From assembly GCA_033980235.1 (NCBI GenBank), contig CM067070.1, forward strand, positions 2,002,478 through 2,066,477: 64,000 bases of DNA. Reading direction: 5' to 3'. Source of the stretch: Diadema setosum (taxonomy: Eukaryota > Echinodermata > Echinoidea > Diadematoida > Diadematidae). The translations under genes were made by a program, and so were the position numbers. Below the pieces are notes generated by a model. That model worked only from the letters and a program-made list of their open reading frames with translations. It was not told where the DNA came from and searched no databases. Below are positions 1 to 64,000 of the stretch, in pieces; within the stretch, counting starts at the first letter, position 1; the number at the start of each line of letters is the position of its first letter.

Positions 1-1400
1 TCGGCTATACTTTCATTTCCGTGAAGGTAATGGTTATTGCATGTTTTAAGGAGTAGTAATGGTAAATATTTGTCTTGGAAAGAAAAAGAAGAAGTTCGAT
101 TGCGCGTAATAAGATTGCGAAACTATACCCCACCTTTATTGAATGTGTTGTGTGAAACTAAAAATTCTTCAAAGGAGAATTCTAATCAATCAGAGATTTG
201 CATGACTGCCGCGCAGCGATACACTCGGGCTCTTATCAACCACTTTAAGATATAATTCACTCTGGATGCTTTTTTGTTTTGACATAACGGAAATGTACTG
301 TGTACATAATGTATCTAAGTATTTAACATTATTGCGTGCATTATTATGTATGCATTTCATCAAGATCATAAGCTCTATCATACCCATTACCGTAATATAT
401 ACGGTTCACAGCAATGGACGAAATTCGTGAAACGTGGAGACGCACATAACACTGAAAATAAAAATAAAAATCACTTCAAAACATAATTAACGATGAAAGT
501 TTGGAAACGAACATAGAATTACATGATATTAATCATATCATTTTCATTTTAGTGTAGTACTTGTAGAATGAACTGAGAGGGTTTTTTTGTATTGTATTTT
601 TTTTTTTGTCTTGTATGTACTCTTTGTACTCTAGACTCTGAGAAAAATAGGTTCAACTTTGCAACTTTCTAATCTGAAAGGTGCAAAATTGCACCTATAA
701 AGGTACAAGTTGAACCTATTAATCGAGTGTAACGTTAACTCCATGAAAGCTTATCTATTGCCCGTTGCTTATAATAAATGAATTATATTCACATAAAATT
801 GTATAAAGAGACAAAATACATGTATTGCAGAATGAGTACTCCCCGATTTATCTTACAAGTATACTGTAAATGGTTTTATAATGCCAGTTTAAATTCCATC
901 CATGAACCACACCGGGCTTGCTACAATATGAGTGGACATCCTGACCATCAGCACTGTCCAGGGAGTAGAGACGTGGAGATTTCTGTGAGTGACGCTTTTA
1001 GCTGTGGTTATGATGATGTAATTGAAGATAAGGAACTGTATTTCTTAAAGAAAATTGTATGCAAATGTTTCATGAATCAGCATAAAATAAACGTTTCCAG
1101 TTTAGACACGTAATGCAATACAAGATGTATCAAATCAATATACAAATTTAATAGCATATTTAATATTCATACTGTCATAATGTATATGTATGCACAAAGA
1201 CCTGTGTGTTTCCTTAACTCGACAGAGAAAGAGAGGAAAGCGAATGGACAAAGGCATGACAGATAAGATGAATTATTCACAAAGTAGTATTTAGTTTACA
1301 CTACATATTTCACTGTATCCAAACAAAAGACCTCAACATAAAAAAGAGAGAAACTATTGGAATGCTGTTAGCCCGACATTAAAGTTGGATGGAAAAATGA
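1..1400. repeat. Segmental duplicate: upstream region of an off-window copy Z
   Basis: Matches 57995-59270 and 62130-62370 (and 63840-63995) nearly block by block, and less closely 22840-23700. In gene B this DNA starts about 380 bp upstream of the start codon. A third receptor first exon is therefore expected just left of base 1. No coding exon was seen inside it. Confidence 0.75.
646..720. other. Conserved upstream hairpin (Z copy)
   Basis: Perfect 14-bp inverted arms (AATAGGTTCAACTT and its complement at 707-720). The loop holds another small AGGTGCAA/TTGCACCT inverted pair. The same arms recur upstream of gene B at 59083-59132 with a shorter loop. Confidence 0.5.
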
Positions 1401-2440
1401 ATGCAGACATTATGATGATGATGTAACAAACAGACTTGAGGATAGAAATAATAGCCAAAAAAAAAGTGGATGCGTAATTCCTTTAAAGAGTATTTACAAT
1501 GTAATATACATGTACACGTATGCACAACATGCATTGCTTACGGAATTTTTACGCTTGCTCAAGGAAGCTCTTCAATCTTTCCTCCACTTTACCTCAACTG
1601 TTACCATGCCAACCATCGGATACTGTTACACTGTCCACACAAACAATTTTCAGAATGGGGTTGCACTTGTCTCAAACAAGCTACGAACCACTTCCTTACG
1701 ACACTGCTAAAAAATAAGATGCTTTAATGTGTTCATTGTTGTGAAACTTTGCTTAGATCTATTCAAAGATGAGAATAATTTTCAGTACTTTCAGGGGAGG
1801 GTAGAGCTTTCGTTATTAAAAGTCCAGTTTACCTTTGGGAGCAGTGACTTTAAAATATTCAAGATATCACATTTGATGCATATGAGTAGGTCTGTTGTAC
1901 CATAAAACATCCTACCACATAAAATTTTCACAATAAAGCCTAAAATACAAGGATATATAAGTATTTTCCCTAATAAACAGTAACTGTAGACGGTTTAGTC
2001 TGAAAACATTTATATTATAACTATTGTTCACATTTTGTATATTTAGCAATACTTAGCATTGATTTTACTAATTCAAATTTTTACAGTGATTGTTTCTATC
2101 CCTAACACACATACTAGAACTATTTTAAAGCACTAATGCTGGGTAATGCTAAATTATGCCTTTAAGGGAGCCTTCCAGAAGACATTACAATAGTTAAACA
2201 TTTATAATGAATACGACTTCAGAAGGTAGAAATTATCCCCCCCCCCCCAAAAAAAAAAAGAAACTGCCTTTGTCAAGAATATTGCAAATTTCTGGTCCAA
2301 ATTTGCATAACCTGCCAAATTAGAATTAAAATATGCTAATGTCAGCAATTAACATCTTCAAATTCATGAAATTCTTCCGTCGAGATGTTTGACAAATTTC
2401 CATACATCGACGTAAATAAGCACTGAATTGATCGGTGTTT
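1400..2440. other. Intergenic, no gene seen
   Basis: AT-rich sequence with only short chance reading frames and a C/A homopolymer patch near 2240. It lies downstream of gene A and upstream of the presumed copy Z. Confidence 0.5.
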
Positions 2441-2900
2441 TAGTAGTAGCCATGATAAAAAAAAAAAGAATCATGGGCGTTCATACTCGAGCAGGATTCG
2501 AATCTACGACCTCCTGATCTCCGGAAAGGCGTCATCTCCACTAGACCATCGGGCTTCCGCCCGACAGCAAGTTGTGGCTCTAATCCTTATAGCATGCAGA
2601 GGGCACTGCGTATTAAAATTCATGAAATTCTTCCGTCGAGATATTTTCGTTGCAACTGATTGACAAATTGCCCTACATCGACGTAGATAAGCACTGAATT
2701 GATCAGTGTTTTAGTAGTAGCCATGTCGGGTGGAAGCTCGGTTGTGTAGTGGAGATGACGTCTCTCCGGAGATCAGGAGGTCGTAGGTTCGAATCTTGCT
2801 CGGGTATGTACGCCCATGATTTTTTTATCATGGCTACAACTAAAACAGTGATAGATTTAGTGCTTATTTACGTCGATGTTCATTCGTTGACGTGTACTTG
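2440..2900. repeat. Inverted pair of tRNA-like repeats
   Basis: A minus-oriented copy (about 2486-2573) and a plus-oriented copy (about 2731-2812) of a tRNA-like unit with A-box-like and B-box (GGTTCGAATC) blocks. They are joined by the same TTTTATCATGGCTAC flank found at 34-36 kb. Probably a tRNA-derived SINE fragment. Confidence 0.6.
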
Positions 2901-3094
2901 AATGTTATCGATGAGCGTATGCTTTGGAGAACATATCTTAATTTGCTACTTTGCAATTCTATTCCAGTGGGCTAACGCTTGTCGTGGTTTGGAATAAACC
3001 CTGGTGGGCATCAATATGAGATCCATTCAATCGAGTCAACCTTTTTACCCTCACATACTGGGTCCTTAATCATCGATGCTTTCACCAGTATTTG

Positions 3095-3815
3095 TTTCAA
3101 CATCAAGAACGAGATACCCAGTTTCATCCACGTCACATTTTGTTTCATCATCAAGAGCGAGATAGCCAGTTTCATCCACCTCACATTTTGTTTAGTCATC
3201 AAGAGCGAGATATCCAGTTTCATCCACGTCACATTTTGTTTCAACATCATGAACGAGATAGCCAGTATCATCCACCTCACATTTTGTTTCAACATCAGGA
3301 ACGAGATAGCCAGTTTCATCCACCTCACATTTTGTTTCAACATCAGGAACGCGATAGCCAGTTTCATCCACCTCACATTTTGTTTCAACATCAAGAACCA
3401 GATAGCCAGTTTCATCCACCTCACATTTTGTTTCAACATCAGGAACGAGATAGCCAGTTTCATCCACCTCACATTTTGTTTCAACATCAGGCACGAGATA
3501 GCCAGTTTCATCCACCTCACATTTTGTTTCAACATCAGGAACGAGATAGCCAGTTTCATCCACCTCACATTTTGTTTCAACATCAAGAACCAGATAGCCA
3601 GTTTCATCCACCTCACATTTTGTTTCAACATCAAGAACCAGATAGCCAGTTTCATCCATCTCACATTTTGTTTCAACATCAGGAACGAGATAGCCAGTTT
3701 CATCTACCTCACATTTTGTTTCATCATCAAGAGCGAGATATCCAGTTTCATCCACATCACATTTTGTTTCAACATCAGGAACGAGATAGCCAGTTTCATC
3801 CACCTCACATTCTTG
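3095..3815 (-). repeat. Coding 48-bp minisatellite, 15 units
   Basis: Fifteen head-to-tail 48-bp units with few substitutions. Each encodes one 16-residue tyrosine unit on the minus strand. Since 48 is divisible by three, copy-number changes keep the frame, and open frames also appear on the plus strand as by-products. Unit 13 carries the stop; units 14-15 and a C-terminus ending ESIDD with its own TAA (3068-3066) lie beyond it. Gene B has two units in the same place. Confidence 0.9.
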
Positions 3816-4397
3816 TCTTGATCTGCTTACATAGATAGAGTGAGAATAAAAGGGGTCATTCAGGTCTAAGACCGAAAGGCCAATCTTATCATTGCCATCA
3901 ATATCCCTCTGGTGATGTTGCACTTCAGGAATGGATGGGGATTCTTCTACAGTGTGGGGAATTTCCTGATAGATTGAAGATTGAATGTTTCCAGAGGTAC
4001 TAGCATCACATTTAGCAGCTCCTGGCCGAATTGATAATTCTACGTTGGTTGGGCTATCGCAGAATGGGACATCGTCGCAGTCAAAAGCTTTCATAGTAGC
4101 TCGACTTGTTTGAGGATGGCATCGAGTACCTTCGGGCAGATTGACATCGGGTAGCATGTAGCCATGTTTATCCGTGTCCTCTTCATCTGTACTGGTATCC
4201 CTGGATTGAACAAATGTAACGTTCATCCGCTCTTTCACAGCACCTGACATGTCCATGTACGGTTCTTTCTTGCTAGCTGCTTTCTCAGAAACGCCTTTAT
4301 CATCTTGGTGTATGACGTCATAAACGGATCGTGTCCTGGTGTCCGGTGAACTTGTAGCATCTCTCTCGCTGCTCGCCTCCGTTTCATAACCATGGCT
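3192..4397 (-). CDS. Gene A exon 8: tyrosine-repeat tail
   Basis: The acceptor is ...tttaaag at phase 0; the exon codes about 401 residues to a TAA at 3194-3192. In order it has SHGYETE, SVYDVIHQD, EPYMDMSG, HGYMLPDVNLP, SIYQEIP, FYSHSIYVSR, then 13 copies of a 16-residue unit (GYLVPDVETKCEVDET and variants). By eye the tyrosine contexts are seven YxxP, three YLVL, two YLAL and one YLVH. Known families: pYMDM is the PI3K p85 SH2 type, pYxxP the Crk/Abl/RasGAP type, and Yxx-hydrophobic can also be an endocytic signal. Whether these sites are phosphorylated is inference. Confidence 0.8.
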   Translation of the reverse strand, partial: SHGYETEASSERDATSSPDTRTRSVYDVIHQDDKGVSEKAASKKEPYMDMSGAVKERMNVTFVQSRDTSTDEEDTDKHGYMLPDVNLPEGTRCHPQTSRATMKAFDCDDVPFCDSPTNVELSIRPGAAKCDASTSGNIQSSIYQEIPHTVEESPSIPEVQHHQRDIDGNDKIGLSVLDLNDPFYSHSIYVSRSRQECEVDETGYLVPDVETKCDVDETGYLALDDETKCEVDETGYLVPDVETKCEMDETGYLVLDVETKCEVDETGYLVLDVETKCEVDETGYLVPDVETKCEVDETGYLVPDVETKCEVDETGYLVPDVETKCEVDETGYLVLDVETKCEVDETGYRVPDVETKCEVDETGYLVPDVETKCEVDDTGYLVHDVETKCDVDETGYLALDD

Positions 4398-7300
4398 CTT
4401 TAAAGATAAAATGAAGAATTAAAAAAAAAAAAGACTTGTAAAGTCCAGATTTGATAATCCCCATATTGACACGAGTATCTCTGGGGACATTCAGTAACAT
4501 AAGAGTGAGGAATAACTATCTATATAGGTTTGCCGATTTTTTTTACCTGGTACTGCATAGTGTGTCTTATAGCCATGTTGCATCGTGTATTGTGCATGAT
4601 TCTCGTAACAGTGCAATGAAACAACAATGCTAAATGATATGAGTTTTCTTCTGTTAATTTGGATTCTCTTCTTTATGTTCAAATGCATTGGATCAATATA
4701 TATATGGGTCAGAATTTTGAACGATGTACAATTGAGCCAAAACAAGGCAAAATTCAAAAAGTAGGAAATTCACCAAATCATTCATCTTACCTGAAAGAGT
4801 ATAACTCAAGCTTTAATATGAACCCAATTATACTAGGATTTTCCCAGAGGAACAAGTTTTTATTCACCGCTGAAGTTTACCATGTCCAGAGCAGCGAACG
4901 TCCGTGAGGAATAGTACTGCACATACATTTGAATACCATTTAACATAGTTTCCAAAGATCTGATTCAGTTCAAAATCCTAACGAAATATCTGAAGGGACA
5001 TGTGTACGTGATTGCAGAATATTAAGCTTGTACTCTTAACCTGTACGTAATGGTAGACATTTAACTAAATTCGTCATTTCTGTGGAAATATTGCTCTTCC
5101 GCTAAACACTTTCTTAACTTTACGCGCATTTTACAGACACTCAATATTTTCACCTCTTATTTCACTATCCCATACTTCAATCCTCACTCCCAAATAATAA
5201 TATACCTTTTTAAGATGTATCTCATCTGGGCAGTCTCTATAACCCAACAAACGTAGCATAGTTTTCATCACGGAGGCTCGCATGTAGCTCACGGACGTTC
5301 GGAACAAACAAGATATTGAACAATGCAGCTCTCTTGAGTTGGAAACGCATTCTGCTCACAACAAACAGCAATTTCATGTCGAGAACAAACTCCTCTGCAA
5401 AATCCTGAATAGATATTACCAATTCTCAATTATATAAGCTTGTTTATCTTCTCATACTGAGGAATCAAAGAAAACAATTTCTCCATCTCTCGTAAATGAA
5501 CGTACAAACGTACGTGTAATCTCAGTGACGTAGTCCATCCTTGAGAACGAATATATTTATCAAAATTTCGTTATCATGAAGTAAATATCCAGGTCCTAAA
5601 CTTGTTATATAAAGTCTGCAATGCAAAATTTGCTTTTTATATAACGAACATGATCACAGCTAAAATCATGACAAAGAATTAATATAGAAAAACAACAGAA
5701 ATGTGCTCCGTTATAGAAATACGAAGTTTAGCTGGGGAGGGCAAGCGAATACGTTAGGAAGAAATCCCTCTGTGTTTGCTCCTTGTGTTACACACTGTTA
5801 CCGAGGAGAATTTGTGTTATTATATTAGTCAGAAATGATAATAGGTTCGATACTGCGAAGTTTCGTCATAACAAGACACAATAAGTCCATGTAACTTGGA
5901 TGGATGTTTGTGACTTCGATATTATACAATACGGTTTGTTATAACAAACCTTTTGTAGCGCGTCATTTCGGAGGCTCGTTATTCATAAGGTTTGTCAATA
6001 CGAAAATTGATAAAGTTCGTATAATTATGAAGCCTTTTCATTCGGTAAATGATAGGAATCTCCGAAGGTTAACCGAAAGGCTTTAATTGGAACATGAAAA
6101 ATTATGTTAGCTTACCCAAATGTGGAGAAACAAGTTAACAACTAAAATCCTCCAATTTCAAAACCTCATAATAACTGTTTTCACCTAAACGAATATCAGG
6201 CCCATTCCACTTTTGGAAGAACGGACCTAAAAATAATGATCCTTAATATCTATTTTTCGAAGAACATTTCTAATAACAAACCTCCTAAATTAACTACAAT
6301 TTGTTTTTCCATTTTGGAATAACAAACCTTTGGACATCGAAGTAACGAATCTTTGGAAGAGCGAACGTATCAAAGTGCAACCTTAAACCTATTCTTAATC
6401 ATCACTTTTTTAACATGTGTTTTCAAAGTAAGCACAAAAGCACAAACAAATTGACGATCTCTCTGTCTCTTAAATGTAAAATGAAAAAAAAAATCTTGGA
6501 AAAAATTACAAATGAAAATTTGTTTAGCATTGATGAGTATAAAACAACACCATGTGATGATAAGCGGAGGACTTGTGTGTTTTCATCAGACAATAATTGT
6601 ATACTGCATGATTTTTGTTCGCTTGTGACGGCATTTCGATGAATAAAAACATAAACAAACAAAAAAAAAACTTCTCCAGAGGAATTTGGTATAAGGGGAG
6701 TGCACTGGCAATTCTTTTCTCTGTGTGTTGGAGCTCGATCCCTTCTCTGTTTCTCAGTCATTTTCATTCAACTGCTTCCACGTCCTTTTGAAACTTTTCC
6801 GTTTCTTATTCAACACATGCTCATTACATACTTCTTCCGTCATTATCCTGAATGTGTTTGCGTATCACTTTTCGAATTTGTTTTGGTTTTTTTTATTTTG
6901 TTTTTGTTTTCTGTTTGGTCGCAGCATGTTCAGGCTACTGAGGGAATGAGAGAATATCGTCATGAAGAGAAAAATAAGAATGAATTAAGGCATTTAATAT
7001 CATGACAATTACAGCGAACGTCCGTTATGGAGACCAAAACTGGATGTGTTCTGTTTGAGACGGCAGCTACCATACTCAAAAGATAAACACTTGAAGAGTT
7101 TGTTTGCAAAAACCGATAAGTCCATTTTTGAAGATTTTGAAGTACAGTCTCTGTCATAAAGTACAAAATAATACCTTTTAAATGATATATTGGTTACTAC
7201 ATATAAAGGTATATTTTTGAAGTTATGGTCAAAAGAAGCAAAAATTTTCTTATTATTCCCTTTATTTTTCTTGACCTTTAATCGCAAATATCTCCATTTG

Positions 7301-9113
7301 ACAAATATGGACTTATCGGTTTTTGCAAACAAACTCTTCACTTAGAGCACCTGTCACTAAAAAGTGGCACTGATCCTCTTTCTCCTACTATGTAATCCAC
7401 TGACTTATTCAATCAACGAACATCCGTGAAAAAAAAAAAAAAAAAAACGTTTTCCGTTTGTTATTACAGGTAAATTGAGTGCTGAACGTTATTCACTTTC
7501 GGGTATGAGCGGCTCGGTGATTTGGTAATATTTTCAACTAGCATTAATCTTATGTGCAGTGATATATTTGTAATTGTCAGAAATTTCCTTTCTCGGACAG
7601 AACTTCCGTGAGCGAAACTTTCAGAACCTGTAACAGTACAAATTGTCTCCAGAACCTCATTAGAGAGAAATTTAAACGCACAGAAATTACAGATTACGCA
7701 AAATTCCATTTTCCTATAACTTTGTTTTAAGTGTTTAGCTTTTTTTTGTATAATTAGAGGGAAAACAAGCGTAAAATTGTGAGTAAATTTTCAATTGTTT
7801 GTTCATCATGATCACATAACGCCTTAAAAATTCTGAAACTACTGCTCTAAACTGATTTTCTACTTTGTAAAACTTTATTTGTCGCTATTCGAGCCAAAAG
7901 TTTTAAAGAATACAGGACACTTTCGGGACAAGTTATACCTATCGAAGGGATTGCATACGTCACGGATGTTCTCTGGAATTATCACGGACGTTCGTTCTAC
8001 TACTAGGGTCATGTTCCAGGACGGATAACTAATCGGCAGAGAGTACCTAGCCTTCCTAACTCTTTCAAAAATTTGAAAATGTATTGTCAATGCAAATTAT
8101 AAGAAATTTGACATCCTTACAACATTTGCTCAGAGGGGGATCAGGAGGTGAATTTTCAGAGAAAATATTAATTATTTGCTTAGTTTTTGATGAATTGCAT
8201 GGTCCAAAAACTGCGGACGAACCTCAGTCGGCTCCAAAAATGGCATGCAGCTCCTCGGCTAGAGAGCCAAAGTTAAAATGCACCTTCGCCATCAAAGCAA
8301 GATGGTGTCCCACTCGAAAACGTTTTAATCATCACGGACGTTCTTTTTTTTCTTGGAGGTTCGTCTAAAAATATAATTTCGGTTCCTATTTGACAAAGGA
8401 TGGACAGAAACTCAAAACAAACATATTATCGTGTTGCTAGATCTTAGTTGATTACGACTCAGAACAATATCACCAATAACGTTTCATGGGCTACGATCTT
8501 TATTAGAAAATAGCGGAGGCACGTCCGTGACGAAAACTGAGTATAATTTTGCATAAAAGAATATTACGTCCCATGTACAGCCAGCAGACGTACAATTTTT
8601 GCAGGATATGTTCATTAGGTGGAACACCAAATTTTCGTATACGTTACAGTTGGGACAACAAAGTAGAATTTGCAGCAGCGATAGAAATAAAAGCATCACG
8701 GACGTTCGTCTGTTTAGGACTTTGATATTTTAATTGTTCTCTGTAGTTTTATTCGTGCTCATAAAGTTCTTATAATTTTGTGGTACATACCCATGATATG
8801 TCAGATCCAGAACATGGTCAGATATTAGATGCCACGTACCATTAAAAATGCACATGATTAGTTTGATAAACAAAAATTATTGTGAAAATAGCGTTTTTAC
8901 CGTATTTTTACGCTTTAAGTCCTTGTGAAATGAAAAATATCAGGCAAAAGTCAACCAAACCATATATTTCCTGAAAGGAAATTTACCAATTTTTGAGATG
9001 ACATGAAAAAATCTGGTTTCTTAGATCATCCTGGCGTGTTCTAAGGGAAAGAATGTCATAAGGTACGAAAATTGGCAATTGTACATCGTTCAAAATTCTC
9101 ACCCATATATATG

Positions 9114-9157
<44 letters not shown>

Positions 9158-12100
9158 TTGATGATGAATAAGTTGTTGATGAATAGGGATATCCGCATCA
9201 CGATACCGGTGTCTGAATTGTATATAGCACTGCATACTTGATATAACTCAGTTCGGAAAAAAAAACCCAACAACTGTCATATTAGAAAGCCTTTATGAAT
9301 ATAAGTACTTTTGTAGTGTGGAGGGGGGGGGGGGAGGTGTCCGGGGGAGGGTATCTGTAGACACTATTAGTTTACTTTGAATACTTTAAAAATCTGCTAC
9401 ACTCGAACCCTCGTTGATTAGAAATCCTTTCTCAGTTTAAAACTTACTATATAAACTCTATTCAAAGTAACAAAAAAGTCCAGCAATTAACAGCTTTCAT
9501 ACTTTCTTGATGATGTGATACTTGGAATCTTCCTTTATAATTGTATCAGGTCCTTTCTCTCTTTACAAATTTAGGATTCCATGTGCAATTAACAGCTTGT
9601 AGAGGGAACCAACTCAACTTTATCTGAATTATGTGAAAAGCAATAGCGAAATATTGGCGTTATTTATACATTTACGAAACTTGAAGAGAAGGGTTGAGTT
9701 GTATGTTTTAAACTTCAATTCAATTCAATTCGATTCCATTCAATTCAATTCAATTCAATTCAGTAATGGTTTTATTTCGATCGCATTGCAGTCAGATACT
9801 GAATTGCACGATGTTACAATACAATATATCACATACACAATACGGAAAAAGGAGTACGTGTTATAAAATTACAAAAAGCATTTCCATCATGAATACACAA
9901 TATTTTGGAAACTCTAGAATCTCAAAGGCATTTCACCACTACCTGTGATGTGTTCTGGAAGATGTGAAGCGCGTAGTCTGGTGAGGTCGTAACGTCGCCG
10001 AATTCGTTGCCCGGAACTTGAGGCAAAGAGCGACCCACTGCATTGGGATCAATACTGGTGTCGGATGACGTAACAGGATCTTGTATGTGAGGTACGAAGC
10101 TGGTTGAAGTGTCTACAGGATATATTTCCAAGCGCCCTCTATCGGAGTCAACAACCCACTGATTTGAAGATTCCGCACACCAAAATCTATTATTGCGCAA
10201 ATGGGGAAAAAGGACAGAAAATCAAAACAGTCCAATTCATTTTGAAGTATATTATTGTACATCTACCTATACGCAATGATGATAGGGAGAACAGCGTCTA
10301 AAGAGTAAACATAGAATGAAAACGTTCCCTTCTGCATATCTTTACATCAATATTAGGCAGCAAAAGGACAGCTTATGTGCATTAAAAGTGCCACGTATAA
10401 AGATTCAACATTTTGTTAGTTTTACCTTGCAATTTCTGATATAAGATATTGAATATTGCAAATACTTATAATATTTGTTTAAGTAGGGGAGAGCGGGGAG
10501 AAGTGGGACATTATTTCAAGTTCCCCGATTTCCTTCTTATATCTTTTTATAGAAGAGACGATTACATTTTCATTTGGGCTTGCCTGAAGGTTCATATGGT
10601 AAGTTACACAAAGAGCTATAAACTGGGGGTGACACTGTTCTCAATTTTCGGCAGTTAATGAAAAGATAAAACCTTATTTTTGGGGAGAAGTTGACCCACA
10701 AGTGGGTAAAGTGGGACAACGGCAAGAGAGAAATGGGGCGGTGTTGGTAAAGTGTGACATCCTATAAAAAAGTCGGAAATGTCAAAGTTGGAAGGCGTAA
10801 TGAAACATTGGTAATGAAAACAGTCAAACATGCTTCAAAATGATCTTTACTTCAACAAAACAAGTTTGAACAACATGTTTGAAAATCTGAACTGTTTTAC
10901 ATGTAATGCTATTATGAGGGACAAATGGGACACGTTGTCCCAACTGTCCCTCACGTGGCATATATACATAAATATGTACGACTGCTCAGTAACCATGCAG
11001 GCATTTGTCAAAGACAAGTTATATCAGTTGCATATCAATAAGGCTCACCACCAGCTTCAATTGTGCCCTTGAAATCATGAATACAAAGACAACAGGTTAA
11101 TTAACCTGATTTCAAAAAAAAAGTATCATATTTTGGGAAAAAATTTAAATAGCAATTTAGACATACTTAGAAATTGCCGAACTGCATGGCTTTCTTAGTG
11201 TGATGTATGGTTGCTAGGAGCTTATTGTAGATATAAGCCAATCGCTGATTGGTTGAACAGTTTTTGATTCAGAGAACGTGTCCCACTTGACCCCAACTTG
11301 ATCCCAACTCACCCCGCTCTCCCCTACAATTGGAGAAAACCTCCCTGAAGAAATTTCCAGTATGCTGATAAACATTTTTTCCGATTTCTTTGATCAATAT
11401 ATTTTACCTTCTAAATCTTTTACTCATACCACTAGCTATGAGGATATTGATATTGAATTTTGTTTTGAAGAAATAAAAACAAAGAAACCGCGGGATATGA
11501 TGATATCAAAGTAACTTCTTTTTTTTTTTAGATAGGTTTTATATTTTCTATGACGGATCGAACCTTTGGTGCATATTTTCAATTTTTCAATGTTAAGTGG
11601 TCTGTATCCAGAAAAAATGAAAATAGATAAAGTTATACATTCCTATATCTAAGAGTGAAGATATGTTAGATAATTATTAGTAATTATAGGTCCATATTGT
11701 TTGTATCAGGTCTTGGAGGAAATCATATATAAAAGAAAGGGGGATTTTGTGAAAATGTGTTCTTAAAGACTCCCAGTTTGGTTTTCTAGAAAAGCATAGC
11801 ACCTGTCACGTCTACTGAATTGGTTGATAAATTTGCACACCGTTTAGATCACTCGGATTTGATTGGTATCTTCCTAGACTTCTCCAAGGTCTTCGACACT
11901 ATAAACCATAATAATGCCCCGCTACGTTATACTTGAGAAGGCCTTGGAGTGGTTCGGGAGTTATCTAACTGATCGTTAACAATAACTGTTTTTTTTTAGA
12001 TTGTAACTTTGATTATTATGAGAGAATAATTGTGGCGTGCCACAAAGTAGCTCATCGGACTCGCTGTTATTTGCTGTCTATATTAATGATTCGTGCTTCC

Positions 12101-15100
12101 TGTGTGTTATCAACGATCAATGTGTTTGCCAACGATTCAATGCATTTTTCCCATGATGACCCAAATACTCTTCTGCACACAGTTAATTATGAGTTGTAAA
12201 ATTTATGTTGGTGATTACGAGCAAATACGTTGTTTGTAAATACAAAAAAAAAGAAAACAACTACAGTTTACGCTTTTCAGTAATACCTTGGATAATTTAG
12301 ATATGGGTATTTGTTTGGGTGCCAATGTCCTCAAAAGTGTTTCGCATATCATTTTTTTTTTATTACAGAAAATACAAATTTCTTATTGATGTTTGTAAAA
12401 TTAATTCACATAGTAGAGGTGTTGTTAATAGACTTAACTCATCTATCTCTCAACATTCGTTATGTATACTCTATTCTTCCTTGATGTTATTACCTTTAAT
12501 TATTAGTATGGGAAAACACGCATGAAACATAATTTGATACCGTTACTGTTACAAGGAGCCTCTTCGAATCGTAATGCCTCTCCATGTTTGCATACAGCTT
12601 CTTTGTTTCTTTTTTTTTTACAATCTAAGATTCTGAAAATTATTAGAGATTGGCTTTTATTTCAGTTACGCAATTTACGTACAATTATACTAAAAACTAC
12701 CGCCCATCTATTTTGAGTTCCATATTTCATCAAATTGTCATATCCTAAATATCTAACTAAAATGTCAAATATATAATCACCCTTGCTAAGCAGACATTTA
12801 TTCAAACAAGTCCAAGATTCTGGAACTCCTTTATGATGGACATGGAAAATGCACCGTCAATGACTCCGTTAAAAAAGAAAAGAAAAAAAAAAGATTGAAA
12901 CTGTTTCTTTTGAAGTCTTATACACGATGATGCAACAGAAAGAAAATGATTTTGTTTCTCATGTTTCTTCTACGCACGTCGTGCTGGAAAGAACACAATG
13001 TCCCATTATAGTGTGAGAAACACAGTATGAAATCTCCTCAAAGTGTTAAATTCGAGCTTTTTAACAGTGTGAACACATTGTCAATCATCAATTCACAGTG
13101 CGACACAGAATATTACCATGTGAACACTGTGAAAACCAAACCACAGTGTGAAATCATCTCCACATTGTTAAATTCGAGCGTTTTCACATAGTTGACTGTA
13201 TTACCACACTGTGACACACTGTGAGACACTGTTTTTTCCAGTAGGGCGGCGTTGTTTCTTTCTAGGCTTCGTCCACTTAAGGCATTCCAATTCCAATCTT
13301 CATGTTATTGCCTACACTATACATGCCTTCAGTAAGTAGAAAGTCAGCTCCGCTGATAGCAGTTCCCTGTCCACTTTCGTCATCGCTTTTTACGTCACAC
13401 TGTCCTGAAATGGCTAATCGTCTCTGTGGGCTTTGACCATTGATATATGCATTGATATATAGGCTTTTTTATTTGTCTCATCTGTTTCCCCTTTATTTTT
13501 CGTTTCATTCTTTCCCCACTCCTTTTTTTCTTTTCTTTTTTTCACTCTTTCTTCATTTTCTAGCATTCTTTGTATTATATAGTTGTAAGCTTTTTCACCC
13601 TCCCTCTGAGGTATACTCACCTAGAACAAGTATAGTCTTTAGAGTGGTTACCTCCGTTTTTACGCAAATATATGTTTGTATATATTATGCCTCTTCTCTT
13701 ACTGGTAATAGATATGGTCATATGTTGTCATTCTTTGCTTTATGTGTACAAGTCGATAAAATGCAAGTCAAATTTGACACAAAACTTTGTATATTCTGTT
13801 AAAAAAATAAAATAAACTTCGACTTTTAATCACCCTTTGCATTTACATTTGTCATCTGCGTTGGAGAAATCTGTCTGAACTTGACTCTGTTTAATATTGA
13901 GTGCATGCCCATTGTATAGAAATGTATAGAGATTTTCATTGTAAAGATGCGCTGTTTCTTGCAAATATATACGAACATATCGATAAAAAAGCAGAAAAAA
14001 AAGAAAGAAATATAATATTTTTTACAGGCTCACTTTTTCCCGGCAATGGGCAGAACGACGCACGGTGTGATGACAATACCAAGTATGATCCATATTATTA
14101 TGTTGACGTTCAGGTATGTCAAGGGATCTTTTTGGCAAAGAAAGATTAAATATTTCATAATGAAATTGAGTTAAGGCAGCAGAAATTCACGAAGACTTTT
14201 TTTTTTTTGGTTGGGAATGTTGTGGCAGAAAGCATAACTTGTGCTTTTAATTTTTTTTTTTTTTGCAGTGCATGATATGACCCTCTTCACATAAAAAGGA
14301 GGAAATATATGCATATCATGATTTATATTTTGTAATGCGTATTTCAGTATATTAACTACGCAATGTATTTATGTTATTTATCATTATTACTATAGTATTA
14401 TTTTAGAAAACTCACTTTGCACCACTTCGCACCACTTTAAGACCCGGAAACGGGTGGATTCATGGGTAGGCCGATTCATTCGCTGCCCCCCCCCCCCCCA
14501 CACCCGGGTACATTCGGAATCCACAAATAGCACCGGTCAGCGAATATTTTCATGATTGTGCATCGAAGCGACTCCAGTCAAGATTCTTCCGGCTGTGTGT
14601 TTACCTACATACATTCAAAGGTCTTCTTACATAGAGATTCGTTACGGGGATTCTCCAGTAATATATCCGAGCCGAGCCACCCTCCCCACCCCATGATATC
14701 CCAGTAGACGCAAACCAGACCTAAGCGCTGGCTGTGTCTGGACAATGAAAAGGATGTCAGAGAGATGTCAGAGGATGTCACTCACCTGACATATAATAAT
14801 CGAGCGATTCCTCTCCTTTAAAGAAAATGAATAAACAGAAGTAATTAAGAAAGTTTGAAGATTTTGGTCGAAAATAATTGTTGTGTTAATCTCTGCACAA
14901 GAATAGAAGGGAAAGCAATAAACAACAACAAACAGAAGTCCTTGGGACCGACAGTTTTCCTTTGTTATATCGAAATTTCGTTACAACCAAACAAACGCGT
15001 TATGTTCAAAACATACAAACCATCCATTTATTGCATACATAATTGCTAATTGAATGCTCGTCAAACTTCACAAAGCAGTATTAAATACGATTCTACGTCA

Positions 15101-18100
15101 CTGATTTTCTATTTCCTATTTTGCATTTCAAAGAGAGCATAAAAAATGTCTGTACTTTCATGCTTTACAATAGTTTGAATAAACATGTTTCAAATTTGAT
15201 GGCTTAGGTTCGGGCGCAGTTCACTTTGCCAAGAATGCGTTATTCCCATAGTTCGTCATTCCGTATGCTCGTCATTCCGAAGGTTCGCTATTCTCAAGAT
15301 TCGTTATTCCTATAATCTTCGTTAATCCGAAAATGAAATAAGATTCGTTATTCCGAAGTTTCGCCAATCCAAAATTGAAAAAGCTTAATTATTCCGAAGA
15401 CATGTTCATTTTATAATAAAATCGTGACCCTTTATACTCGTAATAGATGTGACCGAAATAATTATTTCAAATTTATGGCAGTAGAAGCAAACCAGGAATA
15501 AGCACAGGATATGTATGGACCATGAAAAGGATGTCAGACAGAAAAATAGGACTTAAAATGCTGAAAGCCATTCACCTGCTTAACTCACCTGAAAGATAAT
15601 AATCCGACGATTCCTCTCCTTCAAAGAAAATAAATAAACAAACAGAAAGAATTACGAATGTTTGAAGATTTTAGTCGAAAGACTTGTTTAGTTAACCTCT
15701 GCATAGGAATATAAGGGAGAGAAAAAATATAACAACAATACAACAGTGCATTCCCGTTATACCGAAGTCCTTTTGAACGAAAATTTCCTTCGTTATATCG
15801 AAATTTCTTTACAACCAAAGAAATGCAATATGTTGAAAACACATAAACCATGACTACATTGCATGATGTTTAATGAATACTCATCAAACTCTATGAATCG
15901 TTCTGTATGCAAAAGGTGGTGTAACTCATAAAATTGTATTACAGCTATACATGTATTGTATTACTGATGAAAATGATGATAATCGTTGAAAATATTTACA
16001 CTACCGTTATTTTGTAGTATATGTTAATTAAATTGCAGAAAATTGATGTATGCCTATTTGGAAAAATCGCATACAGGGAGTAAATCAAATCAAATCAAAT
16101 CAAATCAAATCAAATCAAATCAAATCAAATCAAAAGGCAGTATGAAATGGGATATTATTTCATTAATTTTGTTTTAATTACACAATGTGAAGAGAGAGCA
16201 TAAAGTTGTCTGTGCGTCCATGCTTATTTTAAACACACATGTTTCAAATGTGATGGTTTAGGATCGGTCGCACTTCAACCCCCCCCCCCCCCCCGAAAAA
16301 AAAATGCGTTATTCCCTAGGTTCCTCATTCCGGATGTTCGTCATTCCGAAGGTTCGCTATTCTCAAGATTCGTCATTTCTAGGCTTCGATAATCCAAAAT
16401 AGAAATAAGACTCGTTATTCTGAAGTTTCGTCAATCCAAAAATTGAAATATGTTAGTTATTTCAAAGACTCGTTGATTTCAAAATGATATTGTGACATCT
16501 TACCGTAATAATTATGACCGCGATAATCACTTTAAGTTTAGGGCAGTAGAGGCAAACCAGGCATAAGCAATGGATGTGCATGAACAATGAAGAGGAAGTC
16601 AGCGAGAAAAATAGGAATTAACAGGCTGAAAGTCATTTACCTGCTTAACTCACCTGATGCAGGATAAACGGCCATTTCTGTTGAGAATTAAAAAAACCAA
16701 GACAGAATTACAAAAGTTTGAAGATCATAGTCGAAAGACTTGTCGAGTTAAGCTCTGCCCAAGAATTGAGGATAAAGATATCAACAACTAAATAGCAGTG
16801 CACACATGATATTGCAAAGTCCTTCAGACCGACAGTTATTATGTCGTTGTATTGGAATTTCGTTACAACCAAATAAATGCATTATGTTCAAAGACACCAA
16901 CCATGCCTATATTGCATGTTATCGAATACTCATCAAACTCTATAAAGCAGTATTAAATACGATACTTTCTCATTCATGTTGTTTTTGTTTCATGTTTCAG
17001 ATAGAGCATAGAGCAAGTATAGTAGTCTGTGCTTCTATTAGTTTAAACACACATGTTTCAAATGTGATGGCTTAGGATCGGTCGCAGTTCATTTTTCCAA
17101 AAATGAATTATTCCCATTCCGGATGCTCGTCATTCCGAAGGCTATTCTCAAAATGCGTTGTTCCGAAGATTCGTTAATTTGTAACTGATATCAGGTTAGT
17201 GATGACGAAAGTTTGTTAGCGTACCCATTTGTTTGTTATTGTTTTTTTTTTCACTTTTGGACTCAATTATGAAACTTATTCATTTTCTGATCAACAAACC
17301 TTCGTTTTCAAACGAATTACCCTTCGTTATAACAACGAACCATTCCGAATGACATGATATTTGCTCCGGTCTTATTTTCTCGAAGGAATTAGGGTTAGCG
17401 TTAGGATTATCATAGGCTTAGGATATAGTTTGAAATGAGGATTAGGATTACGGTTAGAGTTATCTTTAGGGCTGAGCTTATGATTGGTTGAGCGTGCATA
17501 TTTCATAGGAGCAATTGCCGCGGGAGCAAATGTCATGGACCCTTTTTCGGATTGTCGAACGTAAAATAACGAATTCGCCGGAATAATGGCAGCAATGAAG
17601 TAATGACGAACATTATTTCATCAACAGATTAAGAACAATTATCTATTTTGTGTATTTTAGAATATCAAGCATTCGGAATAACGAAATTCATTTCATCTCG
17701 ATTAAATATATGGCAACAGAACTATTCATGGAAAAAGTGTGTGACACAGTAAATGAAAGCAGAGCGATGTAGATTTAAACACCTTGAAAATAATGTGAAG
17801 AGTTCGACCTTGACTTGCTTATCAAGATTCGACTTAGGGTTTGAATCTTTCATAGCGTGAAAATCTTTATTTGACTTTTTTTTTGCGTAAATACAATTTA
17901 AAAAAATAGTCCTATAAACGGCATTATACTTACCCTTGGAACACGTCACGTTTATCATGAACTTCACTGGGTTGTTATTGAACGTATACTTTATCTGTAC
18001 CTTTATCTGATGGGTCAGTGATAAAAAGGGAGATGATTTGGTGTGCTCTGTGATCGCAATCAGATACGATTTTTCTGATAGTTCATCCAGAAATTGAAAT

Positions 18101-19304
18101 CCAACCACTGAGTGATTAGCAGACTTAATTTCAGAAAGAATTCGACGTCCACGAGATGCCTGGAAAACCCAACTATCGCCGTTGGCAAGACAGGTTTCGT
18201 CGCAAAATATCTCCTGCAGCAGTGGCTTTCCCGAACAGTTTACAGTGAAGTCTGTGCAAGATTTGAGAAGAAAAAAGTACAGGTCAACTGGTTTATGTCT
18301 GAATATTAGTAAAAGAGAGAATAGTATAAAATAAATGGCAGATACAGTCGATGCCTGGAAATCTTGCTTGCTGCTCAACAACAGCAAACCAAAAAAAAAA
18401 ATTGCTGTTTCTATTTCCGATATTTTCTCCATATTTTTCCTCTTCTAATGATTAATAATCTTGTTTACAATCCTCTGGTAAAAATGGAATTTAAAGTCTA
18501 ATTTTTCTTGTACGTTACCATGGACTGCAATGTTTAGGCTATTTCATTCAAACATAATTGTGACGTTTCCCTTAATCCAAAAGTTTTTGTCATATTATGG
18601 AAAGCAGATGAGGAGTTTGGATTTTGAAGGTTTTGTGCAAGCAAAGACGTAAAGAGCCATATTTTGCTTTTTCCTCAAGTTGCTTTCCTCCGTTTTCACC
18701 CCATTATATTTTAGTATATTGATGGTGTGTATGAAACCCTATATACAACGCCTTCAAAAACAGACTTTGAATCAGCGCTATTATTTAAAGTACGTTTGAT
18801 ATTTGGCATTATCATGAATATCATGGTCCTACGTAGGCCTACCTATAGTTAGGGGTCATATTGATAGCACCTAATCATATTACATTGGCTGCAGTAATGC
18901 TTGAAATACCGGATTTGTGTCACACTCAAGCGACACGGCTGTAGGTCTATAAAACCCGTAACTTCAATCATACAATTTCTCAGAACTTACCTTTCTTATT
19001 TTTTTATGTATAGACTAGCACAAAAAAAGTAGGCTTGGAGTATACAAATCTGAAGGATATACATGATTTCTGCATTTCTTTTTTCTGTGAATGTCCTCTT
19101 GTGGATTTTGCAATTTAAATCGAAATATTATCCGCTAAACCTTTCTCGTTTGTGTAATGAAATGCTGCATGTGATCCTTTAAGATAGTAAGAAGAGAATA
19201 TACGTACAAGTCTCGCGGGCTTCTACACAAGAAAAAGCGATGAAGAGATTGTAATTGATGACACTAGCAAACAACCACAAGAAAAAAGTTACTTTTCTCT
19301 CCAT
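3192..19304 (-). CDS. Gene A: tyrosine-repeat receptor, 8 exons (join)
   Basis: Spliced model on the minus strand: 19304-19208, 18251-17934, 16677-16654, 15618-15589, 14815-14786, 14127-14034, 10186-9943, 4397-3192. The lengths sum to 2043 nt, 681 codons including the stop, with no internal stop at any junction. Predicted order is signal peptide, four-cysteine ectodomain module, three micro-exon stalk segments, one TM, then a cytoplasmic tail of about 480 residues with about 22 tyrosines. It is a type I membrane receptor; the ligand is unknown. The tail carries YDVI, YMDM, YQEI and 13 repeated GYxxP/L units, so an SH2-adaptor scaffold role is inferred. It is paralogous to gene B over the signal, first module, TM and tail, but lacks SRCR, WSC and CCP. 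Oddities are a premature stop relative to B and a shifted exon-7 acceptor. No family name is recognised. Confidence 0.8.
5900..6370. repeat. CGTTATTCCGAAG-type short dispersed repeat cluster
   Basis: Repeated variants of 'aataacgaacctt'/'ttcgttattccgaag' without fixed period. The same cluster type recurs at 15230-15420, 16310-16460, 17100-17350 and 41630-41960, so it travels with the micro-exon introns. Confidence 0.5.
7093..7339. mobile_element. 247-bp MITE, copy 1
   Basis: Terminal inverted repeats of about 32 bp (GAAGAGTTTGTTTGCAAAAA... and its complement), flanked by ACTT on both sides. It lies in gene A intron 7. Homologous to 19667-19911, 32553-32799 and 32846-33092. Confidence 0.8.
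9116..9154. repeat. (TA)n microsatellite
   Basis: Uninterrupted TA dinucleotides in gene A intron 7. Confidence 0.9.
9715..9763. repeat. (AATTC)n followed by a TTTATT block
   Basis: Pentanucleotide run followed by tttattt. The same arrangement occurs at 24655-24700 and 37280-37314. On minus it reads AATAAA then (GAATT)n, like a retroposon 3' end. Confidence 0.6.
9943..10186 (-). CDS. Gene A exon 7: proximal cytoplasmic tail
   Basis: 244 nt, phase 2 to 0, the same length as gene B exon 9. It encodes DSDRGRLEIYPVDTST, PQVPGNEFGDVTTSPDY and HIFQNTSQ and ends at a gtagtgg donor. The acceptor that B uses (tgctgtag) is tggtgtgc here. The only nearby AG that keeps the frame is at 10188-10187, so the exon start is less certain than its body. 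It contains two tyrosines, IYPV and DYALH. Confidence 0.7.
10484..11326. mobile_element. TIR element starting TAGGGGAGAGCGGGG
   Basis: The left end (TAGGGGAGAGCGGGG...AGTGGGAC) is complementary to the right end (GTCCCACTT...CCCCGCTCTCCCCTA). About 840 bp, no transposase frame, with a possible TA target duplication. It sits in gene A intron 6. Confidence 0.7.
11345..12850 (+). pseudogene. Degenerate non-LTR retrotransposon RT
   Basis: Frame-broken remnants of a reverse transcriptase. 'FLDFSKVFDTINH' is readable near 11870-11910 (usual F-x-K-A-F-D), with an 'ALEWFGSYL'-like block near 11945 and an RT-tail-like 'wnsf' segment near 12815. No intact frame. CR1/jockey-type by motif; it lies in intron 6 of gene A. 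Confidence 0.55.
12984..13241. mobile_element. Small foldback element with CACTGTG/CACAGTG repeats
   Basis: Ends CTGGAAA and TTTCCAG face each other. The interior is made of alternating cacagtgtgaaa and ttcacactgtg words that could fold extensively. Confidence 0.45.
14034..14127 (-). CDS. Gene A exon 6: transmembrane segment
   Basis: The acceptor is ...aaaaag and the donor gtgagc. It is 94 nt, phase 1 to 2. It encodes DPLTYLNVN followed by IIIWIILGIVITPCVVLP and IAGKK, a single hydrophobic span with a basic stop-transfer end. It aligns with gene B 39356-39266 (same donor position and GK ending). The two prolines inside the span are unusual but still compatible with a TM helix. Confidence 0.7.
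14786..14815 (-). CDS. Gene A exon 5: 30-nt stalk micro-exon
   Basis: Bounded by ...tttaaag and gtgagtg, 30 nt, phase 1-1, encoding about G-E-E-S-L-D-Y-Y-M-S. It is a tandem duplicate of exon 4, together with several hundred bases of flanking intron. Confidence 0.6.
15589..15618 (-). CDS. Gene A exon 4: 30-nt stalk micro-exon
   Basis: Bounded by ...tttgaag and gtgagttaag, 30 nt, phase 1-1, encoding about G-E-E-S-S-D-Y-Y-L-S. It nearly repeats the next micro-exon (14815-14786). An acidic D-Y-Y context in an extracellular stalk is a plausible tyrosine-sulfation site (inference). Confidence 0.6.
16083..16134. repeat. (CAAAT)n microsatellite
   Basis: About ten uninterrupted CAAAT units in intron 3 of gene A. 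Confidence 0.9.
16654..16677 (-). CDS. Gene A exon 3: 24-nt stalk micro-exon
   Basis: Bounded by ...caacag and gtgagtt, 24 nt, phase 1-1. With its neighbours it encodes about E-M-A-V-Y-P-A-S. It is homologous to gene B's 24-nt micro-exon (40874-40851) in sequence, length and flanking intron. It lies between the ectodomain module and the TM exon, so it is extracellular stalk. Confidence 0.6.
17934..18251 (-). CDS. Gene A exon 2: four-cysteine ectodomain module
   Basis: The acceptor is ...gcacag and the donor gtaagt. It is 318 nt, phase 1-1, exactly the length of gene B exon 2. The encoded 106 residues begin FTVNCSG, continue CDETCLANGDSWVFQ and RGRRILSEI, and end VTCSKG; four cysteines are shared with B. 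The core (W-x-F-Q-A, G-R-R-I, then a late aromatic/LDEL segment) is loosely CUB-like, but I cannot assign it to CUB or Ig with confidence. Several N-x-S/T sites fit an extracellular position. Confidence 0.75.
19208..19304 (-). CDS. Gene A exon 1: signal peptide
   Basis: Starts with ATG at 19304 and encodes MERK followed by a hydrophobic run (FFLWLFASVI...LFIAF), a typical secretory signal peptide. It ends at a gtacgt donor in phase 1. The equivalent exon of gene B starts with the same MERK and keeps the N-L-x-I-A-F-S core, which supports this start. Confidence 0.8.
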
Positions 19305-19499
19305 CCTGTACATCCAATATCAATCGCGCATCAGCAGAAAAACTGAGATGCAGATTATCACTGACGAAGGTCGGCCAGTAGTTTCCCTTCAGACTTTGCC
19401 AGAGGAAATGGAAGTCTGCAATACGGAGTTTTAAAGAGAACTATACTTGTAATGCGTTGTACCGATATTAACCACTTCCAATACCTGTGACAACTCTAC

Positions 19500-19600
19500 G
19501 TGAAAAAAAAAAAAGAGCCTACGTGCGCGCAGTGAAACTGCGAAAACACACGTGATGGTCACTCCCTGCACGGATATGAGTGAAACTGAGCGTGAATACA
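19500..19600 (-). promoter_or_regulatory. Conserved block upstream of gene A
   Basis: On minus, TTTCACTC...TCCGTGCAGGGAGTG then A/G-CCAT and ACGT are conserved with 57780-57880 upstream of gene B, about 200-290 bp before each start codon. The A copy contains a CACGTG E-box that B lacks. Proximal-promoter or 5'UTR role is inferred from conservation only. Confidence 0.4.
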
Positions 19601-19666
19601 GATAAAATTAATCTATTGACGTTATTGTCTCGCTACATTGCCCGTGGTTTCAAAAAGCGATGAAAT

Positions 19667-19911
19667 GGAAAGTTTGTTTGCAAAAACCGATAAGTCCATA
19701 TTTGCCAAATGGAGATATTTGCGATTAAAGGTCAAGAAAAATAAAGAGAATAATAAGAAAATTTTTGCTTCTTTTGACCATAACTTCAAAATGTGCCTTT
19801 ATATGTAGTGACAAATATATCATTTAAAAGGTATTATTTTGTACTTTATGATAGAAACCGTACTTAAAGATCTCAAAAATGGACTTATCGGTTTTTGCAA
19901 ACAAACTCTTC
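19667..19911. mobile_element. MITE of the same 247-bp family, copy 2
   Basis: Same TIRs as copy 1, flanked by AAAT on each side. It is inserted about 360 bp upstream of the gene A start, within sequence otherwise homologous to the gene B promoter region. Confidence 0.8.
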
Positions 19912-20130
19912 AAATCTAGGGTCTACAATAAACACCTGAGAATACCACTCGGTTGTCAAGATCTCTGTGTACATCAGACCGGCAAAAATGTTGAATATAT
20001 TCTAAACAACAACTTGCTTTTTTTTTTGTCCGATATCATTGGTTTTTTTTTTTATACTTTCATGTACTTTACTGCTATGAGTAGGCCTCATCTAGATTGG
20101 GGTGATAGGGACAATATCTCACCACATTAA

Positions 20131-20515
20131 AGGGACTGCACAGTACTGGTTGAGGTGGGGATTCATGTTTTGAACATTCCTAAGTGAGATAATGAGAAAC
20201 CTCTTATGAAATACGAAAGAGCATGTAATCTTAAGAAGGATTCATCGTTTATTTGATGAAAATTGGTTTTCAAATGGCTGAGATAACCGAAAAAGTGATA
20301 ATAATAAATGACGACAGGCCACGCCTTTTATTAGGATCTCTTTGTTTCACCTTGTTTTTGGATGTCTCAGCCATTTCAAAACCGATTTTTCATCAAATAA
20401 ACTTTTGATACCCCTTAGAATTGCATACTCTTTTACATCCCATAGAGTGGTTTCTGAATATCTCGCAAAACGTTAAAAGCTAAATCCTCACCTCGACCAG
20501 AACTGTACACACCCT
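20131..20515. mobile_element. 385-bp TIR element flanked by TTAA
   Basis: TTAA on both sides (20127-20130, 20516-20519). Ends AGGG...CTG-CACAGTACTGGT-GAGGTG and CACCTC-ACCAGAACTGTACAC-CCCT are inverted, and the interior is also partly palindromic around AACCGATTTTTCATCAAATA. piggyBac-like target choice; non-autonomous. Confidence 0.7.
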
Positions 20516-21261
20516 TTAATTTCGCCAAGAATGCCGTAAGGCTTCTGCAACTTTTGACAAATGTAAGGTCATGTTGTCATGTAATCAAGTACTATAATAC
20601 AATTAATACTTGGTAATATACACAAACAATATTTAATGTACATTATTATTCAATACGTGGAAGGGATGGATTATGTTTTGCGTATTATGTGACCCAACAC
20701 CATAAAAAACAACAACAAAATTCACCACACAGTTGAGGACATATGTATTTTGAAATAGCAGACTTTAAGTTTTAAAGTGCTGCGATGCATTCAGATGGAC
20801 TCTCCTATCAATAGCCTATCTAGATATTGGAAAGAAAGCGCACACTCTGAAACAATTGAGAAGAGGTTCTAAAGTATCGGGTCTATTCAAGCCTTTTATC
20901 TCTACCAAGCCATACTCGATGCAATGAATGTGACAAAAGGGGATGAAACTCCATATACCAACAATAATGAAGGTATTATCAGATCAGAATAATGTACACG
21001 TATAACAAGAGTTTCTCTTTTACAAAATGGACTTTGTTGACCACTTTTTCTTATTATGTCCTCGCATAAAATCCCGCACAGTAACATTTATCATCTATGT
21101 ACATTTTATTATATTGATTTTCTGAGATTGTAAGACTACGATGACATTTTATGTCACGATAGATTTTTAGCTTAAAAAGGGGTATCGATGCACATCGACC
21201 AATTAAGTCGTACTTAGAGGGCAATTTTAGCTGAATGCTAAATGGCATGTTTGAATTGAAG

Positions 21262-21480
21262 ACCTGAATATAAGAACGACCCAAGTCCAATTTTTGGCCA
21301 AATTCAGTTTGACATGGGAAATTGTAGCTTATGCATGGACTCATCTTGTGTATAAATGATAAATCGTGATTACCACCGGAAGTCCCTGAAATGAATGAGT
21401 TAAATCTTATATGAATGTAGGAATGAAGGATTTAGGTAATTCTTACATTCATATTATAGCGCCCTCTCTCATCCTTCTCT
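21262..21480. repeat. Interspersed repeat sharing the AACGACCCAAGTCC end
   Basis: 'gaatataagaacgacccaagtcc' start, 'gccaaattcagtttgacatg' interior and 'tattatagcgccctctctcat' end also occur at 26470-26640. Confidence 0.55.
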
Positions 21481-21506
21481 CATCTCTATAGCAGAATATC
21501 ATGTAT

Positions 21507-22497
21507 ATGAATCAAAGAACGACCCAAGTCCATATTATGATTCAAAGAACGACCCAAGTCCAACAAGGAGGTGTACGCTGCATGTGACGGGTAAAAATGT
21601 CTAGTGTGGTTAAGAGTGTAATTGCATCCGTCTTTATCTGCATTTATGAATGTTTTAATGTTTAACGGTTTTTATTGTTATATTTGTGTTTTGGAAACAA
21701 GAGTTGTGAAACGAATAAGCAATAGTACAATGTTATCATATCACTATACCTGTTCAGTAATGTAAGATGTCAATGTCACCTTTTTTTTTTTTTTTTTGCT
21801 TCTTCTTCTCTCTCTCTCTTCAAGTTTACTATTTTTTCTTCCTCTCATTATACTGGCCAGGTTTATGGTCGCTTACTTGAATGTGTTTGTTCATCTTTAA
21901 AGGTACAACCCTGTGAATGCATACCATGTGCACTAGTCCACATCATGTGATCATAAACACACTCTAAATGAGCTAAAAAGGGGAAGGTGCAAACATGCAT
22001 TGTCAGCTTGGGTGTAGAAGCAAGTGTATCCATAACGCCGGTATTCGTTTACGAATCGATTACATAATACCCAAACGCAATATATTTGGGTTGCGATATG
22101 CAATGCGGAGTATATAGATGTGTATGCTTCTGTGGGAGCATGAAAATATGTGATGCATGTGCCAAAGTTTTTGCCAAAGGGAGATGTACGGTCTACGTGA
22201 GGTGTAAAAATGTCGAGTGTGTTCAAAAGTGTATTTGTATCTGTTTTTATTTGTAGTACATGAATGTTTTAATGTCTGACGGTTTTTTAATGTTATATCT
22301 GTGCTTTGGAAATTGAGTTATGAAATGAATAAGCAATGTTATGTTATTATATGACTATATATGTTGTGTAATGTAAGTTGTGTGTTTTTTTTTATAAGTA
22401 ATATGTATGTGATATTGTTTTGATATGTTGTATCACTGTGTAAACTACCTCAATTCGGCCTTGTTAGGCTGCCATGGTAGTTATCTTTTAAACCATG

Positions 22498-22528
<31 letters not shown>

Positions 22529-22718
22529 CAAAATGGCCTCTTCACAATTATTGTAAATGTTAATTGTCATAATAATATATGTTCTAATTTGTATATACAA
22601 TGTTGCCTTCCCATCACAGTTAAATAGAATATTATTGGACAAATAAAAAAGATATGAAGTTTTTTAAGTTTACTCGAACTGGTGTTCCATGGACTTGGGT
22701 CATTCTTATATTCAGATA
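21507..22718. mobile_element. TIR element split by a non-LTR 3' end
   Basis: Left end AAAGAACGACCCAAGTCCA and right end TGGACTTGGGTCATTCTTAT are inverted. The interior past 22525 matches the intact 27501-27741 copy. The segment about 21565-22525 is an insertion that ends in an (AAAT)n tail. Confidence 0.6.
21565..22525 (+). mobile_element. Non-LTR retroposon 3' region with (AAAT)n tail
   Basis: It ends 'ggctgccatggtagttatc' then AAT(AAAT)n, as at CR1/L2-type 3' ends. It contains a direct duplication (about 21580-21780 and 22200-22395, both with 'aaaaatgtc-agtgtg'). Confidence 0.55.
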
Positions 22719-24654
22719 CTCAGTAGTAATAGCAATTGACCCCTTGATTTGCATATTTTGTAAAACTTTGTAACGTGAACTTTTTTAAATCAGTGTAACC
22801 CTCTAAATGAACAAAAACCCGAACGATTCATTGCTGCTAGACGATTCATTGTTGCTAGTGATACCATTGTTTTGTAGTTGGAAGCAGTGAAAGAGGTACT
22901 ATACCTCACGCGATGATATTGCAAAACTAACCGGCCATTATCTGGATGTGTTGTGTGAAACTAAAACTTCTTCAGAGAACATTATTGTATCTAAGTGGGT
23001 AACCTCAGCGAATTCTGAAGGATTTTCATCGCAGCCGCTCAGCGATACAAATAATATGGGGTTCTTGTTAAACCACTTTAAAGGAGATGGCTAGTTACTG
23101 ATCAGTGGGAATCAGTGGGAATGCCGGGGTGATTGTTCCAGTCCTTGTAGGATTCATTTAAGAGTACATTTATATCTATTGTTTTGTGAACATTTTTTGC
23201 TTTAGAAAAGTCTCATATTGAAGTAATGTGCAGATCAATGTTTCCAGGTTAGCATGCCTGTACAGTGTCGGGGTGTTCGTTAACGAGTCGTTAACGATCG
23301 CCCCGACAAGCAAAACAAGCAAACCAACAAATAAACACATTACAAAACATGTTCATTAAAGATGAAAATTACGGAACAAACAATCATGATATTAATGTAT
23401 AACTTTCTTTTCTCATCCTTTAGTGTACAGTTTGTAGTACTCGTAGAAGAACTGAGAATGATTTTTTTTTTCTAAAAGATGTTTATTTTGTTCTGTTTGT
23501 GCTCGTTGCATTTTACACTATAAGAAAACACCATTAAGTGTGACATAATTGAAGCACCTTCACTGATGCAACTTTGCACCTTTCAGACTAGTGATCACCC
23601 TTAAAGGTGCAACCTTGCACCTTTCTGGTCCGGATGGTGCAAAAAGTGCACCTGTTAAGGTGCTATGCGTATGGAGCTCAATTTAAAGTCAGTCCGTGTT
23701 CATTATACATCCTCGTGATAATAATAACATTCGACAAATAAACTGATAGACAAGCATTACGTCTTCCCATTTTGACATTTTACGTTGTTATGAAAATTAA
23801 AACAATTTAGTGTTTAACTAAGTTATCTATTCCCTGTTTGAATAAAGCATCAAAACATTTTGTTTCCTTTCTTCAAAATCAAGAAGTAACCTTTCACTCT
23901 AATTCTTCATTTTCAATTTTATTTCTTTGAGTTTTATTTCCATGTCCTATCATTGTACATTTATATTGCTTTAAATGAACATAATAACATAGAGAAATGA
24001 ATTTGCTTTTACAGGAGGCTTAGAATAAAAAGGGAAAGGCTGCTGAATAGAGAATATGTATAATAAGTGGCCTTAACAATTCTGTAAGACTTCAAGAGTT
24101 GGCCTACATTGCTACGATACATTTCATAAAACTTTCAGGATAAGACAGAGTAGACTTGAAGCATACAACCAGCGCTAAGCACACTTATCAAAATATCACT
24201 GGTAGCATGACGCACGCGCTCACACACACAAACGCACACAAACATACACACATACTCGCTAACAATAGCACAGAACAGCAACAAATAAAAGAAAGACACA
24301 GAAATGCGGCCAGTGAATAAGAACATTACAAAGTGTGAGAGAACGGAATCGAACTGAGAGTGAGCGAAATGGATGGGGGTAGAAGAAATGAAATACTGAG
24401 ACTACTCACGACAATGCTGTCAATAGGTCCCTCAGTACAATTTCGAAAGTACAAGTAGAGTGTATAAAATACAATACATCATGTGTGTAAATTTTGTTTG
24501 CATACAGCATTGCAAATATTCTTGGCGCGGTTTCCACGCTCTTCTGTGCACAGCATATCGTACGAGACATACTGTACACGGCAATGCTAAATTATGAAGA
24601 GGAGGAAACTGGAACGAATTAAGTCTCCGGGTGGGCTGCAATTTACTTTTTCTT

Positions 24655-24702
24655 TCAATTCAATTCAATTCAATTCAATTCAATTCAATAGTTTATTTAT
24701 TT
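24655..24702. repeat. (AATTC)n followed by TTTATTTATTT
   Basis: Same structure as at 9715. It lies in the intergenic DNA between genes A and B. Confidence 0.6.
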
Positions 24703-25329
24703 CCATCATCAAAAAAGAAAAAGGGAACATGATCCAAACTGGAACAAGTTTTCAATTTGTCTTTCATTCGTCTGATAAAGGCATTTTTTTCCAAATACAA
24801 TATAAAGTATATGCACGAATGATGTCATAAAAAAGAAACAATGGACTTTGCCATTGCAACAAAAATAGGAAATAATCCTAACTATGGAAAACAGTGTTCC
24901 ACTAAAAAGCCAAGCTTGTAAGACGTGGAATACTGCAACAAAACAACAAAAGCACCAATTTGTTATACCAATAAAACATATTTATATTATTTTTTTAATA
25001 TACTATTGTACAGTTACTCATTGACATATCTAGATGCTGATACTATAAACAATACTTACTTCGATTTTAGAATGCAGTCATATAAACTATATTATAACAT
25101 ATCACATGTATGGCACAGACACTATTAGGCTATGCCAGGAAAATTGACCAGAAAGGAAGATATACAATCGGCCACACAAAACATAACGACAACAACAACA
25201 ACAATAACAGCACAAAACTTTTTTTCGGTCTCCATTAGCAAACAATCTCTTAACTGTCCCAGGATGTTTGAAGAAGATGAACAAAGATACTAAATATCAC
25301 TCAGATAATGTTGGTGTCCATTTAGGTTC

Positions 25330-25530
25330 ATCCTACGATCTAGACACTCACGAGTCATACGGGCCAGGAAATAGACATTGAAAAAAGAAGTCCATTGAGT
25401 CATAACCCCACGACTCATACAACCTACGAGTCATACAACCTACGAGTCATACAACCTACGATCCATACAACCTACATTAGTCATGTGGCCTACGAGGTAG
25501 AGACCCAGTTAATAAGGCAAACGAGCTAGA
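25330..25530. repeat. ACGAGTCATACAACCT short tandem repeats
   Basis: Five or so imperfect units of 'acgagtcatacaacct'. The same words form the ends of the foldback element at 42420-46250, and 'agatggcgctgtt' follows in both places. Confidence 0.6.
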
Positions 25531-26469
25531 CACTAGAAAATTAGACCCACTATTTGTGTTAAAGAAGGATTTAATCTCGACTCTTACATCCCGAAAACAT
25601 TGGTTAATAGATGGCGCTGTTCATCCTATCGCAGTAGTGGGCTAAATGGACGTTTTGCCGAGCTTGAGGGCTTTATCCTTGCTTTAGTGACGAGCTTCTT
25701 GAGCTTACTTAACTTATGTAATTTCGGGTTCATGGCCTTTGTTCGGTCTTAAAGCTATAACTGTCTATCTTGCTAGCTGTACACAGGTTTACAGAGGAGA
25801 ACCTTTACTTAATGTTTAGCATTGCTTTGCTAGGTTTTCATTAATCTTGTGTCCTATTTTGGAAAAATAACGTTCGCTGTGAGTAAAACTGCCGATCTCT
25901 GAATCAAAGAATACCGTCAGGCGCACTGATGGATTAAAAGGTGTAACTATGAGGCCATGAGTATACTGTTGGAGTGGAATGAAATTTTAATCAAGAAAGA
26001 ATCTACCCATACACTTCCTTGACTTAGCAACAAATAAAACACTTAACTTGATGTCAAGTATATGCAACTAACAATTTCAAGTATTCATTACTATACTATT
26101 GTACACGTAGAGCTTATAATGCAAAAGCAAATTTTCCCATTTTACAATCAGTGCAATGTACAATTTACATCTTTGCGTCACCTGAGTGGCCATTCAAACT
26201 TAAATGGCTATCTGCCTTTCACCCTCCATTCCTCGACATCTTTTTTTTTGCCCCCCCCCCCCATAGCTCTCTCTCTCTAGCTATCTCTTATTCTCTGTCG
26301 AAGTTGACTGATCAGATTTTTACAAAACAGAGGATCCAAATGAAGCCTTATCAATGAGAACACTGATTTCGTTTTGGGGACAAACATGTTCCATTAGTAA
26401 GAACAAAAAATCTAAAGATTACAAAACATCCCCCAGGTTTCCCTGGATATCCATAATTCTGTGCTTTTC

Positions 26470-26640
26470 AAAAGACCCGAATATAAGAACGACTCGAGCC
26501 CAATTTTCGGCCAAATTTAGTTTAACATGTGTGCCTGAAGTGCCTGAAATGAACGAGTAAATATTATATGAATGTAAGAATGACACAAGTCCAGGACTTG
26601 AGTCATTTTTTTATATTCATATCATAGGGCCCTCTCTCAT
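26470..26640. repeat. Second copy of the 21262 repeat
   Basis: Same blocks as 21262-21480, with a facing pair GTCCAGGACTTGAGTCAT inside. Confidence 0.5.
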
Positions 26641-27500
26641 CGCCCCTTGTCCAGGCCTATTCATGTGTACACAAAAGGACTAAACATAATTTGCTGGACA
26701 GTGATCATGAGTTGGGAAAGACAAAGGAATTAGTTAGAATGGAAGCAAAATAACAGAAAAAAAAAGCTTTAGAGCAGTGGGGGTAAGGTGCAAAAATTGC
26801 AAAAGAACCAAGTACGTGTCATTTGAATACCACAAAATTATTACAGACATTCATGTTTTCAGTGCACATGTCAGTAAAAGGACTAAGTACGGTCTAAATT
26901 TAGAAGTAACTAGAAATGTAGCAATCAATCCATTTTAGAAGATGGAAAAACTAGTGAAATGACAGCATCTTTACCTTACGGTTGAGTTAATGACCAAACA
27001 GATTCAGAGAATTGATGTCTAGTAATTTTTTTTTTGTATTATAACTTTGTGAATATAGTTTCCCACACTGCAGAGACATGCGAAAACTGTGACATTTTTT
27101 GCAATTTAAACTTGACCAATGACGTTTGACACTTGACCTTAGGTATGTGCAACCATGAGTTGATGGGGACAGCTTTATCCACTTATTTATGTACATGCAA
27201 AGTTCAATTGGGTACCTCTAGCGGTTCCTTAGTTATATTGTCCTTATATTATTGCTTATAAGAGACAGATGGAAGACATTTCCATGCATTTAACTCATAC
27301 ACATAATATCCCCAAGTATACACACAGACGTGCACACAAAGAGAATTATACACTCACAGGGTGAATTAGTATAGTGATGAGGGACATTATACTAGGGTAG
27401 ACAATTACATTTTTGTAGGCCATACGGACTAAAAGCTAAAAACAAATAGCAAAACTCTCTTATCTATTGCTTTTACAATACCATTACTATAGCAGCCTGT

Positions 27501-27741
27501 TATGATTCAAAGAACGACCCACGTCCATCACATGAAATGACCTCTCCACAATAATAATGTAAATGTTAATTGTGATGGTGAGTATGCACTAATTTGCACA
27601 GACAATGTTGCTTTCCCATCACAGTGAGATAGAATATTATTGAACAAATCCAAAAAAAAAAAAAATGAAGTTTTGGTTGTTGTTTTTTTAAAGTTTACTC
27701 GAAATTACCTTCCATGGACTTGGGTCGTTCTTATATTCAGA
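27501..27741. mobile_element. ~240-bp MITE, intact copy
   Basis: Inverted ends ATTCAAAGAACGACCCACGTCC and GGACTTGGGTCGTTCTTATA, short interior, no coding capacity. Confidence 0.65.
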
Positions 27742-27849
27742 TACTTAATTGTTTATACGGTCCCAAGGCACCCGGGCACTAGCGCTGCGGGGACTACGGC
27801 CCCTCTGTCATAAGCTAACAAATCCCCGCCGGCTTCCCCTCCGACTTTT

Positions 27850-28165
27850 TCAGTAGTCAACTTCCTGGACTGTATTCGTTGCGGTACGTGTACACTCACA
27901 TGCGGTGCATATCGTGTAGTATCTGGAATAACTTCTTCGCCGAGCCGGGCACCTTCAGCAGCAATTCATTGAACAAGTCCCAGCCCCAAAACAACGGGGT
28001 TATTTGTCAAATTGCGGACGAAGTCCCTATTCTCTTACCACGAAGAATTTGTGAAATACTTACGAAATGCCGGCCCCATACCTTGAGAGAACTTCAGTGT
28101 AGATATGTCGGGAGAAAGTTTAAGAGTTTTTCTTTTTGAATGAAGATTTTCACGCTTTATGAATA
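27850..28165 (+). other. Possible terminal exon or retrocopy fragment
   Basis: A GC-richer island. After a tttttcag acceptor-like site an open frame reads about 95 codons (SQLPGLYSLRYVYTHM... to ...KSFSF, stop near 28137), followed by AATAAA at about 28160. The end (RPHTLRELQCRYVGRKF) faintly resembles a SOCS-box end (P-x-x-L-x-x-L-C-R-x-x-I-R). I do not recognise the protein; it could equally be chance or a transposon relic. Confidence 0.25.
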
Positions 28166-28399
28166 AAATCTGACTTCGGAATTTTATATCTCATGGAGGC
28201 GTTAGATTTTTCTATAATTATGCTACGAAAAAGAAGATACAAAAATTATTTAAGTGTCTCCGGATGTCTCTGTGTGCACTGGGATATGTATATTTGACGT
28301 TGATTTCAACTTGCTTTGCGTTTATTGACATTTTCAATCTAAAAGGAAATGTTCAATGAACACAGTTATTCCCACATGCATCCGTTTTCTTGCTTCATT

Positions 28400-28890
28400 T
28401 ATTATGACTTGCTGAATCATGATCAATAATTGTGTCAAACGCCTTGGAGTGGTCCAGAAAAACTCCAACAGTGTGAGATTTAGCTTTGATAGCTTGAACA
28501 ACTTTATCTATTAACAACAAAACGGCGTGAGTAGTCGAATGTTTTTTGCGAAAACCAAATTGAGTGTCTACTGAGATATCATGATCATTTAAAGACTTGA
28601 TAGTTCGGGAGTAGACAACTTTTTCAAGTACTTTGGAGAATGATGATACGAGAGATATAGGTCTATAATTGCCCAGGTCGTACTGTCTGCCTTTCCTAAA
28701 AACAGGAATAATCTTGGCAACTTTCGTTTTACTAGGAAAACACCAGTCATTACAGACAAATTAAATGCATGGGTCAAAGGTGCGGCTACTTCATAAATGA
28801 TTTGTTTAAGAAGAAACATTGAAATACCATCATAGCCTGAGCTTTGTTTAGCTTTAAAATTATTTACAATATCAATAACATCCAATGCAT
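28400..28890 (-). pseudogene. Non-LTR RT fragment, frameshifted
   Basis: The minus strand reads KAKQSSGYDGISMFLLKQI, then AAPLTHAFNLSVMTGVF. After frame breaks it gives DLYLSYHHSPKYLKKL (from a YRPIS-L-x-x-x-SK-x-LEK type block) and VFLDHSKAFDT near 28440. This is the fingers-palm part of a CR1/jockey-type RT. Confidence 0.65.
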
Positions 28891-29429
28891 CTATACGGGC
28901 GTGAAAAATATAGAACTAGGATTGGGATTCACAAGAAATTAATGAAATGTTTTGTTTTTTTTTCCGTTTTAATAGTGGAATATTTCTGGCCAAATTTGAC
29001 GCGATATTTACAAAATACGTGTTGAATGCTTCAGCAATACCGAGTATTAGCGTTTTGCTTCTTCTGTGCCACTAGACTTATCTCTATGAAATAAATTATT
29101 TTTACGATTTATAGATCTCAAAATTGATTTGGTGATCCAAGGACTTCTTGGGATTTTTTTTTTGTTTTATATACGCTTTGTTTTATATACGCGTAAATCT
29201 AATGAATAGTCAAACAAAAACTAGTTTCATAATTCGGCAAAATACAGAGTTCAGCTCCTCACTACCCTAGTGGATACAAAGTACGTTATACAGAAGTTGA
29301 TAGATACTTAGTTGTTCCTTTTCCTATTATCGAGGTTTTTTCATATTTGACAATTTCTATAGAAAATGAATTAAGATGAATGAATTAGTTTACGTCGAGA
29401 AAGCCTCCAGAAAACTTCATTATTGATCC

Positions 29430-29535
29430 ATTATTATGATTATGATTATGATGATGTTGATTATTATTATTATTATTATTATAATTATTATTATTATTAT
29501 CATCATCATCATCACTGTTATTATTATTATCATTA
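29430..29535. repeat. (ATT)n/(ATC)n compound microsatellite
   Basis: Trinucleotide runs that generate poly-Ile or poly-Asn frames on both strands. Confidence 0.85.
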
Positions 29536-30150
29536 TGGGGTGGGGGCTCGCTTGGTGGGGATGTATCCTTTGTCTGGGCGTACCATTTCCCACTAGAAGT
29601 TTCAAGCTTGCGGCAGTGATTAATAACATAATTTGAGAATGATATAGGACATGCATTTTTTAGGGGATACCCCAAATTAGAGCACAATCGGCGTTGTCAT
29701 TCTACACTGATCGGAATACTCATAGCAAAACACAAATGCATATTATGCCATTAGCTTCCTGTCAGAAATACAACATATTGTTTTATTTGTGTTTATTATG
29801 GGTGCGTTTCACTGTTTATATCTATGACTTTTCCAACCATACTTTGATATACATATTAAAAATAATTTCGTATGGTGTCTGTCAGTGTATGTTTGTAGGG
29901 AAATTACGCTGAAAATATATACATTTCTTTCTCTCGTTTTTTTTTTTTTTTTTTGAGGAGTGGGGGTACCCGCATGGTAACGAAGAATATCAGAATGAAT
30001 TTTTTCTTTTTGATCATAATAAATACAGTTTTGCAAATAAGACCAACATTGCACTGGTGATTCAAATTTTGAATCCAATTAAACGAGTGAACAAATTTCT
30101 ATAAGTCAGGGAGGTTTTTGACACCAGTATTAAAGAAGAGAATTCCATTA

Positions 30151-30331
30151 CAGTGGCGGATCCAGAGAAGACCGCACGAGGCGCACGACCCACCTCCCCC
30201 CCCCTATTTATTTTTCGTCGAAACAAAAGAAACAAAAAAAACAAAAATGAGGGAGGGGTGCTTGCGCCCCCCCCCCCTCTTATTTTCGGTCAATGCGCCC
30301 CCTCTTTACAGAATTGCTGGATCCGCGCCTG
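30151..30331. mobile_element. ~180-bp hAT-like MITE
   Basis: Ends CAGTGGCGGATCCAG and CTGGATCCGCGCCTG are inverted. CATTA flanks both sides (shorter than the usual 8-bp hAT duplication). The CAG...CTG ends with a ggatcc core resemble hAT non-autonomous elements. Confidence 0.6.
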
Positions 30332-32444
30332 CATTATAGCACACACTAATCTGTACACATTTTATATTGCAATCTCAAGGAACTACATTTGGATCCATTG
30401 TGGTAATAAATAGAAAAATAGCAAAATAAAATATTTGTGGTCTTTCTTTCTTTTCCTAACTTTTTTTCTAGCATTTCTTCAATTCTTATATATCATTTTT
30501 AATTTTGTTTTAATTTTGAAACCGTAATCTCCTCTCCATTTTGTCTATAAACAGGTACATATGATTTTTTTTAAAATAATATCATTATAGAGGTGGGTTT
30601 ACAAACCATTTCTGTTTCCGTCAATCATGCTGTGTCATGCTTAATTTTTTCTTTAGAAAATAGTGAGAGAAATCCTCACGGAAAGAGCACCGCAAAATGC
30701 GTTTCCTATGTGTATACTATTATAATGCTCTAATTCTGTGTTAACATGTATGATCTTTTCATAAAATTTCTATCGGAAATACCCTTTTCTTACAAGAGGC
30801 CAAGTTTCCGCCTAAAGTGAAATGATTATGATCTGTTTCACAATGTTGGGCGTATAACACGTCATTTTGTGTTTTGCTTTGTTTTGTTTTAGCTTTCAGC
30901 TGAAGACACTACCTTCGATACGCGATCGGCGCCTTCTTTCTACACTGACTGCAGAACTCGAAGAGAGACGAAAATGCATCCGGTGACATTATTTCTCTGC
31001 CGAAAGTTAAGACATGTTCTCGTTTTTTTTTTTTTTTTGCTTCATTTTTACCATGTTTATTTGCGTGCCGCTACGATTTTTATGTGTGTATGTGTGTGTG
31101 TATTCATATCTTACATTCACGTCCGACCTGATAGGCGCCAGACGACATTTCTCATTAAAACTTCATGAGACGTGAAGTTGATAAGAGGTTTCTCTGTGTA
31201 ATGCCCTGGCACGAGTACGTGCAACTTTGTCGGTAGAATACAAGAGAGGTTTTGCCATTTTCTTTTTCATATTTGTACCTCCCGAATGGCGTCATGATCT
31301 CTTTTAACGCGAATTCCCGATTCTTGCTATAAACGTAATAGCAATTTTGGTTATAATACCAACCAATAACTGAAATTTAAATTTTTATGTAACGTAAGAG
31401 AGTAGTGCAATTAGTTAACACCATTATTTCATAATAAATTTAGATTCGTTTGCAAGAAACACAGCTGTCAGACACCGTTCTCATGGTGTCCGTTCTGCAT
31501 AAAGTACATGTGTTTCTCTTCGCGGCCTCCTTATACCTACTGCCTCCGAGTATTGCAACGGCCTTTCCATGCGTTTATTGTTCCGTTTGCTTGAGTTCAA
31601 CCCATTTTGTTATAGCCCATGGTATAGGTTTCTCATTTTAAACAGTGACTGCTGTGGTAAATCTTTTGACAGTTTAAAAATCCTACATCACCCATGGAAG
31701 TCACGACATGCTACGTTTCCAGTTCTTCCTGACTAGTTGCCTCACGTCCATCCAATTTTGTCGAGCTATCTGAATGACACACACACACAATTTTAACTGC
31801 ATAATGGCTGTCACCTTGAGTGAATATGGACTTGAACTAAATGCTCTTGGATCCATTATGGCAAGTTTCTTTCTCTTTTCTTTCTGACACTGTAATTAGC
31901 GTTTTCTTGCCTTTCGCTGAACACTGACATAACTTATCGCTGAAAATAACACTAAAAGGCATTTGGTACCATTAGTTCGATGCCTCACTAGACTAAAGTC
32001 AGTTTGAGTATGAAATATCTGTGCTATCAGATTATAGCGATCCATATAATTTCAAATCCACAGTGATTCCATTTTACCTTCAAGAGAAGGAAAGAATGTG
32101 TGGTTCGTGCCATGTACCTTTTTTAAACACAAATTCTTCATCCAGTCTGTATTCATCTACAGTGGATCTGCACTTTATCCTCACACATTAGGAAGGAAAT
32201 GGTATTCAAGACTCAAATATTCACTTTTGATTGAATTTTAATGATCAGATATGAACTCTCCCTCTGATTATAGTTTGCAAAGCAACCTGAGACCGACCAC
32301 GATGTAAATCCCTGCCTACCGAGATGTTTCAATGCTCAGCAATCATTTCGCTTCTGTTTGAAACCAAAACGGAGAAGGCGGTCCTCTCTTCCTCCGGGCG
32401 AGTTTGTATATGTATGCAGTTAACAATGTGTATATGAGTATAAA

Positions 32445-32471
32445 GCACACACACACACACAAATCCAAATT

Positions 32472-32552
<81 letters not shown>
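32445..32552. repeat. (CA)n then (TA)n microsatellite
   Basis: CA runs at 32447-32510 pass directly into TA runs, which host two MITE insertions. Confidence 0.9.
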
Positions 32553-32555
<3 letters not shown>

Positions 32556-32799
32556 GAGTTTGTTTGCAAAAACAGATAAGTCCATATTTGTCAACTGGAG
32601 ATATTTGCGATTAAAGGTCAAGAAAAATAAAGAGAATAATAAGAAAATTTTTGCTTCTTTTGACCATAACTTCAAAAATGTACCTTTATGAGTAGTGACC
32701 AATATATCATTAAAAAGGTATTATTTTGTATTTTATGACAGATACCGTACTTCAAAATCTTCAAACATGGACTTATCGGTTTTTGTAAACAAACTCTTC
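32553..32799. mobile_element. 247-bp MITE, copy 3
   Basis: Same TIRs, inserted in a (TA)n tract (ATAT on both sides). Confidence 0.8.
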
Positions 32800-32845
<46 letters not shown>

Positions 32846-32848
<3 letters not shown>

Positions 32849-33089
32849 GAGTTTGTTTGCAAAAACCGATAAGTCCATATTTGCCAAATGGAGATATTTG
32901 CGATTAAAGGTCAAGAAAAATAAAGAGAATAATAAGAAAAATTTTGTTTCTTTTGACCATAACTTCAAAAATATAACTTTATATGTAGTGACCAATATAT
33001 CATTTAAAAGGTATTATTTTGTACTTTATGATAAAGATCGTACTTCAAAATCCTCAAAAATGGACTTATCGGTTTTTGCAAACAAACCC

Positions 33090-33092
<3 letters not shown>
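32846..33092. mobile_element. 247-bp MITE, copy 4
   Basis: Second insertion in the same (TA)n tract, 46 bp from copy 3, with the same orientation and ends. Confidence 0.8.
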
Positions 33093-33094
<2 letters not shown>

Positions 33095-33131
<37 letters not shown>

Positions 33132-34130
33132 TATATAATAATTATATACACATGAATACAATAATCATTATTAACGTGTCTATCGCCATGTTCAATGTAA
33201 AATGCACAAAAAAGGAGGAACCAAATCCAATATAAGGGGAAATACGGTAGTCATCAATTCAATCAATAATATTTTGAAATTCATAAGAATGCGTGTTTAT
33301 GTCTGCATTTAAACTTCAATTGAATATGCAAAAGTCACATTGTACTTCACTTCGTTTATATGCAAATGTGATATTGTATAATATTGTATACTTTCGTCGG
33401 AAATGAAATAAATTGAAATTAACATGAGATGAAAATGTCTTCACATTCAAACTCTGCATAATATCTCTCTTTCTTCCTTCGTCTTCCTCCCTCTATCTAC
33501 ATGACTTATTGACTCAAGCTTTATTTTTCAAGTCATGAAGTAATAACAACGGTTGCATACTGTGATCTAATGTCATTATTTAACTCTATTAGCTCTCTTC
33601 CTTTTTACCAAATCATAATAATATGTTTTTCATTCACTTTTTTGAGCATGCACCTCTGAAAGTTATGACTGGAAAGAAATCCTCTTTGGATGCATAGAAT
33701 TTGATTGATGTTATCCTTTAATTTCATCTGACATATACCCTAGTTTATCAAAAGCTCCATTGCAAATTTTTTATCAAATCACACATATTTCATTTCAATA
33801 TTACAGGGGACTGTCATGGATGATCAGCGTGATGACATTAGCAAAAGAGAGCATTATTCACGAAATTACCTACAATACATTTCAAGTTATTAAACGAACT
33901 TCTTGATACGTACATTTCTTTTGTTTTGTTTTTCTACTAATCCAGCTATACTTGCGTAAAATACTACGCTTTGTGCTATATATACAATAACTATTACTGC
34001 ATGTAATTTATGTGTCATTTAAATGACGGTGATACTTACAATAACCGGCCTTGCCTATATTGTCATAATCTTTGAGGTTCATGGAAAAAAAATCGTCTGC
34101 CGTGTGGCTGTATTGAAATAAATGCAGCTT
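33095..34130. other. Intergenic DNA with a retroposon-tail-like patch
   Basis: 33300-33430 ('atgcaaaagtcacattgtac...cggaaatgaaataaattgaaat') matches the 3' end at 51690-51800. Otherwise nothing recognisable. Confidence 0.45.
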
Positions 34131-34139
34131 CACAACATG

Positions 34140-35800
34140 CTGACGCAAACTCGAGCAGGATTCGAACCTACGACCTCCTGATCACCGGACAGGCGTCATC
34201 TCCACTAGACCACCGAGCTTTCGCCCGACAGCAAGTGTTGGTTCTAATCCTTATAGCATGTAGCGGGTACTGCTTTGTTATTTAAATTCATGAAATTCTT
34301 CCGTCGAGATGTTTTCATTGCAACTGATTGACAAATTGCCCTACATCGACGTAAATAAGCACTGAATTGATCAGTGTTTTAGTAGTAGCCATGATAAAAA
34401 ATCATGGGCGTACATACTCGAGCAGGATTCGAACCTACGACCTCCTGATCACCGGACAGGCGTCATCTCCACTAGACCACCGAGCTTTCGCCCGACAGCA
34501 AGTGTTGGTTCTAATCCTTATAGCATGCAGCGGGTACTGCTTTGTTATTTAAATTCATGAAATTCTTCCGTCGAGATGTTTTCATTGCAACTGATTGACA
34601 AATTGCCCTACATCGACGTAAATAAGCACTGAATTGATCAGTGTTTTAGTAGTAGCCATGATAAAAAATCATGAGCGTACATACTCGAGCAGGATTCGAA
34701 CCTACGACCTCCTGATCACCGGACAGGCGTCATCTCCACTAGACCACCGAGCTTTCGCCCGACAGCAAGTATTGGTTCTAATCCTTATAGCATGCAGCGG
34801 GTACTGCTTTGTTATTTAAATTCATGAAATTCTTCCGTCGAGATGTTTTCATTGCAACTGATTGACAAATTGCCCTACATCGACGTAAATAAGCACTGAA
34901 TTGATCAGTGTTTTAGTAGTAGCCATGATAAAAAATCATGGGCGTACATACTCGAGCAGGATTCGAACCTACGACCTCCTGATCACCGGACAGGCGTCAT
35001 CTCCACTAGACCACCGAGCTTTCGCCCGACAGCAAGTATTGGTTCTAATCCTTATAGCATGCAGCGGGTACTGCTTTGTTATTTAAATTCATGAAATTCT
35101 TCCGTCGAGATGTTTTCATTGCAACTGATTGACAAATTGCCCTACATCGACGTAAATAAGCACTGAATTGATCAGTGTTTTAGTAGTAGCCATGATAAAA
35201 AATCATGGGCGTACATACTCGAGCAGGATTCAAACCTACGACCTCCTGATCACCGGACAGGCGTCATCTCCACTAGACCACCGAGCTTTCGCCCGACAGC
35301 AAGTGTTGGTTCTAATCCTTATAGCATTTAGCGGGTACTGCTTTGTTATTTAAATTCATGAAATTCTTCCGTCGAGATGTTTTCATTGCAACTGATTGAC
35401 AAATTGCCCTACATCGACGTAAATAAGCACTGAATTGATTTTTTTATCATGGCTACTACTAAAACACTGATCAATTCAGTGCTTATTTACGTCGATGTAG
35501 GGCAATTTGTCAATCAGTTGCAATGAAAACATCTCGACGGAAGAATTTCATGAATTTAAATAACAAAGCAGTACCCGCTGCATGCTATAAGGATTAGAAC
35601 CAACACTTGCTGTCGGGCGAAAGCTCGGTGGTCTAGTGGAGATGACGCCTGTCCGGTGATCAGGAGGTCGTAGGTTCGAATCCTGCTCGAGTATGTACGC
35701 CCATGATTTTTTATCATGGCTACTACTAAAACACTGATCAATTCAGTGCTTATTTGTGTCGATGTAGGGCAATTTGTCAATCAGTTGCAATGCTGACGCA
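34140..35800. repeat. tRNA-like tandem array: 267-bp units with an inverted copy
   Basis: Minus-oriented units spaced exactly 267 bp (tRNA-like parts near 34147, 34414, 34681, 34948, 35215) are nearly identical. A plus-oriented copy follows at about 35450-35790, after a palindromic junction near 35440. Each unit has an A-box-like TGGTCTAGTGG, a perfect B box GGTTCGAATCC and a five-pair T-stem. The acceptor stem does not pair well, so it is tRNA-derived rather than a working tRNA. Confidence 0.75.
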
Positions 35801-37500
35801 AGTATTATATCTTGGTAATAATGCTTACACCTTCGTATTCATAAAAAGAAAATTTTGAATGCAAAGCTAAATACCATGAATACATTAGTACGCAAAGTTT
35901 CCATGATTGGCAACTACCTCCCTGTTACCAACATAGGTGAACAGAAATGTGGTGCGAAAGTTAGCACCAGTTATGCTCATATGCACAATGCTCTTGTTGT
36001 GTCTTATCTCATCAATGACATTGACTTCAATGTAAACCAGCATGCAGACCAAGCTTTCCCGAATAAAGATTTATTAATAAATGAACGAACAAATACATAA
36101 GATATTTACAAGATTAACAATAAGGATATAGTCTAATATTTTGCTGTCATATGATTCTAATCTGTCCTTTCCAGGATCACACATTTCTAACAGTCTTCCA
36201 CAACTTTTCCAAAAAGGAACTAATCTTCTACCAAATTGTAAATACATTTATTATTCAGCTGAATATAAACTTAACACTGGTGGCTCCCCGGATCTATTAC
36301 AGTAAGTTAAAAACGAATTAATATCAAGACTTTCTCATAGAAAATCATATTACACATGTACAAATTATGTTGTGACGACAGCATGGCTTTATCAAATGTG
36401 TAGCTGATCGTTTATAGAGATGAATGCCACTTCTACTTTTTTTTTCCTTTTGTGCGCATGACAGTTGTTAAGGAAACTCCAATTGTTAACTATTTTGATT
36501 TTGCAGTTGGAGTTGATTAAAATTAAGAGTAGAAATTCTCTTTAAAGTGCAGCCAAGCACGTATTTTTACTCTATTGTATAGCTTCTCCTATTGCTTGGT
36601 ATTGTATGGTTGAAATGTGTCCACTAGTTAAAGGAATAATCAAAGTTTTATTTTTCTGGTGCTTTTGTTTAGTCTGCACAGCTCACATTAATTTATTGAT
36701 TCAAGCGTTCAATGTTTCTTGCCACTCTTTCTTATTACTCTAAAATATTGTAGTAATCTTTTAATTTGGCAAATAAAATGAAAGTAATGCCTCTAAGCAA
36801 CGATGACAGTATAGAGGTAAGTACACAAAACTGGGAAAAAAAATTGTACCGAGCCATTCTAAGGCCGTCAACATGCAGGGACTTCCTCACGTTTTATTCT
36901 CAGATAATACTAGATTTTTGCTTGTGTTTACATTGGCACGTCACCTATAAATTGTTCTTTTTTGTATATTTATTTTTTTTTTTTTGCTCTGTTACAGCAC
37001 GGTGGTACTTCCTGTTTCCCGAGAGTCCTGCATGTTCAATACACGGTCAATTATAAATATTCTACTACCGAGAAAAAAAAAATATAATAAATATGAGTCA
37101 TCTGCAGCGTAATTCACGACCATATAGACACGCCATATTTGAATATTCAGTGTTGTCCCTCCTTCATTTCATATCTATGTGTCCCCTTTCCGTTACAGCT
37201 GAGCATAAAATGAAACTAAAGTATTATAATTCCTCATAATCATAAACACTACTCGTTATTATTCAATTGGCAGAAGGAGTTTTCAATTCAATTCAATTCA
37301 AATTCAAATTTATTCCGTTTTTCGACAATAAAAAATAAAAAAGTTTTGTGACACATGAAGGACTGGTCCAATGGAAATGTTAATTTCAAGACAGAATCCT
37401 GTGGAGAGCACTTTAGTCACTTTTGCTAACAATCTAACGACCGGGAATAATGAACCTTCGGAATAACGAGCTGTAACTAAACTAATATCCATTCAATCGA
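35800..37500. other. Intergenic DNA downstream of gene B
   Basis: AT-rich, with only short chance frames and an (AATTC)n tract at 37280-37310. No exon supported. Confidence 0.5.
37309..37314 (-). terminator. Candidate poly(A) signal of gene B
   Basis: TTTATT on plus (AATAAA on minus), first good match downstream of the gene B stop. It directly abuts an (AATTC)n tract, so it may come from a retroposon 3' end. Confidence 0.35.
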
Positions 37501-37531
37501 GTCAACCTTTTCACCTTACGTTACTGGATCT

Positions 37532-38236
37532 TTAATCATCAATGTTTTTACCTGAATTCGTTTCAGCATCAAGAACGAGATAACCAGTTTCATCCACCTC
37601 ACATTTTTTTTCAACATCTAGGACGAGATAGCCATTTTCATCCACCTCACATTCTTGTCTTGACCTGCTTACACAGATAGATTGAGAATAGAAAGGATAA
37701 TTCAGGTCTAAGGCCGAAAGGCCAATCTTATCATTGCCATCAATATCCCTCTGGTGATATTGCGCTTCAGGAATGGATGGGAATTGGTCAAAAGTGCATG
37801 GAATTTCCTGATAGATTGACAATTGAAGGTTTCCAGAGGTACTGGCGTCACCTTTAGCAGCAGCTCCTGATAATTCTACGCGGGTTGAATTACCGCAGGA
37901 TTGGACATTGATCCTGTCAATAGCTTTCATCGTAGCTCGTTTTGTTTGAGGTTGGCATCTCGTACCATCGGGCAGAATTACATTGGGAAGCGTGTAGCCA
38001 TATTCATCCGTATCCTCTTCATCTGTACTGGTATCACTGAATTGAACAATTAATGTAACGCTCATCCGCTTCTTCACAGCACCTGACATGTCCATGTCAG
38101 GTTCTATCTCGTTAGCTGCTTTCTCAGAAACGCCTTTATCATCTTGATGTATGACGTCATAGAAGGGTCGTGACCTGGTGTACGCTGAACTTGTAGCATC
38201 TCTCTCACTGCTCGTCTCCGTTTCATGATCATGGCT
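37532..38236 (-). CDS. Gene B exon 10: distal cytoplasmic tail
   Basis: The acceptor is ctttaaag at phase 0; about 234 residues to a TAA at 37534-37532. It encodes FYDVIHQD, EPDMDMSG (Asp where gene A has Tyr), EYGYTLPNV, SIYQEIP, NYPFYSQS, then two 16-residue units with GYLVLD and the end NSGKNIDD. It has no YxxP motif. Minus-strand AATAAA at about 37314-37309, roughly 220 bases past the stop, is a candidate poly(A) signal, possibly supplied by a retroposon tail. Confidence 0.8.
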   Translation of the reverse strand, partial: SHDHETETSSERDATSSAYTRSRPFYDVIHQDDKGVSEKAANEIEPDMDMSGAVKKRMSVTLIVQFSDTSTDEEDTDEYGYTLPNVILPDGTRCQPQTKRATMKAIDRINVQSCGNSTRVELSGAAAKGDASTSGNLQLSIYQEIPCTFDQFPSIPEAQYHQRDIDGNDKIGLSALDLNYPFYSQSICVSRSRQECEVDENGYLVLDVEKKCEVDETGYLVLDAETNSGKNIDD

Positions 38237-39480
38237 CTTTAAAGATAAAATTAAGAATTAAAGAAATACTTGTCAAAGTCCAAAGTTGATAGCCCTCATA
38301 ATGACACGAGTATCTCTTGGGACAGACAGTGACAACGAATTAAGAATAACTATTTGTGTGTTTGCCGATTTTATACCGGGTACTGCATAGTGTGTCTTAA
38401 TATCGGGATATCCACATCATGGTGTGAAAAGCAACATTGTTTGCGTTATTCATACATTGACGTAGTGTAACTTGAAGCAAATGGTTTAATTATTATTGCA
38501 TGTTTTAAACTTGGCAAGAGTGGAAACTCTGAAATTGAAAAGGTATCTCACCACTACCTGTGATGTGTTCTGGAAAATGTGACGCGCGTATTCTGGTGAG
38601 GTTGTGACGTTGCCAAATTCGTTGCCCGGAACTTGAGGCACAGAGTTTCCGACTGCATGGGGATCAATGCTGGTGGAGTCTGATGACGTCACAGGATCCC
38701 TTGTGTCAGGTATAAAGTTGGTTGAAGTGTCTAGCGGGTATATTTGCAAGCGCCCTCTATCGGAGTCAACATTCGACTGACTTGAAGTTTCCATCCTAGG
38801 CCTACAGCAAAATCTATTAATTTACGAATGAGGTAAAATAATGGAAGTCAAAACATATTGTCCAAAACATTGTGAAACTAGAAGTACGTCAACTTATGGA
38901 ATAATGATAGGTAAAACGTAGTTGAAAAGAAAAAAAAAACGTTTTACTTAAATGTTCCCTTCTGTATCGCTCAACACAAGAATAGGTAACGAAATGGCCG
39001 CTTGTTGGTTTTAAAAGTGCAACGTGTAAAAATCCAACATTTTCTAACTTTCTCTCTGTAATTACTTTTATCAGCTATTACATTTATATTTGTCAACATT
39101 GGAGATGATTATCTAAAAGTAAATCTAAACTTGAATCCGTATTCAAGCTGCTCATAAAACTATTATAACAATAGATGCTAATGCACTGTTTCTTCCAAAT
39201 ACATAATTCATATATTGATAATAATGCGTTTAAAAGGAAATGGGATTTTTTTTTAGAAGGCTCACCTTTTCCCGACAATGGCCAGAACGACGAGCAGTGT
39301 GATAACAGCAACAAGTACAAGAAATGTTCGTAGTATTATATCACCCGGTGGTTGAGCTTTTTGATAGAGAGAGATAATGACATTGCGTTAAATGCAGCAG
39401 GAATTCATGAAGATTTTTCACTGAAAATGTTGTAGCTGCAAACATAACTTTACTTTGTTTTTAGAGAAGTGTTTGTCTTC

Positions 39481-39523
<43 letters not shown>

Positions 39524-42500
39524 ACAAGGAGGAAATTGCAATGCTTTAGAGACTTGGTATCATGGGGATATCATGGGGTGGGGAGGCTGGTTCGGCTCGG
39601 ATAATTCGAGAATTCCTGTAACGAATTTCTATGAAAGTATATAATATGTTTGTGTAAGTACACCCACAGCCAGAGGATTCCTTACGCTTCGGTGCACAAT
39701 ATTCGCTGGCAGTGTGCTATTTGTGGTTTCCAACCTACCCGGGGGGGGGGGGGGGGAGGGCAGGGAATGAATCGGGTCGCCCATGAGTCCACATGGTACC
39801 GAGTCTTAAAGTGGTGGAAAGTGGTCCAAAATGAGTTGTCTAAAATAGTAACAGAAGTAATGGTAAATGGCGTAATTACATTGCGCAGCTAATGATTATA
39901 CTGTACTGAGCATTACAAACCCATTACATTATAATTCTTACCCAAATAATTATCATCATTTGGTAGTTGCGTGTGCGTGTGCGTGTGTATGTTTGTTTTT
40001 ATGTTGCGTAGACAACATGAATTAAGCAAATACAAGACACACACGTGTCTTTCGGCTTTAAAGGGGAAATCCAATCTAAATATAAGTAAGTCTGATAAAA
40101 AAAAAAGACTAATATCTGACGAGTTCAACGGTAAAACTTTGATCGAAATTGGGTGAAAATTAGGAAGTTATGACATTTTGAAGTTTGGCTAATTTTTCAG
40201 GAAACAGATCATGAACGGTTAATATGGATATGCAAACGGCAAAGTGAGCATGTCATCCCCTCACAACTTGCCATATAGTTTGTTCATAAAATTTTGAGGC
40301 TCAAATCCTGGTATATCTAATAAATTACTACTCTGAATATTCAACCATGAATAGCATAATTTTTCAGTCTTCAATGACAGAAGCATTGAATTTTCGTATC
40401 TTTTGTTTGTTTGTTTGTTTATTGGGGGGAGGGGGGAGAGGAGGGTATGACATGGTTTGCTCACTCATTTGTATATTCATATCCACTGCACAATAACCGG
40501 TTTGCAAAAATAAAAAAAAAAAACCCTCAAAATGTCATATCTACCTTAATTCTGATCCGATTTCAGACAAATTTTTTCCGTTGAACTCGTAAGATTTTAC
40601 TCTTTTTTTTTTCAGACTAACTTATATTTGGACTGCATCTCCCCTTTCCCATCCCCACACTCAAAAACAAACAAACAAAAATTTGATGGCTCCTGTACTA
40701 TTAATAAGTGTGAATAATCATTTCAAATTCAGGACAGTGTAGGCAAACCAGGCATGAACACTGACTGCGCATGGACAATGAAAAGGATGTCAAAGAGAGA
40801 AAAAATAATAGGACTTAACATGCTGAAAGTTGTTTATCTGCTTAACTCACCTGGTTCAGGATAAAAAGATATTTCTGTTTAGAATAAGAACAGAATAAGA
40901 AAGACTGACGAAAGTTTTAATATTATTGTCGAAAGACTTGTCGATTTAAGCTCTGTACGAGAACTGAGGAGAAAGATATAAACAACTATTTGAAAAGAGC
41001 AGTGCACTCCCATTATTGCAAAGTCATTAAGACCAACAGTTTCCTTTCGTTAGATCGAAATTCCGTTACAACCAAACAAATTACGATAAAAACACTCAAA
41101 CCATGCCTATATTGTTTGCTGTTTATCGAATACTCACCAAACTCTGAAAAGCAGTATTAAATGCTACTCTATCTCATCGATGCTGATTATATTTTATATT
41201 TTAGAGGGAGCATAATGTAGACTGTGACTTCATGTTTAGTTTAAATAAACAATATTTCAAAAGTGATGGTTTAGGATTCGGTTGCATTTCATTTTTTTTA
41301 ACAAATCGTTAATTCGAAAATGAAATAATAATAATAATAATAATAATAAAGGACCTTTATATTGCGCAGCTACTATAATGATATACTCTACTGCGCATTA
41401 CAAAATGACATGCATACAAGAAATTCAAACAGAATGTACACTACTTCAAGAGATGACTTTTTAACCTGGCCTTAAACTCATTAATTGTGAATGCTTGTCT
41501 TACAAACAAAGGGAGATTATTCCATAATTTTGGTGCAGCGTACAAAAATGCCCTGTCACCAAGAGTAACTTTTGATTTCCCCGATGGATATTTCAATAAT
41601 GTTTGATCCCGTGAACTTCGAAGATAAGATTCGTTATTCCGAAGTTTCGTTAATCCAAAGTTGAAAAACGTTCGTCACTCCGATTACTTGTTAGCTTGAA
41701 AATAATAGAGGGTTAGTGATTCAAATAGTTCTTTTTTTTTTCTCAGTATGCTCACTTTTCTTTCACTTTCGGATTCAATCATGAAACTTGTTTATTTTAT
41801 GATCAACGGATTATGCTCCAGAATAGCCATGATTCCTCTCATTTTCAAACTAACGAACCTTTGTCATAACAAACCGTCGCAATAACGGCACAAATGTTGT
41901 CATAACGAACCTTATTCAATTTGCTGATCAATGAACATCTATTTCATTTGTGTGTTTGGGAATATCGAAACTGCAGAATAACAAACCTTTTTTATCTGGA
42001 ATAAACATTATGATAACGCAAGTAAAAATCCTTGGAAAAGGTGTGTGCTACAGGAAATTAAAGCAGAGCGATTTATTTTTAAACAGGCTGAAGTATGAAG
42101 CGTTCGATCTTGCCGTGCCTTTCAAGATTTGATAAAAGAAAGAAAATAAACCATGATACTTGCTGCAAGATGGGACTGTAGCGTTCCAAACGGGGAAGTA
42201 GGTCGACTTTCCAGGTAGTGCGACACACTGTAAAGTCTCGCTGAAATAAATGCCGTAACCTTCGTCACAGTTGAGATTTATTTTTGACCCGAAGTTAGTG
42301 AAATTGGAGTCCAACTGGCTAAAGATTACGTTGTCAGGATGATCACAAAACCCGACTGACACTATAAAAGAAGAAAAAAATCCGACGACAAACTGCAAGA
42401 TATACGAATAGTGGAAGCAGGTATTATGGGGGGTGCACGTCACGAGACCGACACCCACGAGTCATACAGCCCACAAGTTATACAGCTCACAAGTCATACA

Positions 42501-45500
42501 GCCCACGAGTCATAGAGCTCACAAGTCATACAGCCCACCAGTTATACAGCCCACGAGTTCGACACATCTTCATGTATCGAAGGCATCACATCCCAGAAAT
42601 GTACCTACGCGTCTCCTGAAAGAGTTTGCCCTGGAGATATCTGGTCCACTTACGACAATATTCAATGTGTGCTTGGATAAGGGACACTTTCCTAGGAGAT
42701 GGAAGAATGCCTCTGTGTGTGCTGTGCCGAAAACTCCCAAAGCAACTACATATGATCAACTCCGTTCGATATCTGTCACGTCCGTTCTGGCAAGGGTGTT
42801 TGAAAGCTTCATTGCGGAGTGGTTGACAGCTGACCTCAAACCATACATCGATCCCTCACAATACGGGAATATGAGAGGAAGCTCCATCAACCACTACCTC
42901 GTTCATATGCTTGTCACAATTCATCCAAATCTCGACAAACAGGGTTATTATGCCAATAGTTGTACCGTGGATTTCAAGAAGGCCTTTGACCTCGTCAACC
43001 ATACGAAGGTCATCGAAAAACTCATCCATTTAGGCGCCAATGTCTCCATCATACCCACTGTATGCAGTTTCTTGACCGGTAGAACTCAAACCGTACGCTA
43101 CCTAGGGCAGAGTTCCGGACCTCTCGACATAACATGTGGAGTACCACAGGGAACAAAGCTCGGCCCGATGCTATTCCTTGTTCTTGTAAATGATGCTGCC
43201 CTTACTACTGACCTGCGTTGGAAGTATGTAGATGATCTTAGTTTGGTCGAAGTACTCCACAAGTCACAACAGAGCTCCTTGCAGGCACATGTGGATTCGC
43301 TCAGCGAGTGGTGTCAAGGCAATGACGTCACACCCAAACCGGAGAAATGTAAAGTTCTACAGGTCTCCTTCCTCAGGAGTGCCCCGCACCCGCTTAACAT
43401 AACCATCGGAAATGTCTCCTTGGAGAAAGTGTCATCACTGACCCTGCTGGGTATCACCATCCGTTTCTATCTCAAGTGGGATGACCAGGTCAGCCAAATG
43501 GTCTCGCGTGCTTCTAGACGCCTGTACATACTCTGCACCTTGCGAAGGAATGGTGTCTGTGTCTCCGACCTCGTCCTCATCTACAAAATGTACATAAGGC
43601 CATTGCTAGAATTCGGGGTGCCTGTGTGGGGATCTAGCATAACTGCAGCCCAGAGCGAAGCTATCGAAAGGGTACAAAAACGCTCCCTCCGGTGTATTAC
43701 GTACCCAAACACCACTTCCTACAGCCAACAGTTGAATCACTTTGACATTCCTACCTTGAAGGACAGGAGGCAGGAATTAATATTTCGTTGCTCACTGGTG
43801 TTAATACTCGCTTGGCCCTCATTCGTTTTTGATAAGGGCATCTCGGTCAGTCCATATATTATATGGACTGACCGAGATGCCCTTTTTCTGTGGGTTTTTT
43901 TTTCTTAATAGAATGACCGAGATGTTTTCTTTCCCTCCCTAGGTTTCAGTTCACGTATAATGGTTTCAGATGAATCTGGGCTTTTTGGCTGTAATAATTT
44001 TGCTGCTGGACAGTGTGAAGTAGTTTTGATTGTGAATGAATCGTTTTTTTTTTCATTGCTTCTTCTTTTTTTTTCATCAAAAACAAAAACAAAACACAGG
44101 TATTAGATGATAGATATAACTATATGAAGAAATGATTTACAAATATTTTTGTAATGTATTAATTTGAATTGTTATGAGAGTTTTGCCTGTGGTGTTTGTC
44201 AGATATCATGGCTCTAATGCATTTTTTTTTTATTTTGTGTGATTTGAAATGAATAGCGCCCCCATAGGGAAAGTCCGAGGAAGAGATCATCTGGAGTTCG
44301 AGTTGTTTTATCTGATCTGTATAGCAAACTATGTCAGTGATATGTGAAACACATATGTAATATGAAATTGCAGAGGGAAATTATGATTTTAATGTATTTG
44401 ATATGCATTTTGTGTGTGTTGGGGTTGGTGGCGCCGTCTGTGGATGACCTTGAGAAGGTTAATGTGTAGGGTTATTTAGACTTTGAGTTGTTTTATGTAT
44501 AATTTAAAAAGATGGTTGTATAAATAGCAATGTTTAAATAGTGAGGTTTAGAAGGACTGAAATAGTTGGATGTTTCTAAAGTCAACGTGGTCAAGGGAAG
44601 AAATTCGTATGTGTGATATGATATAATATGAAGTGTTTGTTGGTTTATTTTACTTTTTGTTGTTTTATGGTATGATTCTGTATGCGTCTGTGATGTCATC
44701 TGTCATATTTTATGCCACCTCAATCGGTTATTTTCCCCGTTCATTAACCATGGGAAACACATCTTACGTATTGAATGGTATTGAAATTATGATATGTCAA
44801 CCGGCAATAATTTTTAGGTTTTTCTTTTCAATTTTATATCAAAATTTCGTCGCCTTTTTTCCACTATTTGAATATATTTCCCTTTTCTATATTTTTTTTT
44901 GAAAATAATTTACGGATTTTGTATGATAACTAATATGTATTTCCGCTAGATGTTGTGTCGATATCACAATCTTTATTTGTAGTTCTCATGCTTCGGTGCA
45001 TTGAAATTTTTCACCCATTTCAACAAATGATCAGGATCTTTAATTGTGTTTGCATGGGTGTGTGTTTGTGAAAAAAAAAATGAACAAAGTACAGTAAAAG
45101 TGTGTAACAGATCTTTCTACAATAAACCTGGGAGGGTGTTGATTTAGTATCAATTAAGAATAAAAAATAACGTAATCGTCTATTAAGGTTGCGTTAGGGA
45201 TTCGGAAAAAACCAAATGCATCCATGAAAACAGCTATAAAATGTACTGTTCGGAGGAGAATAAGACAAGCCACAAAATTGAGGTGAATCCCTGCGACATA
45301 AAACGTTTTAATCAGTAGAATTACATCATAGTTACAGAGAAAATTACAAATAGATCTTACTGTAAAACGTCAAAGCAGGAGGGTAGAATATCTAAAATAG
45401 AATAAGTAACTAGTGAACCGGGAAAGAGCAGAGGTAAAATTTATATCTTGTCCATTTTCTAGCTAATAACTGGGAAAGCCTATTAAAAATAGCACGATGG

Positions 45501-47294
45501 CATTATCAATGCTCTAAAATCAATTCATACATCGTTATTGCCCTCTGTTAAATCAATTTGTGTTTTTGTCTCTCTCTCTTTTTTAGGGGGATGAAGAATA
45601 CTAATTCTTCTATTTATTTTTTTTTGGGGGGGGCGGGGGCATGAAGAATACAATTCAATTTTTCTACTTGATAACAATGTCGCTCCCTGACACACTTGCC
45701 TCCCCAGAAGTATTTGATGACGTTCATAATTATGTAGATGGTCACCATCTTTCAATTGATAGGATTACGAAATTACACCCGCCAATGTTATTTTTCCGTT
45801 CATGGAACACCCTGTACAGGTGATTAACATGTAGATGGCGCTGTTATCCTGTCGGTCTCGTGGGCATTCTTTGCCTACTGTCGGTCTCGTGGGCTTTCTT
45901 TGCTTAGTCTCGGTCTCGTGGGCTTTCTTTGCTTAGTCTCGGTCTCGTGAGCCTTTTTAGCTTTATTGTCGGTCTCGTGGGCCTTTTTTGCCTACTGTCG
46001 GTCTCGTGGGCTTTCTTTGCTTAGTGTCGGTCTCATGAGCCTTTATTGCTTAGTGTCGGTCTCGTGGGCTATGTTTGCTTAGTGTCGGTCTCATGAGCCT
46101 TTTGTGCGTAGTGTCGAACTCATGGGCTGTATGACTCCTGAGCCGTATAACTCGTGGGCTGCATGACTAATGGACCTATTATTGATGTCGGTCTCGTGGA
46201 CCGTATGACTCGTGGGTGTCGGTCTCGTGGGATGCCCCCATTATGGGGGGGGGGGGGGCTACAAAATACGCATTTGTGCATGTTATCTCTCATTGGGTAA
46301 TCGGACCCTCCGTACCGTTTTGGAATTGTGCAGTAATGATTGCTGATGTTGAATTCGAAGACAAAAAAAAAGAAAAAAAATCTGTTTGGCTTCGAATATT
46401 GCGCATGATCTCATTTTAGTGTTACCAAGTGATTTACCAATTCCTGAACAACCATTTAATGCAATCATAATCAGCAATTGACACCTGAATTGCACATTTT
46501 AAGGATGATTGTTCATCTAGCAGTATAACAGAAATGATTGCTGCAACACGAAATTTCACGAGATTGTGAATCACGATGCATTGGATACCGAACGAATTCA
46601 TTGTAATCAGTAATAAATCTCAAGATTATGAAACAAATATTATCGTCACTACTTTACTTGTCCCCCCCCCCCTTCAATTGTATGTATCTTGTTGTTTTTT
46701 ATATATAAAAGTCATAGCTTTTTGTATCGGACACTTACCATCAAATGCAGAAAAGAAAAGATGACTGGAGTCCTGTTGAGCGTGGCTGGGACAGGTCCAA
46801 GTGTGAGAATAACTTCCAGCAGACATTATGCTTGCAAATGATTTTAATTGGAGACATGCGCACGATCTTCGATGTATAACAGCAATTTTAACGTCTTGGT
46901 TTGAAGATTTGCTTTTACAGGTAGATACGCACTCATCATCAGAAAGAACGTCAATTCCATTGTCGATGTAAGACGAGAAAGGTTGAAGTGTTTGGTTTGA
47001 GCCTTGATAGCAACCAAGAAATCCAGGTCCTACATGAACACACAATTGCAAACCAGCAGGGCGATATAGCACTACGGCCGGGAATGGGATATCATGATAA
47101 CTTATAAACACATGTCACGTCCTCGTCCTCAAGTATATCAAATCATATAATAAATGACGGATGCCAACTCGAAAGGCGATTCAGATAGACTACATAAGCA
47201 ACTATTTCAAGATAAACACAAGGCAAGTGCCATAATGTGTCTCGCCCATTCGCGTACCAGAAATTGTACGCGAATGGGATATAACAGATAACAA

Positions 47295-47325
<31 letters not shown>

Positions 47326-50300
47326 TAATAGATAAAAAGAGATATAAAAGGGAAAAAAGTATGGCAAAAAAGAAACGTGCCATAAAAACTTAGTATTGGG
47401 CCCTTAAAGTTCGTTGACCCCTGCCTGTGACCTTTGACTTTGTGTTGACCATCCACTCCCCAAGGGACATCTACCATCCAAGTTTGGTCACAAACGGACC
47501 TATGGATCAAAAGTTATGACCCATAATAAAAACGCGCCATAAAAACTTGATATTTGGCTCTAAAAGTTCGTTGAACCCTGCTTGTGACCTTTGACCTTTT
47601 GGTCACTCCCCAAGGGACATCTACCATCCAGGTTTAGTCACAAATGGAGTTATGGATCAAAAGTTATGACCAATAATAGAAACGCGCCATAAAAACTTAA
47701 CAGTGGGCCCTAAAGTTCATTGACCCCTGCTTGTGAGCATTGACCTTGAGGTGACCTTCTATGTTATGGTAAAATGTGAAACTTTGTATGACCCCTCCTC
47801 CCTCGAAGTTTGATTGCAACTGAAGCCAAGAGTAAAGAGTTATTAAAGTTTTTGTAGCGTTACGGACAGACAGACGCCGCAGGCGATCCCTTAGTCTTCC
47901 CTCATCTCCGGTGGGCTCGACAACAACAACAGGGCATGAACATGCATACACATTATTATCTGTGGCCATGGATCGCAAAATTTAAAAAAAAAAAAAAATC
48001 CAGATTACAGTTCTTGGCGAAGTTTGGCTTCTTGAAGAGGAGATCTACAGCTTCAAGACAATTTATTGTTCATCAAGGTGTTTAACGAACGGAAATTTAA
48101 AATGAAAGAATTATCAGTTTTCCCGAAAAGTTGGTTTCATTCCTAAATAACATTCTAGTCATAATCATGTCCAAGTATGATAGCTAGTAGTAACTTTTGT
48201 AGTCTGTGTGTGTGTTTTTTTTCTTTTAGTGTTCTTTTTAAATGAGCCCCATGCGGTGATGGACAATTACGAAGCACCACCTGCATCAGAAGTAAATTGG
48301 TCTATAAAAACTATTGAAAACACTAATAAATGTTCACGTTATGTTTCCAGACTTAGATACTTAGAGAGAAAAGCGGCACTAATTCAGGAAACATTTTGGT
48401 CTAATAGACCTAATTCGCATTTTGAAGCTCATCATAATTATACCTGTAAAGAAATTAACACCACCTTTAGGGAATTTGATGTTACACACTCTTCAAAAAA
48501 TAAAGCAAACACAAATTGACATAAAAATCAAAGAAAAATCAAGAAATAATGTATAAAAGATCAAACATAAATGGGGAAAAGGTTTAAAAAAGGCGAGACT
48601 TTATAACTGATGAGTCTTTAAAAAAAAAGATGCGCTAATACACACTTTATTTTGTATTAAAGAAAACGATCCTAACAGCGGCGAACGTACTATCAGATTA
48701 AACTTCAGTTAGAATAAAAATAAAAGTAAAAACATACTGCTTTACAAATACTTCCTTTATTATGTCAAAGTAACAAAGTTACATCTGGCTGTTTGCCAGT
48801 TTCCGTTAAAGGGTTCTCATAAACACTTTAAAAGACCTCAATGAAACAAGAGAAAACGAAATTGAGATTGAGTACAAACTTCAACAAAATACTCAGCAAA
48901 CACTATCAATTTTTATTTGTGCTTCCAAATATTGGCGGGAAAAACTTTGTCGCCAAACACCAGGTCCTCTTGTGTAGATCATACTTAACTTCGGGGAAAG
49001 ACTTACCTCGACACTTCAGCCTAACACCCTGGTCGAAAGGACATCCAGAGGCTCTCACTGAACACTCCATATGGCGTTCGTCTTCATGGTCATCGATTTT
49101 GTAGAAAAAAAAATGTAGATAATTATATTGATATATAATGATAATTTGTAGCAGGTAAAAGAATAGAATGGGGAACAAAGATAATTTGGCGAACTACATA
49201 AGATGATTTTCCCTACTTTTCTTTTGCTGTTTGAAGTCGATTGTAATGATCAATATTGTGTATCAATATCATACAATTCTATTTCATTCTCTCTTCAAAG
49301 AAGAAATCCAGCTCAAACATAAGTAAACTGTAAATGACAAAGAAAATAGTCCCTAAAGACTGATACAGAAATGGCAATAATCGGATAAGAAAGAATGAAA
49401 ATATGACATTTAGAAATTTCACATTTTTCGGGAAAGAATTCTTTACCAGTTCTTTATATGAATATTAAAATGAGCGATTTGATGATGTTTTATTATAGTA
49501 CCCTCACATTTTTTCATGTATGTCATACATGAAATTCGGATTTTTTTTTTTTTTTTTTTTTAGCTATGAGGCAAGTAAAAGCATGTTCCCATAAAAGATA
49601 TGTCAGAGTTTACAATTGTTCTCTTATTTTTATTTTTTTTTATAGTTAAGGCAATCTTTTTTTATATACCATTGAGATGTGAGATTCTTGTCATTTCTGC
49701 ATGGTATTCAAAATGAATAAAAAAATTGTGAGGATATGACATCGTCAAGTTGCTGATGTGAAAAAAAAAATGTGAAATTTCAAAATGTCATACCTTCCTT
49801 ATTTCTTATGCTACTTTTGTCATTTTTGTATCGTTCTGTAGGGAATATTGGTTGCTATCTTTTGAAGTTTTTTTTTTTTTTTTTTAGAGTGGATTTCCTC
49901 TTTAATTCTTTACATGCCAGGAAAAAAATGCTGCTATATAGGATTAGGTGTGAAAAATGGCTACTTTGACAAGCTAAGAGTTAATTCCATTGGCTCTTAC
50001 CTTACCTTGAGCACATGATAGCTGCCTAAGCCCGTTCCCTGTAACAATGGTAGGCAAAGTCTCATTCCAGTAGCGCTGTACGGCTGGAAAGCCGAGCTGT
50101 CCGCAGATCCAGTCAGCAGCTCTGTCGTTAAATCCTTCAAAACACACATAATATGTGTCTGGCTGGAAGACTATTAACCCTTCCTGTGGCGAAGATCCAT
50201 TGATCAGATTCACCGATGAATTTCCTCATAGAAAAAAATAAGATATGAAGATGCATATACACATAATGTGCGTTTGACTCCATGTTTATTCAAAATAAAA

Positions 50301-52193
50301 CTGTATATTCATACCCCACTAGAAAAACCAATGAATTCCAATTACCATCGTTTAGGACGATTTTTGCAAAGTCTGTATGTGACCGTGCACCTCAAAACGA
50401 ACATAAAGTCGCACACACTAATTTTGCGTGAGGACTGAAAATAAGTCAAAATGGGTCAATCTAGCCGAACTTGACTTTTTTTATATTTTCTGAAAGAGCG
50501 GGTCTTCTTTTATATTATGCTAAAATTTGGTATCGTAAAAAAAGTGTGTTTGTTTAGCATTTTATCTCGAAAATTTTTGTTAGAATAGTGTGATTAGGTG
50601 TGTGTTTAAAATCCCTTTTTCATTTCTGAAAAACCTTGTCCACACTCTTCACTTTCAACTCTAATAACTTTTGAAAGGATAGGGCTACTGATTTGAAAGT
50701 GGGCATTGATTATGGACAGAATGTGTTAATGAGGCATGCTTAATTTCAGTTTAATCTGATAATCCCTTCATTGTTGTTACTCTGGTGGTTCACTTCCTGT
50801 TTTTTGTCCCATCCATCGCACAGCCATCACGGTTTGGTAAAGATTAAGCGCTTGAATAGACACTGTACTTCAGAGCCTCTTTTCTCAGTTCACACTTTTC
50901 CCGAGTTTGTGCTTTCTTTCCAATATTTAGATAGGTTAGGAGAGTCCATTTGATTTGAGTTATACATCATTTTAAAGCTTACAGTCGGCTCTTTCGAAAT
51001 ATGGTCTTAACTAAAAAATTCATGTCTGGTGACTTTTGTTTGTTTTGAGGTGCAGGGTCACATATTCTCCTTCGTTGGACCTAAATTCTGGAATTCCCTT
51101 GACAGCAGCATAAAAGAATCTCTAAGTTTCAACACTTTTACTTTGAAATTAAAGAAAATGTTTATTAATTCTTATATCAGTGGGGATTTGCATTTTGAAA
51201 ACTGCTATCTGATTTCTTTGCTGCTAACGTCTTTACTTTGTTTAATTTATTTCATATCCGTTATAATATATTATTCATTATATAGTCCACTTCTCGGTAT
51301 CAAAGACCAAAGTCAAATGTGCCCTGGAATCGACCCTTGAACGCTTCCTCCTTTGCCCTTTCCTCTGTCTTAATCTGTCTTGTTGTCCCTTTCTGGCTTT
51401 TGACCTCCTGTTTATTCTTTCCACGCGTATGTAAGAGAGCTGCTTTGTTTCTGTATGTGTGTGCGTTTGTGTTTGTACTCGTTTTATGTTATGTTTCCCG
51501 AGGATTATGTCAAAATGTCTCGTTGCATTATTACTATAATTTTCGCGACTCACGAGGGGACTGCATTCTACAAGCTTGGCTTTTTAGCAGTCCCCTCCAT
51601 TTCCGACCTTTTCTTTGTTATGATTCAGTCACATTTTGTCCATGTATTTCTTCAACTAAAGTATTTTATTGTTTCATGTAAAAAATTGACGTGTATTTAA
51701 ATTTCATTTGGATATGTAAAAGTTAAAGTGTACTAATTTGTTTATATGCAATTGTCATATTATATGCTTTGGCCGGAAATGAAATCAAAATGAAATGAAA
51801 TGAAATGAAAATGAGAGAGTGTGTGTGTGTGTGTGTGTGTTTGTGTGTGTACACACAAAATGTATGGTGCCTTATGAATAAATTTAATAACAATCACTGG
51901 ATTTTGTACATCCTGCTCCCAAATGTATTGTCATATATTTTGTATTAAAATTTTTACACTTATTCTGGCCTCCTGATTTACAGCTGTATATGTTTATTTT
52001 GGGGGGCGGGAGGGGAGGTAGAGTACATTACAGGAACAAAAGTTAAGGGAAAACCAAGAACGCTTACTAAAACTTTCCACGGGATGACTCAACGAAACTA
52101 GAAGTTATCGGAATGCATTTTTCACATGCGAACGTGCCAGATTTTAAATAGCAAGTGGGAAAGAAATATCCACATATTATTTTCTACGTTCTA

Positions 52194-52245
<52 letters not shown>

Positions 52246-55200
52246 TAGTTTACAGTGTGCAGTTTGATAAATCTTACAAACAAAAGAAATTCAATTCAAA
52301 CGGTGGTAAATCACTTGTTTCTATATCTATCGCATATTAGTATATATGAATATTTGTTTTGTCAACGCAGCACATTAAATCGAAAATCAAATTCAAATTA
52401 AATGGAAATTTTCGGAATTTTAAAACTCGAGGATAGCAAAGGGGAATTTTGTGATTTTTTTTAACCTTCAACTGCATGATAACAGCCCAAGAGAGTAGAT
52501 GTAAGAATGTGTGACTCCTTTTGCCTTTAGAGTTTGCTCTTTCAACTAAAAATGGAATTTTTGATCCATGTGAATAAGTATTCCCGCCGGAATAAGTTAG
52601 CAGTCCTGGCGAACTCATTTCTGCCTTTGGATTGTTTGTGGGATAAATGCTTTATTTTTTCTCCTAATTTTTCATCCTGAGGTGTATGAAAAATAAAGTT
52701 CTTGAAAATTTATTCAAACTTTTCAAAGCAGTCATCTCAGGTGTACCTACGCCTAATATGATGTTTATGTGTATGAAGTTGTTCATGTAATCATTTTTTA
52801 ACAGTGGACGGGGTGAAATTTCAAACCTCCTGTCATGTGCAACATGCAATGACGAGTAACAGAAAACAGTTGCTTTATCAAAAGTCACTACAATTAAACT
52901 GCAAATCCTTAACCTTTAACTAAAGGGCAGCAATCCTACACGTTAACTTTCAACCTATCGACATTCAACTAAAGAAAATCGATGATACGAAATTACAATA
53001 AAATAAACACATCCGTATTCAACAAAGTATCCGGTATATAAAGCTGCGGCGATGATTGAAACCACCGGAACTATAGAACTTCATTTATTAAATTGTTATG
53101 AAATTACCGCATGATTATGTTTATGAAGTAAGATTATTTCTGCCTATCTCAATCTTGATGTTCAAGACACCGTTTAAGTAGCCGGCATGGTACTTACCCT
53201 CGTAGCACTTCACGTTCGTTGTGAACTTCACTGGGATGCTATTTATCGTATACTTTATCCGTAGCTTCATCTGATGGGTCAGTGATAAAGTGGGGGATGT
53301 TTTGGCGTCCTGTATCATCACAGTCAAATACGATTTGTTTGATAGTTCATCCAGATATTCAAATCCAATCAGTGAGTGATTAACAGACTCAATTTCAGAG
53401 AGAATTCGGCGTCCGCGAGGTGCCTGGAAAACCCAACTATCGCCGTTGGCAAGACAGCTTTCATCACACAATAACTCCTGCTGTAGTGGATTTCCCGAAC
53501 AGTTTACAGTGAAATCTGCACGAGATTTGAGAAGCGAACAATACAAGTTAAGGGTGTGATTTCACGGAGCACGCAAACGATTTGCGAAGGAAGCGAATAG
53601 AAAAATCTAATATTCGGAAAAGATCGTCAAACGAACGTGATGGTTCGGAGGCGTCGTCAATTGTTCGCGAATGTCGCTTTTACTTCGGCGAGAATTTCAA
53701 AATATTTTGATTTTTTTTTTTTTGCTAACCGTTTCCGCACACTTAGTCGTGATTTGCTCGCGATTTGTTCTCGAAAGTGTCTTTAAAGCCTCGTCATATG
53801 CGCAAGACCTTCGCAAGACACGCGCGATGTTCGCAAAATGTTCGTGAAACCCCAAACAGATCCCTAAACTTTGGAGAATGTCTCGCGTATGTTTCGCGAA
53901 ATATGCGGAGTTTTTCAGATCATTTTACGACGTAAGTAACCGCAAACTGTTCGCGTACCTTTTGAGACATTCTCACGAACGTTTAGCGCATGTGTGGGGG
54001 ATGTATGACCGACGTTTTCTACAAATCAAAATCGTAGCATACATCTAAACATCAAACAATTATTAACAACTGTTATAGTATAAATGAAATTAAAGACTAC
54101 CAAAAAGAAAAATGAAATGATATACAAAAAACAAAAATCGCAGAATACACTTAAATGAATCAAAAGTATGCCAAAATTACATTTGAAACTACAGATCATG
54201 TGTTGGAGAAACTGCAAGTAAAAACAAAAATAAACAAACAAATAAAAATGCCTTAATAATAGTAGAGATAGGTTCTCAGAAAAAAACTGTAGGCACGCAC
54301 ACAATGAGAAATGAGAGAAAAAGAATGGAGAAATACAGGAAAGAAAAAAAAAAAACACTACAACTCAAGACAACTCCCACCTCTCCTTGGGTACATTTTC
54401 TCCCATGACTATTGAAAAATTTGCGTTGTTCGCATTTCCGTCGCGTGTTCTTCGTGTACGTAACATGCTGTACTTTTGCGATGATACACACGACATTCGC
54501 ACATTAGGTTGTGAGAACTTCGCACAAATTGCGCAAGATTGGTTTTCGGCTTCATTGCCGGAACACATTTGGAGAAAAGCTTTTCCGAATGTTGGATTTT
54601 GTCATTCGCGTCCTTCGCAAATCGTTCGCGTGCTCCGTGAAATCACACCTTTAAGTACAGCATGTTATACGTACACGAAGATCACGCGACGGAAATGCGA
54701 ACAACGCAAATTTTCAACAATCATGGTAGAAAATGTACCCAAGGAGAGGTCTGAGCTGTCTAGAGTTTTTTGTTGTCTTTCCTGTATTTCTCCTTTTTTT
54801 TTTCTCTCATTTCTCTATTGTGAGCGTGCCTAGAGTTTTTCTTACGACCTATTTCCACTAGTTTGATTTTTTTTTTTTTTTGCAGTTTCTCCAATACATA
54901 ATCTCGAGTCTCAACATGTAATTTTGGCATGCTTTAGATTCATTTTAATTGCGACTTTTTGTACATCAAACATATCTTTCTCTTTGCTAATCTTTAATTT
55001 CTTGTTTACTATATAGTTGTTAATAAATGTTTAATGTTAAGATGCATGCTGCGATTTTGATTTTTACAAAACGTAGATCATACATCCCCCAAAACATGCG
55101 CTTTAACGTTAGTGAGAATGTCTCGAAAGGTACGTGAACAGTATGCGGTTACGTCGTAAAATGCTCGGAAAAAACTTTGCAGATTTCGCGATACATACGC

Positions 55201-57610
55201 AAAACATTGTCCAACGTTTCGGGGTCTGTTTGGGGTTTCACGAACATTTTGAGAACATCGCACGTGTCTTGCGAAGGTCTTCCGCATGTGACGAGGCTTT
55301 AAAGACACTTTTGAGAACAATCACTATAGCAAATCACGACTAAGTATGCGGAAAAGGTTTCAGAATTGTTTGAAATTCTCACCGAAGTAAAAACGACGTT
55401 CGCGAACAATTGACGACGCTTCCGAACCCTCACGTTTGTTTGGCGATCTTTTGGAAACTAAAAAACGAAAGCTCGATTTTGCCATTCGCCTCCTTCGCAA
55501 ATCGTTCGCGTGCTCCGTGAAATCACACATTAAGGGTGGGATTTCACGGAGCACGTGAACGATTTGCGAAGGACGCGAATGACAAAATCCAACATTCGGA
55601 AAAGTTTTTCTCCAAATGTTGTACGACAATGAAGCCGAAAACTATTCTTGCGCAATTTGTGCGAAGTTTCCACGACGTATGTGCGAATGTCGTGTGTATC
55701 ATTGCTAAAGTACAGCATGTTACGTACACGAAGAACACGCGACGGAAATGCGAACAACGAAAAATTGTCAATAATCATGGGAGAAAATGTACCCAAGGAG
55801 AGGTGGAAGCTGTCTTGAGTTGATGTTTTTTCTTTCCTCTATTTCTCCTTTCTTTTTCTCTCATTTCTCTATCGTGTGCTTGCCTACATTTTATTTTTCT
55901 AGGACATATCTCCACTGGTAAACCCTTTGATCTCTTTTTTTTTTTGTAGTTCCTCCAACACATAATCTCTATAGTTCAAAAGAAATTTTACATACTTTAG
56001 ATTAATTTTAAGTGTATTCTACGATATTTTTTTTTGTATATCAAACATTTATTTCTCCTTGCTAGTCTTTAATTTCTTTTGTTACTATGTTGTTAATAAT
56101 TGTTTGATGTTTAGATGTATGTTACGATTTTTATTTGTAGAAAACGTATAGGTCATACATCCCCCAAACGTGCGCTAAATAAAACGTTCGCAAGAATATC
56201 TCAAAAGGTACGCGAAGAGTTTGCGATTACGTCGAAAAATGATCGGAAAAACTTCGCAGATTTCGCGTAACATACGCGAGACATTCTCCAAAGTTTCGGA
56301 GTCTGTTCGGGGTTTCACGAACATTTTGCGAACATCGCGCGTGTCTTGCGAAGGTCTTGCGCATATGACGAGGCTTTAAAGAAACTTTCGAGAACAATTC
56401 ACGAGCAAATCACGACCAAGTGTGCGGAAAAGTCTCGCAAAAAATTTCAAACCTTTTTGAAATTCTCGCCGAAGTAAAAACGACATTCGCGAACAATTGA
56501 CGACGCTTCCGAACCCTCACGTTTGTTTGGCGATCTTTTGCAGACTAAAATACGAATGTTGGATTTTGCTATTCGCGTCCTTCGCAAATCGTTCGCGTGC
56601 TCCGTGAAATCCCACCCTAAGTGGTTATGTTTGAGTAAGAAAGAATAGTGTCAAGAAAAAGAGTGTTGCAGTCCATATTATTTGGAAATCTCCCTTCTCG
56701 CTCAATACCAACAACAGATGCTTTTGGATTCAAGAATATTTTTCTTTTCATCTTTCACCATTGTTTTCACAATCTTTTTTTGAAAGGATCTTCTTCCACA
56801 ATCCGCCAGCTAATATGGAGTTTGCACTCTAGTTTTGTTTAAAGTACCTGATCGAAGACGGCGTTATATCTTAATCCAACAGATATCGAACATTAACCCC
56901 TATCCCACTGTCAATTTGAAAATCATAAGATGAATTTGAAGTCTGAAAATTTTGTAGCAAGGAAAATACCTATAAACAAACATCCTCAAGTTACTTTAAT
57001 TCTTTTTCGATAAACGCAGTATATTGATAATGTGAATGAAGCAGAACGGAGTCTTCAAAAACACACAGGATTCGCAGCGGCTGTTGTAATGTTGATTGTT
57101 TAACATTGTATCACGTAAGCCTTCCTAGTTTGGGGGTATTATGATAGGACCAAGTCCCACCATAGGCTATATGGCTGCACTAATGCTTGAAATACCCAAT
57201 TTGTGTCACGCGCAAGTAACATGGGTGCACTTGTGAAGACCCACACCATCCCTTCGGTTTACTCAGAACTCGCATTTCTATCATAGTATACATGATAAAT
57301 AATCCGTTGCTATAGGATTACTGTGTGCTCGGAACATCAAAATTTGAAGGTTGATAAACAATTAACTCTACTGGATTTTCTTTTCCCCGGATATCCCCTC
57401 CTGGATTTTGCTTATTGTAAACAAATAAAAAATGTTTTCTGCTAATCTTTGTCATATGTGTAATGAAATATGAATAAAATCGTAAGAGAGAAGGAAGTGA
57501 GTATACGTACTAGTCTCATGGGCGTCTAGAGTAGAAAAAGCGATGGACAGATTGTGATTGATGACACCTCCAGCCAACAACCAGACTAAAAGTTGAATTT
57601 TTCTCTCCAT
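37532..57610 (-). CDS. Gene B: SRCR-WSC-CCP tyrosine-tail receptor, 10 exons (join)
   Basis: Spliced model on the minus strand: 57610-57511, 53515-53198, 50224-50006, 49081-49007, 47029-46739, 42361-42164, 40874-40851, 39356-39266, 38801-38558, 38236-37532. The lengths sum to 2265 nt, 755 codons including the stop, all in frame. Predicted order is signal peptide, four-cysteine module, SRCR (split over two exons), WSC-like domain, sushi/CCP, short stalk, TM, then a tail of about 316 residues. SRCR, WSC and CCP are extracellular recognition modules, so a cell-surface recognition receptor is likely; the ligand is unknown. The tail ends with two GYLVLD units and NSGKNIDD. The phase demands a non-canonical GC donor after the CCP exon. 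It is a paralog of gene A. Confidence 0.82.
38558..38801 (-). CDS. Gene B exon 9: proximal cytoplasmic tail
   Basis: The acceptor is tgctgtag and the donor gtagtgg; 244 nt, phase 2 to 0. It encodes METSSQS, DSDRGRLQIYPLDTST, PQVPGNEFGNVTTSPEY and HIFQNTSQ. About 70% identical to gene A exon 7 by eye. A second in-frame AG six bases downstream is a possible NAGNAG-like alternative. Confidence 0.75.
39266..39356 (-). CDS. Gene B exon 8: transmembrane segment
   Basis: 91 nt, phase 1 to 2, donor gtgagcc. It encodes AQPPGDIILRT followed by FLVLVAVITLLVVLAIV and GKR: a clear single TM helix with a basic cytoplasmic end. Confidence 0.8.
40061..40648. mobile_element. ~590-bp TIR element in gene B intron 7
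   Basis: AAAGGGGAAATCCAATCTAAA...AGTCTGA at the left is inverted at the right (TCAGACTAACTTATATTTGG ... CTCCCCTTT). The interior also has facing 'ttcaacgg' blocks. Non-coding. Confidence 0.65.
40851..40874 (-). CDS. Gene B exon 7: 24-nt stalk micro-exon
   Basis: Bounded by ...aaacag and gtgagttaag, 24 nt, phase 1-1, encoding about K-I-S-F-Y-P-E-P. Homologous to gene A exon 3. It can be removed without breaking the frame, so alternative inclusion is possible. Confidence 0.6.
41325..41640. repeat. (AAT)n plus interspersed repeat
   Basis: (AAT)n, then 'aaggacctttatattgcgcag', then a short block reading WNKFG-like 'LFHNFGAAYKNAL' on plus. Related words occur at 39870-39910. Repeat class uncertain. 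Confidence 0.4.
42164..42361 (-). CDS. Gene B exon 6: sushi/CCP domain
   Basis: The acceptor is cttttatag at phase 1. It encodes FCDHPDNVIFSQLD, FTNFGSKINLNCDEGY, ETLQCVALPGKS and FPVWNATVPSC, i.e. the four-cysteine sushi pattern with the conserved Trp before the last Cys. To keep phase 1 the donor must be gcaagt at 42163, a GC-AG type donor. The nearby GT (42159) would put the next exons out of frame. Confidence 0.75.
42555..43800 (+). pseudogene. Non-LTR retrotransposon reverse transcriptase (partial)
   Basis: One open frame of about 410 RT residues in the order KASHPRNVPTRLLKEFA, FPRRWKNASVCAVPK, RSISVTSVLARVFESF, CTVDFKKAFDLVNH, CGVPQGTKLGPMLF, KYVDDLSLVE, LTLLGITI, RRLYILCTLRR and RPLLEFGVPVW. 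The catalytic YVDD and F-x-K-A-F-D are intact. The endonuclease and 5' part are missing; the first ~45 codons of the open frame come from the flanking short tandem repeats. CR1/jockey-like clade, antisense to gene B. It is probably not autonomous. Confidence 0.85.
43834..43884. other. Perfect 51-bp palindrome
   Basis: Two 25-bp arms (starting AAGGGCATCTCGGTCAGTCC) around one central T, with no mismatch. A third partial copy (GACCGAGATG) lies at about 43915. It sits just past the RT frame end. Confidence 0.85.
45853..46125. repeat. ~29-bp tandem repeat, about nine units
   Basis: Units of GTCGGTCTCGTGGGC plus TTTCTTTGCTTAGT with small changes. It forms the right arm of the 42420-46250 foldback element. 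Confidence 0.85.
46739..47029 (-). CDS. Gene B exon 5: WSC-like domain
   Basis: The acceptor is gttcatgtag and the donor gtaagtg; 291 nt, phase 1-1. It encodes GPGFLGCYQGSNQTLQPF, DDECVSTCKSK, RRSCACLQL, then TWTCPSH and HLFFSAFDG. Cysteine spacing (G-C-Y, x-x-E-C-x-x-x-C, C-x-C, then C) and the late aromatic strand fit WSC, a putative carbohydrate-binding module, although the central G-x-x-x-A-G-V segment is divergent. Confidence 0.7.
47290..47325. repeat. (TA)n microsatellite
   Basis: Short TA run in gene B intron 4. Confidence 0.85.
47376..47790. repeat. ~155-bp tandem repeat, three units, with TGACCT half-sites
   Basis: Units begin near 47376, 47530 and 47681 with 'gccataaaaactt' and contain 'gttgaccctgc-tgtgacc-ttgac', 'gacatctaccatcca' and 'caaaagttatgacc'. 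The middle unit has TGACCTTTGACCTT, a DR1 arrangement. A related tail runs on to the 'gacagacagacgccgc' motif near 47870. Confidence 0.75.
49007..49081 (-). CDS. Gene B exon 4: SRCR domain, C-terminal half
   Basis: 75 nt, phase 1-1, between ...catgaag and gtaagtc. It encodes DERHMECSVRASGCPF and DQGVRLKCR. This is the usual end of an SRCR domain (L-x-x-C, short loop, C, then G-V-x-L-x-C) and completes the domain in frame with exon 3. Confidence 0.75.
50006..50224 (-). CDS. Gene B exon 3: SRCR domain, N-terminal half
   Basis: 219 nt, phase 1-1, donor gtaagg. It encodes VNLINGSSPQEGLIVF, then YYVCFEGFNDRAADWICGQL and GFPAVQRYW, ending LRQLSCAQ. This is the SRCR signature (V-x-L-x-G-G-x-x-x-x-E-G, then V-C-x-x-x-F, then A-x-x-x-C-x-Q-L-G-F). 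The domain continues in the next exon. Confidence 0.85.
50376..51064. mobile_element. ~690-bp TIR element with TA ends
   Basis: TATGTGACCGTGCACCTCAAAAC at the left is inverted at the right (GTTTTGAGGTGCAGGGTCACATA). It is inserted directly next to a retroposon fragment in gene B intron 2. Confidence 0.7.
51065..51815 (+). pseudogene. Non-LTR retrotransposon C-terminus and 3' end
   Basis: Starts in frame with FVGPKFWNSLDSSIKESLSF, then NTFTLKLKKMFI: the conserved C-terminal end of CR1/jockey-type RT proteins. It then runs through a 3' region to a GGCCGGAAATGAAAT-(GAAAT)n tail at about 51770-51810. Confidence 0.7.
52200..52243. repeat. (TA)n microsatellite
   Basis: Uninterrupted TA run in gene B intron 2. 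Confidence 0.9.
53198..53515 (-). CDS. Gene B exon 2: four-cysteine ectodomain module
   Basis: The acceptor is ctcgtgcag and the donor gtaagta; 318 nt, phase 1-1. It encodes FTVNCSG, CDESCLANGDSWVFQ, GRRILSEI and FEYLDEL, ending NVKCYEG. It is clearly homologous to gene A exon 2 with the same four cysteines. A TTAA-flanked element begins about 36 bp upstream of the acceptor and leaves a very short native branch-point region. Confidence 0.8.
53552..54650. mobile_element. 1.1-kb TTAA-flanked TIR element, copy 1
   Basis: TTAA on both sides (53548-53551, 54651-54654). Ends GGGTGTGATTTCACGGAGCA and its near-complement. The interior is rich in TTCGCGAA-type words and partly self-complementary. piggyBac-like target; no transposase. 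Lies in gene B intron 1. Confidence 0.75.
54655..55529. mobile_element. TTAA element, copy 2 (left end missing)
   Basis: Inverted relative to copy 1. It starts at an internal point of the family ('tacagcatgttatacgtacacgaag') and keeps the right end next to TTAA 55530-55533. Confidence 0.65.
55534..56617. mobile_element. 1.08-kb TTAA element, copy 3
   Basis: Perfect terminal inverted repeats GGGTGGGATTTCACGG / CCGTGAAATCCCACCC. The left flank is TTAA; the right flank is CTAA (mutated). Same orientation as copy 2. Confidence 0.75.
57511..57610 (-). CDS. Gene B exon 1: signal peptide
   Basis: ATG at 57610, MERK then a hydrophobic stretch (QLLVWLLAGGVI), ending in phase 1 at a gtacgt donor. Start, donor and phase match gene A exon 1. 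Confidence 0.8.
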
Positions 57611-57779
57611 CCGGTAATTCCAAAATCAATCGAGCATCGGTAGAAAAGCTGAGATGCAGATTACTAGGCTACTGGTCAAGGTCTGAGAGTAATTTCATTC
57701 CGAGGAGATGGAAGTCTGCAATACTGATGAGTTAACAGAACTACACCCAAAGCACTTTCTATTCTATGCCCGTGACGAC

Positions 57780-57880
57780 TCTGCGCGAACATAGAGCCTT
57801 TGTGCGCACAAACTGTGCAACGACGTAATGGCCACTCCCTGCACGGATTGGAGTGAAACTTCGTTAAAGTAATTATCTGG
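57780..57880 (-). promoter_or_regulatory. Conserved block upstream of gene B
   Basis: Counterpart of 19500-19600: shares TTTCACTCCAATCCGTGCAG and GGAGTGGCCAT on minus. No clear TATA box was found. Confidence 0.4.
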
Positions 57881-57959
57881 CAAATTGCCAGTGGTTTCAG
57901 GAAAGCAATAAAATAAAAAAGGTCTTCAATTTTACTTCAGAATACCACTCGTATTTCGT

Positions 57960-57994
57960 TATTTTTTTTTTTTTTTTTTTTGGGGGGGGGGGGG
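57960..57994. repeat. Poly-T/poly-G homopolymer tract
   Basis: T then G runs at the edge of the segmental duplication. Confidence 0.8.
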
Positions 57995-59082
57995 GCTTTA
58001 CTTTCATTTCCGTGACTGTAATGGTTATCGAATGTTTCAAGGAATAGGCCTTTCCTATACACTGGACAGATGGGGGAAGTATCTCATCACATTATTTTCG
58101 CTAAGAATGCAATATGCATTCTTCAACATTAATAACTTCCAAGATCATGTAGTTATGTAATCAAAACACAATAATGCATGATGAATAAACTAACGCAATG
58201 TGTATATACACATTTTGATTCAAATAAGTGGAAGGGCTGGTCAATGTTTTGTATGTTGCCGTTGATTTTCTTAGCAATATAATAATTATTATGAAGACAA
58301 GAATATGGACGCACGTCGCAGTTAACATCGACGAACAACGGTCGTGCCTTGAGGGCCAAAAAAAAAAAAAGTGTTTTATCATCATTATAGTAATAGCCAT
58401 CACATAGAATCACATATTTTGGTACACTCTGTAAAGTGAGCTGCTTTAAATCACTCTTTGGAAAAAAGAGGAACGATTCATTGTTGCTGGTAAATCTTTG
58501 TTTTGGAAAGAAAAAGAAGGAGTTCAACTACGCGTGATGTTATTCTAAAACTACCCTGCCTTTATTTGAATGAGTTGTGTGAAACTAAAAGTTCTTCAAA
58601 GCAGAATTTCAATTCAATGACGACTTTGTAAATTCCCAGACATTTGCATGACTGCAGCGCAGCGATATAATAGGGCTCTTATCAAGCACTTTAAGATATA
58701 ATTCACTCTGGATGCCTTTTTGTTCTGACATAACAGAAATGTAGTGTATATACAATGTATATGTATAAACATATTTTGTGCATTATTATGTATGCGTTTC
58801 CTCACGATCATAAGCCCTATCATACCCATTACCGTAATATATATACGTTTCATAGCAGTGGACGAGATTTGTAAAACGTGGAGACGCACATGACGCACAT
58901 GAAATAGAATTAAAAAAAACAAACAAACAAAACGATGAAAGTTTGGAAATGAAAAGAATACATGATATTAATCATATCATTTTCATTTAAGTGAAGTACT
59001 TGTAGAATGAACTGAGATGGGTTTTTGTATTGTATTTTTTTTTTGTCTTGTATGTACTCTTTCTACTCTAGACTCTGAGAAA

Positions 59083-59132
59083 AATAGGTTCAACTTTGCA
59101 TTTTTCTGGTAAAGGTACAAGTTGAACCTATT
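59083..59132. other. Conserved upstream hairpin (gene B copy)
   Basis: Same 14-bp inverted arms as 646-720 but a 22-nt loop. A diverged AAGGTGCAA/TTGCACCTT version lies upstream of gene A near 23560-23660. Confidence 0.5.
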
Positions 59133-59275
59133 AATCGAGTGTAACATTGATTCCATGAAAGCATATCTCTTGCCCGTTGCTTATGATAAATGATTCAATT
59201 GCACATAAAATTATATAAAGAGACAAAATACATGTATTGCAAGATGAGTGCTCCCCGATTCATCCTACATGTATA

Positions 59276-62121
59276 GACCGATTCAAGCGACTGTTCATGG
59301 AAGTGCGCCCTCTTTAAGGCGACGCCATAACTGGGGGCCATCCAGGCCGGGTCGGCAAGCGCCGTGCGTGCGTGGCAAGGGTGCCGGCAGCGGCAGCCAG
59401 TGCTTTTACCACCCGGCGCCAGCCGGCCAGCTCTAGCTATATCTGGCGCTGGCAGCGATCGACGCATCTGGATTTGTGACAACTAGAGTTTACTTTTTTT
59501 TTTTTGCGCTAGCTAATTAAAAAATTAAAAAAATAAACAACTTATACCGACTATGAGCGAATGGGTAGACGACGTACGGCTGTAGCCAAAACTTGAATTT
59601 CAAGGAAAATATCGGTACGGTCCGTGAGTGTTTGTAGATTCTATTTCTTTGGCGATGACCCGGGTACTCGCGTGTCGTAAAGCCCCATATACATGTATTC
59701 ACATTTGTGTAAGAGAATAAAAACCGCTGGGGAGAACTATGGCTAGGCGCAGGCAGATGTCTTGCTAGTAAACCTAAACTGTTGAGAAGTTAACTGATAT
59801 AATTATATACAAATAATGAATAAGGATCTTCAGCTAGATATAGCGCTATAAATTACAACCTATCAGTTAATAACTTAAACATTTTTAGGCTTGCTTGGTG
59901 GGACAAAACTTTAAAATTGCGTTAAACAAATACATACTACTGAACGTTTTCGACGTGCACTCTTCGGAGTGGAACCGCACGTATGAAACAAGTTTACTCT
60001 TCAGAAGGAGCGGGAAGGCGCGCTTCCGTTTCTTGATGTTCTGGTTGAGAAGTCTTCTAGTTGTTCTACCACTACCATCTATCGTAAACCCACGATCACT
60101 GGTCAATACACGCGCTGGGATTCATTCAGTCCCACCCGATATAAGATTCGTCTAATTAACGTGCTTGTTGACCGTGCGCAGCGAATCTGTTCGCCTTGTC
60201 ATCTTTCTACTGAAATTGACCGCATACGCCAGATCCTCCATGAGAATGATTACCCTGATAATGTCATCGAGGTAAACATAAGACCCAAGCTCAACGCTCC
60301 GCCCAAGCAATTTGGACCCCACAAACGTCCCGTGTACCTTAAACTTCCGTGGAAAGGGAAACTCTCTCAAAAGTTTGAGCAGCAACTCAAGCAGGCTGTT
60401 TGTTCAACTTACTATGCTGTTGAACCACAAGTGATCTTTACAACTCGACGCATGCTCTCCGCAGTACGCAAGGATGCTATCCCTATCACTCAAATGAATA
60501 ACGTCGTTTATGAATTTAAGTGCCGTTGTGAAGCACGGTACATAGGGCGCACATCACGACTTGCGGACCGCATTAAACAGCATGTGCCAGCACACATACG
60601 TAACAAGCAGCTAGTTGATCGCCCACAGCCTTCGCGCCAGTGTAAACGCCCCGCTGACAGTGCAGCCACCGCCGGTAACCCTTCTTCTGCTATTGCACAG
60701 CACTTACTGACTAGTCGCACATGCGCTGAGCATTTCACCTCGTCACAGTTTCGCATAGTCAGTAGAGCCCGGAGCGACGCTCACCTGCGTATGCTTGAGG
60801 CTACATTCATTCAGCTGACCAGTCCTATTCTATGCAGGCAAAAGGAGTTTGTACGTACATTGGCGCTCTTTTGAGTTAGATTCTGACTCATGTTGACGTC
60901 AGCCAATCAACGAAATTTTTAGGCTTTTGCCTTTACTCGGGAGTCTCGGGCCAGCGGGGTAGAATCTCTCTAACGTTAGATCTTGTCTAGAATTCTAGGC
61001 AAGAGTCCAGACTTGATCTAGACCTATTGACTTCTAGTACCCTACATCCTATATCATTTTCGGTTTTCGATAACTTCAGGCAAGCCTAACTAAGTAAACC
61101 AAAAGGAATGCAAATCTAAGCGTTTCTAGCCGTATAAACTTAATTTAAGTCGCCTGATGCCAACAACCAAAACTTTTACAGTTTTAGGTCTAAGTAATCC
61201 TGCATAACATCACACTAACGCCTAATATTATAATCTACAAAAGTGATTTTCAAGTTATGCCAGTCTTAATATGATTATGAAACGGATGTTTTTGGCACCA
61301 TCCGTTGTTTAATATCTATAGGTATCACTTTATCAAAAGTCGTATTCAGAGTTCAAGGCCAACATTGAACATGGTCAATTCAGTGCTGAACATTGAAGAA
61401 GTGAAAACAATATAATGATCTAACGCATCTTGAAACATTTGTTTAGCTGTAGTGTAGGCTGTAAAATGTTTGTCATAATAATATAGCATAGCCATGAAGT
61501 GTATTCTAACTTTGGCAATAGTGCACCAAGCATTCAAAAAAAAAAAAAAAAAAAAGATCAGTGAATTATCAGAATCTTTGATCAGAACTTATCCTCTAAA
61601 ATGAACAACATATTTTACGAATATGCAGTGATAGCCTAATTAAATAGAGAATCTAGTTGGCATAGTTTTTTCCGAAATCTGTGAATGTTTTATACCGTTG
61701 TATTTCACTGAATAATGCGTCAGTGGTGTCTCAAATTTCACACACTGCCGTGCAGCTTCCATTTCCATTTTGTGCAACAACAACTGCACAATATGTTTTC
61801 CTGATCTTTCCTTTAAAGCTTTCATTGTAGATCAATATGTCTGAATCACTCAATTTGTCCAAAAGAAAGGCATTAAAAGCCGCTGAATGACTTTTCCACG
61901 GTAAATAAACAATCACAATATTAACGCGGCGGTCGCCGGCCGCGGCGCAGCGGCCAGGCCCGGCTAACTATGCGCGATGGTTACGCTAGGCTGCAGCTAG
62001 CTGCAAGTGCAGCTCGCTGGGTAGCTAGCTCGCTGGAAGCCCCCGTTGGCCCCCAGTTATGGCGGTCGTTATAGCGCCGCTAGCGGCGGTAGGTGAATAG
62101 GTCATCGAAATTGAATCGGTC
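59276..62121. mobile_element. 2.85-kb inverted-repeat insertion containing a Penelope-like fragment
   Basis: Ends GACCGATTCAA are inverted, flanked by TATA on both sides. A second inverted block CGCCATAACTGGGGGCC lies about 50-60 bp inside each end, with GC-rich stem-forming DNA next to it. The orthologous empty site is present in the Z copy (TATA at 860-863), which confirms insertion after duplication. It contains the PLE reading frame below. Confidence 0.75.
60023..60874 (+). pseudogene. Penelope-like element: RT end plus GIY-YIG endonuclease (partial)
   Basis: The open frame begins LPFLDVLVEKSS, then TTTIYRKPTITGQYTRWDSF, the thumb-end motif of Penelope-like RTs (L-P-F-L-D-V; Y-R-K-P-T-x-T). 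It continues to VVYEFKCRCEARYIGRTSR and LADRIKQHVP, a GIY-YIG nuclease core with the YIGRT motif and the following Arg, ending ALF*. The RT catalytic part upstream is lost or frame-broken. About 285 codons are open, which suggests recent insertion. Confidence 0.85.
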
Positions 62122-62384
62122 TATACTGAAATGGCTTCATAACGCCAGTTAGTTTAAATTCCATCCATGTACCACACCGGGGCTTGCTACAGTATGCGTG
62201 GACATCCTGACCATCAGTACTAGGAAGAAGAGACGTGGAGATTTGTGTCAGAGATGCATGCTTTTAGTTGTGGTTATAATGAACTATAAAGGCAAGGAAC
62301 TGTATTCTTTAAAAAAAGTTTGCAAATCTTTCATGAATGAGCGTAAAATAAACGTGTCTAGTTTCGACACGTAATGCAATATCA

Positions 62385-63790
62385 ATAATTAATGTATAAC
62401 TTTACGTGCAATCATGATCAACGAGATGAATAAGACAATAGGCGTTTTATTCTTACTCTGGTTAGAAAGTATGGAGGGGACGGAACACGGTGAAACAATA
62501 TTATGGCTACCAATCTTATTCTGAACGGATGATAAGAATGCGCATGTCGGGCCCACTGTATTCATACATAACAACATGAAATTTATGATTCTGTCAGTAT
62601 GTACCTGCTGTTTGAATTACAGCAAAAAACAATATCTGTACTGTTCACCGTGATCTCAAACACAATAAATGCAATTAAGAAGAGTCGTGTAAAGTTGTAC
62701 AACAATAACCTTACAATGAAACATTCCCCATGATAGACAGGAACTTTTTGTCATTGATGTCTATATCCGTAAATGTGTTGTATTGTTAGGCGCGCCCGAT
62801 GTAAACTGTGCTTTTGGTGGTACGCCTGCTTTAATGTACATTAATTTCCATTGTATACAAATATTCATTGTAATGATTTTTGATACTGAAGAAAAGAAAT
62901 GTAACATTGAAATTGAACTGACTTTGATCAAGTAATCCCATATGTCGATGAATTGGGGCAGCTTTATAGTGGTAGACTGTTTCAGTACGGTATATCATTC
63001 ATTGATATTATTCTTTCTTAGATCTCCCAGAAGGAACACTAAAACATGGAGTACCATTAGACCTCTACAACCAAACGTCCCCACAAATAAAAAAGAAAAC
63101 TCCAAAGGACAGCTTTATCTATGTTGAAGAGTATACTGCATTAAATGTTACACAGATATCTTCAATCGTTAACGTTTAAATGTAAAATTAGTTTATATTC
63201 ATTGCAAATTCTGACGCTTATGATAGCTTTAAACAAGTGGTTTTATTTCTTTATAAACATAATATAATACGTCAATGGAGTTTGAAATAGATTGTATTCA
63301 GCTAAATTCTTTATTTTATAATTCAATGAAGCCTAAATACAATTGTTTGCTTCCTTTCTTCATAACTAAGAAGCAGCCTTTCATTCTCATTGTTCATTTT
63401 CATTTTATTTCTTTTATATCTTATTTCCAGATCCAAGCAATGTACTTGTATATTGCATTCTATTTAATATAATAACATAGAGAAATACATTTTGCTTTCA
63501 TAAAAATCTAGAAATGAAAAAGAATGTAACCTATAACTCTGTGTCTCACCAGTATCATGTGCATGCCTTTTACCCCTTTGGCTTGCCAGTTCAGGAGGTA
63601 GCTTTTTACCCACTTGCCTTTTACAATCTCCCCTCTGCATTCCTCTATATCCGGGTAACTCTCCGCCCTCTATAGACCTACATTGAACTAAATACTGACA
63701 TTGCCCCATGAAATATGCCACAGTTTTGTGCTGTTTGACTTGTCAGCTGGACTACTTTCTGCATTTCAAGTGTTGTAAAAATGTAAATGC
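62385..63790. other. Sequence in B upstream that is absent from Z
   Basis: Flanks match 1120 and 1150-1200 of the Z copy. The A upstream region keeps part of it (23860-24010 with 63350-63500), so this is probably a deletion in Z rather than an insertion in B. No gene apart from the doubtful exon below. Confidence 0.45.
63547..63674 (-). other. Possible phase-1 exon, unrecognised
   Basis: Between a caatgtag acceptor-like site and a gtgagac donor-like site, one minus frame stays open (SIEGGELPGYRGMQRGD, then KKLPPELASQRGKRHAHDT). It is basic and low in hydrophobics; family unknown. Could be chance. Confidence 0.2.
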
Positions 63791-64000
63791 ATATTCTTAA
63801 TATACATACATAATGTACCTGTGCACACACTAACTTGTATTTTTCCTTAACAGACAAAGAAAGGAAAGCAAATGGACAAAGACATGCTGAATAATTCACA
63901 ATGTAGTATGTATTTTACACTACATATTTTACGGTATCCAAACAAAAGATCCAACAATAAAAAGAGAGAAACTGTCGGAATGCTGTTAGCCCAAAAGAAA

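Follow-up and report, generated by a model that had tools for sequence, protein, structure and literature searches.

A tandem array of tyrosine modules in the predicted cytosolic tail of a sea-urchin receptor-like gene, a candidate SH2 docking strip

In the stretch of Diadema setosum DNA analysed here (64,000 nucleotides of contig CM067070.1, assembly GCA_033980235.1, positions 2,002,478 to 2,066,477 of the forward strand; hereafter the window), a minus-strand gene, gene A, is predicted to carry 13 copies of a 16-residue tyrosine module, CEVDETGYLV(P/L)DVETK, at the end of its tail. The reading that we favour, at a probability of roughly one half, is that this 13-module cytosolic tail is a multivalent docking strip for SH2 domains, produced from an expanded 48-bp array. 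It is favoured by the array and its frame, by open models for gene A and a neighbouring paralogue (gene B), by relatives with two units, by signs of growth in blocks and by the retention of the tyrosine codon, and also by fits to published SH2 patterns, by the mixed sites of a distant protein, by the precedent of CagA and by the finding that A has changed no faster than B. In this reading both the assignment of the array to a receptor tail and its function as a phosphotyrosine scaffold are plausible as judged from the gene model. Coordinates are collected in Table 1.

Table 1. Features of genes A and B in the window, in window coordinates.
Feature	Position	Strand	Basis and remarks
Gene A, first coding exon, signal-peptide-like	19208..19304	-	window self-comparison, gene model, hydrophobicity
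Gene A, ectodomain exon	17934..18251	-	no Pfam match; 69% protein identity to B
Gene A, predicted transmembrane exon	14034..14127	-	gene model and hydrophobic peak
Gene A, juxtamembrane cytosolic exon	9943..10186	-	3' end from the TSQ/NHGY and TSQ/SHGY junctions in P0001 and P0002
Gene A, last exon	3192..4397	-	13 units preceded by a unique cytosolic part that has 7 tyrosines; stop 3192-3194
Single HGYMLPDV motif, possible founder-type site	4143..4166	-	shuffle test; conserved GY
48-bp tandem array	3091..3816	-	15 units; 1-13 translated, 14-15 behind the stop
In-frame continuation behind the stop	3066..3191	-	units 14-15 and B-like C-terminus, untranslated in this sequence
Gene B, first coding exon, signal-peptide-like	57511..57610	-	self-comparison, gene model
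Gene B, ectodomain exon	53198..53515	-	counterpart of A 17934-18251
Gene B, SRCR-like domain, two exons (49007-49081, 50006-50224)	49007..50224	-	Pfam, below cut-off
Gene B, cysteine-rich exon	46739..47029	-	WSC-like by eye only
Gene B, sushi-like exon	42161..42361	-	Pfam, below cut-off; in-frame donor of the model not GT
Gene B, predicted transmembrane exon	39266..39356	-	gene model and hydrophobicity
Gene B, juxtamembrane cytosolic exon	38558..38801	-	self-comparison, gene model, relatives
Gene B, tail exon, two units, both YLVL	37532..38236	-	open reading frames, gene model

The array is delimited by Tandem Repeats Finder with a period of 48, 15.1 copies, 93% matches and a score of 1233, and its consensus unit is CEVDETGYLVPDVETK. 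Numbered along the minus strand, unit 1 occupies 3762-3809 and unit 13, which contains the stop codon, 3186-3233. Among the 13 translated units there are six with GYLVPDV, one with GYRVPDV, three with GYLVLDV, two with GYLALDD and one with GYLVHDV, giving seven YxxP, five YxxL and one YxxH sites; over all 15 units the +3 residue is Pro in seven, Leu in seven and His in one, and it is the most variable position of the module, while the tyrosine codon is identical in 15 of 15. The tandem tyrosine units proposed in a preliminary description of this DNA are thus borne out by a 15-unit array lying in frame in the last exon, with 13 units translated, although its account of every unit as GYLVPDV or GYLVLDV holds for nine of the 13 and the span that it proposed (3095-4260), which covers part of the likely exon, takes in untranslated units as well. 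The units sit in a minus-strand open reading frame (3192-4418) in frame with the unique part upstream, of which 194 aligned codons show 74% protein identity to B. Three other frames, one on the minus and two on the plus strand, also hold open reading frames over most or all of the array; with a period divisible by three, other frames stay open too, and an open frame alone proves nothing. The coding frame is fixed by the upstream part of the exon, by gene B and by a Diadema antillarum relative (P0001, below).

The gene A model comprises 652 amino acids and is consistent with a type-I membrane protein that plausibly ends in a cytosolic C-terminal array. Its splice sites were picked by eye, without RNA support, and the end of exon 2 was shifted to the junction seen in the D. 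antillarum proteins P0001 and P0002; with these hand-picked sites the splice phases are compatible, the internal boundaries are AG and GT, and the spliced model is free of frameshifts or earlier stops. A hydrophobic peak at residues 148-166 gives the predicted transmembrane segment, and the predicted cytosolic tail behind it contains 22 tyrosines. The combination of a signal-like start, an ectodomain exon, a transmembrane peak and compatible phases supports the suggestion, already made in the preliminary description, that the array belongs to the tail of a surface receptor. The AlphaFold model of the ectodomain has a mean pLDDT of 52.8. A Perm-CXXC match in the tail exon was discarded, being driven by the repeat and scoring 21.9 bits against a cut-off of 23.

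Self-comparison of the window places A (3-19 kb) and its minus-strand neighbour B (37.5-57.6 kb) as paralogues 33 kb apart. The B model (747 amino acids) is open and has transmembrane and signal-like hydrophobic peaks; relative to A, it has further coding parts between the ectodomain exon and the transmembrane segment, namely an SRCR-like domain and exons of a cysteine-rich and a sushi-like type. The SRCR-like domain reaches 22.6 bits against a Pfam cut-off of 26.1, with none found in A, and a first labelling of the cysteine-rich exon as WSC received no support from Pfam. Copies of the SRCR, cysteine-rich and sushi exons were not found in A by tblastn. The flanks of this difference can be aligned (A 17566-17832 with B 41866-42132, and A 17919-18287 with B 53183-53551), placing the apparent junction of an 11-kb difference at 17832-17919 in A and 42132-53183 in B. 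Loss of some 11 kb in A is the simplest reading of this arrangement, but a gain in B is also possible.

Protein database searches with the cytosolic region of A (E up to 1; three matches among the best 7998 candidates), with a profile of five tails (E up to 0.1; three matches among 5121 candidates) and with the array alone (E up to 0.01; two matches among the best 7999 candidates) recovered P0001 and P0002 of D. antillarum, P0003 of D. setosum and a distant protein, P0004. The close relatives found are hence three Diadema proteins, all database predictions, one of them with an SRCR domain and none identical to A or B. P0001 contains a transmembrane segment, the juxtamembrane exon and a tail with two units, both YLVL. 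In P0002 the tail of one gene is apparently fused to the ectodomain of the next; it is probably a chimera created in annotation from members of a tandem cluster, and the fusion suggests that D. antillarum possesses such a cluster too. P0003 has an SRCR_2 domain (29 bits, above the Pfam cut-off of 27), followed by cysteine-rich, sushi, juxtamembrane and tail parts; as annotated, it skips the transmembrane segment and ends upstream of the units, which may mean that an exon was overlooked or that the protein is soluble. Taken piecewise, these three proteins back the exon junctions of the A and B models. A search of PDB sequences with two units returned five matches, all at E 1.1, which were taken as chance. 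A separate case of tyrosine-module duplication in the family, the second, is seen in P0001, where an IYQEIP tyrosine site is present twice within residues 237-283.

Comparison of the tails makes the array look like a young expansion in which the YxxP units are derived, for A has 13 translated units while B and P0001 have two each, all four of them YLVL. Units 1, 6, 8 and 11 are identical, as are units 5 and 9, and the block formed by units 5-8 differs from that of units 9-12 at 4 of 192 bases. Set against an A/B divergence of dS 0.20, such near-identical blocks fit growth by multi-unit steps after the A/B split; a young look could, however, also come from gene conversion between units. The HGYMLPDV site upstream, put forward in the preliminary description as a possible ancestral unit, resembles the module beyond chance: its score of 34 against the unit was reached by a fraction of 0.0014 of 5000 shuffles of the whole tail, and by the same fraction when the surroundings of a fixed GY were shuffled 5000 times. 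All five tails keep this GY. A shared origin of this site and the unit is plausible on this likeness.

Measures of constraint are less favourable to a function of the tail. The pooled dN/dS between A and B is 0.73 (381 codons; 95% bootstrap interval 0.52-1.08; of 1000 replicates, a fraction of 0.055 gave a value of 1 or more), with values of 1.01 for the ectodomain, 0.73 for the unique tail and 0.52 for the cytosolic exon; the transmembrane exon (1.32) and the signal exon (1.09) were left out of the pooled value. Sequence constraint between the two genes is therefore weak. Within the array, pN/pS is 0.54 in the coding frame and 0.81 and 0.35 in the other two, so that the coding frame is not the lowest. 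In the unique part of the tail, two of eight tyrosine columns are invariant as compared with 99 of 238 columns overall, and the upstream tyrosines have hence not been kept preferentially.

These figures bear most directly on a passive explanation, in which A would be a stripped, weakly constrained copy, the repeat would have grown by slippage or unequal exchange, and the 13 tyrosines would amount to one copied site with little or no added function. We regard this explanation as possible, if on the unlikely side. It draws on the near-neutral dN/dS and on array substitutions that do not favour the coding frame, and it is helped by the stop within unit 13, by the lack in A of ectodomain exons present in B, by the fact that B and P0001 manage with two units, and by the presence of further tandem arrays in the same window. 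On the other hand, the whole 652-codon model of A, with its hand-chosen splice sites, is open, and A keeps three tyrosines lost in B (alignment columns 256, 299 and 491), even though it lacks one that the other four tails retain (column 460). Furthermore, over 274 columns A has 28 derived residues and B has 25 (18 being ambiguous); the two genes thus give no sign of a higher rate of change in A, which argues against a decay of A relative to B.

The passive explanation is also opposed by P0004, a diverged protein in which this site recurs without being tandemly arranged. This ENA protein of 751 amino acids matches the array modestly (E 1.1e-3, 28% identity). It contains ten [DE][DE]xGY sites, all followed by [LIP][VI][PL], of which five have P and five L, mostly in alternation; in 20,000 shuffles the mean count was 0.06 and the maximum 2. 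A and P0004 hence both mix P and L sites, but those of P0004 are diverged and lie 27-115 residues apart, and no Pfam domain was found in the protein. As far as its sequence can tell, P0004 provides the best hint that mixed P/L sites are used and are not the quirk of one minisatellite.

Under the docking interpretation, unequal exchange would have enlarged a two-unit, YxxL-only ancestral tail after the A/B split, and a Leu-to-Pro change would then have spread through part of the array. Clustering of the receptor would lead Src- or Syk-type kinases to phosphorylate the tyrosines, which lie in an acidic context, turning the tail into a multivalent SH2 docking strip with two classes of site; YLVL(D) sites might recruit SHP2-, SHB-, RasGAP- or ITK-like SH2 domains and YLVP sites VAV- or PLC-gamma-like ones, with more units providing higher avidity and clustering. 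Partner classes were assigned with the condensed SH2 patterns listed for mammalian domains, from 192 peptides, in Table 3 of PMC3514216. By these mammalian patterns, YLVLDV (three of the 13 units of A) fits PTPN11_N, the SHB family, FYN, ITK, RASA1, SH2B and SH2D1B, YLALDD (two units) fits ITK, RASA1, SH2B and SH2D1B, YLVP (six units) fits VAV1 only, and YRVP and YLVH (two units together) fit none. The PTPN11_N pattern also fits one of the two units of B and both units of P0001, an agreement with SHP2 docking at the level of patterns only. YLVP resembles a PLC-gamma site, in that the pYIIP sequence at Y1021 of PDGFRb is a listed PLC-gamma ligand, although the PLCG1_C pattern of the same table does not contain Pro at +3 (PMC3514216). 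For SHP2, two adjacent sites are described as opening the enzyme fully (PMC12905495), and in PD-1 and BTLA the sites bound by SHP2 are given as 25 residues apart (PMC8631942); the spacing of 16 residues in A hence counsels caution for an SHP2 reading.

The docking interpretation is accordingly held back on several sides: by the A/B dN/dS, the array pN/pS and upstream tyrosines conserved no better than average; by the stop that truncates the array, the three B exons missing from A and the annotation of P0003 without a transmembrane segment; and by the few PTPN11_N fits, the two units of A that agree with none of the patterns, the 16-residue spacing, the mammalian provenance of the patterns and the modest match to P0004.

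A more specific proposal, that the tail is a YxxP scaffold of the p130Cas kind recruiting Crk, Nck and RasGAP, as the preliminary description had it, appears improbable. The YxxP form of seven of the 13 units, together with the HGYMLP site, would suit it, and the 15 YxxP sites of p130Cas are reported to bind Crk-II and Nck (PMC8791637). However, the CRK (D-x-pY-D-[VL]-P-P), CRKL and NCK1 (pY-[DE]-[EL]-[PV]) patterns require Asp or Glu at +1, where the units of A mostly have Leu, and none of the 13 matches them (PMC3514216, Table 3). Recruitment of Crk and Nck is therefore not borne out by these patterns, and for RasGAP the RASA1 patterns miss the P units and match the L units (PMC3514216, Table 3).

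The tail could alternatively serve endocytosis, its YxxL units acting as Yxx-hydrophobic signals that bind AP-2 and allow fast uptake by a scavenger-type receptor. Leu at +3 in five of 13 units of A and in both units of B, and SRCR-like relatives suggestive of scavenging, agree with such a role. A Yxx-hydrophobic sorting signal, however, is not known to accept the Pro found at +3 in seven units, and 13 copies distant from the membrane would be redundant, which leaves endocytosis slightly more improbable still. Finally, that the array lies in no transcript, or that the opposite strand is the coding one, is scarcely credible despite the plus-strand frames that cross it, for the upstream unique part, B and P0001 carry the minus-strand frame into the units and P0002 and P0003 hold that frame upstream of them.

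The preliminary description knew of no receptor with this architecture, but that view proves mistaken: a 2016 paper describes transmembrane proteins of choanoflagellates that have several YxxP motifs on the cytosolic side, namely PTSG_05573, 12435 and 12436 of Salpingoeca rosetta and A9VAL3 and A9V449 of Monosiga (PMC5043372, in excerpt). Gene A shares with them a predicted transmembrane segment and several cytosolic YxxP sites, of which PTSG_05573 has ten; in the excerpted text, however, the sites tested are pYDVP and bind Crk-type SH2 domains, as opposed to the YLVP and YLVL of A, and SH2-like domains occur in three of the five proteins (PMC5043372). A further differs in the exact 16-residue register, the recent DNA repeats, the animal host and the SRCR-bearing relative, and no match in the protein searches with A carried the name of a choanoflagellate YxxP protein, names only being compared.

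The resemblance to p130Cas/BCAR1 lies in the 15 YxxP sites of a disordered stretch (PMC8791637, in part), to be compared with seven YxxP units and one YMLP site in A. The sites of p130Cas/BCAR1 are of the Crk type, with Asp at +1, unlike the units of A, and it is not a membrane protein but has SH3, Src-binding and C-terminal FAT-like family domains; in A, Pfam searches found no SH3 domain (tail exon, juxtamembrane exon and residues 1-198) and no FAT-like C-terminal domain, the translated protein ending in the array. Nor is the p130Cas substrate domain known to be a near-identical DNA repeat. Among immunoreceptor motifs, the ITIM/ITSM consensus is [SIVL]xYxx[IVL] or TxYxx[VI]; the repeat units, with TGY and P, L or H at +3, misfit this consensus, and single YDVI and YQEI sites upstream in the A tail fit the ITIM form. 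The ITAM consensus is YxxL/I, 6 to 12 residues, YxxL/I, and the YLVL-x12-YLVL arrangement of units 4-5 of A, of the B pair and of the P0001 pair lies at the limit of that spacing. Immunoreceptor tails with ITAM, ITIM or ITSM, including amphioxus BbLcLRR (PMC8211107, in part), nonetheless have in common with the proposal for A that the phosphotyrosine sites are placed in a receptor tail. CagA EPIYA-C of Helicobacter pylori provides a precedent in which SHP2 binding depends on how many tyrosine segments stand in tandem, doubling of the SHP2 site raising it more than a hundredfold (PMC4623810); CagA is a bacterial effector and not a receptor, and no sequence relation to A is claimed.

In the literature covered, the string GYLVP occurred only in apparently unrelated contexts, and the terms SRCR, scavenger, immune and tandem are absent from the D. 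setosum genome paper, as judged from its outline and a term search. As far as one open-access library can tell, the outline of the architecture is hence already known, and what is new is an exact-register, DNA-repeat-driven mixed YLVP/YLVL array in a sea-urchin receptor-like gene. Repeat growth might tune the strength of receptor signalling. Provided that the long tail is expressed, an animal receptor would join the class of cytosolic YxxP-repeat membrane proteins reported for choanoflagellates (PMC5043372, in excerpt), and neighbouring genes with 13 and two docking modules and natural Leu/Pro variants would constitute a ready-made experiment, in which the A/B pair could show how the output of a receptor depends on the number and the type of its sites. 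A doubtful extension, offered as speculation, is that a mutable repeat sets both signalling strength and partner mix, with array length determining how many sites there are and the choice of Leu or Pro at +3 determining the SH2 class (phosphatase-like as against PLC-gamma/VAV-like); the gain of an immune-type receptor would then vary between individuals or paralogues, and P0004 would represent a fixed, diverged version.

Several other features of the window were recorded. A 267-bp tandem repeat of 4.8 copies at 34145-35695 contains five tRNA-Thr(GGT)-like predictions on the minus strand and one on the plus strand (35621-35695), and resembles either an array of tRNA genes or a repeat derived from a tRNA; similar sequence occurs at about 2329-2867. 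A plus-strand reverse transcriptase open reading frame (42412-43908; RVT_1, 77 bits) adjoins the sushi-like exon of gene B, and another reverse transcriptase fragment (43.5 bits) lies on the minus strand at 28395-28760. A plus-strand open reading frame of 295 amino acids (59987-60874), with no Pfam match, resembles, by eye, the C-terminal region of a Penelope-like element. Lastly, the sequence downstream of A at 189-1295 is similar to stretches within 58617-63914, upstream of B, which suggests that the tandem unit has another copy outside the window, past its left edge.
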